From Nitrososphaerales archaeon (lineage in GTDB: Archaea; Thermoproteota; Nitrososphaeria; Nitrososphaerales; Gagatemarchaeaceae), in the NCBI GenBank assembly GCA_030038395.1, contig JASHOZ010000063.1, positions 1 through 42,719 of the forward strand: 42,719 nucleotides of DNA, in the 5' to 3' direction. A model generated the notes under the pieces. The model was given only the letters and a program-made list of their open reading frames with translations. It was not told the origin of the DNA and did not search any database. Positions within the stretch are counted from its first letter, which is position 1, and each line of letters begins with the position of its first letter. This document shows positions 1 to 42,719 of the stretch, piece after piece. Position numbers and translations under genes: made by a program.

Positions 1-88
1 GCAGCCCAGCCGTGACAAGAGGGCGGGAGGGCGTCCTCGAAAGTGGCGAACGTCCCGCAGGTCGGATTTGAGCCGACGACACTCCGGT

Positions 89-133
89 GACTGTGGCCTG
101 AGTAGGCTGGACGGGTCAGCCGCTGGCCGACCG
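89..133 (-). other. Canonical 37/38 intron of tRNA-Tyr (45 nt)
   Basis: It lies directly 3' of G37 of the anticodon loop. The bulge-helix-bulge is perfect: exon CTGT (139-136) pairs intron ACAG (94-91), bulges are AGC and TCA, and the inner helix starts GGTC/GGCC. Cleavage in both bulges gives the 7-nt loop CTGTAGA. Confidence 0.92.
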
Positions 134-148
134 CTACAGCCGGAAGCT

Positions 149-165
149 TTTGGCACCTCGCGGTT
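149..165 (-). other. Non-canonical 17-nt intron in the D arm of tRNA-Tyr
   Basis: It interrupts the 3' strand of the D stem between G166 and A148. Seen directly: a bulge-helix-bulge with central helix TGGT (171-168) pairing GCCA (154-151), 3-nt bulges AGA and AAA on opposite strands, and an inner helix ACC/GGT closed by a GCGA tetraloop. Cutting after the second base of each bulge restores the D stem GCTC/GAGC exactly. In known archaea such positions require a splicing endonuclease with relaxed specificity. This assignment is structural inference from one sequence. Confidence 0.85.
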
Positions 166-205
166 CTACCAGGCTGAGCTACTGCGGGACAGGAAACCGA
201 GGCGC

Positions 206-219
206 GATTATTTCTTAAG
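206..219 (-). promoter_or_regulatory. TATA-like promoter of tRNA-Tyr
   Basis: The minus-strand A/T-rich box CTTAAGAAATAATC lies about 25 bases upstream of the tRNA 5' end at 188, in otherwise GC-rich DNA. This is the expected archaeal TATA position. Confidence 0.6.
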
Positions 220-284
220 GGTTCCGAAGCTGAAGCAAAGTCAAAATACACGCGCCGGAGCCGCGGGGCAAGGACAATCACGCC

Positions 285-1151
285 GTGCCTTCGATTTCAG
301 ACTACGTCGCCCTCACCAAGCCGAAGATAATCCCGCTCCTCCTGATGGTTGCCCTAGGTGCGGCAGTGATAGCTGCGAGGGGGCTGCCGAGGCTGGAGAC
401 GCTGGGCGGGCTGCTGGTAGCTGGGACCGCGGCATCCGCTGGGTCGCTTGCGGTCAACAGCTATCTCGAAGTCGGAATCGACTCCGTGATGCGCCGCACG
501 AAGAATAGGCCGCTCCCCTCCAAGAGGATCGTGCCCGCGTCCCACGCGCTGCTTCTCGGACTGGGACTCATTGCCGTCGGTCTGTTCACCTCAGTCCTTG
601 CCCTCGACCCGCTGGCGACACTTTTCATCGCGATGGGCGCCGTCGTCTACATTCTCCTATACACGCTGGTCCTGAAGTCCAGAACAAGCTGGAACATCGT
701 GCTCGGCGGGTTCGCTGGGAGCTGTGCTTCTCTCGCCGGGTGGTACGCGGTGACGGGTCAGGAGGCCGCTGTCGCGTGGACGCTCGCCGCGCTAGTCTTC
801 GTGTGGACCCCCAGCCACTTCTGGAGTCTAGCTGTCGTGACCGAACAGGACTACTCGGCTGCCGGCATCCCAATGCTCCCTTCCGTACTGGGCCCGGCGA
901 GGTCATCGAAGTACATAGTCGCCAACACCCTCCTCCTAATCCCGGTGAGTCTTCTGTTCGCCGCATATCTCTCCGGGACCGGCCTGTGGTCGTACCTTCT
1001 GATAGTCGGAGCCTTCGACGGTCTCCTCCTCTGGACAAACATCAGGCTACTTCGCTCCCCGACGAAGGAGAACGCCTGGCTCGCGTTCAAGTTCTCATCG
1101 CCGTATCTCGCGCTTGTCTTTCTCGTCGCGATGGCCGCGACCGTCGTCTAG
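285..1151 (+). CDS. ctaB: Heme O synthase (protoheme IX farnesyltransferase)
   Basis: This is a UbiA-superfamily membrane prenyltransferase that adds a farnesyl-type chain to heme b to make heme o for heme-copper oxidases. The 288-residue protein is hydrophobic with about eight or nine membrane segments, the normal family length. The first prenyl-diphosphate motif is visible as NSYLEVGIDSVMRRTKNRP. The second lies near EQDYSAAGIPML, which matches the CyoE/CtaB pattern. The start is GTG at 285, because the N-terminus SDYVALTKPKIIPLLL is typical. A compact heme A synthase follows at 2954, so both heme A steps are in one neighbourhood. Their presence implies a heme-copper oxidase elsewhere in the genome. 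Confidence 0.93.
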   Translation: MPSISDYVALTKPKIIPLLLMVALGAAVIAARGLPRLETLGGLLVAGTAASAGSLAVNSYLEVGIDSVMRRTKNRPLPSKRIVPASHALLLGLGLIAVGLFTSVLALDPLATLFIAMGAVVYILLYTLVLKSRTSWNIVLGGFAGSCASLAGWYAVTGQEAAVAWTLAALVFVWTPSHFWSLAVVTEQDYSAAGIPMLPSVLGPARSSKYIVANTLLLIPVSLLFAAYLSGTGLWSYLLIVGAFDGLLLWTNIRLLRSPTKENAWLAFKFSSPYLALVFLVAMAATVV

Positions 1152-1204
1152 CTAGCGTAGCGCAGAAAGTCTTTTCTGAAGTGAGCCCAGGCGCGCGTTG
1201 CAGG

Positions 1205-2428
1205 ATGGCGGTTCTCTACGTCGTGCACTACTCGGAGGTTGCCCTGAAGGGGCAGAACAGGCCAGAGTTCGTGAGAGCACTTCGTCGCAACATTTCCAGG
1301 CCTCTCAAGGCTCTCGGCCCTGAAATCGAGTCGAGGGATGGGAGGCTTCTGCTGACGGTCGAGTCTGGAGACCCCGCGCCTGTTCTGTCCAGCGTCTTCG
1401 GCGTGGCTTGGTTCGCCAGGACGGACTTCGTCGCCGCGGACTACGACGTCATCAAGGCGGCGGTCCTCCGAGCCGCACGCGCCTCAGAGGCCCGGACGTT
1501 CATGATCAGAGCGCGGCGCTCCGACAAGAGCTTCCCAATCTCTTCGATGCAACTCGCGAGAGAGCTCGGCTCCGCTGTTGTCGAAGGGACGTCCAAGCGC
1601 GTGGACCTGTCGGCGCCGGAACTGAAGATCCATGTTGACGTCGTGACGGAAGGTGCTCTGGTATATGGCGAGAGGTCAAGGGGACCTGGCGGTCTGCCTG
1701 TCGGGACGTCAGGGCGGTCGATACACCTCTTCTCAGGCGGGATAGACTCCCCCGTGGCTGCATGGCTCCTCATGAAGAGGGGGGTGCGTCCCGTCTATCT
1801 CCACTTCTACCTCGCTCCGACACACGAGCCCGTCCTCGAGAGCAAGATACTCACGCTCGTCAAGACGCTCTCCCTGTGGGGAGGGACGAGCACCTTGATC
1901 ATGGTCCCATTCGCAGACTATCAAGTCGCCGCGGCCGACGCCCCGGGGGAGTTGGAGCCGTCGCTCTTCCGCCGCTTCATGAGGATGTTCGCCGAGAGGA
2001 TAGCCCGCCCGATGGGAGCGGCGGCGATCTCGACAGGGGACTCGCTCGCCCAAGCCGCTTCGCAGACGCTTTGGAACATAGGCGCCTTCGACAAGGGCTC
2101 GTCCCTGCCCATACTCAGGCCCCTTCTCGGTTACGACAAGGACGAGGTCGTCGGTCTTGCGCGGAGGATCCGCACCTACGACGCGTCGCTCGAGGAGTAC
2201 AGGGACTGTTGTGCGATGGTCACCAGGCACCCGAAGACCAGGGTGAGAGCCGAGGTCGTCGACAGATATGCCGATGTCTTGAGTTTCGGCAGTCTAGTCA
2301 CGAAGTCGCTCGGCTCGTCGACCGTGGCTTCATATCTCCCATATCGCAGTGAACTCAGGGTCTCCCCGCTCGCCGAGGTGCTGGCGCGCTCGGCAGAGCG
2401 GGCGGCGACCGGCGGCTCGAACAGGTAG
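1205..2428 (+). CDS. thiI: ThiI: tRNA 4-thiouridine / thiazole sulfurtransferase
   Basis: ThiI adenylates U8 of tRNA and transfers sulfur to make 4-thiouridine. In some organisms it also serves thiamine synthesis. The 407-residue protein has an N-terminal ferredoxin-like/THUMP region, then a PP-loop ATPase with SGGIDSPVAAWLL (about residue 179) and a family-typical RDCCAMV cysteine pair near residue 336. There is no C-terminal rhodanese domain, as is usual in archaea, so sulfur must come from another carrier. ATG 1205 is chosen because the homologous sequence begins there. The reading frame stays open upstream through ctaB, but that stretch is an overprint. Confidence 0.93.
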   Translation: MAVLYVVHYSEVALKGQNRPEFVRALRRNISRPLKALGPEIESRDGRLLLTVESGDPAPVLSSVFGVAWFARTDFVAADYDVIKAAVLRAARASEARTFMIRARRSDKSFPISSMQLARELGSAVVEGTSKRVDLSAPELKIHVDVVTEGALVYGERSRGPGGLPVGTSGRSIHLFSGGIDSPVAAWLLMKRGVRPVYLHFYLAPTHEPVLESKILTLVKTLSLWGGTSTLIMVPFADYQVAAADAPGELEPSLFRRFMRMFAERIARPMGAAAISTGDSLAQAASQTLWNIGAFDKGSSLPILRPLLGYDKDEVVGLARRIRTYDASLEEYRDCCAMVTRHPKTRVRAEVVDRYADVLSFGSLVTKSLGSSTVASYLPYRSELRVSPLAEVLARSAERAATGGSNR

Positions 2429-2544
2429 TGCAGCGCTAGCCTGGGCGCGCCCCACGCGGTCCCTCGCGCACCCGCTTCGGCGGAGCGTCGTGAGAACAGG
2501 CACATGCTCTCCGCCGCGGTTGGGCGCGTTGGCGTCAGGCAGAA

Positions 2545-2550
2545 TTATAA
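2545..2550 (+). promoter_or_regulatory. TATA box of thioredoxin gene
   Basis: TTATAA stands alone in GC-rich intergenic DNA, 35 bases before the TTG start at 2583, leaving a leader of only a few bases. Confidence 0.6.
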
Positions 2551-2582
2551 GTGGGAGCCGGGCCTCCGCTTCCAGAGAAAGG

Positions 2583-2918
2583 TTGGACCAGAAAGTATTG
2601 CACATCAACGGCGACAGGTTCCAGGAGGAGGTGGTCAGGTCGAGCCACCCCGTGCTCGTCGACTTCTATGCCGACTGGTGCGGCCCGTGCAAGGCGATTG
2701 CACCAGTCATAGACAAGCTCTCGGAGGAATACGAAGGAAAGGTGAAGTTCGTGAAAATAGACACGGACGCGAACCAGGACCTGGCGCTGCAATTCGGAAT
2801 AATGAGCATCCCCACGGTGATGTTCTTCGCGAAGGGCAAGGTAGAAGACATGGTCGTCGGGGCGGTGCCTTCGGCAGTCTTCAAGAGCAAACTCGACTCT
2901 CTCATCAAGAAGGTCTAG
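2583..2918 (+). CDS. trxA: Thioredoxin
   Basis: A single-domain thioredoxin of 111 residues, a cytosolic dithiol reductant. The active site ADWCGPCKAIAPVID is classical, with the cis-proline in SIPTVMFFAKG. The open frame runs far upstream, but homology starts at about VLHINGDRF. The TTG at 2583 follows an AGAAAGG stretch and a TATA box at the right distance, so it is the preferred start. It lies between ThiI and CtaA. A role in delivering reducing equivalents for tRNA thiolation or cytochrome oxidase assembly is possible but is only inferred from position. Confidence 0.92.
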   Translation: MDQKVLHINGDRFQEEVVRSSHPVLVDFYADWCGPCKAIAPVIDKLSEEYEGKVKFVKIDTDANQDLALQFGIMSIPTVMFFAKGKVEDMVVGAVPSAVFKSKLDSLIKKV

Positions 2919-2923
2919 AACTG

Positions 2924-2929
2924 TTTAAG
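2924..2929 (+). promoter_or_regulatory. TATA box of ctaA
   Basis: TTTAAG is centred 27.5 bases upstream of ATG 2954, which predicts a leaderless mRNA. Confidence 0.65.
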
Positions 2930-2953
2930 ACCGAAGCCGCTCCGGCGTGACAT

Positions 2954-3397
2954 ATGCGGACCCGGACGGCGCTCCTAGTTCTCTCCGTCGTCGCCCTCTT
3001 CGCTCTTCTCACCGTCGGTGCTTTCGTCACGGTAGGGGGCTACGGCGACGCCTGCGGAAGCAGCGTGCCGCAGGACTACCCTCTCTGCCAGGGCTCACTG
3101 CTCCCTCCCCTCCAGCTCGGGCCCATCGCGGAGTACTCGCACCGCCTCCTGGCTTCGCTGTCGTCGCTCTTCCTACTACTGACGGCGATTGCTTTCTGGC
3201 GTGACAAGGAATCGCCCGTCTCGGCCCGACGCTCGGTATACCTCGCGTTTCTCCTTATCTTGGCAGAGGTGGTGCTGGGGGCGCTGGTGGTCGCCACGGT
3301 CGAGCCTCCATGGCTCGTTACGGTGCACCAGGCTAACGCCCTGCTGGTGTTCGGGTTCGCCGTCGCGGGGCTGGCGTTCGACTCGCGGGGGCGCTGA
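2954..3397 (+). CDS. ctaA: Compact (four-helix) heme A synthase
   Basis: CtaA/COX15 oxidises the C8 methyl group of heme o to make heme a. Bacterial and mitochondrial enzymes have eight helices. This 147-residue protein has four: about residues 5-27, 60-82, 95-113 and 120-140. The loop after helix 1 carries the conserved cysteine pair (ACGSS and PLCQG). Histidines lie in EYSHRLLAS and TVHQANALL, the expected heme ligands of one CtaA half. Half-size active CtaA is established for some archaea such as Aeropyrum pernix. It probably works as a homodimer, and no second half is encoded nearby. Confidence 0.85.
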   Translation: MRTRTALLVLSVVALFALLTVGAFVTVGGYGDACGSSVPQDYPLCQGSLLPPLQLGPIAEYSHRLLASLSSLFLLLTAIAFWRDKESPVSARRSVYLAFLLILAEVVLGALVVATVEPPWLVTVHQANALLVFGFAVAGLAFDSRGR

Positions 3398-3434
3398 ACG
3401 TCAGCACCGGATGCACGTAGGGGATGGCCATAGC

Positions 3435-4523
3435 GTGGACCTGGAGGACCGATTCAACAAGATAAGAGGTGTCGGCGAGGAGATCATCACGGAGTCTGAG
3501 CTGAGAGCCCTCCTTGAGACCACACCCCATCCCACAGCGTACGACGGGTTCGAGCCGAGCGGTCTGGCCCACCTCCCGTTTGGAGTCCTCAGGCCCATCC
3601 TGATCAACGACCTCCTGGACGCGGGCGTCAGGATGAAGCTCTGGATTGCCGACTGGTTCGCCTGGGTGAACAACAAGATGGGAGGAGACCTCCAGGCGAT
3701 CCAGTCGGTAGGGCGGTACTTCGTCGAGGTCTGGCGCGCCGCGGGCGTGGACATGGGGAAGGTGGAGGTGCTTTGGACCAGCGAAGCGGCGGAGAACGAG
3801 GAGTACTGGAGGAAGGTCATCACCGTGGCGCAGAACTCGACCCTTGCCCGGACGCAGCGGGCGATCACCATCATGGGGCGGACCGCGAAGGACCTCGTGC
3901 AGACCGCCCAGCTTCTCTATCCTATGATGCAGGTAGCAGACGTGTTCTGGCTCGATGTCGACATCTGCCAGCTCGGACTCGACCAGCGCAGGGCGGATGT
4001 GCTTTCGCGCGAGGTGGCGGTCAAGCTCAAGTGGAAGAAGCCAGTCGCGGTCCACCACCACATGCTGATCGGGCTGCAGGGGATGAAGAGCCCCGAGGGC
4101 TACGACGAGAACAGGAGCGTCGACACGGAGATCGCGAGCAAGATGAGCAAGAGCAGACCCGAGACTTCAATCTTCGTCCACGACACCCCGGAGGAGATCG
4201 CGCGGAAGCTGAACTCGGCCTACTGTCCCCCGAAGGTGCTGAAGGGAAACGCGCCGATAGAGTACTCGAGGCACATCGTCTTCAGGAAGCAGAGGTCGAT
4301 TAGGATAGAGAGGGCCGAGAAGTACGGCGGGACGGTGGAGTACTTCTCCCCGGAAGAGCTCGAAACCGCGTACGCCGAGGGACGCCTGCACCCCGCGGAC
4401 CTGAAGCGCGGGGTCGCAGACTCGCTGGATCAGATAGTCTCCCCGATAAGGAGGCACTTCGAGACCGACCCGTCGGCGAGGAGGCTGTATGAGACGGTCA
4501 GGTCGGCCGAGAAGTCGAGATAG
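3435..4523 (+). CDS. tyrS: Tyrosyl-tRNA synthetase
   Basis: A class I aminoacyl-tRNA synthetase of archaeal/eukaryotic type, charging tRNA-Tyr. The tyrosine pocket and HIGH region read YDGFEPSGLAHLPFG and the KMSKS loop reads SKMSKSRPE. The C-terminus keeps the archaeal pattern LHPADLKRGVADSL. The 362 residues span the catalytic core and compact anticodon-binding domain. Note HLPFG where many archaeal enzymes have HLGH. The start is uncertain: GTG 3435 lies 11 bases after a GGGG run, while ATG 3411 would add eight residues that look non-homologous. It is downstream of ctaA and probably co-transcribed. Confidence 0.93.
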   Translation: MDLEDRFNKIRGVGEEIITESELRALLETTPHPTAYDGFEPSGLAHLPFGVLRPILINDLLDAGVRMKLWIADWFAWVNNKMGGDLQAIQSVGRYFVEVWRAAGVDMGKVEVLWTSEAAENEEYWRKVITVAQNSTLARTQRAITIMGRTAKDLVQTAQLLYPMMQVADVFWLDVDICQLGLDQRRADVLSREVAVKLKWKKPVAVHHHMLIGLQGMKSPEGYDENRSVDTEIASKMSKSRPETSIFVHDTPEEIARKLNSAYCPPKVLKGNAPIEYSRHIVFRKQRSIRIERAEKYGGTVEYFSPEELETAYAEGRLHPADLKRGVADSLDQIVSPIRRHFETDPSARRLYETVRSAEKSR

Positions 4524-4542
4524 AAGCACGGGACTGCCAGAG

Positions 4543-5013
4543 GTGCGCAGGCTCGTGGTCGACGCGATGCTAGGTTCGCTCGCAAGGAAGCTGAGAGCCA
4601 CCGGGTTCGACACGGTCTACTACGCCGCGGGGGACGACGACGGCGCTCTCCGGCTCTGCCGGAGGCAGCGCAGAGCCCTTGTCACGGCAGACAGGGCGCT
4701 GGCATCATCCGCCGTCCACAAAGGGGTGTCCTCGCTGCTCGTCGGAGGGCGAGACGACACTGCCCGCGTGTCTTCAATGGTTCAGGCCGCGAATCTCGCC
4801 GGACTCCGCCTTCTGCCCGGAGCACCGCGGTGCTCCGCCTGCAACGGGCGGCTCTCGAGCCGGAAAGTGAACGATGTCAGGGGGGAGCTCCCTTCCTCGG
4901 TGGCAGCGTTGCACCGCGAGTTCTACTCTTGCTCCCGTTGCGGGCAGCTCTACTGGAAGGGGAGCCATTGGAAAAAGTTAAGGTCGATACGCCGACTCCT
5001 GGCAGCCAACTGA
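4543..5013 (+). CDS. Mut7-C family PIN-like ribonuclease with zinc ribbon
   Basis: The 156-residue protein matches the Mut7-C pattern. An N-terminal PIN-like fold opens with VVDAMLGSLARKLRATGFD. Acidic residues GDDD and TADRAL follow. The C-terminal zinc ribbon has CSAC (about residue 101) and CSRCG (about 137). Members are predicted nucleases of the RNA-processing PIN group, and no specific substrate is known. The start is taken as GTG 4543, 19 bases after the tyrS stop and right after a GCCAGAGG stretch. The 3' end overlaps the AMMECR1 gene by 46 bases, implying translational coupling. Confidence 0.75.
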   Translation: MRRLVVDAMLGSLARKLRATGFDTVYYAAGDDDGALRLCRRQRRALVTADRALASSAVHKGVSSLLVGGRDDTARVSSMVQAANLAGLRLLPGAPRCSACNGRLSSRKVNDVRGELPSSVAALHREFYSCSRCGQLYWKGSHWKKLRSIRRLLAAN

Positions 5014-5636
5014 AATTGCCCCTATCCAGATCAGAAGGGAGGGATGCAGTCGCGCTGGCAAGGGCGGCCATGGAAGACTTCGTGAGCGGCCGAGAGGCTA
5101 GCCATATCCAGCCGCCCCCCGGGGTCTTCGACGACGCACGAGGAGTGTTCGTCACTCTGAAGACCCGCGCCGCAGGCTCGGAGGAACTGCGCGGCTGCAT
5201 AGGGTTCCCTTATCCTGTTAAGAGCCTCGGTCGAGGGATTGTAGATGCCGCGGTTGCAGCTTCATCAGAGGACCCGCGGTTCCCGCCCGTGAGCCAGAGA
5301 GAACTACCTTCGATCCTCGTCGAGGTCAGCATCCTCACGAGGCCAGAGCCCCTCGAAGCGGACACGCCGGCAGGGAGGGCCTCCGCATTGCGCGTGGGCG
5401 AGGACGGCCTAATCGTCTCTAGGCCTCCGTACAGCGGGCTGTTGCTACCTCAAGTGGCGACGGAGTTCGACATGGATGGCGAGGAGTTCCTCTCTCAGGC
5501 ATGCCTGAAGGCGGGTCTCAGGCCCGACGCATGGCTCGAAAGCTCAACCGAAGTGCTGCGCTTCCAAGCGGAGGTCTTCTGCGAGCGCGCACCTGGAGGT
5601 GACGTGGTGAAAGTGGAGCCGACGCGTGCAAAGTGA
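4968..5636 (+). CDS. AMMECR1 domain protein
   Basis: A 222-residue AMMECR1 family protein, found in archaea and eukaryotes. The diagnostic LRGCIGFPYP motif is present near residue 80, with the usual SSEDPRFPPV and LVEVSILT segments. Function is not firmly established. In many archaea it sits beside Mut7-C, RNA-modification or radical-SAM genes. TTG 4968 is preferred over TTG 5016 because GGAAGGGGAG lies a few bases upstream. The stop overlaps the next start (TGATG). Confidence 0.85.
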   Translation: MEKVKVDTPTPGSQLKLPLSRSEGRDAVALARAAMEDFVSGREASHIQPPPGVFDDARGVFVTLKTRAAGSEELRGCIGFPYPVKSLGRGIVDAAVAASSEDPRFPPVSQRELPSILVEVSILTRPEPLEADTPAGRASALRVGEDGLIVSRPPYSGLLLPQVATEFDMDGEEFLSQACLKAGLRPDAWLESSTEVLRFQAEVFCERAPGGDVVKVEPTRAK

Positions 5637-6814
5637 TGAAGGCGTACATAGGGTGCTTCGGCTCGGGCCTAGGCCACACGGCCAGGATGCTAGAGGTCGC
5701 CCGGTCGCTGAGGAGACGCGGCGCCGATGCGGAGTTCTCCACATCAGGCGAGGCCGCTGCCTTGGTCGAGCAGGCGGGGTTCCCTTGCAACCGGGTCCCA
5801 CTCGCTGACGTGCGGTATTCTGCAGTCGGGGGGTTCGAAGTGAGCCAGAGTCTCTTGGCTTCCCCCGTGGTTCTTGGGAAGACGTACCTCCAAGTCTCTC
5901 GCGAAGTCTCCAACATCGCAAGGTCGGGGGCAGATGTAGTGGTGAGCGACTCCGTGCTGTCGACCCTGCTGGCCGCAAAGGCCCTGGGCCTGCCGGCATT
6001 CACCGTGGTGAACCAGCTAAACCTGGCCAGCTCGCGCGGCAGAGAGGGGCCGATCTCGAGAGCCGTCTCCGTCTTCACCACCTCCGGCCTGGGCAAGTTC
6101 TGGCAGCTGTCGAACGAAGTATTCCTCCCGGACCTCCCCCCGCCCTACACCATCAGCGAGGGGAACCTTTGGGGGAGCAGGGTTAGGAGGACGCGGTACG
6201 TGGGCTTCCTGACCCCCACGGTCTCCGGACCGCCTGACTCCGTCGTCAGCGACTTCGCTGAGGGCGGCGGCCCTAGGATCTTCTGGCCCATATCCGGCCC
6301 TGCCCAGACGCGTCGTTTCCTCCTAGGACTGGCTCTCGAGTGCGCCCGGCTCCTATCCGGCGAGTTCGTCTTCGCAATTTCCGGAGGGGACCCGCTCGCC
6401 GACCCCACACCCCGCCGGATCCCGGGGGGGTGGCTCTACGGGTGGTGCGACTGCGCCGGGTCTTACTTCGAGGCGTGCGACGCGGTCGTCTCGCGAGCCG
6501 GGCACGGGACCCTGAGCCGTTCGATCTCCCTCTCGAAGCCGTCGCTCCTCGTCCCTATCCCCGGCCAACCGGAACAGGAGGGCAACGCGGACAAGGCGGC
6601 TAGGCTGGGCGTGGCGATATCGATGGATCAGAGGTCGCTCTCGCCTTCGTCGTTGCGCGCGGCGCTCCGGGCCCTCATCGGAGGCGACTACTCGCGGCGA
6701 GCGGCGGCCCTCTCACGAGTCGCGTCTCAGTTCGACGCGCGCCGTGACATTTGCGACGCCTTGCTCGCCTGCGCGAAGGGCCACCGGGCCGAGCCGGTCG
6801 CCCCCAGACCGTGA
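5636..6814 (+). CDS. MurG/GT28-like glycosyltransferase
   Basis: This 392-residue GT-B fold enzyme starts with the glycine loop GCFGSGLGHTARM for acceptor binding. Its C-terminal nucleotide-sugar half contains the signature SRAGHGTLSRSISL followed by PGQPEQEGNADKAARLG. This resembles the family of archaeal glycosyltransferases related to MurG and teichoic-acid enzymes. Sugar donor and acceptor cannot be read from sequence. The next gene makes nucleotide sugars, and a heavily sequon-bearing surface protein lies at 10.6 kb, so a role in lipid-linked or protein glycosylation is an inference. It overlaps the AMMECR1 stop by one base. Confidence 0.8.
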   Translation: MKAYIGCFGSGLGHTARMLEVARSLRRRGADAEFSTSGEAAALVEQAGFPCNRVPLADVRYSAVGGFEVSQSLLASPVVLGKTYLQVSREVSNIARSGADVVVSDSVLSTLLAAKALGLPAFTVVNQLNLASSRGREGPISRAVSVFTTSGLGKFWQLSNEVFLPDLPPPYTISEGNLWGSRVRRTRYVGFLTPTVSGPPDSVVSDFAEGGGPRIFWPISGPAQTRRFLLGLALECARLLSGEFVFAISGGDPLADPTPRRIPGGWLYGWCDCAGSYFEACDAVVSRAGHGTLSRSISLSKPSLLVPIPGQPEQEGNADKAARLGVAISMDQRSLSPSSLRAALRALIGGDYSRRAAALSRVASQFDARRDICDALLACAKGHRAEPVAPRP

Positions 6815-6885
6815 GCATGCTCCTCGTTTCCATAGCGGGCGCACTTGCGCACACGCGCCTGCCTTCCCGGCCTCCGGCGCCAACC

Positions 6886-6891
6886 AATAAG
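6886..6891 (+). promoter_or_regulatory. TATA-like box of nucleotidyltransferase gene
   Basis: AATAAG is centred about 28 bases upstream of ATG 6916. It selects this ATG over the longer open frame that begins inside the preceding gene. Confidence 0.55.
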
Positions 6892-6915
6892 AACGGCATT
6901 GGCTCTCCCGCGAGT

Positions 6916-8040
6916 ATGGAGACCGAGGCCGTCGTCCTCGCGGCCGGGGAAGGAAAGCGAATGAGGCCAGTTAGCGACACGGTCCCGAAGGAACTCATCC
7001 CGATTCTAGGGCGCCCGTTCATCCACTACGTCCTGGCTAGGCTGGCAGAAGCCGAGGTCAGAGACATCGTCATCGTCTCTTCCGAGTGGAAGCTCCCCAT
7101 GATTAAGGAGCTCGGCACGCAGGGCCTCGACATTCGGCTCAGCTACGCTGTCCAAAGAGAGCCGCTCGGCCCGGCTCACGCGCTGTTGCAGGCGAAGCAG
7201 TTCCTGCGCGGCGAGTCGATGCTCGTCTACTACGGCGACAACGTAGCCGAGGACAACGTGCCGCTCCAGGTCGCACGCTCGATGCGCGAGGCTGAGGGAG
7301 TGGACTCCGTCATCGCGCTCAGGAGAGTGGAGGACACCTCCCGTTACGGGATAGCGCGCTTCGATGGGGACAGGATCGTGGAGATAGTAGAGAAGCCACG
7401 AGTCGGAACTGAACCGAGCCGGATGGCTGCGATGGGCGTCTACGCGATGAGGACGGAGAGCTTCTTCCGGTCGGTCAGAGGAGTCACTTTCGAGTACGGC
7501 AAGGAGCAGTTCCCGCCCCAATACGTCTTGAAGGCGGGTGGTCGCGCTAAGGGACTGAACTACCCCGGAAACTGGGTCGACATGGGCAAGCCCGTGGACA
7601 TGCTTCGCGCCTCGGCCCTCCTCGCGCGCGAGAGAGTCTCTTGTCTGGTTCTGGACGCCGACACGACTCTCTTCGCCCAGGGCGACGGTGGCCGCGTAGG
7701 CGGTCCTCGTCTCGTGCCCGAGCTCGCCCGCGCCATCAACGCCTTCGCCTCGTCGAACGCCCTGGAGGAGCTGTTCGTCGCCGCCGAGAGTCGGGCAGAA
7801 GCCGCGCAAGCTGTCCTGCGAGCAGCCGGCCTCCACGTCGACGTCCTGCGCGCCCCTCTTGGACCAAACCGGTACGGGGAACTGGCGCGAAGGTACAGAC
7901 CCGCACAGGTGCTCGTAGTCGGAGGGGACTACGCGAGGGACCTCCTTGGGCCCGCTAGGCTGGGGATGCACGTCCTGCTGGTGACGCAACCGGAGGACTT
8001 GCGCTTCTTGGCGTCCGTGACGTTCGGCGACAAGGGGTAG
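6916..8040 (+). CDS. Sugar-phosphate nucleotidyltransferase fused to HAD-like domain
   Basis: Residues 1-230 form a nucleotidyltransferase of the glucose-1-phosphate type: LAAGEGKRMRP near residue 8, KELIPILGRP, the metal-site YYGDNV and the product-site NYPGNWVDMGKP. Residues 243-374 look like a HAD-superfamily domain, with motif I LVLDADTTLF (D247, D249) and a motif IV-like segment VGGDYARDLLGPARLGM (D338, D342). The motif III lysine is not obvious, so phosphatase activity is uncertain. A two-domain sugar kinase/phosphatase-nucleotidyltransferase logic is known elsewhere, but this exact fusion is not one I recognise. It lies downstream of a glycosyltransferase. Confidence 0.82.
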   Translation: METEAVVLAAGEGKRMRPVSDTVPKELIPILGRPFIHYVLARLAEAEVRDIVIVSSEWKLPMIKELGTQGLDIRLSYAVQREPLGPAHALLQAKQFLRGESMLVYYGDNVAEDNVPLQVARSMREAEGVDSVIALRRVEDTSRYGIARFDGDRIVEIVEKPRVGTEPSRMAAMGVYAMRTESFFRSVRGVTFEYGKEQFPPQYVLKAGGRAKGLNYPGNWVDMGKPVDMLRASALLARERVSCLVLDADTTLFAQGDGGRVGGPRLVPELARAINAFASSNALEELFVAAESRAEAAQAVLRAAGLHVDVLRAPLGPNRYGELARRYRPAQVLVVGGDYARDLLGPARLGMHVLLVTQPEDLRFLASVTFGDKG

Positions 8041-8111
8041 GGCGGCCGCCTTTGCCCGCGGGTGCGTGACGGGAGGCACACAAGCCCTTCTCCAGTCATC
8101 GCGCGGCATGC

Positions 8112-8117
8112 TTTTAG
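8112..8117 (+). promoter_or_regulatory. TATA box of asnS
   Basis: TTTTAG is centred 28.5 bases before ATG 8143, predicting a leaderless mRNA and fixing the start. Confidence 0.65.
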
Positions 8118-8142
8118 AACTCACGTGCACCCCTCCGCCTCG

Positions 8143-9447
8143 ATGCCGACAGACGACGGAGGGAGGGCCACCGCAGCGTCGATACTCTCAGGCGAGTCGA
8201 ACTCCCGGGTCACTCTTCGCGGGTGGGTCGCGAGGAAGCACACCGTCGGCGGCCTCATCTTCGCGTTAGTCAGGGACGGTTCGGGGTACGTCCAGGTCTC
8301 CTTCAAGAAGGGAGGAAGCGACCCACGTCTGTTCGAGGCCGCCAAGGAGCTGACGCTCGAGACGGCCATCACCCTGAGCGGCGAAGTCAGGGACGACCCG
8401 AGGGCGCCCGGAGGGAAGGAGGTGGCGGCGCATGCCCTGGAAGTTGTCGCCCCTGCGGAGAGCTGGCCGATCACCAAGACGGCCGCGAAGTCTGCGTCCT
8501 ACATCTTCGACAAGCGACACCTCAGTATCCGAGGGCCGAAGGCTGTCGCAACCATGCGGATACGGACCGAGGTCATCGGAGCCGCGTTCGACTACTTCAG
8601 GTCGCGCGGATACCACCTCATTAGCGCCCCGACGTTCGTCCAGGCGGCCGTGGAGGGAGGGTCGACCCTCTTCGCGGTGGACTACTTCGGAAAGAAGGCG
8701 TACCTCAGTCAGAGCGCTCAGTTCTACGAAGAGGCATCGCTCCCCGCCCTGGAGAAGGTGTGGATCTTCCAGCCGGCGTTCAGGGCAGAGAAGTCCAAGA
8801 CTCCGAAGCACCTGACGGAGTTCTGGATGATCGAGTCGGAGCAGGCTTTCGCCGACCAGCAGGACAACCTGAGGGTGCAGGAGGAGCTCCTATCGTCCAT
8901 GGTGGCGCGCGTGATACGGAACAGGTCCGCTGACCTCAAGACGCTCGGACGAACGCTCATCCAGCCTGACCTCCCCTTCGCAAGGATCTCCTATGACCGC
9001 GCGCGAGAGGTCGCAGCTGAGAAGGGACACGCATTCGAGTGGGGGGAGGACATCCCGACGGAGGCCGAGCGGGCGGTCAGCCTGACGCAGAAGGCGCCAT
9101 TCTTCATCACCGACTACCCGCTCACGGCGAGGTCGTTTTACCACATGACCTACCCAGACAGGCCGGATGTGACGAAGTCTGCGGACTTGATAGCTCCGGA
9201 GGGGATTGGGGAACTGGCGACCGGCGGCCAGAGGATCAACGACCACGCTCAGTTGATGGAGAGGATCAGGAGCCAGGACCTCCCAGCCGACTCGTTCTCC
9301 TGGTATCTCGAACTAAGACGGTTCGGGATGCCGCCTCACTCTGGTTTCGGGATCGGGGTGGAGAGGACCACGAGGTGGATCGCCGGGCTCAGGCACATCC
9401 GCTCCGCCAGCCTCTTCCCACGCACACTTTCGCGAATCTCTCCCTAG
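8143..9447 (+). CDS. asnS: Asparaginyl-tRNA synthetase
   Basis: A class IIb synthetase of 434 residues. The N-terminal OB-fold anticodon domain (VTLRGWVARKHTVGGLIFAL) is followed by the class II core. Motif 2 reads FRAEKSKTPKHLTEFWMIE and motif 3 reads GFGIGVERTTRWIAG. YLSQSAQFYEEA and the TEFWM/E pattern fit AsnRS better than AspRS. If correct, this organism charges asparagine directly. Archaeal AsnRS-like proteins also include asparagine synthetase paralogues, but those lack the N-terminal anticodon domain that is present here. Confidence 0.88.
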   Translation: MPTDDGGRATAASILSGESNSRVTLRGWVARKHTVGGLIFALVRDGSGYVQVSFKKGGSDPRLFEAAKELTLETAITLSGEVRDDPRAPGGKEVAAHALEVVAPAESWPITKTAAKSASYIFDKRHLSIRGPKAVATMRIRTEVIGAAFDYFRSRGYHLISAPTFVQAAVEGGSTLFAVDYFGKKAYLSQSAQFYEEASLPALEKVWIFQPAFRAEKSKTPKHLTEFWMIESEQAFADQQDNLRVQEELLSSMVARVIRNRSADLKTLGRTLIQPDLPFARISYDRAREVAAEKGHAFEWGEDIPTEAERAVSLTQKAPFFITDYPLTARSFYHMTYPDRPDVTKSADLIAPEGIGELATGGQRINDHAQLMERIRSQDLPADSFSWYLELRRFGMPPHSGFGIGVERTTRWIAGLRHIRSASLFPRTLSRISP

Positions 9448-9453
9448 GTCACG

Positions 9454-9459
9454 CTTATC
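9454..9459 (+). promoter_or_regulatory. TATA box of radA
   Basis: CTTATC is centred 28.5 bases before TTG 9485, a leaderless arrangement that supports a TTG start. Confidence 0.65.
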
Positions 9460-9484
9460 TAGCCGGGCCGGTTTCGGCGGTCCA

Positions 9485-10477
9485 TTGTCTGAAGTAGACG
9501 AGGAGCTCGAGCTCGACTCGCTCCCCGGAGTGGGACCGGCGACCAAACAGAAGCTGAACGACGCCGGTATTCTGACGATACTCGACCTTGCGACGTCGGG
9601 GCCATCCGACATCGCCGACGCGGTGGACATCGACATCGCGAAGGCCGTGGAGCTGAACAACAAGGCGAGGAAGAAGCTGGTGGAACTGAAGAGGCTCGAG
9701 CCTGACTTCATCAACGCCGCCGACCTGCTGGCGAAGAGGAAGGCGATCGACAGAGTCAGCACCGGCTCGAAGAATCTCGACGACCTTCTGGGGGGCGGTG
9801 TCGAGACGTGGGCGATGACGGAGTTCTATGGGGAGTTCGGGTCAGGCAAGTCCCAGATATGCCACACCCTTTGCGTGATGGTACAGGCACCGCGCGGTCA
9901 GGGGGGGCTGGAAGGGGGTGCGGTGTACATAGACACGGAGGGGACGTTCAGACCGGAGAGAATAGCCGAGATAGCTGAAGCCCGCGGGATGGACCAGGAG
10001 AAGGTACTCTCTGGCATAACGGTGGCGCGGGCGTACAACAGCGCGCACCAGGAGCTCATCGTGAAGGACTTGGGCCAGGTCCTCGAGCAGAAGAAGGTGA
10101 AGCTTGTCATCCTGGACAGCGCCGTTGCACACTACCGAGCAGAGTTCGTAGGCAGAGGAACCCTGGCGGAGAGGCAACAGAGGCTGAACAAGTTCATGCA
10201 CCAGCTCCTCCGTACCGCCGAAGTCTACAACGTGGCGGTCGTCGTCACGAACCAGGTGCAGGCGGCGCCGGACAGCTTCTTCGGCGATCCGACGAGGCCG
10301 ACAGGGGGGCACGTCGTCGCGCACACCAGCACCTACAGGATCTACCTCAGGAAGGCGGCTAAGAATCGGATCGCAAGGATGGTCGACAGCCCGTACCACC
10401 CTGAGAGGGACGCGGTGTTCATGCTGGACGAGAGGGGCGTGGACGACCCGGCCGAAGACACCGCCCGGAAGCGGTAA
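9485..10477 (+). CDS. radA: RadA recombinase
   Basis: The archaeal RecA/Rad51 strand-exchange protein, 330 residues. Helix-hairpin-helix DNA-binding repeats (LPGVGPATKQKLNDAG) open the protein. The ATPase core has Walker A GEFGSGKSQICHTL and Walker B VILDSAV. Loop L2 reads TNQVQAAPDSFFG and the C-terminus has GGHVVAHTSTYRIYLRK, as in all RadA. Length is normal. Serine replaces the common threonine in Walker A (GKS), which is functional in many ATPases. A shorter paralogue without the N-terminal domain lies at 40.5 kb. Confidence 0.96.
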   Translation: MSEVDEELELDSLPGVGPATKQKLNDAGILTILDLATSGPSDIADAVDIDIAKAVELNNKARKKLVELKRLEPDFINAADLLAKRKAIDRVSTGSKNLDDLLGGGVETWAMTEFYGEFGSGKSQICHTLCVMVQAPRGQGGLEGGAVYIDTEGTFRPERIAEIAEARGMDQEKVLSGITVARAYNSAHQELIVKDLGQVLEQKKVKLVILDSAVAHYRAEFVGRGTLAERQQRLNKFMHQLLRTAEVYNVAVVVTNQVQAAPDSFFGDPTRPTGGHVVAHTSTYRIYLRKAAKNRIARMVDSPYHPERDAVFMLDERGVDDPAEDTARKR

Positions 10478-10573
10478 GCGCCCCGCCACGCTGGACGAGC
10501 GCGGGCCCTCACGCGAGCCTGTAGTCCGGCCGCCCGGATGGCGACCTTGTGGCATCGCGCAGGAATCAACGGC

Positions 10574-10579
10574 TTTATA
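10574..10579 (+). promoter_or_regulatory. TATA box of the surface-protein gene
   Basis: TTTATA lies 34 bases before TTG 10610 but inside the longest open frame, which starts at ATG 10538. A start at 10538 would put the promoter within the gene, so TTG 10610 is preferred. Confidence 0.6.
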
Positions 10580-10609
10580 GCCCAAAGTCGTCGGCCCCCC
10601 GCGTCTCGT

Positions 10610-13321
10610 TTGAGGGCCTCCCGGCTGCTCGCCGTTTCAGTCCTTGTGCTCTTCGTCGTGGCCGCCCTCCCGGCGCATCAGACGTTTGCCTCGGGGAACT
10701 ACTCCGAGAGCCTAAACGTAGACATTGCGGGCTCGAGCGCGTACTGGTACTTTACGTTCAGAGGGATAAACGGGACAGCTCAACTTGACAGCTTCGAGGC
10801 ATCCCCGGGACTGAGTTGGTATAACATCACGGCGATTATGACCACGGGTTGGCAGACTGACTTCCAGATATTCGGGCCGCAGGGGTACAACCTGCTTCCT
10901 GTCCCCTACATCCCTTCTCAGGGGCTCTTCCTTAGCTTAGGGGCGAACTCCTACGCTAACGCATCCGCTGCCGCGGGGCGTCTCGATCCGTACCTTCTGT
11001 GCACGTTCGTGTCATACTCCAACAGCTCCGGTGCGTACGAGTTCTACAGCCCGCTGAGCTTCGAGAATGTCATCCCGTCGACCCTGCTCAAGCTCCTCCC
11101 GTCGTCCGCGGGGGGCTTCGCGGACGCAGTCACCGCAACTGCCCTCGACAGCACCCCGTCGCCTCTGGTAATACTGGAAGGGAACCAGACTGGTTCGGGG
11201 TTCTCCCATACGCTGGTCGTGGGCTCGATCTCTTCGTCCGCTTTGAATGGCAACGACCAGCCGACAGTCCTGTCCTATTTCGGCAGTAATCTGACCTCGC
11301 TATCCGCCTCCAACGACAGCGTCTCCTCTACCATACACATCGAAGCGCTGGACGGGATAGTCGCGTCGAAAGACAACGCCACAGTGACGAGCAACACAGC
11401 GCAGTTCACCGGATCATACATGCTTTCGCTCGCACGCAACGAGACGATCCACCAGATCAACGCGACGATCCTGCAGCAGCCGCCTGAGCTGTTGGCGGAG
11501 CAGGTCATCGACACGGGCGTTCTGAAGACAGGCGAGAACATGACTGTCACGTTGGTGCTCTCAGACACCTCGGCGGGCGAGGCGCTCGACAATGTCACAT
11601 ACTCTGACGACTGGTGGAGCCCTTCCCAGTTCAAACTCGTCGCCGGTAACGCCTCAGGCGTGATTCCCCTCCTGAACGAGAGCTCCACCGAGACGCCAGG
11701 GTACAGACTGGAGTACATCGGCAACACGAGCGGAAGCGTTACCATGCCAGCGGCTGCGGTGCACTTCACATACTCCATTGGTACCTCAGACTTCGAAGGC
11801 AGCGCTTGGCTCAATCCCATCAAGGTCTCCCTCGGGGTCGATGAGCCGGTTATCGTCGCGTTCGTGGCTCCCGTCAGCGACAGCAACCAGTCTGTCGGAG
11901 AGCCCGAAACGCTCAGGATAACTGCGACGAACGTCGGGACGAAGATTGCATATCCAGTTGCGATCGACGGAACGTCGGTAGGTTCGCTCCTCGCAGACGG
12001 GGGGTCTTACAACCTCACCGTATCCCAGACGGCGAGCGGGCTCCTCGGGACGAACATAACTCGCGCCTACGCGGTGACATACGAGAACGCCGACGGCGAG
12101 ACGGTCAACGCCACGACCAACGTGCTCCCTGTAATCTTCAGCCACTCTAGCATGGTGATTCCGTTCCCCACAGCGGTAGTGAGCGAGCACCTCGCGCCAT
12201 TGTCGGTCGGGAGCTCGGCTACTAACCTCACTCTCATGTTCACCGTGACCAACGACGGCTCTGCGGCGTTGGCGAACCTCACCGGCGTTCTAGAGCTCCC
12301 ACAGGGGCTGGACTGCGGCATCGTCAACGGCACAGGACTCGCGTGCGAGGGCGGGGTGCTGACGCTGAACTACACCTCCATCTCTTCTGACACGACGGAC
12401 CACTCCGCGATGAAGGTCAACGTGACCGTCCCTGAGAACTTCATCATACCGCCCTTCTCGTTCCACTGGGAGTCAGGAGGCCTCACCTACGACGGGGAGT
12501 CGAACGCTGTCGCGGCCCCGACCGGGTACGTCCTCACGAAGAGCTTCGACCCAGGGCTGCTCTTCGACGGCGTCTCGTCCGTCGTCACTATCACCGGCTC
12601 GAACGCGGGCCCGTTCACGATCTACAACGCAACCGTCGACTCGAACGCGGACCCCTTCGATAGCCTGTCGCCGCTCGCCGTCCCGTCTATTACGACAGGG
12701 TCGATAGCGCCGGGTTCGAACGCCACCAAGACGTACGTCGTGAACGCGACCGACTACTACGGGAATCACACGGCCTCCGTCGTCGCATCGACGCTGTACT
12801 TCGGAGGGACAGAGTTCTCCCTTCAGGGGCTGGGGCCCTACGTCGCAGTCTACCAGCCTCTAAGCGTGACCCTGACGACCTCGCCCGCGTCCCCTACCGA
12901 GGGCAAGTCGTTCGCGCTCAACTTCAGCATCACCAACCCGACATCCATCAACGTCTCTAGCGTCCTGTTCACAGCTCGGGTGCCGTCAGGCCTGACTCTC
13001 TCGAGCGTCACAAACGGCAAGGTCTCGGGCGGGGAGATCACGATAAGCAACCTGTCGCTGGCCGCACACTCGTCGTACGTGGTGACCGCCGACGCCGTCG
13101 CCGCGAGCGGACAGACGTACTCTTTCACCGACGCCAACCTCACCTTCGTCTACCAGGGGAGCGCGATCAGGGGGTTCACCCCCTCCGAACAGGTGACGGT
13201 GGGTGTCGACGTTACGACGCGATACGTCATCCCGCTGGGCATAGCCGTCGTGATCCTCCTGGCCGGTGCGTTCTACATAAGACGGCTTGTGTCGCCTAAC
13301 GTTCCGTCCGCCCAGAAGTGA
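10610..13321 (+). CDS. Large sequon-rich secreted/membrane-anchored surface protein
   Basis: A 903-residue type I membrane protein of unknown specific function. It has an N-terminal signal peptide (RRLLAVSVLVLFVVAALPA type core, likely cut near FAS-G) and a long extracellular region. A C-terminal helix YVIPLGIAVVILLAGAFYI is followed by a short basic tail. More than 30 N-x-S/T sequons are visible. Serine, threonine, glycine and asparagine dominate, and cysteines are rare. Repeated beta-sandwich-like stretches (VTNDGSAAL, ITGSNAGPF, ITNPTSINVSS) resemble DUF11/CARDB-type S-layer-associated repeats. It probably faces the outside as a glycosylated cell-surface protein. The 3' end overlaps the convergent ino1 gene by 26 bases. 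Confidence 0.8.
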   Translation: MRASRLLAVSVLVLFVVAALPAHQTFASGNYSESLNVDIAGSSAYWYFTFRGINGTAQLDSFEASPGLSWYNITAIMTTGWQTDFQIFGPQGYNLLPVPYIPSQGLFLSLGANSYANASAAAGRLDPYLLCTFVSYSNSSGAYEFYSPLSFENVIPSTLLKLLPSSAGGFADAVTATALDSTPSPLVILEGNQTGSGFSHTLVVGSISSSALNGNDQPTVLSYFGSNLTSLSASNDSVSSTIHIEALDGIVASKDNATVTSNTAQFTGSYMLSLARNETIHQINATILQQPPELLAEQVIDTGVLKTGENMTVTLVLSDTSAGEALDNVTYSDDWWSPSQFKLVAGNASGVIPLLNESSTETPGYRLEYIGNTSGSVTMPAAAVHFTYSIGTSDFEGSAWLNPIKVSLGVDEPVIVAFVAPVSDSNQSVGEPETLRITATNVGTKIAYPVAIDGTSVGSLLADGGSYNLTVSQTASGLLGTNITRAYAVTYENADGETVNATTNVLPVIFSHSSMVIPFPTAVVSEHLAPLSVGSSATNLTLMFTVTNDGSAALANLTGVLELPQGLDCGIVNGTGLACEGGVLTLNYTSISSDTTDHSAMKVNVTVPENFIIPPFSFHWESGGLTYDGESNAVAAPTGYVLTKSFDPGLLFDGVSSVVTITGSNAGPFTIYNATVDSNADPFDSLSPLAVPSITTGSIAPGSNATKTYVVNATDYYGNHTASVVASTLYFGGTEFSLQGLGPYVAVYQPLSVTLTTSPASPTEGKSFALNFSITNPTSINVSSVLFTARVPSGLTLSSVTNGKVSGGEITISNLSLAAHSSYVVTADAVAASGQTYSFTDANLTFVYQGSAIRGFTPSEQVTVGVDVTTRYVIPLGIAVVILLAGAFYIRRLVSPNVPSAQK

Positions 13322-14357
13322 AGCTCTCGAAGGCGTCCTTGGCCGCAGGGTAAGGCATCTGGACGGGAGGGTGCTTGAAGCAGAACGCTGACACGCTGGT
13401 GAGCTGTCCACCGACGCCCCTGTCGAGGGCCGCCTTCGACCCCCTGACGGCGTCGATCATGACCCCGGCGCTGTCGTACGCGTCCACGACGTGAAGCTTC
13501 ACATCCACCCTGACAGGCGTTCCCCCGAAGTACCGCCCTTTCAGCCATATGTAGCAGACCTTGTCGTTCTTGAGGAAGGGGACGTAGTCGCTTGGCCCGA
13601 TCCGCGTTGGGACCTCGTAGGGTGACATCGCTCTTACCGCGCTTGTCTTGCTCTCTCGCTTGTCCTTGAGGCGGCTTTCTTCGAGCATGTTGAGGAAATC
13701 GGTGTCCCCGCCGATGTTCAGCTGGTACGTCTCTTCCACCTTCACGCCCCTGTCGACCGCGAGCTTCACGAGCGTCTTGTGAAGGACTGTCGCGCCCAGC
13801 TGGCTCATCACGTCGTCGCCGGCGACGGGGACTTTGGCCTTCGCGAATCTCTCCGCCCACTTCGGGTCCGACGCTATGAAGACCGGGATCGCGTTTACGA
13901 GTGCGACGTGCGCTCTGAGGGCGGCCTCAGCGTAGGCGTGGGAGGCCGCGGTGCTCCCGACGGGCAGATAGTTCAGGAGGATCTCCGCGCCAGATCTCTC
14001 CAGTACCTCCACCACATCCGACTCCTTCTCCCCTGACACGGGGACAACGTCCCTCAGGTATCTCCCGATGCCGTCGATGAGGGGGCCCCTGTCCACCCTC
14101 ACTCCCATCCTCGGCACGTCCACAATCTTCACAGTGTTGTTAGGGGGGGCGAAGATGGCTTCCGAGAGGTCCCTGCCGACCTTCTTCATGGACACGTCGA
14201 AAGCGGCGACGAACTCGATGTCTTCCGGGGAGTATCCCGCAACCTTCCAGTAGGTGAGCCCTTCGTCCGGGCCTCTCTTCGTATAGTAGCTGACTCCTTG
14301 GACTATGGCCGAGGCACAGTTCCCGACTCCGGCAATGGCGACCTTGATCCTCCCCAA
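13296..14357 (-). CDS. ino1: Myo-inositol-1-phosphate synthase
   Basis: This enzyme converts glucose-6-phosphate to inositol-3-phosphate with NAD+. In archaea it feeds archaetidylinositol lipids or di-inositol phosphate. The 353-residue protein has the N-terminal Rossmann motif VAIAGVGNCASAIVQG and the family segments LLNYLPVGS, NAIPVFIAS and GDDVMSQLGATVLHKTL. NIGGDTDFLNM and the catalytic-lysine region SKTSAV are also typical. Length matches archaeal/actinobacterial Ino1. ATG 14357 lies about 33 bases below a TATA box. It is transcribed toward, and overlaps by 26 bases, the surface-protein gene. Confidence 0.94.
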   Translation of the reverse strand: MGRIKVAIAGVGNCASAIVQGVSYYTKRGPDEGLTYWKVAGYSPEDIEFVAAFDVSMKKVGRDLSEAIFAPPNNTVKIVDVPRMGVRVDRGPLIDGIGRYLRDVVPVSGEKESDVVEVLERSGAEILLNYLPVGSTAASHAYAEAALRAHVALVNAIPVFIASDPKWAERFAKAKVPVAGDDVMSQLGATVLHKTLVKLAVDRGVKVEETYQLNIGGDTDFLNMLEESRLKDKRESKTSAVRAMSPYEVPTRIGPSDYVPFLKNDKVCYIWLKGRYFGGTPVRVDVKLHVVDAYDSAGVMIDAVRGSKAALDRGVGGQLTSVSAFCFKHPPVQMPYPAAKDAFESFTSGRTER

Positions 14358-14387
14358 ACCGGCTTCGCCTCGCCGTCTCGGTTGGCC

Positions 14388-14393
14388 TTAAAA
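14388..14393 (-). promoter_or_regulatory. TATA box of ino1
   Basis: TTTTAA on the minus strand is centred about 33 bases upstream of ATG 14357. Confidence 0.55.
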
Positions 14394-14397
14394 CGTT

Positions 14398-14563
14398 TGG
14401 GCGGAGTGAGGCCCGGCGAACTCCGGCACGAGCCGACCCCGGCCCGCGGCGACTGGGAGGGGAGCGTGGCGTTTCGCGGGAGCCGTCCGCCGACTTCGTA
14501 CGGGCTGACTCGCCCGGCGGGGGAGATGGGCGTCGGCGCCGATGGGTCCAGGTCGGAGGGTCG
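14398..14563. other. GC-rich intergenic stretch between ino1 and Nudix genes
   Basis: The 245-base divergent gap holds the two TATA boxes at its ends and a very GC-rich middle. I see no convincing coding frame, no tRNA-like fold and no conserved RNA that I can name. Confidence 0.5.
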
Positions 14564-14573
14564 GTGATTACCG

Positions 14574-14579
14574 TAAATA
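14574..14579 (+). promoter_or_regulatory. TATA box of Nudix gene
   Basis: TAAATA is centred 26.5 bases before ATG 14603. It selects this ATG over the GTG at 14564, which lies upstream of the box. Confidence 0.65.
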
Positions 14580-14602
14580 GAGACCAGGCGCCTAACGCCG
14601 GC

Positions 14603-15070
14603 ATGGAAGAGAGGTCCGCAGGCTCCGTAGTGTTCAGAGACGGCGGCGCCCGCGGGCGGCTCTTTCTACTCCTCTTCAACGCGGGGAGATGGGACTTCCC
14701 GAAGGGTAACCGGGAGGAGGGGGAGAGCGAGCTCCAGACAGCGGTGCGGGAGACAAGGGAAGAGACCGGCCTGGGTGAGCTCGTCATGTTGCCGGGCTTC
14801 AGGAAGGTGATCGAATACTTCTACAGGCGGGACGGCAGAAACGTGCACAAGCAGGTCGTGTATCACCTCGCCCGGGCGACCAGCGGCGACGTTCGGATAT
14901 CGTCGGAGCACCAGGGGTTCGGCTGGTTCGCCTTCGACCAGGCCGTCGCCCATGCCTCCTACGAAAAGTCGAAGAAGCTCCTGGCCGACGCCGAGCGGTT
15001 CCTGTCAGAGGGCGCGCCAGGACCGGGGGCGCTCAGAACTGGACGAGAGGGTGAGTCTCGGCAAGCCTGA
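14603..15070 (+). CDS. Nudix hydrolase (Ap4A hydrolase-like)
   Basis: A 155-residue Nudix protein that cleaves nucleoside diphosphates linked to another moiety. The Nudix box runs from GNREEGESE to the core REETGLG: the GX5EX7REUXEEXGU pattern is complete. The preceding WDFPKG is characteristic of diadenosine tetraphosphate hydrolase-like members. That substrate is inferred from resemblance only. The C-terminal 25 residues are low complexity, and the 3' end overlaps the convergent gene at 15033 by 38 bases. Confidence 0.87.
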   Translation: MEERSAGSVVFRDGGARGRLFLLLFNAGRWDFPKGNREEGESELQTAVRETREETGLGELVMLPGFRKVIEYFYRRDGRNVHKQVVYHLARATSGDVRISSEHQGFGWFAFDQAVAHASYEKSKKLLADAERFLSEGAPGPGALRTGREGESRQA

Positions 15071-15710
15071 CGACCTTGATGTAGTGGTACCCTGGCTCGT
15101 CGGTCCTCTTTACGAAGGCCGAGTCCGCTATCTTGTCGTACGAGTACCTGACGAAGCCGGTCGGCGCGTCCTTCATCCTCGTGTAGAAGAATATGGACGC
15201 CTCCTCGTAGTCGTCTATCCTCGCGAAGGTGCCCACCACCCAGGTCGAGCGATCCTGAAACGCGAAGAGAGGGAGAGGCGGCTCCTCGAACAGCGTCTTG
15301 TATGCCCCGACCTTTACTAGGCTCGGCATGTTCTCCACCTCGACGGACATGAACTTGTCGGGGAACTCCTTCTTGCCGGCCAGCGGCTCCGGCATCTTCT
15401 GGACTCTGATGACGGGGGCGTACAGGTACGACGCGTTGTTCGCAGTCGCGACCAGCTGGACCTCCTCCGCCTCGCCGGCAATCCTGTACGCGAGGAACTC
15501 GTCGACCGTCGCCGAGTCGCAGTAGTAGAAGACCGGGGTCCCCATGAAGAGGTCCGCCTGCGCGGCAATCCTGGTGGCGCGTCCCTCCCTGAAGGCGAAG
15601 AGCGGGAACGGGGCCCTCTCCAGAAAACAAGATAGCCTACCGAGCTCGAGGAGAGAGTCGAGGGCAACGTAGCAAGCACCGCCGATCCTCTGCTCCTCCT
15701 TCCTCGGCAA
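15033..15710 (-). CDS. Unknown protein with an internal tandem duplication
   Basis: I do not recognise the family. The 225 residues consist of two similar halves. FLERAPFPLFAFREG...PVFYYCDS in the first half matches LFEEPPLPLFAFQDR...SIFFYTRM in the second. YAPVIRVQKMPEPL likewise matches YHYIKVVRLAETHPL. It has no signal peptide or membrane helix and is probably a cytosolic alpha/beta pseudo-dimer. TTG 15710 lies 28.5 bases below a TTATAA box, so the mRNA is leaderless. It diverges from the helical unknown gene at 15800. Confidence 0.7.
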   Translation of the reverse strand: MPRKEEQRIGGACYVALDSLLELGRLSCFLERAPFPLFAFREGRATRIAAQADLFMGTPVFYYCDSATVDEFLAYRIAGEAEEVQLVATANNASYLYAPVIRVQKMPEPLAGKKEFPDKFMSVEVENMPSLVKVGAYKTLFEEPPLPLFAFQDRSTWVVGTFARIDDYEEASIFFYTRMKDAPTGFVRYSYDKIADSAFVKRTDEPGYHYIKVVRLAETHPLVQF

Positions 15711-15735
15711 CGCGAGCGTGCCCGCCGCGTGCCCG

Positions 15736-15741
15736 TTATAA
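15736..15741 (-). promoter_or_regulatory. TATA box of the duplicated-domain gene
   Basis: TTATAA is centred 28.5 bases upstream of TTG 15710 on the minus strand. Confidence 0.68.
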
Positions 15742-15770
15742 GGTTGAACGGGTTTTCCGGGGCGCTATTC

Positions 15771-15776
15771 AAAATA
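15771..15776 (+). promoter_or_regulatory. TATA-like box of the helical unknown gene
   Basis: AAAATA is centred 26.5 bases before ATG 15800. It forms a back-to-back promoter pair with the box at 15736. Confidence 0.55.
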
Positions 15777-15799
15777 GGCGAGCGCCTCGCGCGGGGCCG

Positions 15800-16195
15800 A
15801 TGAGCGAGTGGCGCGCCGAGACGCGCGCGGACCTCGGCCGCGCCGAGGAGGCAATATCGGGGCTGACCTCCGAGATATCGGGGGACCCGACTGACCTTCA
15901 GGTCAGAGAGATATGGCGGGCCTACGTCTTCGTCGAGAAGAGCATCTTGTTCATCAGGGTCGAGATAGACGAGGAGAACCCCGGAAGGTTCATCCAGGCG
16001 AGAAAGTATCGCGTCCCGGACGAGAGGCAGGCGCTCCACTTCGCCCTCGGCAACCTCCGGAAGGGGATCGAGAGCTTCGAGCTGGGAGACTACCTGAGGT
16101 CCCTCTCTGAGCTGAGGGAGGCTCGAAACTATCTTAGGGTGCTGCTGAGGTCGAAGAGGAGGGACAGGGTCAGGAGGACGGAGCCGACCCGGTAG
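15800..16195 (+). CDS. Small all-helical protein of unknown function
   Basis: The 131 residues are predicted mostly alpha-helical and strongly charged. They include REIWRAYVFVEKSILFIRVE, then ALHFALGNLRKGIESFELGD and a basic C-terminus (LLRSKRRDRVRRTEPTR). The pattern of helical repeats resembles small archaeal conserved proteins, but I cannot name a family or function. ATG 15800 follows a TATA-like box at leaderless distance. The last 26 bases overlap the convergent eL22-like gene. Confidence 0.65.
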   Translation: MSEWRAETRADLGRAEEAISGLTSEISGDPTDLQVREIWRAYVFVEKSILFIRVEIDEENPGRFIQARKYRVPDERQALHFALGNLRKGIESFELGDYLRSLSELREARNYLRVLLRSKRRDRVRRTEPTR

Positions 16196-16688
16196 CTTCG
16201 CTCCCCTCCGCGCCCTTTCGGTCGTCGACTTCCTCCGTCTTCTTGGCGGGCTTCTTTGGTTTTTGCTTCTTCGGCGCCTTCTTCGCGGGTTTATCTTCCT
16301 TCGTCTCTTCTCCTCCCCCTTGCTTACCCGACTCTGACGCCCCCTCCTCTGACGGTTTCGCCTCGGGGGCCTCCTCTGCCGGTTTCTGCTGTTCCTCCTT
16401 CTGTGACTCCTTCTCTTCCTCTTCCTCTTCTTTCTCGCCCTGCTCGATCTCCTGGATCGTGAGCTCCTTTCCTGCCACGAAGACGCGATACTTCTTCCTG
16501 ACGCCCTTCATATACATGAAACGCTTGATGTACGTTTTGACGTCTCTCGGCTTCACCCCTGCCCTAACTGCACCGTCTTCAACTTCTAGCGAGTCGCCTG
16601 TGACTTCGGGCTTCGCCCCCAGCCGAGGTTCTAAGAAGGCGGCGAGCTCCTCACGCTGGTCCTTGAGCGTCCCCACCACTATCTTCAT
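16170..16688 (-). CDS. eL22-like ribosomal protein candidate with long charged tail
   Basis: Residues 1-82 form a small alpha/beta domain that lines up with eukaryotic ribosomal protein L22e. LAAFLEPRLGAKPEV corresponds to its start. VKTYIKRFMYMKGVRKKYRV corresponds to the L22e segment [21 protein letters not shown], and an EEEEEE run follows directly, as in eukaryotic L22e. A lysine/glutamate/proline/alanine-rich tail (about residues 83-172) is predicted disordered. The match is by eye and short, so another small RNA-binding fold is possible. ATG 16688 sits 28.5 bases below a TATA box and the gene is monocistronic. Confidence 0.5.
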   Translation of the reverse strand: MKIVVGTLKDQREELAAFLEPRLGAKPEVTGDSLEVEDGAVRAGVKPRDVKTYIKRFMYMKGVRKKYRVFVAGKELTIQEIEQGEKEEEEEEKESQKEEQQKPAEEAPEAKPSEEGASESGKQGGGEETKEDKPAKKAPKKQKPKKPAKKTEEVDDRKGAEGSEATGSAPSS

Positions 16689-16713
16689 TCTGAAGACCTG
16701 CTCGTCTCACGGG

Positions 16714-16719
16714 TTATAA
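16714..16719 (-). promoter_or_regulatory. TATA box of the eL22-like gene
   Basis: TTATAA is centred 28.5 bases upstream of ATG 16688 on the minus strand, just past the stop of the cis-prenyltransferase gene. Confidence 0.68.
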
Positions 16720-16728
16720 CGCTTGTTG

Positions 16729-17511
16729 CTACTTTCCGTAGCGCCTCGTCCTCCGCTGGTACGTCCTTATCGCCCTCATCAGGTCTATCTTGCGAAAGGC
16801 GGGCCAGAAGACGTCCATGAACACTAGTTCTGAGTAAGCTCCCTGCCAGAGGAGGAAGCCGCTCATCCTCTCTTCCCCCGACGTGCGGATGATCAACTCG
16901 GGCTCCTGGTTGGGCAGGTAGGAGGTGTACAGCCTCTTCCCAACGGTCTCTTCGGTGATCTCCTCCGGGGAGAGCCTCCCTTCCTTCACCTCCTGAGCGA
17001 CGGCCTTCACCATGTCTGTAATCTCCGCCCTCCCGCCGTAGGCGACTGCGATGTTGAGGTAGTGATCCTGATACTGGGCCGTCTTGGCCTCGATGGCGGA
17101 GAGGAGGTCGCGGATGGACTGCGGGAGCAGGCTGAGCTGGCCTATCGCGCGCACTCTAACCTTATACTTCATTATCCGCTCGTCGGTCAGGAGGCTCGCG
17201 AGCCTGGCCTCGATCAGCGAGAAGAGGCCTTTCAGCTCCTCGATGGTCCGCTCGAGGTTCTCCGTGGAGAGCACGTACAGCGTGACCGTCCTTATCCCGA
17301 GCTCTTGGCACCAGTCGAGAAGCTCCTCGGCCCTGTTAGCGCCCTCTTCGTGCCCGATGCCGTCCGTAAGCCCCTGGCTCGCCGCCCACCGCCTGTTTCC
17401 GTCGAGGATGATCCCGATGTGTGACGGGACGGGGTCGGCCTCGACTTGCGCCTTGAGCCTCCCTTCGTAGAACCTGTAGACTCCGAGGGTCTTCAGGACT
17501 GTGTCGAGCAT
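16729..17511 (-). CDS. uppS: Cis-prenyltransferase (undecaprenyl/polyprenyl diphosphate synthase)
   Basis: It condenses isopentenyl diphosphate units in cis to make the long polyprenyl carrier. In archaea this becomes the dolichyl phosphate used for N-glycosylation. The 260 residues include the catalytic GIILDGNRRWA near the N-terminus and LSTENLERT. The C-terminal signature RTSGEERMSGFLLWQGAYSEL is split across the IPP site. The gene follows DUF373 with one base between stop and start, a pairing common in archaea. It fits the glycosylation theme of the 5.6-13 kb genes. Confidence 0.94.
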   Translation of the reverse strand: MLDTVLKTLGVYRFYEGRLKAQVEADPVPSHIGIILDGNRRWAASQGLTDGIGHEEGANRAEELLDWCQELGIRTVTLYVLSTENLERTIEELKGLFSLIEARLASLLTDERIMKYKVRVRAIGQLSLLPQSIRDLLSAIEAKTAQYQDHYLNIAVAYGGRAEITDMVKAVAQEVKEGRLSPEEITEETVGKRLYTSYLPNQEPELIIRTSGEERMSGFLLWQGAYSELVFMDVFWPAFRKIDLMRAIRTYQRRTRRYGK

Positions 17512-17512
17512 G

Positions 17513-18637
17513 CTACTCCCTTTCGGGGAAGCCCCTCGTCCTGACCCGAGGGTATATCGTCACCGTCAGGGCGAAAATCGCCGCCAGACCGATCAGCACG
17601 TACGAGATGAGGAGGAAGGTCGACTCGGCTGCGCCGCTTATCAGGAACTGCGAGAACGTCTCGACCGGGAGATAGATGAGCGCGAGGATGACTAGGACGA
17701 ACCCGTCGCGCCTCCACCTGATGCTCTCGCGGGCAACGTGGGAGAGGAGGGCCCCCGTGGCGTAGATGGCGACGCCCGCCCAGACCAGGTTCAAGCTTCC
17801 GCTTATCCAGTACCCCGCGAGCTTCCCTCCGTAGACGAAGATCTGCGAAGAGTTGGCGTAGACCGCGGCGGCGGCGGGCCCGTCCTGCACGATCATCGTG
17901 CTGTAGCCTGCGAAGAACCCCGCGACCGCGACGAGCACGCTCGTCACCATAGAGAAGAGCCTGATGTACCCGGTCGGCCCGCGGTGAAGCATCCCCGCTA
18001 CCGTCCTGTCCACGCCGAACCCTCTGATGAAGAACGCCCCCCCGAGTATGAGGAGCGTGGCGAGCTCCGCGTCGAGGAACTGGCCAAGAGCGATCAGGAT
18101 GCCCGCGAGTATGAAGATCAGGCCCGGGACGCCGAGGCTCCACTTCGAGTAGTGCGGGTCGAACACGAGCATCCTCAGGTACCTACCGAGTATCTGATAC
18201 GACTCCTCCACCGTCCGGCTGTGCTTGACAGCCACCCTCTCGATGGACACTATCGGCTCCATGCTCTGTATGATTGGCATGACCTGCTCGTCCTCGCCCC
18301 CGTCGGAGACGAATACCACACCCGTGTACGCGGCGCCTTTGAGGACGCTTTGGATTTCTGTGCCCACCCTCCTGTCCGCTTCGAACCCTCTTCCTGGGTC
18401 CCCGCAGACCACGGCGACTTCGCAAGGGACGCCCTTGGAAGAAAGCTCGTCGAACTTCCTCACCGCGGCGAAGATGGCGTTCGCATCTGCCTCTTCAGGG
18501 TCCGCCAAGGCCAGCCTCGTGGCCGCCGCCAGAGCGGCCTCGCGCCCGACCACCGGGCTCTGTATCTTGGTCTTCCATCCCAGGTCGTCGTCGCGGTCGA
18601 CACTGAGTATCAGCAGTCGCTCCGCTCTCTCAGACAT
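17513..18637 (-). CDS. DUF373 family membrane protein
   Basis: A 374-residue archaeal DUF373 protein. The N-terminal soluble domain (about 1-160) starts LLILSVDRDDDLGWK and includes NAIFAAVRKFDEL. Six or seven membrane helices follow (for example VPGLIFILAGILIALG and SMVTSVLVAVAGFFAGY). The function is unknown. Its tight coupling to the cis-prenyltransferase suggests a role in polyprenol-linked lipid or glycan work in the membrane, by context only. A CTTAAG box lies about 34 bases upstream of ATG 18637. Confidence 0.85.
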   Translation of the reverse strand: MSERAERLLILSVDRDDDLGWKTKIQSPVVGREAALAAATRLALADPEEADANAIFAAVRKFDELSSKGVPCEVAVVCGDPGRGFEADRRVGTEIQSVLKGAAYTGVVFVSDGGEDEQVMPIIQSMEPIVSIERVAVKHSRTVEESYQILGRYLRMLVFDPHYSKWSLGVPGLIFILAGILIALGQFLDAELATLLILGGAFFIRGFGVDRTVAGMLHRGPTGYIRLFSMVTSVLVAVAGFFAGYSTMIVQDGPAAAAVYANSSQIFVYGGKLAGYWISGSLNLVWAGVAIYATGALLSHVARESIRWRRDGFVLVILALIYLPVETFSQFLISGAAESTFLLISYVLIGLAAIFALTVTIYPRVRTRGFPERE

Positions 18638-18668
18638 CGCCGTTTCGCTTCAACCACGCCCCACGATA

Positions 18669-18674
18669 CTTAAG
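18669..18674 (-). promoter_or_regulatory. TATA-like box of the DUF373-uppS operon
   Basis: Minus-strand CTTAAG, about 34 bases before ATG 18637. Confidence 0.5.
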
Positions 18675-18714
18675 TCTAGAGCCGAAAGCGAAGGGCCATC
18701 GGCACCCAGATACC

Positions 18715-18720
18715 CTTAAG
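18715..18720 (+). promoter_or_regulatory. TATA-like box of the acyl-CoA ligase gene
   Basis: CTTAAG lies 37 bases before ATG 18755. The short leader carries GGAGAG at 18741-18746, eight bases before the ATG, so this gene may keep a Shine-Dalgarno site. Confidence 0.5.
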
Positions 18721-18754
18721 GGGCTAGTGTGCCTTCTTGCGGAGAGACACCCTC

Positions 18755-20434
18755 ATGGACGAGGAGCGGCCTTGGAGCGGCGTTCAGAGAAAGGCGATGG
18801 TTTCTGACCCCCATCCGACCCCCCAACCATTGCACTCCTTGATTTCAGAGTCCGCTCGCAGGTTTCCACTGCAGCCATGCTGTCATTACAACGGAGCGGT
18901 CCTGTCCTATAGGGAGGTGGACGAACTGTCCTCGAGGTTCGCGCAGGCGCTGGCCGCGCTCGGCGTACGCAAGGGCGACAGAGTAGCGATATTTCTCCCG
19001 AACACGCCCCAGTTCGTGATTTCCTGTTTCGGCATCTTGAAGGCGGGGGGAGTGATGGTGGCGTGCAACCCCCTCTACAAGGAGCGCGAGCTCGAGCACC
19101 AGCTCGCCGACTCCGGAGCGGAAGTGATCGTGTGCGCCCGCGACGTAGTCGACGGTTCGGACCTCTACGAGAGCCTCGCCGCGTGCAGACCGCGGCTGAA
19201 GCTCAGGCGCGTCATCACCACGAGTGTGACGGACTACCTCCCGCGCGCGAAGAGGCTACTGGCGCCCCTCGCGGGCGTCAAGGTCGTCCCCAGGCCCGAC
19301 ACCGTCGACTTCGTGAGCGTCCTCGGGACCAGCAGGCCGTCGGCCGACCTCCCTCAGGTCGACCCCTCGTCGGACGTCGCGATTCTCCAGTACACCGGGG
19401 GCACGACAGGGGTCTCAAAGGGAGCGATGCTCACTCATTACAACGTCTATTCGGCGACGGTCAGGGCCACGGCGTTCATCCCTCTCACGCAGAACGATGT
19501 CTTCCTCGCCGTTCTCCCCCTCTTCCACGTCTACGGCCTCGTGGCCAACCTTATGCTCCCGGCGACGGTGGGAGCGGAGATCCTCCTTCTCCCACGGTTC
19601 CACGTCAAAGAAGTGATGAAGACTGTCGCGCGGCGGAGGGCAACTGTCTTCTGCGCCGTTCCTGCGATGTACGTGGCGATAAACTCGAGCAAGAGCGTGG
19701 CGAAGTTCGACCTCAGCTCCGTCAGGGTGTGCATCTCGGGGGGGTCCCCGCTCGCGGCCGCGACGAGAGAGAAGTTTATTGCGAGCACTCGTGGCACGCT
19801 CGTGGAGGGGTACGGGCTCTCTGAGACGAGCGCCCTGACTCACTGCAACCCGCTCTTCGAGGGGGGGTACAGGGCGGGATCAGTCGGCATCCCCTTTCCG
19901 GGGACTGATGTCGAGATATTGGACCCGGACGACCCGGGGGCTGTCCTTCCGCTCGGCTCTGTCGGCGAGATCGCCATAAAAGGACCACAGGTGATGAAGG
20001 GCTACTGGAACAGCCCGGAGGAGTCTGGGAAGGCCATCCGTGACGGCTGGCTTCTGACCGGGGACATCGGCAGGCTGGACGAGGACGGCTATCTCTACGT
20101 CGTCGACAGGAAGAAGGACATGATCAACGTTGGAGGCTTCAAGGTCTATCCGAGGGAGGTCGAAGAGGTCCTGTTCGAACACCCTGCCGTCAAGGAGGCC
20201 GGCGTCGTCGCGATGCCGGACAGTTTCAGCGGCGAGGCGGTGAAGGCCTTCGTGGTGCTGAAGGACGGGGCGAGCGCGACCTCCGAGGGGGAGATAGTCG
20301 AATACTGCGCCCGGGAGCTGGCGAGGTTCAAGGTGCCTAAGAGTGTGGTCTTCGTGCCTGAGCTGCCGAAGACGCTCATCGGGAAGGTACTGAGGCGCAA
20401 GCTCAGAGATGATGACGCCGTACGATCATCGTGA
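18755..20434 (+). CDS. fadD: Long-chain acyl-CoA synthetase (AMP-forming)
   Basis: An ANL-superfamily enzyme of 559 residues that activates a carboxylic acid with ATP to acyl-AMP and then to the CoA thioester. The P-loop-like motif is QYTGGTTGVSKGAMLTHYN, A5 is VEGYGLSET, A7 is LLTGDIGRLDEDGYLYVVDR, and the A10 lysine lies in PKTLIGKVLRRKL. The fold and length fit medium/long-chain or aromatic ligases, and the substrate is not defined. ATG 18755 is preferred for its Shine-Dalgarno site. The gene converges on, and overlaps by 32 bases, a canonical thiolase gene. Together with the ACAD and ETF genes further on it forms an acyl-CoA degradation set. Confidence 0.9.
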   Translation: MDEERPWSGVQRKAMVSDPHPTPQPLHSLISESARRFPLQPCCHYNGAVLSYREVDELSSRFAQALAALGVRKGDRVAIFLPNTPQFVISCFGILKAGGVMVACNPLYKERELEHQLADSGAEVIVCARDVVDGSDLYESLAACRPRLKLRRVITTSVTDYLPRAKRLLAPLAGVKVVPRPDTVDFVSVLGTSRPSADLPQVDPSSDVAILQYTGGTTGVSKGAMLTHYNVYSATVRATAFIPLTQNDVFLAVLPLFHVYGLVANLMLPATVGAEILLLPRFHVKEVMKTVARRRATVFCAVPAMYVAINSSKSVAKFDLSSVRVCISGGSPLAAATREKFIASTRGTLVEGYGLSETSALTHCNPLFEGGYRAGSVGIPFPGTDVEILDPDDPGAVLPLGSVGEIAIKGPQVMKGYWNSPEESGKAIRDGWLLTGDIGRLDEDGYLYVVDRKKDMINVGGFKVYPREVEEVLFEHPAVKEAGVVAMPDSFSGEAVKAFVVLKDGASATSEGEIVEYCARELARFKVPKSVVFVPELPKTLIGKVLRRKLRDDDAVRSS

Positions 20435-21590
20435 CAGCGTTCCCTCCCCCCAGGCACAGCGTGGCGAGCCCCGTCTTCCTTCCCTCCCTCTTCATCGTGT
20501 AGAGCAGCGTTGTCAGGACCCTCGCCCCGCTGCAGCCTATGGGGTGGCCGAGGGCGACGGCTCCTCCGTTCACGTTGAACCTCTCCTCGGGGATGTCGAG
20601 GCCGCGCCTCACGGCGATCGACGCCGTCGCGTACGCCTCGTTGTGCTCGAAGAGATCGATCTCCGAAAGCGCCATCCGTGACTTCCTGAGCACCTCCTTC
20701 GTTGTCGGGATAGGCGCTTCCATCACGCGCCCTGGCTCGAGCCCCCCGGTGCCGTACGTCACGATCTCCGCGACTGGCCTGAGCCCCAGCTTCTCCACGG
20801 CCTTCTCAGAAGCGACGACGAGAGCTGACGCGCCGTCGCTGAGCTGCGACGAGTTCCCTGCCGTACAGACCCCCTTCTGCTGGAAGGCGGGCTGCAGCTT
20901 CGCCAGCTTCTCGAGGGTTGTGTCGGGCCGCACGCATTCGTCCTTCTCGAACTCGATCACCTCGCCGTCCTCTCTCTGGACGGTGACCTTCACCATCTCC
21001 TCCGCGAAGTGGCCCGCCGCCTGCGCTCTGGTAGCTTTCATCTGGCTCTGGTACGCGTACTCGTCGGCCTCGGCCCTCGTTATCCCGAACTTCTTCGCCA
21101 CGTGGTCCCCCGTCACGCCCATGTGGTAGTTGTGATAGGCGTCCCACAGGCCGTCGACGATCATCGCGTCCTGAACTCGAGCGTCCCCCAGCCTGACGCC
21201 CCACCGTTCCCCTCTCACTATGTGCGGGGCGTTGCTCATGCTCTCCATGCCTCCCGCGACCACCACGTCGGAGTCCCCCGCCTTGATAGCCTGGGCGGCG
21301 AACATCACCGCCTTCAGGCCCGAGCCGCACACCTTGTTGACCGTGACCGCCCCCGCGGCGAAGGGGACCCCCGCTCCCACCGATGCCTGGCGCGCAGGGT
21401 TCTGCCCCAGGCCCGCGGAAATGACGTTCCCCATGATGACCTCTTCGACGTCGGTAGGCTGCACCTTGGCCCTCCTGATCGCCTCCTTCACCACTATCGC
21501 CCCCAACCTCGGCGCCGCGACCCCGACGAGGCTCTTTCCGAACTTTCCCGTGGCCGTCCTGCAGGCCGACACTATCAGAGCCTTCTCCAT
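20403..21590 (-). CDS. Acetyl-CoA C-acetyltransferase (canonical thiolase)
   Basis: A 395-residue thiolase that cleaves or forms acetoacetyl-CoA. All catalytic residues are intact: nucleophilic Cys in NKVCGSGLKAV, His in GGAVALGHPIGCSG, and the second Cys in TLCLGGGNAV. This contrasts with the degenerate thiolases at 25.6-27.9 kb. The open frame extends upstream to 21698, but ATG 21590 lies 28.5 bases below a TTTATTAT box and starts the homology (MEKALIVSACRTATGKFG). It diverges from the aminotransferase gene. Confidence 0.95.
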   Translation of the reverse strand: MEKALIVSACRTATGKFGKSLVGVAAPRLGAIVVKEAIRRAKVQPTDVEEVIMGNVISAGLGQNPARQASVGAGVPFAAGAVTVNKVCGSGLKAVMFAAQAIKAGDSDVVVAGGMESMSNAPHIVRGERWGVRLGDARVQDAMIVDGLWDAYHNYHMGVTGDHVAKKFGITRAEADEYAYQSQMKATRAQAAGHFAEEMVKVTVQREDGEVIEFEKDECVRPDTTLEKLAKLQPAFQQKGVCTAGNSSQLSDGASALVVASEKAVEKLGLRPVAEIVTYGTGGLEPGRVMEAPIPTTKEVLRKSRMALSEIDLFEHNEAYATASIAVRRGLDIPEERFNVNGGAVALGHPIGCSGARVLTTLLYTMKREGRKTGLATLCLGGGNAVTMIVRRHHL

Positions 21591-21614
21591 CGGCAGCACG
21601 GTCGCCGCCAATCG

Positions 21615-21622
21615 ATAATAAA
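21615..21622 (-). promoter_or_regulatory. TATA box of the thiolase gene
   Basis: Minus-strand TTTATTAT, centred 28.5 bases before ATG 21590. Confidence 0.68.
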
Positions 21623-21649
21623 CGAATGTTCCCATGACGCCTGCATCCC

Positions 21650-21655
21650 TAAATA
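21650..21655 (+). promoter_or_regulatory. TATA box of ilvE
   Basis: TAAATA is centred 32 bases before GTG 21685. The ATG at 21664 lies only 11 bases after the box, so it cannot be on the transcript. Confidence 0.6.
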
Positions 21656-21684
21656 GCGTCCGTATGCGGGACGGGGCGACTGAA

Positions 21685-22602
21685 GTGAAGCCGCTCAAGA
21701 AAATCTGGATGGACGGGAGGTTCGTCGACTGGAACGACGCGAAGATCCACGTGCTGACGCACGGGCTGCACTACGGATACTCGATCTTCGAGGGGATCCG
21801 CTGCTTTTCGACCCCCGACGGCGCGGCCATCTTCAGGCTCGACGAGCACATCGAAAGGTTCCTGAACAGCGCGAAGGTGTACATGATGAAGCTGGGCTAC
21901 TCGCGGAAGGAGCTTCGCGAGGCCTGCATGGAGCTCGTGAGGAAGAACGGCGTCTCCGAGTCATACATCAGACCGATAGCCTACTCTGCTTACGGCGAGA
22001 TGGGGCTCAACCCGCTTGGGAACAGCATTTCTGTCGCAATAGCCTCCTGGGAGTGGGGCGCGTACCTCGGGAAGGAGGGGGCCGACGGCGGCGTGAGGGC
22101 CATGGTCTCGAGTTGGGCGAGGATAGACTCTCGGGCGCTCCCTGTCCAGGCGAAGTGCTCCGCGAACTACGCGAACTCCGCCCTGGCGAAGATCGAGGCG
22201 GTGAGCGCGGGGTACGACGAGGCGATACTCCTCAACACCCACGGCGTCGTGGCCGAGGGCCCCGGGGAAAACATATTCAGGGTAAAGGACGAGATTCTCA
22301 GCACCCCGCCGGCGAGCTCCGGGATACTCAGGGGGATAACGAGGGATACGGTGATAGAGTTCTCACACGACCTCGGCCTGAAGTTCTATCGCAACGACTC
22401 GACGCGCGAAGAGTTGTACACCTCAGACGAGCTCTTCTTCAGCGGGACCGCCGCCGGGGTGGCGAAGATCAAGGAGGTCGACGGGAGAAAGATCGGGGCT
22501 GGGCAGTACCCCATCACCGACAAGATTGCGAAACTGTACGACGACACGGTCCACGGCCGGAACCGCCGCCACTCGCGCTGGCTCGCCGCCGTCGGCGCGT
22601 AG
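21685..22602 (+). CDS. ilvE: Branched-chain amino acid aminotransferase
   Basis: A fold-type IV PLP enzyme of 305 residues, the last step of Val/Leu/Ile synthesis or the first of their breakdown. The N-terminus IWMDGRFVDWNDAKIHVLTH and GYSIFEGIRCF are typical. The PLP lysine is in QAKCSANYANSALAK. The cofactor-binding end reads FFSGTAAGVAKI. GTG 21685 is chosen on promoter spacing and matches the usual archaeal IlvE start. The neighbouring acyl-CoA genes make a catabolic role in branched-chain acid breakdown plausible but unproven. The stop is one base from the convergent DUF35 gene. Confidence 0.92.
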   Translation: MKPLKKIWMDGRFVDWNDAKIHVLTHGLHYGYSIFEGIRCFSTPDGAAIFRLDEHIERFLNSAKVYMMKLGYSRKELREACMELVRKNGVSESYIRPIAYSAYGEMGLNPLGNSISVAIASWEWGAYLGKEGADGGVRAMVSSWARIDSRALPVQAKCSANYANSALAKIEAVSAGYDEAILLNTHGVVAEGPGENIFRVKDEILSTPPASSGILRGITRDTVIEFSHDLGLKFYRNDSTREELYTSDELFFSGTAAGVAKIKEVDGRKIGAGQYPITDKIAKLYDDTVHGRNRRHSRWLAAVGA

Positions 22603-22603
22603 T

Positions 22604-23065
22604 TCACTTCTTCGCGAAGCCGTGCAGGTCTAGCAGCGAGCCTCTCCTCTTGGAGAGTGGCCTGAACCTGGGCGCGACCCTGGAGCCCACGCGAACCCCT
22701 GGGCCTACCGCGAAGTGCACCAGCCCGCCCGTGACCCCGTCGAACTCCACGAAGACATACCTCTTCGGCCTCGCGAGCCGCTCGCCTTGGAACCCGACCC
22801 ACGCCTCTGCCATCGCCGCGACGATCCCGTCCTGACCGACGGCGTCGAACCTGTCTATGGCCCTAAAGCAGTCGGTGCAGTACGCTTTCGGGGGGAGGAA
22901 CCGCTTCCCGCACCCCCCGCACTCCCCCGCGACAATCCTCCCGTCCATCAGCCCGCGGAGGAACCGCTCCCCTGCGACGCCCGCCGTGTACTCGTAGCGG
23001 AAGGGTATTTGGTCGGTCCACGATCTGAGGTCGCCGACGCTCGTGACGCGGTCTCTGAGAGGCAC
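22604..23065 (-). CDS. DUF35 zinc-ribbon/OB-fold protein, second copy
   Basis: A 153-residue DUF35 protein. The zinc ribbon is intact: CGGCGKRFLPPKAYCTDCF (C-x2-C...C-x2-C), followed by an OB-like domain with VEFDGVTGGLVHFAVGPG. DUF35 proteins act as partners of thiolase-type enzymes and bridge CoA substrates, as in the archaeal acetoacetyl-CoA thiolase/HMG-CoA synthase complex and in steroid-degrading aldolases. GTG 23065 starts two bases after the stop of the first DUF35 gene. It is the last gene of the five-gene operon. A longer open frame upstream is a shadow of that neighbour. Confidence 0.85.
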   Translation of the reverse strand: MPLRDRVTSVGDLRSWTDQIPFRYEYTAGVAGERFLRGLMDGRIVAGECGGCGKRFLPPKAYCTDCFRAIDRFDAVGQDGIVAAMAEAWVGFQGERLARPKRYVFVEFDGVTGGLVHFAVGPGVRVGSRVAPRFRPLSKRRGSLLDLHGFAKK

Positions 23066-23067
23066 GT

Positions 23068-23577
23068 TCAGCCCCTCGGCCTGAAGTACCTGATGTCTGT
23101 GATCGCTCCCCTGCGCTTTCCTTTCGGCTTCCACGCAGCCTCCACCTTCATCCCCACTTCCACCCTCTTCGGCTCTACCTCCCCGAGCAAGTGCAGGATG
23201 CCCATCCCCGGGGACGCGCCGTCTATGTCGACCACCGACACTACTATAGGCTCCTTCCTGCGGCTCGCGTCGTTGTTGACATAGCTGATCGAGAACGTGT
23301 TGACCGTCCCAGTGTCGCGCACCCTGACCCACTCGTCCGTCGGGACGAAGTCCTCTTCGCAGTAGGCCCTCGGGGGGACGAGCACCCTTCCGCACTTTCC
23401 GCACTTCTTCCCCCAGATCTCGCCCGACTTCAGGCCGTCCAGGAACCTGCTGACCGCTACCCCCGACGTCCATGAGTATCGCAGGAGCGTCTCGTAGTCC
23501 GAGCTGAGGAATCGGCCCGATCGGAGATCGTCCAGCTCTACCTCGGTTCCCGGGTACTTCGCGATCTTAGAGCTCAA
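23068..23577 (-). CDS. DUF35 zinc-ribbon/OB-fold protein, first copy with incomplete ribbon
   Basis: A 169-residue paralogue of the next gene. The rubredoxin-like motif reads CGKCGRVLVPPRAYCEED: the first three cysteines are present, but the fourth position is occupied by aspartate/glutamate. The OB region IVVSVVDIDGASPGMGILHL is followed by VGMKVEAAWKPKGKRRG. It has an N-terminal extension of about 40 residues that the second copy lacks in part. TTG 23577 lies 32 bases after the acetoacetyl-CoA synthetase stop, with GGAGG in the gap. It may pair with one of the two thiolase-like proteins. Confidence 0.83.
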   Translation of the reverse strand: MSSKIAKYPGTEVELDDLRSGRFLSSDYETLLRYSWTSGVAVSRFLDGLKSGEIWGKKCGKCGRVLVPPRAYCEEDFVPTDEWVRVRDTGTVNTFSISYVNNDASRRKEPIVVSVVDIDGASPGMGILHLLGEVEPKRVEVGMKVEAAWKPKGKRRGAITDIRYFRPRG

Positions 23578-23608
23578 CTGGGTCGTGTAGCCTCCGCACG
23601 ACTAGATT

Positions 23609-25522
23609 TCAAACTTTCCCAGAGGCGCCGAGCCGCCGCGCGAGCTCGACGAAGTACTGCAGCGAAGCGGGGTCGGACAGGGACGCCGTGTTCGCCGCCT
23701 TCTCCCGGTCCGCGCCCATGAGTATCCTCTTGACGGGTATCTCTAGCTTCTTCCCGTTGTGGGTCTTTGGAACGGATGGTACCTCGACTACCTCGTCGGG
23801 GGTGTACCGAGGGCTGAGGTCGCCTCTGACCTTCGACTTTATCCTGGCAGTCAGGTCGAGGTCGAGGGAGTTCCGGCGATAGAGGACGACGAAGAGGAGC
23901 AGACGCGGCGGCCCCCCTGGCCTTTCCAGGTCGACAGCTAGGGAGTCGGCTACCTCGGGGAGCGACTCCACCGAGCGATAGATCTCGCTCGTCCCTATCC
24001 TCACGCCCGATCTCTTTATGGTGGCGTCGGATCGCCCATGAATCACGCAGGTCCCTCTGTCTGTGAACTCGATCCAGTCACCGTGACGCCAGACGCCCGG
24101 GAAGACGCCGAAGTAGCTCTCCCGGTACCTCTCTCCGGTCCGGTCGCCCCACAGGAATAGTGGCATGCTGGGCATGGGTTCCGTGATCACGAGCTCTCCA
24201 ACGCCCCCCGCGACCGGTCTCCCCTCCTCGTCGAAGGCGTCGACTGCCGCTCCAAGGCACCTGCACTGGATCTCCCCGGCATAGACGGGGAGCGTCGGCG
24301 ATCCCCCGACGAAGGCCGTGCAGACGTCCGTCCCTCCGCTGATCGAGTCCAGCCATAGGTCGTGCTTGACCGACGAGTAGACCCACCTAGCCACGTCTGG
24401 AGTGAGCGGGGACCCCGTTGAGCCCACCCCGCGCAGCCTTCTGAGTGTATGAGTGTCCCGTGGTTCCACCCCCTTCTTCATGCACGCCCCCAGATGGGCG
24501 GCGCTCGTCCCCAGAAAGTCGAGGTCCTCCCTCTCGGCGAGGGTCCACAGCGAGCTTGCGTCCGGGTGGAGCGCGCTTCCGTCATAGAGGACGACCGTCG
24601 AGCCCATGATGAGTCCGCTCACCAGGTAGTTCCACATCATCCACCCCGTCGTCGTGAACCAGAAGAAGCGGTCCCCCGCTCGGAGGTCGTTGTGAAGGGA
24701 GAGCACCTTCAGGTGCTCGAGGAGGACTCCGCCATGCCCGTGGACGATCGGCTTCGGGAGCCCGGTGGTCCCTGACGAGTAGAGGATCCATAGCGGGTGG
24801 TCGAAAGGCAGTCGAGCGAACTCGAGCCTCTCGCGGCGGCCCGCGAGGTCGTCCCACAGCATGGCAGGCACGGTCAGTCCCGACGGCGCTTCTCCGCCAG
24901 TCACGACCACCGCCTTCAGCGTGGGGAGGGACGCCGCAATCTCGCGCACGGTCTCAATCCTGTCGAACTCCTTTCCGGCGTAGCTGTAGCGGGCGCACGC
25001 GATCAGTACCTTCGGAGCTATCTGGCTGAATCTGTCACGGACGCCGGGGACGCCGAAGTCGGGCGAGCAGCTCGACCAGACAGCTCCGATGCTCGCCGAT
25101 GCGAGCAACCCCACCACGCTCTCTGGCACATTCGGGACGTAAGCTGCGATCCTGTCCCCCTTCGCGACGCCCAGATCTCTTAGGGCCGCCGCCACGGACG
25201 CGACCTGGCCCCGGAGGTCGGCCCAACCGATCTCCCGCGACGCGCCGCCTTCATCTGCGTAGACGATGGCGGGCCCTGACGAGGTGTTCGGCCTCAGCGC
25301 GTGCTCTGCATAGTTCACTCTGGCCCCCTCGAACCATACCGCGCCGGGCATCTGCGCGCTCTTGAGCGGGGCGGAGTACACCGAGTCGGAGATGACGCCG
25401 CCGGCTCTCCACACGGCCTCCCAGAACGCGCCGAGGCTTCCAACCGACCATCGCCAGACGTCGGCATAGGCGGCGTCCCCAGACTGTCCGCCAGGGTAGT
25501 AAGCGCTGATGAATTTCGTCAT
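23609..25522 (-). CDS. Acetoacetyl-CoA synthetase-type acyl-CoA ligase
   Basis: A large ANL ligase of AacS type, 637 residues from the first ATG. Motifs are LYSSGTTGLPKPIVHGHGG, FWFTTTGWMMWNYLVSGL, ISGGTDV and HGRSDATIKRSGVRIGTSEIY. The A10 lysine is in KTHNGKKLEIPVKRIL. AacS makes acetoacetyl-CoA from acetoacetate, and the true acid could differ. The family N-terminus (human: VMWEPDSK) is recognisable upstream of the ATG as ALWEPDEGWRARAN. No ATG, GTG or TTG lies between the upstream stop and 25522. Only CTG at 25561 would include it. Confidence 0.88.
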   Translation of the reverse strand: MTKFISAYYPGGQSGDAAYADVWRWSVGSLGAFWEAVWRAGGVISDSVYSAPLKSAQMPGAVWFEGARVNYAEHALRPNTSSGPAIVYADEGGASREIGWADLRGQVASVAAALRDLGVAKGDRIAAYVPNVPESVVGLLASASIGAVWSSCSPDFGVPGVRDRFSQIAPKVLIACARYSYAGKEFDRIETVREIAASLPTLKAVVVTGGEAPSGLTVPAMLWDDLAGRRERLEFARLPFDHPLWILYSSGTTGLPKPIVHGHGGVLLEHLKVLSLHNDLRAGDRFFWFTTTGWMMWNYLVSGLIMGSTVVLYDGSALHPDASSLWTLAEREDLDFLGTSAAHLGACMKKGVEPRDTHTLRRLRGVGSTGSPLTPDVARWVYSSVKHDLWLDSISGGTDVCTAFVGGSPTLPVYAGEIQCRCLGAAVDAFDEEGRPVAGGVGELVITEPMPSMPLFLWGDRTGERYRESYFGVFPGVWRHGDWIEFTDRGTCVIHGRSDATIKRSGVRIGTSEIYRSVESLPEVADSLAVDLERPGGPPRLLLFVVLYRRNSLDLDLTARIKSKVRGDLSPRYTPDEVVEVPSVPKTHNGKKLEIPVKRILMGADREKAANTASLSDPASLQYFVELARRLGASGKV

Positions 25523-25591
25523 GTTCGCACGCGCCCGCCACCCTTCGTCGGGCTCCCACAGAGCGGCGACTTCCCGACGGGTCGCGGGTTC

Positions 25592-26749
25592 CTACCTCCG
25601 CATCGTGATTACTGTCCCGACCTGCAGCAGGTCGCCCCAGGCCTGCGCCAGCCCGCGGTTGACCTCCTTCTTGACCTGCCTCTTCCCCGCCTCTCCGCGG
25701 AGTTGCCAGAAGAGCTCGCAGACCTTCATCGTCCCCGCGGCCGCTATCGGGTTGCCCACGCCGAGGAGTCCCCCTGAGGGATTGATCGGGAGGTCTCCGT
25801 CTCGCTGCGTGACCCCCTCTCGCGTGAGCTTCGGCGCTTCCCCCTTCCCGGCCAGCAGGACCCCTTCCATGTGGTGGAGTTCCTTGTAGTCGAATGGGTC
25901 GTACACTTCGGCGAAGTCAATCTGCTTCCGAGGGTTGTCAATCTTCGCCATCTTGTAGGCCATCCTGGCCGCTGCCTCGACGTACCTGGGGTAGTACAGG
26001 TCCCTGTTGGTCCAGTACTGCGTGTCTACGTTCCATCCGACTCCGTCAATCCAGACGGGGTCGTCAGTGTACTTCCTGACGACGTCCTCGGACACGAGCA
26101 TCAGGGCCGCCGCGCCGTCAGACGTCGGCGACACGTCGAGCCTTTTCACGGGGAGGCAGATCGGCTCGCTCTTCATGACGTCATCGACCGTTATCCTGGC
26201 AGGGAGTTGCGCGCACGGGTGGTCGAGGGCGTTCCCCTTGTTCTTCACTGAGACCAGCGCGATGTCCTCCTCCTTCACCTTGTGGACGGCCATGTATCGT
26301 CTCATCTCTAGCGAGAAGATCCACAGAAGCGTGACGCCGAGTGGCCTCTCCAGAGTGTGGTCGAAGATGCTCCAGAACGCGTACTGAGGGTGCGGCCGAA
26401 GTGGAGACATCTTCTCCTCTCCCACCACTAGGCAGGTATCGAACATCCCTGACGCCACATGCCACCACCCAGCGACCGGGGCGAAGACGCCCGTGCCCCC
26501 GCCAACGTAGACCCGGCTGTACGGCCTGTTCGTCCCCCCCGCGCCGTCCATGAGGTACTCCCCCTTCATGTGAACCCCGTCGAATGCGTCCGGCGCCGTC
26601 CCGAGCACAACCGACTCGACATCCTTGATTTCCATGTTCGCGGAATCCAGGGCCATCCTGCTCGCCTGGAAGGACATCTCCCTCCCGGTTTCGAGCATCC
26701 TCCGCCTGAACTTCGTCATCCCGGCGCCGACGACGGCTACTCTCTTCAC
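25592..26749 (-). CDS. SCP-x-type thiolase-like protein lacking catalytic Cys and His
   Basis: A 385-residue thiolase-fold protein of the non-specific lipid-transfer/SCP-x group (VASGMFDTCLVVGEEKMS, VSPTSDGAAALMLVSED, INPSGGLLGVG). The nucleophile position, normally CASG, reads GGTG (G84). The catalytic GHP reads GNP (N333). So neither thiolase residue is present and Claisen chemistry is not expected. It may be a structural or regulatory subunit, or an aldolase-like enzyme using other side chains (tyrosines near residues 273-288, VYDPFDYKE). It starts four bases after the other thiolase-like gene, in the same frame as the downstream ligase. Confidence 0.88.
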   Translation of the reverse strand: MKRVAVVGAGMTKFRRRMLETGREMSFQASRMALDSANMEIKDVESVVLGTAPDAFDGVHMKGEYLMDGAGGTNRPYSRVYVGGGTGVFAPVAGWWHVASGMFDTCLVVGEEKMSPLRPHPQYAFWSIFDHTLERPLGVTLLWIFSLEMRRYMAVHKVKEEDIALVSVKNKGNALDHPCAQLPARITVDDVMKSEPICLPVKRLDVSPTSDGAAALMLVSEDVVRKYTDDPVWIDGVGWNVDTQYWTNRDLYYPRYVEAAARMAYKMAKIDNPRKQIDFAEVYDPFDYKELHHMEGVLLAGKGEAPKLTREGVTQRDGDLPINPSGGLLGVGNPIAAAGTMKVCELFWQLRGEAGKRQVKKEVNRGLAQAWGDLLQVGTVITMRR

Positions 26750-26753
26750 TCCT

Positions 26754-27881
26754 TCATCTCCCCACCGAGAGCGCGATGGCCGCCCCCGTGGCAGTAGGGT
26801 TTCCTCTCCACGACAAGGCGAGGGCGGTGCCAGGCTTCCCTCGCTGATTCCCTCCGGCTCTCCCTCTGAGCTGGAGAGCGCACTCGAGGACCCGGTGCGA
26901 GCCCGTCGCCTCGATCAGGTGACCTGTGCCTAACGAGCCTCCGCTAGGGTTGACCCTGCCTTCTTCGACCATCTTGATCGCCGAGGCCTTGGGCACTCCG
27001 ACCGAGGAGAGATGCTGCAGAAGCTTGTAGGAATACGTGTCGTCTATCTCGAGGAGGTCGAATGAGTCTGCACCTCTCCTACCGGCCTGCTTCATTACCG
27101 ACCTGAAGGCCTCCGACGCGTATTCAGGTCGCATTATGTCGCCCCCCTCAAACCACGGTGCGGAGGACCTCCAAGCGAGCCCGTCCACACTCACCCCGTC
27201 CTTCTTGTTCTTCTTCGCCCACCTCTCGGACGCAAAAACTACGACCGTCCCTGCTTCCGCGAACTCTGCCTTGTCATACTTCAGCAGGGGCGCCGCGATC
27301 GGCTCGGCGTCGCTAACCTCCTTGAGCTCTAGCGTCCCTCCGTAACTCGCGCGTCCGTTCGACAGTGCCCTTGCCTTCTCTGCCTTCACTATCCTGCTGA
27401 CATCATCTCTCGTAACGCCCGACCTCCGCATGAATGCGCTCATTTCCAGCCCCGCAAGCACGTCCGAGCCGGCGCCCGTCTGCCTGTGATACACAGGGTC
27501 TAGGGCGAGGTTCTCAACGGCCCGCTTGTCAAGCACGTCGGCGACCTTGCTGTGTGCCTCGACCGAGACCACGTCGGCCACGCCAGAGCGGATGTGCATG
27601 ACGGCGTGCCCCATCCCGATTATCCCGTCGGCGGGTACTGTGCACACCGGCCTCCTCGCTCCCCCCACCTGGTCTGGCACCATCTCGTCGGTGATGCTCC
27701 ATCCTTCCCAGAAGTCCTCGGTGCAGCAGATGAAGGAGTCGATGTCTGTCCTCGGGTCGACCGAGGCATCCGCGTACGCCTTGGACGCCGCCAGGAACAT
27801 CAGCTCTCTCGTGGAGACGTCGGTTATGGTAGGCCTGAACCCCTCGTACCCCACGCCGATGATGCAGACGCCTTCAGGCAC
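26754..27881 (-). CDS. SCP-x-type thiolase-like protein lacking the nucleophilic Cys
   Basis: A 375-residue paralogue of the next gene and first of its operon. The nucleophile CASG position reads PADG (P83). The only nearby cysteine is C80, three residues earlier. The catalytic histidine is kept (NPSGGSLGTGHLIEATG, H321). The final family cysteine is replaced (LSWRGNPTATGAA). Tyrosines Y283 and Y285 lie where aldolase-type relatives such as Ltp2 use tyrosine. With the DUF35 partners it may form a heteromeric CoA aldolase or a proton-shuttling lyase; that is inference. GTG 27881 follows a GGGGGG run. Confidence 0.88.
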   Translation of the reverse strand: MPEGVCIIGVGYEGFRPTITDVSTRELMFLAASKAYADASVDPRTDIDSFICCTEDFWEGWSITDEMVPDQVGGARRPVCTVPADGIIGMGHAVMHIRSGVADVVSVEAHSKVADVLDKRAVENLALDPVYHRQTGAGSDVLAGLEMSAFMRRSGVTRDDVSRIVKAEKARALSNGRASYGGTLELKEVSDAEPIAAPLLKYDKAEFAEAGTVVVFASERWAKKNKKDGVSVDGLAWRSSAPWFEGGDIMRPEYASEAFRSVMKQAGRRGADSFDLLEIDDTYSYKLLQHLSSVGVPKASAIKMVEEGRVNPSGGSLGTGHLIEATGSHRVLECALQLRGRAGGNQRGKPGTALALSWRGNPTATGAAIALSVGR

Positions 27882-28199
27882 GACTGGCCCCCCCTTCTAG
27901 GATAATTATTGGTTTTGCGCGAGTCTGAGGAGCTGAACCCTGGGCTGGACTGAGGGCCCCTGCGTACCTGAGCCTGCGGTCTGAGATTGCCCCTCGCAAG
28001 GCGTGCCCGTCGCTTCTTGCGCCATACAGAGCCGACGCGGCCTGGTTGCCACGGACCCATGACGCCTGCTTCGTCTCGGGGCGTCGAGCGACAGCCTGAC
28101 TGAACTCGGGTCCAAGGCAGACGGAACCTCTCTCCGCGGGCGGCTCGTCGCTTGCGCCTTCCTTGACGCTGTGGTCCTGCAGCACGCTCGTCCTTCGTG
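27882..28199. other. 318-base gap, mostly without a supported gene
   Basis: It holds the TATA box of the thiolase-like operon next to 27902. A minus-strand open frame (27874-28239, 121 codons from its first ATG) crosses it and overlaps the thiolase start by eight bases. Its product has no recognisable motif, and the operon promoter lies inside it, so I do not call it a gene. I see no RNA structure that I can name. Confidence 0.5.
27902..27909 (-). promoter_or_regulatory. TATA box of the thiolase-like/DUF35 operon
   Basis: Minus-strand ATAATTAT, centred about 25 bases before GTG 27881. It is the only A/T-rich block near the operon head. The genes downstream to 22604 have gaps of 2-69 bases and no further clear box. 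Confidence 0.6.
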
Positions 28200-28817
28200 T
28201 TAGTGGATTGGGAACAGGATGAAGACAGCGATGTCCCACACGAAGTGGCTGGCTACGTTGGAGGACATATCCCCGGTGAAGTAGAATACCGCGCCCCAGA
28301 CGGAGTCCACGATGAACGTGGTGACGGCCCAGAGCAGGTTGAGGCTGACGAGATGGATGGCGGCGTCTGCGGCAGCGATTGCGAAGGGAGATGCGACTCC
28401 CAGTCTCCCGTCGCCAGCCCTCTGGAGCACCCCTCTGAAGAAGGACTCGTACCCCACCGCGTCGAACACTAGAACCAGAACCTGAAGGCCGATCGGATTT
28501 GATGGGGATGCGATCAAGGAGTAGATCGAGTCCTCAGACGAGGCACCGATTCCCAGCGGGTGGAGGGCGTCGATCCCCGCGGCGCCCGCCACGAAGAGGA
28601 GGTACAGCAGGACCGCGGAAATCAGTCCGATTACAAGTGTGCGGGCCTTCGGCCTGAAGAGCCTGGTGTAGCCTCCGAGGGACACACTCGCCGCGATCAT
28701 GCAGGAAGTAGAGAGGAAGGTCAGGTCGATGAAGTCAGCCTTGCTGGCCGTGAGCAGCAACACCATGGACGCCACCACTATGACGAGGCCCGGCAGCATC
28801 CTGACTGAGGTCCGCAA
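28200..28817 (-). CDS. CPBP-family (CAAX-like) membrane protein with altered active site
   Basis: A 205-residue polytopic membrane protein related to CPBP intramembrane metalloproteases, with about six helices. The first family motif, normally EExxFRG, reads YESFFRG, so the leading glutamate is replaced by tyrosine. The second and third motifs, AAIHLVSLN and SHFVWDIAVF, keep their histidines. Protease activity is therefore doubtful. TTG 28817 is chosen because it lies 27 bases below a CTTTATG box; the TTG at 28838 touches that box. Confidence 0.7.
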   Translation of the reverse strand: MRTSVRMLPGLVIVVASMVLLLTASKADFIDLTFLSTSCMIAASVSLGGYTRLFRPKARTLVIGLISAVLLYLLFVAGAAGIDALHPLGIGASSEDSIYSLIASPSNPIGLQVLVLVFDAVGYESFFRGVLQRAGDGRLGVASPFAIAAADAAIHLVSLNLLWAVTTFIVDSVWGAVFYFTGDMSSNVASHFVWDIAVFILFPIH

Positions 28818-28840
28818 TCGCCCCAGGGTGCCCGACAAGG

Positions 28841-28847
28841 CATAAAG
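28841..28847 (-). promoter_or_regulatory. TATA box of the CPBP gene
   Basis: Minus-strand CTTTATG, centred 27 bases before TTG 28817. Confidence 0.6.
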
Positions 28848-28897
28848 GGCTATGTTGTCGCGCGGCGAAGTGCCCCTCCAAGCTGGGCAAGCCTACG

Positions 28898-28905
28898 ATT
28901 AAAAG
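28898..28905 (+). promoter_or_regulatory. TATA box of the menA-like gene
   Basis: ATTAAAAG predicts transcription from about 28928. An ideal GGAGG follows at 28943-28947, but no ATG, GTG or TTG in the menA frame comes before 29006. Confidence 0.55.
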
Positions 28906-29005
28906 GGGGCTACGGGAGCAGCCGACAGCCGTTGAGTCGAGCGGAGGGCGCAGGGCCATAGACGCGAAGACGGCGTTCCTTTCTACACGGCCCTGGTCGT
29001 TCAGC

Positions 29006-29851
29006 ATGACGTTCTCCTCCGTAACCTTGGGGACGCTTCTGGCCGCCCTCAGCGGAAGGTTCAGTCCCGTCCTGTACCTCGTTGCCCTGGGTGGAATGAT
29101 AGCGTTCCACGCCGCGGCAAACGTACTCAATGACTACTACGATGTGAGGCACGGGGTAGACAGGGCAGGCGCTCCGACGACGAAGTATAGGCCGCACCCC
29201 GCGGCGCTGGGGCAGTCGCCTCTCTCCGCCACGCTCGGCTTCTCCTTGGGGCTTTACGCCGTGACCCTGCTTGCCGGGGCGTACCTCGCATACGCCACCG
29301 AGCCGCTTCTGCTCGTCTTGGTACTCGCGGGCGTGGCCGGTAGTGTATTCTACACGGCCGACCCCCTTGTCCTGAAGAAGAGGGCGATGGGTGAGCTGAC
29401 CGTATTCTTGATGTGGGGGGTGCTCGTCCCCCTAGGCGCCTTCATCGTCCAGACGAGCTCAATCTCTTGGCTCCCTGTAGCCGCCGCCGTCCCCATCGGC
29501 ATCCTCGTCGGGCTCGTTCTCCTGGCCAACAATACTCGCGACATCGACTACGACGGGTCTGTGGGGATGCGGACACTTGCTGTGGTCCTTGGGGCCAAGC
29601 GGGCGTCGAGGCTGTACGAGGCGCTGCTCGCGGCGGTCTACGCGATTGTACTGGGGGGAGTCGTCGTGAGGGCCTTGCCGGTGTGGTGCCTGCTGGTCTT
29701 TCTCACGGCGCCGGAGGCACTGAGTCTGAGGAAGATGTTCCGCGGCGCCATACCCGACGATGCGGACCCGAGGACCGCGGCGCTCGCGCTGAAGTTCTCC
29801 TTGCTGTACATGTGCGGTCTAGTGCTGGCCATCGTGGCGCCGAGGATGTAG
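29006..29851 (+). CDS. menA: UbiA-superfamily prenyltransferase, MenA-like
   Basis: Predicted 1,4-dihydroxy-2-naphthoate polyprenyltransferase, the membrane step that attaches the isoprenoid tail of menaquinone. The first Asp-rich motif NVLNDYYDVRHGVDRAG and the second NNTRDIDYDGSVGMRTLAV are typical of MenA; about eight helices. The homologous N-terminus continues upstream of ATG 29006 (LSTRPWSFS precedes it in frame), so the real protein is probably about 16 residues longer. The only plausible start there is ATA 28958, ten bases after GGAGG. It would supply the quinone for the oxidoreductase at 35.3 kb. Confidence 0.85.
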   Translation: MTFSSVTLGTLLAALSGRFSPVLYLVALGGMIAFHAAANVLNDYYDVRHGVDRAGAPTTKYRPHPAALGQSPLSATLGFSLGLYAVTLLAGAYLAYATEPLLLVLVLAGVAGSVFYTADPLVLKKRAMGELTVFLMWGVLVPLGAFIVQTSSISWLPVAAAVPIGILVGLVLLANNTRDIDYDGSVGMRTLAVVLGAKRASRLYEALLAAVYAIVLGGVVVRALPVWCLLVFLTAPEALSLRKMFRGAIPDDADPRTAALALKFSLLYMCGLVLAIVAPRM

Positions 29852-29861
29852 AGAGGCCGCA

Positions 29862-30854
29862 TCAGCTCCCTGATGGAGCCAACTCTCTCATCGCGAAGGG
29901 GACATTGCCTATCGGCATGACTATCGGAAGCGTCACCCCCGCCCTCTCGTACTCCTTCAGTCTGTCAAAGGCATGGTCGGTGTCCCCGGCGACCGTAAGA
30001 GCCTCTATCGCCTCTCCTGGGATCAGCCGGCGCGCCTCCGCGACGTCTCCCCTCTTCCACGCGGACTTCATTGGGGCGAGCTGCTCCGCCTTCACTCCCC
30101 ATGGCTCGAGCAAGGCCGGGTTGACGACCTCAGAGAGCTGGTACGCGAAGAAGTAGAATGTTCGGACGGCCTCCACGGCTTTCGCCGGGTCGGGGTCAAC
30201 TGAGGTCATTATGTAGGAGGCTCTCTCGACCCTCCCACCTCTCCTCGACTCCCCTCTCACGACGTTCTCTACCATCTTCGCTGTGCCTTCGGCGGTGTTC
30301 AGGGCGGGGGAGAGAATCACCCCGTCTGCGACCGAGGCGGCGAAGGCCTGCGTCTTGGGCGAGAGCGAGGCAATGTACAAGGGGACCTTCCGCTCGACCT
30401 TGAACCCGAGTGTCAGGCCGTGGACCTGGAAGAACGACCCGTCGAAGTCGACCTTCCCTCCTTCCCAGACCATCCTGACTATCTCCACATATTCCCTGAC
30501 CCTCTTCAGCGGCTGAGTCTTCTCGACGGGGAAGATCTGATGACCGATGAGCGGGATCGTGGGGAAGCTTCCGAGCCCGAGCCCCAGGGTCACCCTCCCG
30601 CCGGACATCTCCGCTAGACTGGCGAAGGTGGTCGCAGCGGTGACAGGGTGCCTCGTGAATGTGTTGATCGCCCCCGATCCGAGCCGGATTCTTGTTGTCG
30701 CTGACGCCATCGCGGAGATGTATGACACGACGTCTCTCTGGAAGAGGCTCTCATGCATCCACATCGAGTCGTACCCTCCGGACTCCGCCTGCGACGCCAC
30801 CTTCACCGCGTCGCTCATACTCAGCACGGGGTTGAAGCCGAGGGCGAGCTTCAT
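29862..30854 (-). CDS. LLM-class F420-dependent oxidoreductase (Mer-like)
   Basis: A 330-residue luciferase-like monooxygenase-fold enzyme, close in pattern to F420-dependent methylene-tetrahydromethanopterin reductase and related hydride-transfer enzymes. SGGYDSMWMHESLFQRD, SGAINTFTRHPVTAATTFASL and GRVTLGLGLGS are family landmarks. Cofactor F420 is inferred from family. True Mer function is uncertain because the LLM family is broad. It starts 42 bases after the MmgE/PrpD stop but has its own TATA-like box at 30879, 27.5 bases before ATG 30854. Confidence 0.83.
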   Translation of the reverse strand: MKLALGFNPVLSMSDAVKVASQAESGGYDSMWMHESLFQRDVVSYISAMASATTRIRLGSGAINTFTRHPVTAATTFASLAEMSGGRVTLGLGLGSFPTIPLIGHQIFPVEKTQPLKRVREYVEIVRMVWEGGKVDFDGSFFQVHGLTLGFKVERKVPLYIASLSPKTQAFAASVADGVILSPALNTAEGTAKMVENVVRGESRRGGRVERASYIMTSVDPDPAKAVEAVRTFYFFAYQLSEVVNPALLEPWGVKAEQLAPMKSAWKRGDVAEARRLIPGEAIEALTVAGDTDHAFDRLKEYERAGVTLPIVMPIGNVPFAMRELAPSGS

Positions 30855-30878
30855 CGCGAGAAGCCAGCTGAGAATCGG

Positions 30879-30884
30879 ATTAGA
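30879..30884 (-). promoter_or_regulatory. TATA-like box of the LLM oxidoreductase gene
   Basis: Minus-strand TCTAAT, centred 27.5 bases before ATG 30854. The gene can be transcribed apart from MmgE/PrpD. Confidence 0.5.
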
Positions 30885-30896
30885 GGGTTGCGGTGG

Positions 30897-32279
30897 TCAG
30901 CGGGAGTCCTGTCCGGCCACTTTCAGCAGCGGGAGGAGTTCCGAGGCGCTCTTCAGGGAGTCGAGATCCCACAGAACCGAGAGGAGACGCTCGGCACGCC
31001 CACGCGGCACGTACGGCTTCACAAGGCGACTGAACTTCGACTCCACTTCCCCCTCTTCCATCGGGTTCAGGGGGTGCCCCCGGGGGACGATGACTTCCTC
31101 CGAGAATGTCTTCCCCGACTTCATCCTGACAGTCACCCTGTTCCCCATTCCCTTGCCGGGGTAGAGGGCGGTCAGCCTCTCGTCCTCCTTGACCGATATC
31201 CTCCCGAGGAAGTCCAAGACCTTCCTGCCCCGCATCTTCCTTTCGTCGTAAGAGCCGTTGTCGAGCCTTCCGTCTAGGAGAGCGGTTCCGACCAGATATG
31301 GCAGGCTGTGGTCAGCCGTCTCTCTGGTGGCGGGCCTCCACTTCTCGGGGTCCTTCCCTAGAATGTTGTAACCCGCCTCATGAGTGGCAATCTCGACCGA
31401 GTCTATCTCGTCGGTGTCTCGAACTCTCCTCCTCAGAGCGAGCGAGGCCCAGACCGCGGTCTGGGCGTGATATTCAGCCGGATAGTACTTGATGTAGGTC
31501 TCCCGCAGCTTGAAGCGCCTCCCCTCCCCGCCGAAGCGCGAGACATCCAGGTCGAACGGCCCAGACACCTGCTTGAAGAAGCCCATCTCCCCTTCAAAGA
31601 TCGGCGAAGGCCCCGACATCCCCTCCCTGGCCAGCATGGCCGAGAAGACCGCGTTCCGCGCGGCGTTCGCGAAGGACGCGCCCTTCCACATGGAGAGTTC
31701 CCCCGCCCTCACCTGGCGCATCGCGATGTGCGAATTCAGGGCGATGTTGACCGCCTCGGCCAGCTTCTTTCTGCCCAGACCCATCAGCCTTCCTGCGGCC
31801 AGAGAACTGGAGACCAGGCCGTAGCAGACGTGGTCCCATCCCCTGTGCCTGATGTCCGCGGCGTCGCATAGCCGGCACTGTATCTCGTAGGCGAGTACGG
31901 TGGCGAGGATGAGGTCCTTCCCAGACTTCCCCTCGGCCTCTGCAACGCTCAGAGTCGCCGCGATGTTGTCGCTAGGGTGGGCGGGCTCCTTCGAGAGGTA
32001 GGTGTCATTGAAGTCGAAGTACCTGACCATCAGGCCGTTCACGAACGTGGCCATGTCGGGCGTCGTCTTGGTCTCCGTGCCGAAGAGCGTCGAGCGGCCG
32101 CGCGCGGAGTGCTCCGACGCGACCTTCCGCGCGATGCGCACCGGGGGCTCGCCGTACGCTCCTATGGCGCATCCAAGCGCGTCTGCAATCCTCTTCTTCG
32201 CCTCGCCGACCACTTCGCGGTCTAGATCGCTGTACCTTAGGCTGACCGCGTAGTCGGCGAGCCGCTCGGCCAGGTCCAA
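30897..32279 (-). CDS. MmgE/PrpD family protein (2-methylcitrate dehydratase-like)
   Basis: A 460-residue MmgE/PrpD protein. The fold houses 2-methylcitrate dehydratase, cis-aconitate decarboxylase and iminodisuccinate epimerase-like enzymes. Signatures are KKRIADALGCAIGAYGEPP, YFDFNDTYLSKEPAHPSDN and KYYPAEYHAQTAVWA. Which reaction it performs is not clear, and no PrpC or PrpB genes are in view. TTG 32279 lies 30 bases below a CTAAAT box and starts at the family's usual position (LDLAERLADYAV). The longer frame to 32438 overlaps the divergent acyl-CoA dehydrogenase. Confidence 0.86.
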   Translation of the reverse strand: MDLAERLADYAVSLRYSDLDREVVGEAKKRIADALGCAIGAYGEPPVRIARKVASEHSARGRSTLFGTETKTTPDMATFVNGLMVRYFDFNDTYLSKEPAHPSDNIAATLSVAEAEGKSGKDLILATVLAYEIQCRLCDAADIRHRGWDHVCYGLVSSSLAAGRLMGLGRKKLAEAVNIALNSHIAMRQVRAGELSMWKGASFANAARNAVFSAMLAREGMSGPSPIFEGEMGFFKQVSGPFDLDVSRFGGEGRRFKLRETYIKYYPAEYHAQTAVWASLALRRRVRDTDEIDSVEIATHEAGYNILGKDPEKWRPATRETADHSLPYLVGTALLDGRLDNGSYDERKMRGRKVLDFLGRISVKEDERLTALYPGKGMGNRVTVRMKSGKTFSEEVIVPRGHPLNPMEEGEVESKFSRLVKPYVPRGRAERLLSVLWDLDSLKSASELLPLLKVAGQDSR

Positions 32280-32306
32280 GGCGGCCCTCGTCCGGAAGCG
32301 AACCGA

Positions 32307-32312
32307 TTTAGG
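32307..32312 (-). promoter_or_regulatory. TATA-like box of MmgE/PrpD gene
   Basis: Minus-strand CTAAAT, centred 30 bases before TTG 32279. Confidence 0.5.
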
Positions 32313-32333
32313 GATGACGTGCGCGGGAATCGT

Positions 32334-32339
32334 TAAAAG
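32334..32339. promoter_or_regulatory. A/T box between MmgE/PrpD and acyl-CoA dehydrogenase genes
   Basis: TTAAAA is the only other A/T block in the gap. It is 33.5 bases before TTG 32370 on the plus strand, so it likely serves the dehydrogenase-ETF operon. Confidence 0.45.
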
Positions 32340-32369
32340 CCGCGGGAGGGGGCGAGGCAAAGTCTCGCA

Positions 32370-33539
32370 TTGCAACTCTTCAGCTCCGAGCACCAGTCCA
32401 TGCTGAAGAGCTTCCGCCCCTCGGACTACCCCGAGCACATGGAGGTGCTCTCCTCCTTGGGGTCTTTCATGGAGAGTGAGCTGCTACCGAGGTCCTCCAG
32501 GTTCGACTCCGGGCAGGAGTCGATCGCCCCGTACAGACGAAGGCTGATGGAGCACGGCATCTGCGCGATTCCATTTCCCCGCGAGCACGGCGGCCTGGGA
32601 CTCCCCTTTCTAATCTATGCGAGCGCGATCGAACTCCTGGGCGCGGCTGACGCCTCGACCGCTCTTAGCGTGGAGATCCACAACGCCGTCGCGGAAGGGA
32701 TAATGAGGTTCGGCAGCGACGAACAGAGGTCCGGTCTCCTTCCCCTGCTTCTATCAGGCAAGAAGCTGGCATCGTTCGCGCTCACCGAGCCCGCCTCTGG
32801 CTCCGACGCCAGGACAGTCCGGACCTTGGCAGAGAGGTCGGGGAAGGGCTTCACACTGAACGGCTCGAAGACCTTCATCACGAACGCCGGCGAGGCCGAC
32901 CTGTACATGGTGTTCGCGCGTACAGGCAGAGGTCCGTCGTGTTTCATCGTCGAGGCCTCTTCCCCAGGCGTCAGCGTGGGGACGCCGATGCTGAAGCTCG
33001 GGATGCGCGGCTCCCGGACGGCAGAGGTCTCGTTCCGCGACTGCGAAGTGCCCATGGAGAACCTCGTAGGCGCGGAGGGGGAGGGGATCGACTACGCGAC
33101 CGCCATCCTGCACGGCGCGAGGATAGTGGTCGCGGCCCTCAACGTAGGCATCGCGAGGCTTGCCTACGACGGGGTCATGCGCTACAGCAAGACCAGGACT
33201 GCGTTCGAGAAGCCGATATCAGAGTTCCAGCTCGTGCGGGAGAAGATTGCGGACATGAAGACTGGCATCAACGCGGGGAGGCTGCTATACTACTACGCCT
33301 CCTGCCTCAAGGAGAACGGCCAGGACTACTCATCGGAGGCGGCTCAAGCAAAGGTGTTCGCGACGGAGATGTCGCTCAGGGTCTGCGACTCTGCGATCCA
33401 GCTGTACGGCGGGTATGGTTACACGACGGAGGACCTGCACCGGCCATGGAGGGACGCCCGCCTGCTGACGATTGGCGAAGGGACTTCGGAGATCTTGCGT
33501 CTTCTGATCGCTAGCAGGGAGCTGGCCCGGGCGTCGTGA
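32370..33539 (+). CDS. Acyl-CoA dehydrogenase
   Basis: An FAD enzyme of 389 residues that introduces a trans-2 double bond into acyl-CoA and hands electrons to ETF. Family motifs: FALTEPASGSDA (FAD/substrate loop), FITNAGEADLYMVFART, GMRGSRTAEVSFRDCEVP, and the C-terminal YGGYGYTTE followed by ARLLTIGEGTSEILRL. The glutamate of that last motif is the usual catalytic base of short/medium-chain enzymes. TTG 32370 is the start. The stop overlaps the ETF-beta start by four bases (GTGA), so the three genes form one operon. Confidence 0.94.
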   Translation: MQLFSSEHQSMLKSFRPSDYPEHMEVLSSLGSFMESELLPRSSRFDSGQESIAPYRRRLMEHGICAIPFPREHGGLGLPFLIYASAIELLGAADASTALSVEIHNAVAEGIMRFGSDEQRSGLLPLLLSGKKLASFALTEPASGSDARTVRTLAERSGKGFTLNGSKTFITNAGEADLYMVFARTGRGPSCFIVEASSPGVSVGTPMLKLGMRGSRTAEVSFRDCEVPMENLVGAEGEGIDYATAILHGARIVVAALNVGIARLAYDGVMRYSKTRTAFEKPISEFQLVREKIADMKTGINAGRLLYYYASCLKENGQDYSSEAAQAKVFATEMSLRVCDSAIQLYGGYGYTTEDLHRPWRDARLLTIGEGTSEILRLLIASRELARAS

Positions 33540-34303
33540 ACGTAGCGGTCTGCGTAAAGCACGCCGTCGACGAAGGCGAGCTCAGATTCGACCCGGCCGG
33601 GAGACCTCTGATCGAGGGAGCGGCTGGGAAAATGGGGGCGTTCGATAAGAACGCTGTTGAGGCTGCGCTGCGCGTCAGGTCGGAGGTCGGAGGTGAGGTC
33701 GTGGGGGTGACGGTCGGCGGAGCGGACGCGAGGAAGTCTCTGAAGGAAGCGCTTGCGATGGGGGCAGACAGGGGGGTGCACGTCCTAGACGAGCCCCATC
33801 TCCTGAATCCGTCGAGGACCTCGGCGCTCCTGGCAGCGTCGCTGCGCGAGGCGGGTCAGTTTGACCTGGTGCTCTGTGCGGAGGGCTCATCGGACACCTA
33901 CTCCGGGCTCGTCCCGCCGATGGTGGCCGAGCGCCTGGGCTACGCGTACGTCGGATATGCCAGGAAGCTCGGGGTGACCGCCTCCGAGGTCAGGGCAGAG
34001 AGGTCGCTCGAGGAAAGCATAGAGTCCGTCGCGTCTCCCCTGCCTGCTGTCATCTCGGTCGTCAGCGAAGCCAACGAGCCGCGTTATCCCACCCTCATCC
34101 AGATAATGCAGGCTTCAAAGAAACCGGTCGCGGAGGTCAGGGCCCAGGACCTCCTCTCGGCCGGGGGGACGCACTCCGTGACCATCGGATCCATGTTCGC
34201 GCACTCGACAGACAGGAAGAGGATATTTCTCGAGGGGACGACCGACGAGGCTGCCGCGAAGCTCGTCGACGCTCTGCGCAAGGAGGGGGTCATCTCGGTT
34301 TGA
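33536..34303 (+). CDS. etfB: Electron transfer flavoprotein beta subunit
   Basis: The beta subunit of ETF, 255 residues, carrying AMP or a second flavin. VAVCVKHAVDEGELRFDP at the N-terminus and FDKNAVEAALRVRSEVGGEV followed by GVTVGGADARKSLKEALAMGAD are typical. The end LPAVISVVSEANEPRYPTL is the conserved ETF-beta signature. It takes electrons from the acyl-CoA dehydrogenase just upstream. GTG 33536 is in an overlap with that gene's stop. Whether it bifurcates electrons cannot be told. Confidence 0.95.
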   Translation: MNVAVCVKHAVDEGELRFDPAGRPLIEGAAGKMGAFDKNAVEAALRVRSEVGGEVVGVTVGGADARKSLKEALAMGADRGVHVLDEPHLLNPSRTSALLAASLREAGQFDLVLCAEGSSDTYSGLVPPMVAERLGYAYVGYARKLGVTASEVRAERSLEESIESVASPLPAVISVVSEANEPRYPTLIQIMQASKKPVAEVRAQDLLSAGGTHSVTIGSMFAHSTDRKRIFLEGTTDEAAAKLVDALRKEGVISV

Positions 34304-35229
34304 CGGGCGACGTTTGGTCGTTCTCCGAGAACGCGGCAGTTGCGTCAGAAGTCGCTCTCGCGGCCGAGGGCTTGGCGCCCGCAGTCCAAGGGGGTCCGGT
34401 CGTCGTGGAGGTCGGCAGGGCGAGGGATGGCGTCCGGGGGGGAGGCGAGAGACTGGTCCTTCAGGGGTGTCCGCAGGACGGCCCGGCAGAAGCACTTGCA
34501 GAGTGCATCTCGAGGGCGGCGAAGAGCCTGGGGCCCGCGATCATACTTGTGGGCGCGACGAGGGAGGGCCGCGAAGTGGCGGCGAGGCTCGCTGTGAAGC
34601 TAGATGTCGGCTGCCTCCCCGAGGCATCGCGGATCTCCTCAGATGGCAAGACGGTCTCGGCGGAGCGGAGCGTGTATGCCGGCAGGGTCTCCGCCACGCT
34701 GACGAGCCCGCTCCCCTGCGTCGTGACGGTCAGGCCCGGCTCCTTCGCGAAGTCGACCGGGGCGACAGGGACCGTGCGGAACTACGACGCGGGGACTCCA
34801 GAAGTCAGAGTCAGGAGGCTTGGCTCCTCTAGGCGAGAGACGGGCTCGGTGGACCTCAAGTCCGCGAAGGTCATAGTGTCCGCGGGACGGGGCGTAAAGA
34901 GGAAGGAGGACCTTCCGATGCTGGAGGGGCTGGCCAGCGAGATGAAGGGTGCCCTCGGCTGCTCTCGTCCGCTGTCGTCCGACCTCGGCTGGCTCTCGGA
35001 GGAGCACCACATCGGGCTGACGGGGGTAGTAGTCAAGCCGGACCTCTATCTGGCCGTCGGCATCTCGGGGCAGCTGCAGCACATCGCTGGGATGAAGGAC
35101 TCCAAAGTGGTCGCGGCCGTCAACACGGACAGGGACGCACCGATATTCCAGGCTTCTGACTACGGCATTGTCGGCGACCTGTACCAGGTCGTTCCCGCGC
35201 TGCGTAAAGCCCTTTCAGCACGCCACTGA
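34300..35229 (+). CDS. etfA: Electron transfer flavoprotein alpha subunit
   Basis: The alpha subunit of ETF, 309 residues, with the FAD domain at the C-terminus: VSAGRGVKRKEDLPMLEGLA, RPLSSDLGWLSEEHHIGLTG, VVVKPDLYLAVGISGQLQHIAGM and NTDRDAPIFQASDYGIVGDL. TTG 34300 overlaps the etfB stop by four bases (TTGA). It docks on the membrane Fe-S oxidoreductase encoded 52 bases downstream, judging from context. Confidence 0.95.
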   Translation: MTGDVWSFSENAAVASEVALAAEGLAPAVQGGPVVVEVGRARDGVRGGGERLVLQGCPQDGPAEALAECISRAAKSLGPAIILVGATREGREVAARLAVKLDVGCLPEASRISSDGKTVSAERSVYAGRVSATLTSPLPCVVTVRPGSFAKSTGATGTVRNYDAGTPEVRVRRLGSSRRETGSVDLKSAKVIVSAGRGVKRKEDLPMLEGLASEMKGALGCSRPLSSDLGWLSEEHHIGLTGVVVKPDLYLAVGISGQLQHIAGMKDSKVVAAVNTDRDAPIFQASDYGIVGDLYQVVPALRKALSARH

Positions 35230-35250
35230 TCCCCTAAATGGCGGACAAGC

Positions 35251-35256
35251 CTTAAG
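35251..35256 (+). promoter_or_regulatory. TATA box of the membrane Fe-S oxidoreductase gene
   Basis: CTTAAG is centred 27.5 bases before ATG 35281. This gene can be transcribed apart from the ETF genes. Confidence 0.62.
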
Positions 35257-35280
35257 CGCGTCGGCATCCCCCCGCGCCCG

Positions 35281-37107
35281 ATGGATGAGAGCGCGCTCGT
35301 CTACGTGGCGTTGTACCTTGCCTCCGTCGCCAGCGTCGCGCTAATCGCGGCCGTTTCCGTCAGCTACTCGAAGCAGTCTTCAATCCGCCTGACACCTGGG
35401 AGGCTCGCCGGGCTGACGAAGGACGAGTTCGCGAGGCTCAAGGGAGGGGAGCCCGTCTTCCTGATGCACCTCTCGATTGCGCTCGGCGTGGGCGTGTCGA
35501 TCGTAGCCGCGCTCGTGGAGCCTGCGCTCGGATACGCCCCGCTGCTGAGAGATGCCATCCTGGCGGCGTCCGTCCCCCTGCTGGGGGGGCTGACGGCCGC
35601 CCTCGTCTGGCGCGTGCAGCGTCTGCGCCAGAGCAAGCGCATAGAGAGAGACCTCCTGAAGAGCGGCCGGGACTTCTCGGTAGCTTCCACATGGCTCCAG
35701 CTAACTCTCGTCGCCGCGATTGCCCTCACCATGACAGAGCTCGCGCTGACGTGGGCGCCGTCGCTCGCGGGGGCGGGGTTCCTAGTGGGCACGGCGCGAA
35801 ACCTGCTGGTCGCCGTCTACTATGTCCGACCGGGCGTGAACCTGGCGGGCTCCTACGACAGGCCCCTCTCGTCCATGGCTTCCCCCTTCAAGCTCGGCGA
35901 GGTCCTCGAGGGGAAGTACGACATCTCCCAGGTCAAGGTGGGCGTAGGGAAGATGGGGGACTTCGACGCGCGGGAGCGGTCGTCCTATGACTCCTGCGTA
36001 GAGATTGGCGCTTGCGAGGCCTCGTGCCCCGCCACGGCTTCTGGGAGGCCGCTGTCGCCCCGCGTCTTGGTGCGCGAGCTCAGCCGACTGGGCAAGGGGG
36101 AGAGTGGCGCCGACAGCGACCCCCTGACGACGGTCGGGGATGATGAGCTGTGGGCCTGCACCTCGTGCGGGGCGTGCGTCAGCAGTTGCCCTGTCGGGGT
36201 GAAGCACCTGGACATAGTCTACGACCTCAGGCGAGAACTTGTGGGCCGGGGGAAGCTCGACAGAGAGAAGTCGGCGGTCCTCGAGAACCTGGCCAGGAGC
36301 CAGAACCCTTACGGCCTGAAGCCCAGCTCTCGCGCGGACTGGGCGTCTGCGGCCGGCGTCGACGTGCTAGCCGAGGGGAGGAGTGCTGAGTACCTGTACT
36401 GGGTGGGATGCGTTTCATCATACGACCAGCGCGCCCAGCGCATCTCCCGGTCGCTTGCGAAGATCTTGAAGGGAGCGGGGGTGTCATTCGCAATACTGGG
36501 CGAAGGGGAGCTATGTACGGGCGACCCTGCGCGCCGGCTGGGGGAGGAAGGGAGGTTCCAGGAGCTTGCCTACCAGAACATCCGGAAGCTCGCGTCGCTG
36601 GGTGTCAAGAAGATAGTCGCATCATGCCCCCACTGCTTCAACTCGCTGAAGAACGACTATCCGGCGTTCGGCGGGAGGTACGAGGTCGTCTACTACACTC
36701 AACTCCTCTCCGACCTCGTAAGGGAGGGGCGCATCAGGCTCCCGGGGACGAAGGTCACCGAGATTTCAGTGACCTTGCATGACGCGTGCTACGCCGCCAG
36801 GTACAACAACATCTTCGACGAGCCGAGGCTCGCACTCGAGGCCAGTGGGGTCGAGCTGAAAGAGATGAGGCGGCGGAGGGAGACGACGTTCTGCTGCGGC
36901 GCGGGCGGCTCCAACTACTGGTTCAAGGTCCCGCAGCAGCGTTCCATGGCCAGCATCCGCGCCGATGAGGCGAAGGGGACCGGCGCGAAGACGCTGTCCA
37001 CGGAGTGCCCTTTCTGCCTCTCGATGCTCGACGACGCGACGAAGGTGTCGGGGGACGGACTCGAGGTCAAGGACATAGCGGAGATAGTCGCCGAGAACAT
37101 GGTCTAG
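35281..37107 (+). CDS. Membrane Fe-S oxidoreductase with CCG domains (ETF:quinone route)
   Basis: A 608-residue protein in three parts. Residues 1-175 hold four membrane helices in a NarI/HdrE-like arrangement. About 235-305 hold two 4Fe-4S motifs, SCVEIGACEASCP and CTSCGACVSSCPVG. About 365-600 hold two HdrD-type CCG modules, with ASCPHCFNSL, HDACYAARYNN, TFCCGAGGSNYW and STECPFCLSML. Such fused HdrD-like proteins next to etfBA are proposed to pass ETF electrons to menaquinone, in place of the classical ETF-QO. Here etfBA lies directly upstream and menA nearby. The heterodisulfide reaction itself is not implied. Confidence 0.87.
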   Translation: MDESALVYVALYLASVASVALIAAVSVSYSKQSSIRLTPGRLAGLTKDEFARLKGGEPVFLMHLSIALGVGVSIVAALVEPALGYAPLLRDAILAASVPLLGGLTAALVWRVQRLRQSKRIERDLLKSGRDFSVASTWLQLTLVAAIALTMTELALTWAPSLAGAGFLVGTARNLLVAVYYVRPGVNLAGSYDRPLSSMASPFKLGEVLEGKYDISQVKVGVGKMGDFDARERSSYDSCVEIGACEASCPATASGRPLSPRVLVRELSRLGKGESGADSDPLTTVGDDELWACTSCGACVSSCPVGVKHLDIVYDLRRELVGRGKLDREKSAVLENLARSQNPYGLKPSSRADWASAAGVDVLAEGRSAEYLYWVGCVSSYDQRAQRISRSLAKILKGAGVSFAILGEGELCTGDPARRLGEEGRFQELAYQNIRKLASLGVKKIVASCPHCFNSLKNDYPAFGGRYEVVYYTQLLSDLVREGRIRLPGTKVTEISVTLHDACYAARYNNIFDEPRLALEASGVELKEMRRRRETTFCCGAGGSNYWFKVPQQRSMASIRADEAKGTGAKTLSTECPFCLSMLDDATKVSGDGLEVKDIAEIVAENMV

Positions 37108-37149
37108 CCGGTCTTCGGCTGCACACCCCCGGTCCTGCGGGGCTCGAGC

Positions 37150-38979
37150 CTAAGGCCCCCCTCCGGCCTGACTTCGCGCCTTCGCCCCTATCCGAACCAC
37201 TTTCCCGCCTCCCGCTGGCAACGCGCGGAGGACATCATCCACGCTCAACCCGGGCGCCCTCCCTCCCGCGGCGATGCCTTTGAGGACAGCTTTTGCCGTG
37301 TCGGAGCTCTTCTCCCGCTGAGGCCGGAGCACGAGATAGCTCGCCGCGGCACCGGCTATCGCCGCCTCAGGCCCAGATACCAGCCTCCCCTCCCCGTCCA
37401 GTCCGATGGCGACCTCCACGAGGTTCCTGCCCACCACGTTCTTCTTTCCCCGTATCGCGAAGCTCCCCTTGGGGAGGTACTCGCCGCTGGGGGCGGTCGA
37501 GCTGACCTGCTCCGGGGCGACCCAGTACGCATCGGCCGAGCCCAGGCCGGTCTTCCACGCGCTGCTGAAGGTCACCGTCGCCTGCGCTACCTCGCGCGTC
37601 TCCTCTTGCGTCTGCGCCTTCCCCCCCTTCAGCACGAAGAAAGGGGAGCCGAAGAGGTCCGCGTGGTATATCACGTCGTCGTCTTGCGCATGCCTCCGGA
37701 CGAGGAGGGCGTTCGACTGCGTGTCTCTCCCCCCTATCGCGAGTTTCCCTGCGCTGGTGCGGAACCATCTGAACTTCTCGTACCACTCCGGGCTCCGCCG
37801 AGCGAGAGCCTTCATCCTGGTCCCCGTCGCGCGCCCCGTCTTCGACGCGCTCTTCGACAGCCGCGCGGCAGCTTCCTCCGCGGCCGACGCCCTGTCTTCG
37901 ACCCGTTTCGCCGCGTCGTATATGAGCGAGGCGGCGGCTGCCGTGGACGACGGCAGGTTTCTCGGCTTCAGTCCAGCTTCTCCGACGAACTTCAGCGCTT
38001 CGCCAATCGTAGGGGCGGCAAGCGCGCCTGGCGCCAGCGACCTGAGCTCGGCGGCCCTCGACCGCAGCGAAAGGGACTCCGACCTGAGACTCGCGATGGT
38101 CGCATCGAGCTCTTCCCGCCGCCTCTGCTCAGAGTCCTTCGGCGGGACAGCGGTCGCCGCAACCCCCGGCAGGAGGAGCTCGTCGCACAGCGCCGAGACG
38201 GTCGGGGCCTCCATCTTCACCTTCGAACCCTGCGGGTGGAAGACAAAGATCTCCTCCCCAGACGCTGTCTCGGCCAGGCACGGCCGCGGACGTTCGGTCG
38301 ACTCGAGCATCCCCCTGAGCACTCCTATGACCTCCGCCTCCCGCCCGAGAAGAGCCGACGCCTCTGCGCTCTCTTTCAGAGACAGCCTGTCCAGCGCCTC
38401 GGCTACGTACTTTCTGGGAAGCGCGACGTGCCTCCCTATCGCCTGACCCGCCGTCCTCTCTGACTGGGCGAATGCGGACACATCCTCCGCTCGGACCTGT
38501 GAGGGGCTCAGCCTCGCCTGAGAGGGCGCGGAGTAGGTCGACCCGCGGACGAGCCGGCGCGACCGCGTCTTTACCTCTCTCATCGCCAGGAGGATGCTCC
38601 CTGTCCCGTCGGTCAGAAACAGGTTCCCCGGGGGCATCATCTCGACAATCAGCCTCCTTGCGCTTTCTTTCTCGCCGAACTCAAGCACGAACACCCTGTC
38701 GAGGTCGGCTTGGCTCGCGCCTGCATATCGCGCCCTCTCCAGCCCCTGCCTGAGTCTCGTCGTCAGCTCCTCAGTCTCACCCCTCTCGCTGACCTTCTCC
38801 GAAACCCAGACGCCGTGCTTCGGCGATGCGACCAACCATGCCTCTTCCCCGCCAGGCTTCCGCAGTCGCAGCAGCTGGGCGCCGCCCAGCGTGTAAATAT
38901 TATTAATATAGGAACCGGTCAGCGCCACGCCAATTTCTCTTATGAGCACAGCCACCTCCAAGCCAGACAGGTCGGGCAC
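37150..38979 (-). CDS. NEMF/Rqc2 homologue (NFACT protein)
   Basis: A 609-residue archaeal relative of eukaryotic NEMF/Rqc2 and bacterial RqcH. These bind obstructed 60S/50S subunits with peptidyl-tRNA and, in several lineages, add C-terminal tails in ribosome quality control. NFACT-N begins LSGLEVAVLIREIGVALTGSYINNIYTL. The central coiled-coil (about residues 310-440) is rich in Glu/Arg/Ala. NFACT-R reads RWFRTSAGKLAIGGRD then HADLFGSPFFVLKGG. No NFACT-C domain is seen. GTG 38979 is chosen because it lies 27 bases below a CTTATCAAA box; its 5' end overlaps the opposing EMC6-like gene. Confidence 0.9.
   Translation of the reverse strand: MPDLSGLEVAVLIREIGVALTGSYINNIYTLGGAQLLRLRKPGGEEAWLVASPKHGVWVSEKVSERGETEELTTRLRQGLERARYAGASQADLDRVFVLEFGEKESARRLIVEMMPPGNLFLTDGTGSILLAMREVKTRSRRLVRGSTYSAPSQARLSPSQVRAEDVSAFAQSERTAGQAIGRHVALPRKYVAEALDRLSLKESAEASALLGREAEVIGVLRGMLESTERPRPCLAETASGEEIFVFHPQGSKVKMEAPTVSALCDELLLPGVAATAVPPKDSEQRRREELDATIASLRSESLSLRSRAAELRSLAPGALAAPTIGEALKFVGEAGLKPRNLPSSTAAAASLIYDAAKRVEDRASAAEEAAARLSKSASKTGRATGTRMKALARRSPEWYEKFRWFRTSAGKLAIGGRDTQSNALLVRRHAQDDDVIYHADLFGSPFFVLKGGKAQTQEETREVAQATVTFSSAWKTGLGSADAYWVAPEQVSSTAPSGEYLPKGSFAIRGKKNVVGRNLVEVAIGLDGEGRLVSGPEAAIAGAAASYLVLRPQREKSSDTAKAVLKGIAAGGRAPGLSVDDVLRALPAGGGKVVRIGAKARSQAGGGP
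38904..38910 (+). promoter_or_regulatory. TATA-like block of the EMC6-like gene
   Basis: TAATATA sits in a longer A/T-rich run (38894-38910), about 35 bases before ATG 38942, inside the coding region of the opposing NEMF gene. Confidence 0.5.
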
Positions 38980-39262
38980 GAAGCCTGCGACGTCGCGGCC
39001 ATTTGATAAGCTATATTGGATGAGAGCTGGCCTCGCCCTCCTGGGAGCGCTGGCCGCGTACAACGTCTTCGGCACGGACTATCTGGACGGGCTCCTCGTC
39101 GGGGTCATGTTCTATCTGGCCTCCTACTACCTGGCGCGGGCGCTATGGTTCAGGGAGCTGGACAGAGATGACGTAGGGAAGATCTACAGCACGGGGATCG
39201 GCGGATTTGTCCTTGTCTTCCTGTTCACGTGGATTCTGCTGTTCACGCTTGCTTCTGCGTGA
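38942..39262 (+). CDS. Small three-helix membrane protein, EMC6-like candidate
   Basis: The 106 residues comprise a short polar N-terminus and three membrane helices (about 30-46, 50-70 and 84-103). The pattern VMFYLASYYL...KIYSTGIGGFVLVFLFTWIL resembles eukaryotic EMC6 (FYLLASVLL...SRRPLFTGGLIGGLF), a subunit of the ER membrane protein insertase. Archaeal EMC6-like proteins are known, but this match is by eye over a short hydrophobic stretch. The first 38 bases are antisense to the start of the NEMF gene. The last 20 bases overlap the convergent gene. Confidence 0.5.
   Translation: MSTATSKPDRSGTKPATSRPFDKLYWMRAGLALLGALAAYNVFGTDYLDGLLVGVMFYLASYYLARALWFRELDRDDVGKIYSTGIGGFVLVFLFTWILLFTLASA
39002..39010 (-). 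promoter_or_regulatory. TATA box of the NEMF gene
   Basis: Minus-strand CTTATCAAA, centred 27 bases before GTG 38979, placed inside the opposing EMC6-like coding sequence. Confidence 0.6.
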
Positions 39263-39560
39263 GGCTGGCGTACTCGACGAGGGTCTCTGCGTACCCCTTG
39301 TCGAAGTCGTCAGACATCTGGCTAGCCGAAATCGCCCGAGCCGCTCTCCGCACCCTGTCGCTGTTCCACGACTGGATGGTGCTGTCCTTCCCTTTCACGA
39401 TCCCGGCATAGATTCCGGCGGCGGCCATGATGCTCCCCCTCTCCTTCTCGTTCCGTGCAGACTGGCTGAGAGACTCCAGCTTCCTCTTCGCGCTCTCCAA
39501 GTCGGAGTCCCTGAGCGACGCCAGCACCGATGAAACTCCTTCCCCCACGGTCTTGCTCAC
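39243..39560 (-). CDS. Small helical protein of unknown function
   Basis: 105 residues, no recognised family. It looks all-helical and soluble, with LESAKRKLESLSQSARNEKE, IMAAAGIYAGIVKGKD and SDRVRRAARAISASQMSDDF. GTG 39560 is preferred over GTG 39566 because the TATA-like box at 39581-39587 is about 24 bases away. It ends in a 20-base overlap with the EMC6-like gene. Codon usage is like its neighbours. Confidence 0.62.
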   Translation of the reverse strand: MSKTVGEGVSSVLASLRDSDLESAKRKLESLSQSARNEKERGSIMAAAGIYAGIVKGKDSTIQSWNSDRVRRAARAISASQMSDDFDKGYAETLVEYASLTQKQA

Positions 39561-39580
39561 GAGCACGCGCCGATGACCGT

Positions 39581-39587
39581 ATTTAAT
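39581..39587 (-). promoter_or_regulatory. TATA-like box of the small helical gene
   Basis: Minus-strand ATTAAAT, about 24 bases before GTG 39560. Confidence 0.48.
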
Positions 39588-39708
39588 CTTCCAAAGACAC
39601 GAGATGCAATGTGCGTGACGATTAGGTCAATGACTCTCCATCGCCCGCTGACGGGGGCACGTCGGGGGCGTCCGCGGCGAGCACGCCGCCTGTCTCACTC
39701 GAAGCGCT

Positions 39709-40449
39709 TCACATGAGGGACGAGACGATCTCCGGGACCTCGTCGAGGTCCCTGATGATGTAGTCGGGGGTCGCCCGAGAAGCTTGGTCTCCAGGCCGCT
39801 CCTCGCCCGGGATGAAAACCGACCTGATTCCGACGCTGTTGGCGCCCTGCACGTCGAACTCAAGGGAGTCTCCCACAAAGACTGTCTGGGCCGGGGAGGC
39901 GCGCATACGTCGCAGGCACATGTGGAAGATCCTCGGATCGGGTTTCCGCACTCCCACATCGGCGGATGCGCAGATCGTCGGGAAGTACTCGGCGATTCGC
40001 AGTCTGTTCAGGTGGGCGTAGAGCGCAGGGGGGTAGTGATGGTTGGAGATTACAGCCATCCTCACTTCCATCTCCTTCAGCCTTCGGAGGGCCGGCTTCG
40101 TGCTCCTTCGCAGCCTGAAATTCCTCTTCACGGCGTCCCAGAATGCGTCCGTCGCCTGCCTCGCTAGAGCCGAGCGCCAGGCTTCGCCTTTCGCGGGGAA
40201 GACACCGCGCACTGTCTCTTGAAAGGCGACGAGATCGGAAACGTCCCGGTTCTCGGCCGCGCCGACCTCCCTGCACCTCTCAAACGCAAGCACATTGGCC
40301 TCCAGGCACTCGCGCATGCCTACGCCGGAGTCAGCTGCGCACACCACCCTGCACGCAGCGCGGACCGCGGAAGGCTTCAGCTCCGTCCACGGCTTCTTCT
40401 GAGTGACAAGAGTCCCGCCGTAGTCGAAGGCGACGAGCTTGACTGTCAC
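39709..40449 (-). CDS. HAD-superfamily hydrolase
   Basis: A 246-residue HAD phosphatase-type protein. Motif I is VKLVAFDYGGTLV, motif II AVISNHHYPP, and the motif III lysine is in VGVRKPDPRIFHMCL. Motif IV is VFVGDSLEFDVQGANSVGIRSVFI. The first Asp of motif I is present, but the usual DxDGT is DYGGT, so glycine replaces the second position of the turn. Substrate unknown. GTG 40449 lies 28.5 bases below a TATAAA box. Other starts are possible only upstream of that box. Confidence 0.86.
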   Translation of the reverse strand: MTVKLVAFDYGGTLVTQKKPWTELKPSAVRAACRVVCAADSGVGMRECLEANVLAFERCREVGAAENRDVSDLVAFQETVRGVFPAKGEAWRSALARQATDAFWDAVKRNFRLRRSTKPALRRLKEMEVRMAVISNHHYPPALYAHLNRLRIAEYFPTICASADVGVRKPDPRIFHMCLRRMRASPAQTVFVGDSLEFDVQGANSVGIRSVFIPGEERPGDQASRATPDYIIRDLDEVPEIVSSLM

Positions 40450-40474
40450 GGGTGTCGGGCGACCTGCGACTCGG

Positions 40475-40480
40475 TATAAA
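40475..40480 (-). promoter_or_regulatory. TATA box of the HAD hydrolase gene
   Basis: TTTATA on the minus strand, centred 28.5 bases before GTG 40449. It rules out the longer open frame to 40716. Confidence 0.66.
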
Positions 40481-40514
40481 TGATACATGCCAAGTCGTTG
40501 GCTCGCGGCATGAC

Positions 40515-41237
40515 TTACTCCACGCCGGCCGGGCCGATGGATGCGACGGCGAACTCTCCCGTCGAGAGCTTCATCGCACGGACGGATGTGCGCTCCCGAC
40601 CCAGGAGGACCGACTCCGACACCATCTGTTCGACGGTCTTCCCCCCGATCGCCACATCCCGGCTCGTCCCGAACGTAACGCGGTTCGTGAGGATGTAGGA
40701 CCTCAGGTTCAGGCACGCGTCCCTGGCCAGCACGCTGAGGTACCTGCCGATCGCGCCCTGCCGTTCCGGAAGGTTGGACTTTCCTGGGAAGCCGATCGTG
40801 AAGTTGCGCGTCAGGGTGTCGACCACGACCAGCGAAACGTAGGCCGTTGCCTCCCTCGCGCTCATTTCTGATGCGAGCTCGATCTGCTCAGCGTAGGAGT
40901 CTGTCCGGAGCGTCGTGACCTTCTCCAGGGCCCGACCGGCTTCCCACCCCCGGGAGCGGGCCATCCCTTCCATCCGCTCGGGCCTGAACGACCCTTCGGT
41001 GTCGATGTAGAGCACCTCCCTCCCCAAGCGGGCGACGCACAGGGCCGCCTGCATCGCCAACTGCGTCTTCCCGCTGTTGCTCCGGCCGAGGAACTCGACG
41101 AGACTTCCCTGCCGGTACCCTCCTCCCAGTAGCATGTCAAGAGCGGAGGACCCCGAGGGAAACGTCAGGAGGGACGCCGTCTTGCGCTCGAGTTCTGCGG
41201 CAGTCAGCATGCGCGGACTCACCTCGCTTGAGGCCAC
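40515..41237 (-). CDS. RadA paralogue (RadB-like recombinase-family ATPase)
   Basis: A 240-residue RecA/Rad51-fold ATPase without the N-terminal helix-hairpin-helix domain of RadA. Walker A is FLGRSNSGKTQLAMQA, Walker B SLVVVDTLT, and YIDTEGSFRPERM is typical of the Rad51 family. Such paralogues (RadB, aRadC) act as accessory recombination proteins. RadB proper is best known from Euryarchaeota, so the exact subgroup is uncertain. GTG 41237 is chosen by a TATA box 29.5 bases upstream. It diverges from the Lsm gene. Confidence 0.85.
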   Translation of the reverse strand: MASSEVSPRMLTAAELERKTASLLTFPSGSSALDMLLGGGYRQGSLVEFLGRSNSGKTQLAMQAALCVARLGREVLYIDTEGSFRPERMEGMARSRGWEAGRALEKVTTLRTDSYAEQIELASEMSAREATAYVSLVVVDTLTRNFTIGFPGKSNLPERQGAIGRYLSVLARDACLNLRSYILTNRVTFGTSRDVAIGGKTVEQMVSESVLLGRERTSVRAMKLSTGEFAVASIGPAGVE

Positions 41238-41263
41238 CCAGGTCGGGTCTCCCACCGATTCCT

Positions 41264-41269
41264 TTTTAA
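41264..41269. promoter_or_regulatory. A/T box shared by the RadB-like and Lsm genes
   Basis: TTTTAA, read TTAAAA on the minus strand, is 29.5 bases before GTG 41237 (minus). On the plus strand it is 33.5 bases before ATG 41300. It is the only A/T block in the 62-base divergent gap. Confidence 0.55.
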
Positions 41270-41299
41270 CTCTCACACGTCGCCCGGACGAAAACCTGA

Positions 41300-41551
41300 A
41301 TGAACTCTCCGCCCCCGACGCAGGCTAAGCGCCCGCTCAACGTCCTCCAGAAAGCTGCAAACAGGCTCGTCTCGGTCCGCCTGAAGAACGAGATTGAATA
41401 CAAGGGGAAGATGTCTAACGTCGACCCCTACATGAACGTCATTCTGACGGATGCCGAAGAGTTCGAGAACGGCTCGAAGAGAGCGAACTACGGGAAGGTC
41501 GTGATACGCGGGAACAACGTCCTCTACGTCAAGATCGAGGACCGCCTGTAA
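41300..41551 (+). CDS. Archaeal Sm-like (Lsm) protein
   Basis: An 83-residue Lsm/SmAP protein that forms a heptameric ring binding U-rich RNA. Sm1 is NEIEYKGKMSNVDPYMNVIL and Sm2 is GKVVIRGNNVLYVKI. The glycine/asparagine pair RGNN of the Sm2 loop is present. It fits a normal family length with a 14-residue proline-containing N-terminal extension. ATG 41300 follows the shared A/T box. Confidence 0.92.
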   Translation: MNSPPPTQAKRPLNVLQKAANRLVSVRLKNEIEYKGKMSNVDPYMNVILTDAEEFENGSKRANYGKVVIRGNNVLYVKIEDRL

Positions 41552-41631
41552 GCCTCGTTCTCAACCTGACTGGCCGTGGAGCGCTACGCTGCGTTCGCAC
41601 CTCTCCCAGTGTAGGGTCGGGCCGGCGGGAC

Positions 41632-42525
41632 CTACAGTAGCAGGGAGTCCCCCGCCTCTCCGGACGCGTATGCGACTGCAGCACCGGCGTCCAGTTCGAC
41701 TCCGTAGGCCCTCCTGAAGAAGTTCACCACGGTCTTGACGTCATGCGCAAGAAGGTCCATGCAGTTCGGGTGGTCCGTCCCAACCGCCTGCGGCCAGTCT
41801 ATGAGCCAGACCGAGTCTCCGGTCGTCAAGATGTTGTATTCGCTGAGGTCCGCGTTGACGAGGTGCGCCTTCAGGAAAGCGATGCGTACGGACTCCAGCA
41901 CTGCCAGCTCCAGTTCTCGAGGCGATACGAGTGGCGGGCGCTGGGACAGCCTGACCCCCCCTAACTCCTCCAACAGGACGGTGCTCCGACTGTGTGCGAT
42001 CGCCCTCGGAAAGGCAGGCGACAACCCCTCCAGCTTCTTCAGTGCGGTGTACTCTCTTCGTGCGGCCTCGTAGTTCGCAGTCATCCAACTTCGCATCTCC
42101 GCCCCTTCCAGGAATCTCTTCTTCCTCACACGGGTGAAACTTGTCCTTCCGAGCTTGTAGAATTTCAGAGCGAGTGGAGTTCCTTCCTCCGTCAGTACCT
42201 CGTACACGTCCGACTCCTTCCCCTTGGCTATCGCCGCCCCGAGGGCGAAGATCAGGTCGCGCCTTACGTAGTCCCGTATCGCCATCGCCTCGACCGCTTC
42301 TTTCGTCAGAGCGTACCCGGAGCCCCTCCGTGCGACCATGTCGCGGCGCTCAAGCTGGGACAGCGCGAACGCGACCCTTTCTCTCGGGAGCCTGCTCATT
42401 CTTGAGAGGCGTCCAAGGTCCGAGGTCCCGTGTCCGCTCGACGCTTCTTCGAGTCCCGAGAGCGTCTTCCACTCTTCGTCGTGCAGCGACTTCAGTGCCC
42501 TGGCTGCCCTCTCGGACGTTGACAA
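41632..42525 (-). CDS. rio2: RIO2-type kinase
   Basis: An atypical serine kinase/ATPase of 297 residues needed for late small-subunit maturation in eukaryotes and archaea. An N-terminal winged helix (about 1-80) precedes the kinase. The ATP loop reads IAKGKESDVYEV and LKFYKLGRTSF is the Rio2 insert. The metal-binding loop is LIDWPQAVGTDHPN. The catalytic loop reads LVNADLSEYNIL where most RIO2 have HGDxxxxN, so His-Gly is replaced by Asn-Ala while Asp and Asn are kept. TTG 42525 is chosen because a GATAAA box lies 31 bases upstream. ATG 42585 would be upstream of that box. Confidence 0.9.
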   Translation of the reverse strand: MSTSERAARALKSLHDEEWKTLSGLEEASSGHGTSDLGRLSRMSRLPRERVAFALSQLERRDMVARRGSGYALTKEAVEAMAIRDYVRRDLIFALGAAIAKGKESDVYEVLTEEGTPLALKFYKLGRTSFTRVRKKRFLEGAEMRSWMTANYEAARREYTALKKLEGLSPAFPRAIAHSRSTVLLEELGGVRLSQRPPLVSPRELELAVLESVRIAFLKAHLVNADLSEYNILTTGDSVWLIDWPQAVGTDHPNCMDLLAHDVKTVVNFFRRAYGVELDAGAAVAYASGEAGDSLLL

Positions 42526-42553
42526 TCGACCCCCCGCATGTCCGGACAGGAAT

Positions 42554-42559
42554 GATAAA
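42554..42559 (-). promoter_or_regulatory. TATA box of the RIO2 gene
   Basis: TTTATC on the minus strand, centred 31 bases before TTG 42525. Confidence 0.58.
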
Positions 42560-42614
42560 CGAGACGCCCCGGGCGTCGGGGGCACGCCGCTTGCCCGGGC
42601 CTTCCCCCAGGCGG

Positions 42615-42719
42615 TTACTCTAGCCCACGCTCGACCCCCTTCATGTAGGCTGCCCAGTAAGGGTCACGCTTCTCGCGGTATCGCTTGAGCCTCCCGCCTG
42701 GCCACGCCAGCCACAGCCC
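42615..42719 (-). CDS. 3' end of an unknown gene
   Basis: Only the last 34 residues lie in the window, ending in TAA at 42615. They include RLKRYREKRDPYWAAYMKG and the C-terminal EEG-free tail VERGLE. The composition is coding-like (third positions mostly G or C), and the frame is open to the window edge. No family can be named from this fragment. Confidence 0.5.
   Translation of the reverse strand, partial: GLWLAWPGGRLKRYREKRDPYWAAYMKGVERGLE

What the first reader, a model, noticed from the sequence alone, without database searches (positions are those of the whole stretch)
22604..27881. Five-gene operon of two catalytically degenerate thiolases, an acetoacetyl-CoA synthetase-type ligase and two DUF35 proteins
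Seen: five genes on one strand, gaps of 4, 69, 31 and 2 bases. Both SCP-x thiolases lack the nucleophilic Cys (P83 and G84 at the CASG position), and one also lacks the catalytic His (N333). Known: DUF35 proteins partner thiolase-fold enzymes in archaeal acetoacetyl-CoA thiolase/HMG-CoA synthase complexes, BbsAB and the Ltp2-ChsH2 aldolase, the last of which lacks thiolase Cys chemistry. Inference: the pairing of two thiolases with two DUF35s suggests a heterotetramer doing retro-aldol, decarboxylative or other C-C chemistry on a CoA ester made by the ligase.
Basis: partly seen in the sequence, partly recalled or inferred. Interest (0 to 1): 0.86.

Follow-up and report, generated by a model that had tools for sequence, protein, structure and literature searches.

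The report
Archaeal paired Cys-less thiolase-like enzyme complex
An archaeal gene block encodes two thiolase-shaped proteins that have both lost the thiolase cysteine, plus two small partner proteins; one of the pair keeps a strictly conserved different active site, so the block probably makes an enzyme that forms or breaks carbon-carbon bonds of coenzyme A compounds and whose reaction has not been worked out.

Summary
The conserved unit is four genes, T1-T2-DUF35a-DUF35b, found across the window's phylum and in some Asgard MAGs. In a 398-genome phylum sample 85 genomes hold T2, and all 85 also hold T1 (75 by cut-off, 10 on inspection). In 7 of 7 genomes checked where the DUF35 pair is not beside T1-T2, it lies elsewhere in tandem. 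The acetoacetate-ligase-type gene is an add-on of one thaumarchaeal clade; another family has an acetyl-CoA-synthetase-like ligase in the same operon.

T2 is not decayed: Gly84, Y283-D-P-F and N333 are invariant in 58 of 58 sequences. T1 varies at those places, so it is probably a non-catalytic paralogue. T2's Tyr stands where the steroid aldolases Ltp2 and Sal have their catalytic Tyr, but their second catalytic residue is missing, so T2 belongs to neither.

Best reading: a hetero-oligomeric CoA-ester C-C lyase (retro-aldolase type) in branched-chain acyl-CoA catabolism, T2 catalytic, substrate unknown. The carboxylase of the classical leucine route is absent from the window's complete-genome relative.

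The parts
26754..27881 (-). T1: thiolase-fold protein, 375 aa; P83 at the nucleophile position (27633-27635), His321 present but not conserved in the family; proposed non-catalytic partner
   Evidence: (best NCBIfam PRK06066, 371 bits, below its cut-off 516)
25592..26749 (-). T2: thiolase-fold protein, 385 aa; proposed catalytic subunit
   Evidence: (PRK06065, 677 bits, cut-off 455)
26498..26500 (-). T2 Gly84 codon, in place of the nucleophilic Cys (Gly in 58 of 58)
25892..25903 (-). T2 Y283-D-P-F286 motif, at the place of HDCF of SCP2-type thiolases and of YDHF/YDCY/YDCF of Ltp2/Sal/TbSLP (invariant in 58 of 58)
25751..25753 (-). T2 Asn333 codon, in place of the catalytic His of GHP (invariant in 58 of 58)
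23609..25522 (-). acetoacetate--CoA-ligase-type enzyme, 637 aa; clade-specific member of the operon
23068..23577 (-). DUF35a: zinc-ribbon/OB-fold protein, 169 aa
22604..23065 (-). DUF35b: zinc-ribbon protein, 153 aa; same place in the block as the genes whose nearest solved structure is SSO2064 (PDB 3IRB)
21634..22602 (+). branched-chain-amino-acid transaminase (TIGR01122 389 bits, cut-off 246), convergent with the block and kept there in the window's relatives
20403..21698 (-). canonical acetyl-CoA acetyltransferase with its Cys (TIGR01930 440 bits, cut-off 241); kept near the block in the ligase-bearing clade
32370..33539 (+). acyl-CoA dehydrogenase, first gene of an ACAD-ETF cluster
33536..37107 (+). 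two ETF subunits and a 4Fe-4S/CCG-domain oxidoreductase (33536-34303, 34300-35229, 35281-37107)

Best explanation
The core is a four-gene block encoding one hetero-oligomeric enzyme. T1 and T2 come from an old duplication of an archaeal SCP2-type thiolase. T2 is the catalytic subunit and carries a rebuilt active site: Gly84 for the nucleophilic Cys, Tyr283 (YDPF) for the HDCF His, Pro285 for the second Cys, Asn333 for the GHP His. T1 has a degenerate site and most likely supports T2. The two DUF35 proteins probably clamp the thiolase-fold subunits and help hold CoA, as DUF35 subunits do in solved complexes. Most likely chemistry: Tyr283 deprotonates the beta-hydroxyl of a 3-hydroxyacyl-CoA, the C2-C3 bond breaks, and the CoA-ester enolate held at the old oxyanion site is protonated, giving acetyl- or propionyl-CoA plus a ketone, aldehyde or keto acid (or the reverse aldol). 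The company of acyl-CoA dehydrogenase, ETF, 2-oxoacid:ferredoxin oxidoreductase, branched-chain transaminase, B12 acyl-CoA mutase and CoA ligases points to branched-chain (amino-acid-derived) acyl-CoA catabolism, the ligase activating an acid that enters or leaves the reaction. Shown: gene pairing, loss of thiolase residues, invariance of the new residues in T2 and variation in T1, common ancestry of T1 and T2, gene company. Inferred: complex formation, catalysis by T2 only, retro-aldol chemistry, branched-chain substrate.
For: T2 G84, Y283, D284, P285, F286, Y288, K289, E290, H292, H293, N333, W371 and D373 in 58 of 58; T1 has S 21, A 18, P 12, T 9, C 1 of 61 at the nucleophile place and Y 18, V 18, H 7, N 4, W 4 and others at the His place (table). 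T1+T2 one clade against archaeal Cys thiolases, with canonical thiolases as a (long-branched) outgroup, support 100/99, 39 rows. T2 dN/dS 0.037 against 0.10 for T1; median identity to the window 69.6% (T2, 57 loci) and 40.9% (T1, 60 loci). Catalytic Tyr of YDHF/YDCY, and Gly at the Cys position in CtSal: PMC12329534, passages. T2 and T1 models match SCP2-type thiolases and also 6ok1 (Ltp2) and 9myr (Sal). The own genome keeps at least three Cys thiolases, two of them beside a zf-ChsH2 gene. Gene company.
Against: The second catalytic residue of both characterised aldolases is absent (Pro285 for Sal Cys304 and Ltp2 His296; Asn333 for Ltp2 Tyr344). A Tyr here is also found in TbSLP, whose reaction is not settled. 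The equivalence with Ltp2/Sal residues rests on the motif and the equal spacing of 50 residues, not on an alignment made here. In the fold searches the aldolases rank behind ordinary thiolases. T1 keeps invariant residues of its own (Thr81, His110, Lys112, Gly320 in 61 of 61), so a catalytic share is not excluded. No hydratase gene was seen to be fixed in the block. The branched-chain transaminase could serve biosynthesis. No complex could be modelled.
Confidence: 0.45

Rival explanations
1. T2 is a CoA-ester enzyme of another kind with the same enolate-stabilising site: a decarboxylase of a 2-carboxy- or 3-oxoacyl-CoA, a decarboxylating Claisen-type enzyme, or a Cys-free acyltransferase.
For: Thiolase-fold sites stabilise CoA enolates in general (established knowledge); TbSLP, which shares the Tyr motif, slowly decarboxylates malonyl-CoA (passage); PhlACB shows a thiolase/DUF35 complex doing acyl transfer, though with its Cys88.
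Against: The clustering of neighbours showed no carboxylase kept beside the block; PF01039 (biotin-dependent carboxyltransferase) is absent from 9 of 26 genomes searched, all 9 of which hold T1. The other 17 have it, block-bearing ones among them.
Confidence: 0.2
2. In the window's clade the complex is a non-orthologous HMG-CoA lyase: HMG-CoA to acetyl-CoA plus acetoacetate; the operon's ligase makes acetoacetyl-CoA and the neighbouring Cys thiolase makes two acetyl-CoA.
For: The acetoacetate-type ligase sits inside the operon and a Cys thiolase close by in that clade; no PF00682 (HMGL-like) match in G000, the complete G010 or G100.
Against: No PF01039 in G000, G010 and G097, so methylcrotonyl-CoA carboxylase and the usual leucine route to HMG-CoA are missing; PF00682 is also missing in G044 and G025, which lack T1; the ligase differs or is absent in other lineages.
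Confidence: 0.12
3. The block is not an enzyme of its own but an acyl-CoA-binding scaffold or sensor serving the neighbouring acyl-CoA dehydrogenase or ligase.
For: DUF35 proteins act as scaffolds (PMC6996347, passages); T1's thiolase site is degenerate.
Against: T2 keeps a set of polar residues invariant where the thiolase site would be, and the neighbours differ between lineages while the four genes do not.
Confidence: 0.1
4. Both are decaying thiolases, or use another nucleophile for ordinary thiolysis.
For: Thr or Ser near the site (T2 Thr86 in 56 of 58; T1 Ser or Thr at 83 in 30 of 61).
Against: T2 has the lowest dN/dS of the five genes and Gly84/Asn333 are fixed; the genome has at least three Cys thiolases.
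Confidence: 0.05

Closest known systems
Ltp2-ChsH2(DUF35) steroid side-chain aldolase (PDB 6ok1)
   Same: thiolase fold, Tyr in the xDxF motif, DUF35 partner; lack of the nucleophilic Cys is recalled
   Different: YDHF and Tyr344 against YDPF and Asn333; a single thiolase-fold gene and DUF35 on a larger ChsH2 protein (recalled); bacterial
Sal-Shy(DUF35) bile-acid aldolase (PDB 9myr)
   Same: Gly at the nucleophile place, catalytic Tyr302 in YDCY, an amide residue (Gln352) 50 residues on as Asn333 is in T2, DUF35 partner
   Different: essential Cys304 is Pro285 in T2; a homodimer of Sal flanked by two copies of one DUF35 domain, against two thiolase-like and two DUF35 genes
PhlACB acyltransferase (PDB 5m3k)
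   Same: an active and a Cys-less thiolase-superfamily subunit held by a DUF35 protein
   Different: PhlC keeps Cys88; its inactive partner is HMG-CoA-synthase-like, whereas T1 is a paralogue of T2
[quoted passage not shown]
   Same: fold and DUF35 partner; nearest structural match of T1
   Different: thiolase keeps Cys and His (alignment)
NCBIfam PRK06065 and PRK06066 'thiolase domain-containing protein'
   Same: T2 passes PRK06065; T1's best model is PRK06066
   Different: the names give no function; T1 is below the PRK06066 cut-off
SSO2064 (PDB 3IRB), DUF35 protein of Sulfolobus solfataricus
   Same: best structure match of the L101 DUF35b, 137 bits, against 67 bits for its DUF35a
   Different: the parts of its paper that I read do not describe a T1/T2 pair

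Membership tests
SCP2-type / archaeal thiolase | nucleophilic Cys in CxS(G) | tested here: not met
   T2 Gly84 in 58 of 58; T1 Cys in 1 of 61
SCP2-type / archaeal thiolase | catalytic His of GHP | tested here: not met
   T2 Asn333 in 58 of 58; T1 His in 7 of 61, the window's T1 among them
SCP2-type / archaeal thiolase | second Cys (HDCF) | tested here: not met
   T2 Pro285 in 58 of 58; T1 Arg 29 and Thr 22 of 61 at 282
Ltp2 aldolase | catalytic Tyr of YDHF | tested here: met
   T2 Tyr283 in 58 of 58, aligned with the H of HDxF; Ltp2 motif from PMC12329534
Ltp2 aldolase | second catalytic Tyr344 and oxyanion His296 | tested here: not met
   Asn333 (by equal spacing, no alignment made) and Pro285
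Sal aldolase | Tyr302 and Cys304 of YDCY | tested here: not met
   Tyr present, Cys replaced by Pro285
Ltp2/Sal aldolases | retro-aldol cleavage of a 3-hydroxyacyl-CoA | not testable with these tools
   needs biochemistry
DUF35-thiolase complexes | conserved gene association with zinc-ribbon/OB DUF35 genes | tested here: met
DUF35-thiolase complexes | physical complex | not testable with these tools
   only single chains were modelled
PhlACB | active Cys in the catalytic thiolase subunit | tested here: not met
PRK06065 (NF004721) | T2 score above curated cut-off | tested here: met
   677 against 455 bits
PRK06066 (NF004722) | T1 score above curated cut-off | tested here: not met
   371 against 516 bits
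acetoacetate--CoA ligase TIGR01217 | score above curated cut-off | tested here: met
   795 against 521 bits
benzoylsuccinyl-CoA thiolase BbsB (NF053628) | score above curated cut-off | tested here: not met
   T2 118, T1 52, cut-off 750 bits

The most novel reading that the evidence does not exclude
A new class of CoA-dependent aldolase/lyase: a heteromeric T1-T2-DUF35a-DUF35b enzyme with a Tyr/Asn site unlike the characterised thiolase-fold aldolases, spread through the Thermoproteota and some Asgard archaea, carrying out a carboxylation-free C-C cleavage of branched 3-hydroxyacyl-CoAs (for example 3-hydroxyisovaleryl-CoA, 3-hydroxyisobutyryl-CoA or HMG-CoA). It would fill a gap in archaeal branched-chain amino-acid catabolism in genomes that lack both the carboxylase and a DRE-TIM HMG-CoA lyase.
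Probability: 0.3. Interest if true: 0.82.

Novelty: new variant of a known kind. Interest (0 to 1): 0.62.

Why it matters
A deeply conserved archaeal gene block is filed as 'thiolase domain-containing protein', yet its likely catalytic subunit has none of the thiolase catalytic residues and keeps a different set invariant. If the reading holds, it adds a further Cys-free use of the thiolase fold with DUF35 partners, gives a concrete candidate for an unassigned step of archaeal branched-chain acyl-CoA metabolism, and gives the orphan DUF35 structure family of SSO2064 a partner set. It can be tested by expressing four genes.

Tried and rejected
Acetone route: PF02538 (HyuB) is in 7 of 7 block-bearing and 2 of 10 block-free genomes of the window's family, which looked like an acetone carboxylase feeding the ligase. 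In G000 the HyuAB pair lies beside an N-methyl-L-tryptophan-oxidase gene (409 bits, cut-off 257) and scores best with caprolactamase, below cut-off; acetophenone carboxylase subunits come next and no acetone carboxylase model was listed. Dropped.

Classical leucine route through HMG-CoA: PF01039 is absent in G000, G010 and G097. Dropped as a general role, kept as a low-probability rival.

Plasmid-borne relatives: 559 records match T2, all under 60% identity; the best of the 40 listed is 36%, so no ortholog was seen.

Direct alignment with Ltp2 or Sal sequences: a Mycobacterium branderi plasmid stretch was used as a bridge, but the two of its thiolases that I tried brought up other PDB entries first, so the Ltp2/Sal comparison rests on the residue numbers printed in PMC12329534. 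A family search meant to find Ltp2 in control genomes gave no match over the cut-off.

Gene fusions: none between T1 and T2, between the DUF35s or across, in the ORFs of loci L050-L189 at the thresholds used.

First tree: it held one wrong row (own_L003, a non-thiolase ORF picked by length); rebuilt with the right ORF and fewer rows. Only one search is used for T1/T2 ancestry.

Literature: ten searches (open-licence library) turned up no paper assigning a function to this pair in their listings. Six papers were opened: PMC2954200 (passages and section 13), PMC12329534 (abstract, outline, passages), PMC6449355, PMC6996347, PMC6392133 and PMC5797428 (passages only).


Full report
Observation. 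Pfam and NCBIfam confirm two thiolase-fold proteins (here T1 and T2), a ligase that passes the acetoacetate--CoA ligase model, and two zinc-ribbon proteins of the DUF35 (ChsH2) type, of which DUF35b does not reach the OB-fold model. T2 passes NCBIfam PRK06065; T1's best model is PRK06066, below its cut-off; both are named only 'thiolase domain-containing protein'. The window is contig C17 of a 1.49-Mb, 91% complete genome. The closest records are Thaumarchaeota/Nitrososphaerales MAGs. Against the orthologous block L050 all five genes have dN/dS under 0.35, T2 lowest at 0.037, with dS near saturation.

The active sites. Cys-containing archaeal paralogues have ACAS(S/G) or a close variant, HDCF/HDAF and GHP. 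T2 has GG(G/A)TG, YDPFxYKELHH and GVGNPI. In 58 T2 sequences (the window plus 57 of 60 loci that were found through T1; L059, L083 and L106 were dropped as too short) Gly84, Tyr283, Asp284, Pro285, Phe286, Tyr288, Lys289, Glu290, His292, His293, Asn333, Trp371 and Asp373 are each 58 of 58. In 61 T1 sequences the nucleophile place is S 21, A 18, P 12, T 9, C 1, and the His place is Y 18, V 18, H 7, N 4, W 4 and ten others. T1 has fixed residues of its own (Thr81, His110, Lys112, Gly320 in 61 of 61), so it is not simply decaying. In twelve further T2 loci, including diverged families, YDPF is in 12 of 12 and GVGNP in 11 of 12; the twelfth (L301) is a shortened ORF.

T1 and T2 are sisters. In a 39-row tree (13 T1, 13 T2, 8 archaeal Cys thiolases, 5 canonical thiolases as outgroup) T1, T2 and T1+T2 are each one side of a branch, T1+T2 with support 100/99. 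The outgroup branch is long (3.6). An earlier tree held one wrong row. Likely history: one ancestor lost thiolase chemistry and duplicated, and one copy kept a fixed new site. Median identity to the window is 69.6% for T2 and 40.9% for T1.

The conserved unit is four genes. All 10 with T2 only have a diverged T1 directly upstream, one of them cut by a contig end. The one with T1 only, G429, is 76% complete and was not inspected. The two searches together gave 90 non-own genomes with T1; I fetched 60 of them, and 49 of 60 have T1, T2 and two DUF35 genes on one strand. The 11 others: two at contig ends (L058, L059), one with a single DUF35 (L078), one with T2 turned round and the DUF35 pair nearby (L104), and seven with no DUF35 near (L083, L086, L089, L091, L092, L094, and L106 on a 4.4-kb contig with T1 and T2 on opposite strands). 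In all seven of these genomes a DUF35a-DUF35b tandem lies elsewhere. Of the 80 named loci (the best 80 of 532; the search patterns hold PSGGLLGVG but not Asn333) 71 have the full block. The nine others: six cut by contig ends (L114, L118, L136, L141, L153, L163), L115 with the DUF35 pair on the other strand, L116 not followed up, and L175, which by its contig length is the record of L094. The two sets overlap in part. The named set includes Thaumarchaeota, Bathyarchaeota, Marsarchaeota, Geothermarchaeota, Nitrosocaldus, Thorarchaeota and Baldrarchaeum. Within the window's order 19 of 101 genomes have T1, and many of the same genus do not, so the block is patchy at short range.

Gene company. 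The acetoacetate-ligase-type gene lies in the block in 6 of 60 whole-genome loci, all of the window's family, and in further named thaumarchaeal loci. In loci of unnamed family f35, taken here as Sulfolobales because the DUF35b of L101 is closest to SSO2064, an acetyl-CoA-synthetase-like ligase (below every NCBIfam cut-off in those tested) overlaps the end of DUF35b by 4 bases in seven loci: L078, L087, L096, L098, L099, L101 and L107. An acyl-CoA dehydrogenase gene lies within the fetched stretch in 30 of 60 and 37 of 80 loci, and within 300 bases of T1 or DUF35b on the same strand in 12 (family checked on samples). An IorA-like gene (below cut-off) is near in 6 of 60 and 3 of 80, and a POR-domain gene lies within 118 bases of T1 in L064-L066, L132, L161 and L165, some of them the same contigs. 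In the window's clade a branched-chain transaminase (over cut-off in the window) converges on the block in 6 of 60 loci and a Cys thiolase is near. In Bathyarchaeota a B12 acyl-CoA mutase large subunit is near in 10 of 80 named loci, mostly with its small subunit and MeaB. Ten of its 12 large subunits have Gln in NDxLKEF(F/I)AQ and five have Phe in TMRMFAG; from recall these are the places of methylmalonyl-CoA mutase Arg207 and Tyr89, and Gln with Phe marks isobutyryl-CoA mutase. The theme is branched-chain acyl-CoA metabolism (inference). Many loci show none of these neighbours in the stretch fetched.

What it is not. The classical leucine route needs methylcrotonyl-CoA carboxylase; PF01039 is missing in 9 of 26 genomes searched, all block-bearing, including the window's genome and the complete relative G010, and present in 17, block-bearing ones among them. 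PF00682, which includes HMG-CoA lyase among other enzymes, is missing in 8 of 26, including G000, G010 and G100 but also the T1-free G044 and G025; its matches in the other 18 were not sorted by function. Acetone carboxylase was considered and dropped.

Mechanism. In the steroid aldolases the catalytic base is the Tyr of YDHF (TcLtp2 Tyr294) or YDCY (CtSal Tyr302). CtSal has Gly at the nucleophilic Cys place. The residue 50 positions after the Tyr is Tyr344 in TcLtp2 (acid) and Gln352 in CtSal (inert); CtSal uses Cys304 as acid (PMC12329534, passages; the TcLtp2 paper is not held). T2 has the Tyr, the Gly, and Asn 50 positions on, but Pro where CtSal has Cys304. The base is in place and the acid is not identified; Lys289, His292 and His293, fixed in T2, are candidates, though whether they reach the pocket was not tested. 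The T2 and T1 models (mean pLDDT 81 and 87) match SCP2-type thiolases, BbsB, PhlC, TbSLP, Ltp2 and Sal, with ordinary thiolases first, so the fold comparison does not decide the chemistry. I hold the retro-aldol reading at 0.45.

Known or new. In ten paper searches (open-licence library) no listed paper assigned a function to this pair. The nearest print is the SSO2064 structure paper (passages and genome-context section); its protein is of the DUF35b kind (137 bits to the L101 DUF35b, 67 to its DUF35a), and it points to the active-plus-inactive thiolase pair of the phl operon. The Sulfolobus acidocaldarius fatty-acid cluster paper (passages) mentions thiolase-superfamily genes but I saw nothing there on this pair. 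PhlACB is the best architectural analogue, but PhlC keeps its Cys (PMC6392133, passages). The finding is a new variant of the thiolase-fold/DUF35 systems, not yet a new category.

Noticed in passing
L148, L154, L158, L168, L170-L172, L174 (downstream of DUF35b): B12-dependent acyl-CoA mutase genes follow the block in Bathyarchaeota; Gln at the Arg207 place in 10 of 12 large subunits and Phe at the Tyr89 place in 5 of 12 suggest (signature recalled) an isobutyryl-CoA-type mutase.
   Followed up: partly
L135, L144, L152, L077, L079, L081: A formylmethanofuran dehydrogenase subunit B gene lies downstream of the block in 3 of 60 and 3 of 80 loci, partly the same contigs; chance or a one-carbon link is open.
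   Followed up: no
window 23350-23352 (DUF35a residue 76): The fourth zinc Cys of DUF35a is Asp in the window; 12 of 124 DUF35a ORFs matched have Asp (some are the same contig twice), in the window's close relatives and in Nitrosocaldus-type loci, while most have Cys.
   Followed up: partly
L185 and L179: The block occurs in MAGs labelled Anaerolineales and Armatimonadetes; L185 T1 and T2 group with a Thorarchaeota MAG, so mis-binning is possible.
   Followed up: partly
L281-L287: In several families of the phylum T1-T2 and the DUF35a-DUF35b tandem lie at distant places of the genome.
   Followed up: yes
L254:2223-6016: HyuA/HyuB pair in the window's genome beside an N-methyl-L-tryptophan-oxidase gene, most like caprolactamase but below cut-off; HyuB is in 7 of 7 block-bearing and 2 of 10 block-free genomes of the family.
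   Followed up: partly
L301:5699-6694 and L083:7020-8009: T2 is shortened at its C-terminal end in two MAGs of one genus; assembly error or real loss not settled.
   Followed up: no
window 17513-18637, 28200-28838, 29006-29851: DUF373 protein, Rce1-like protease and UbiA-like prenyltransferase near the block; the Rce1-like gene and an LLM-type oxidoreductase are kept near the block in relatives.
   Followed up: no
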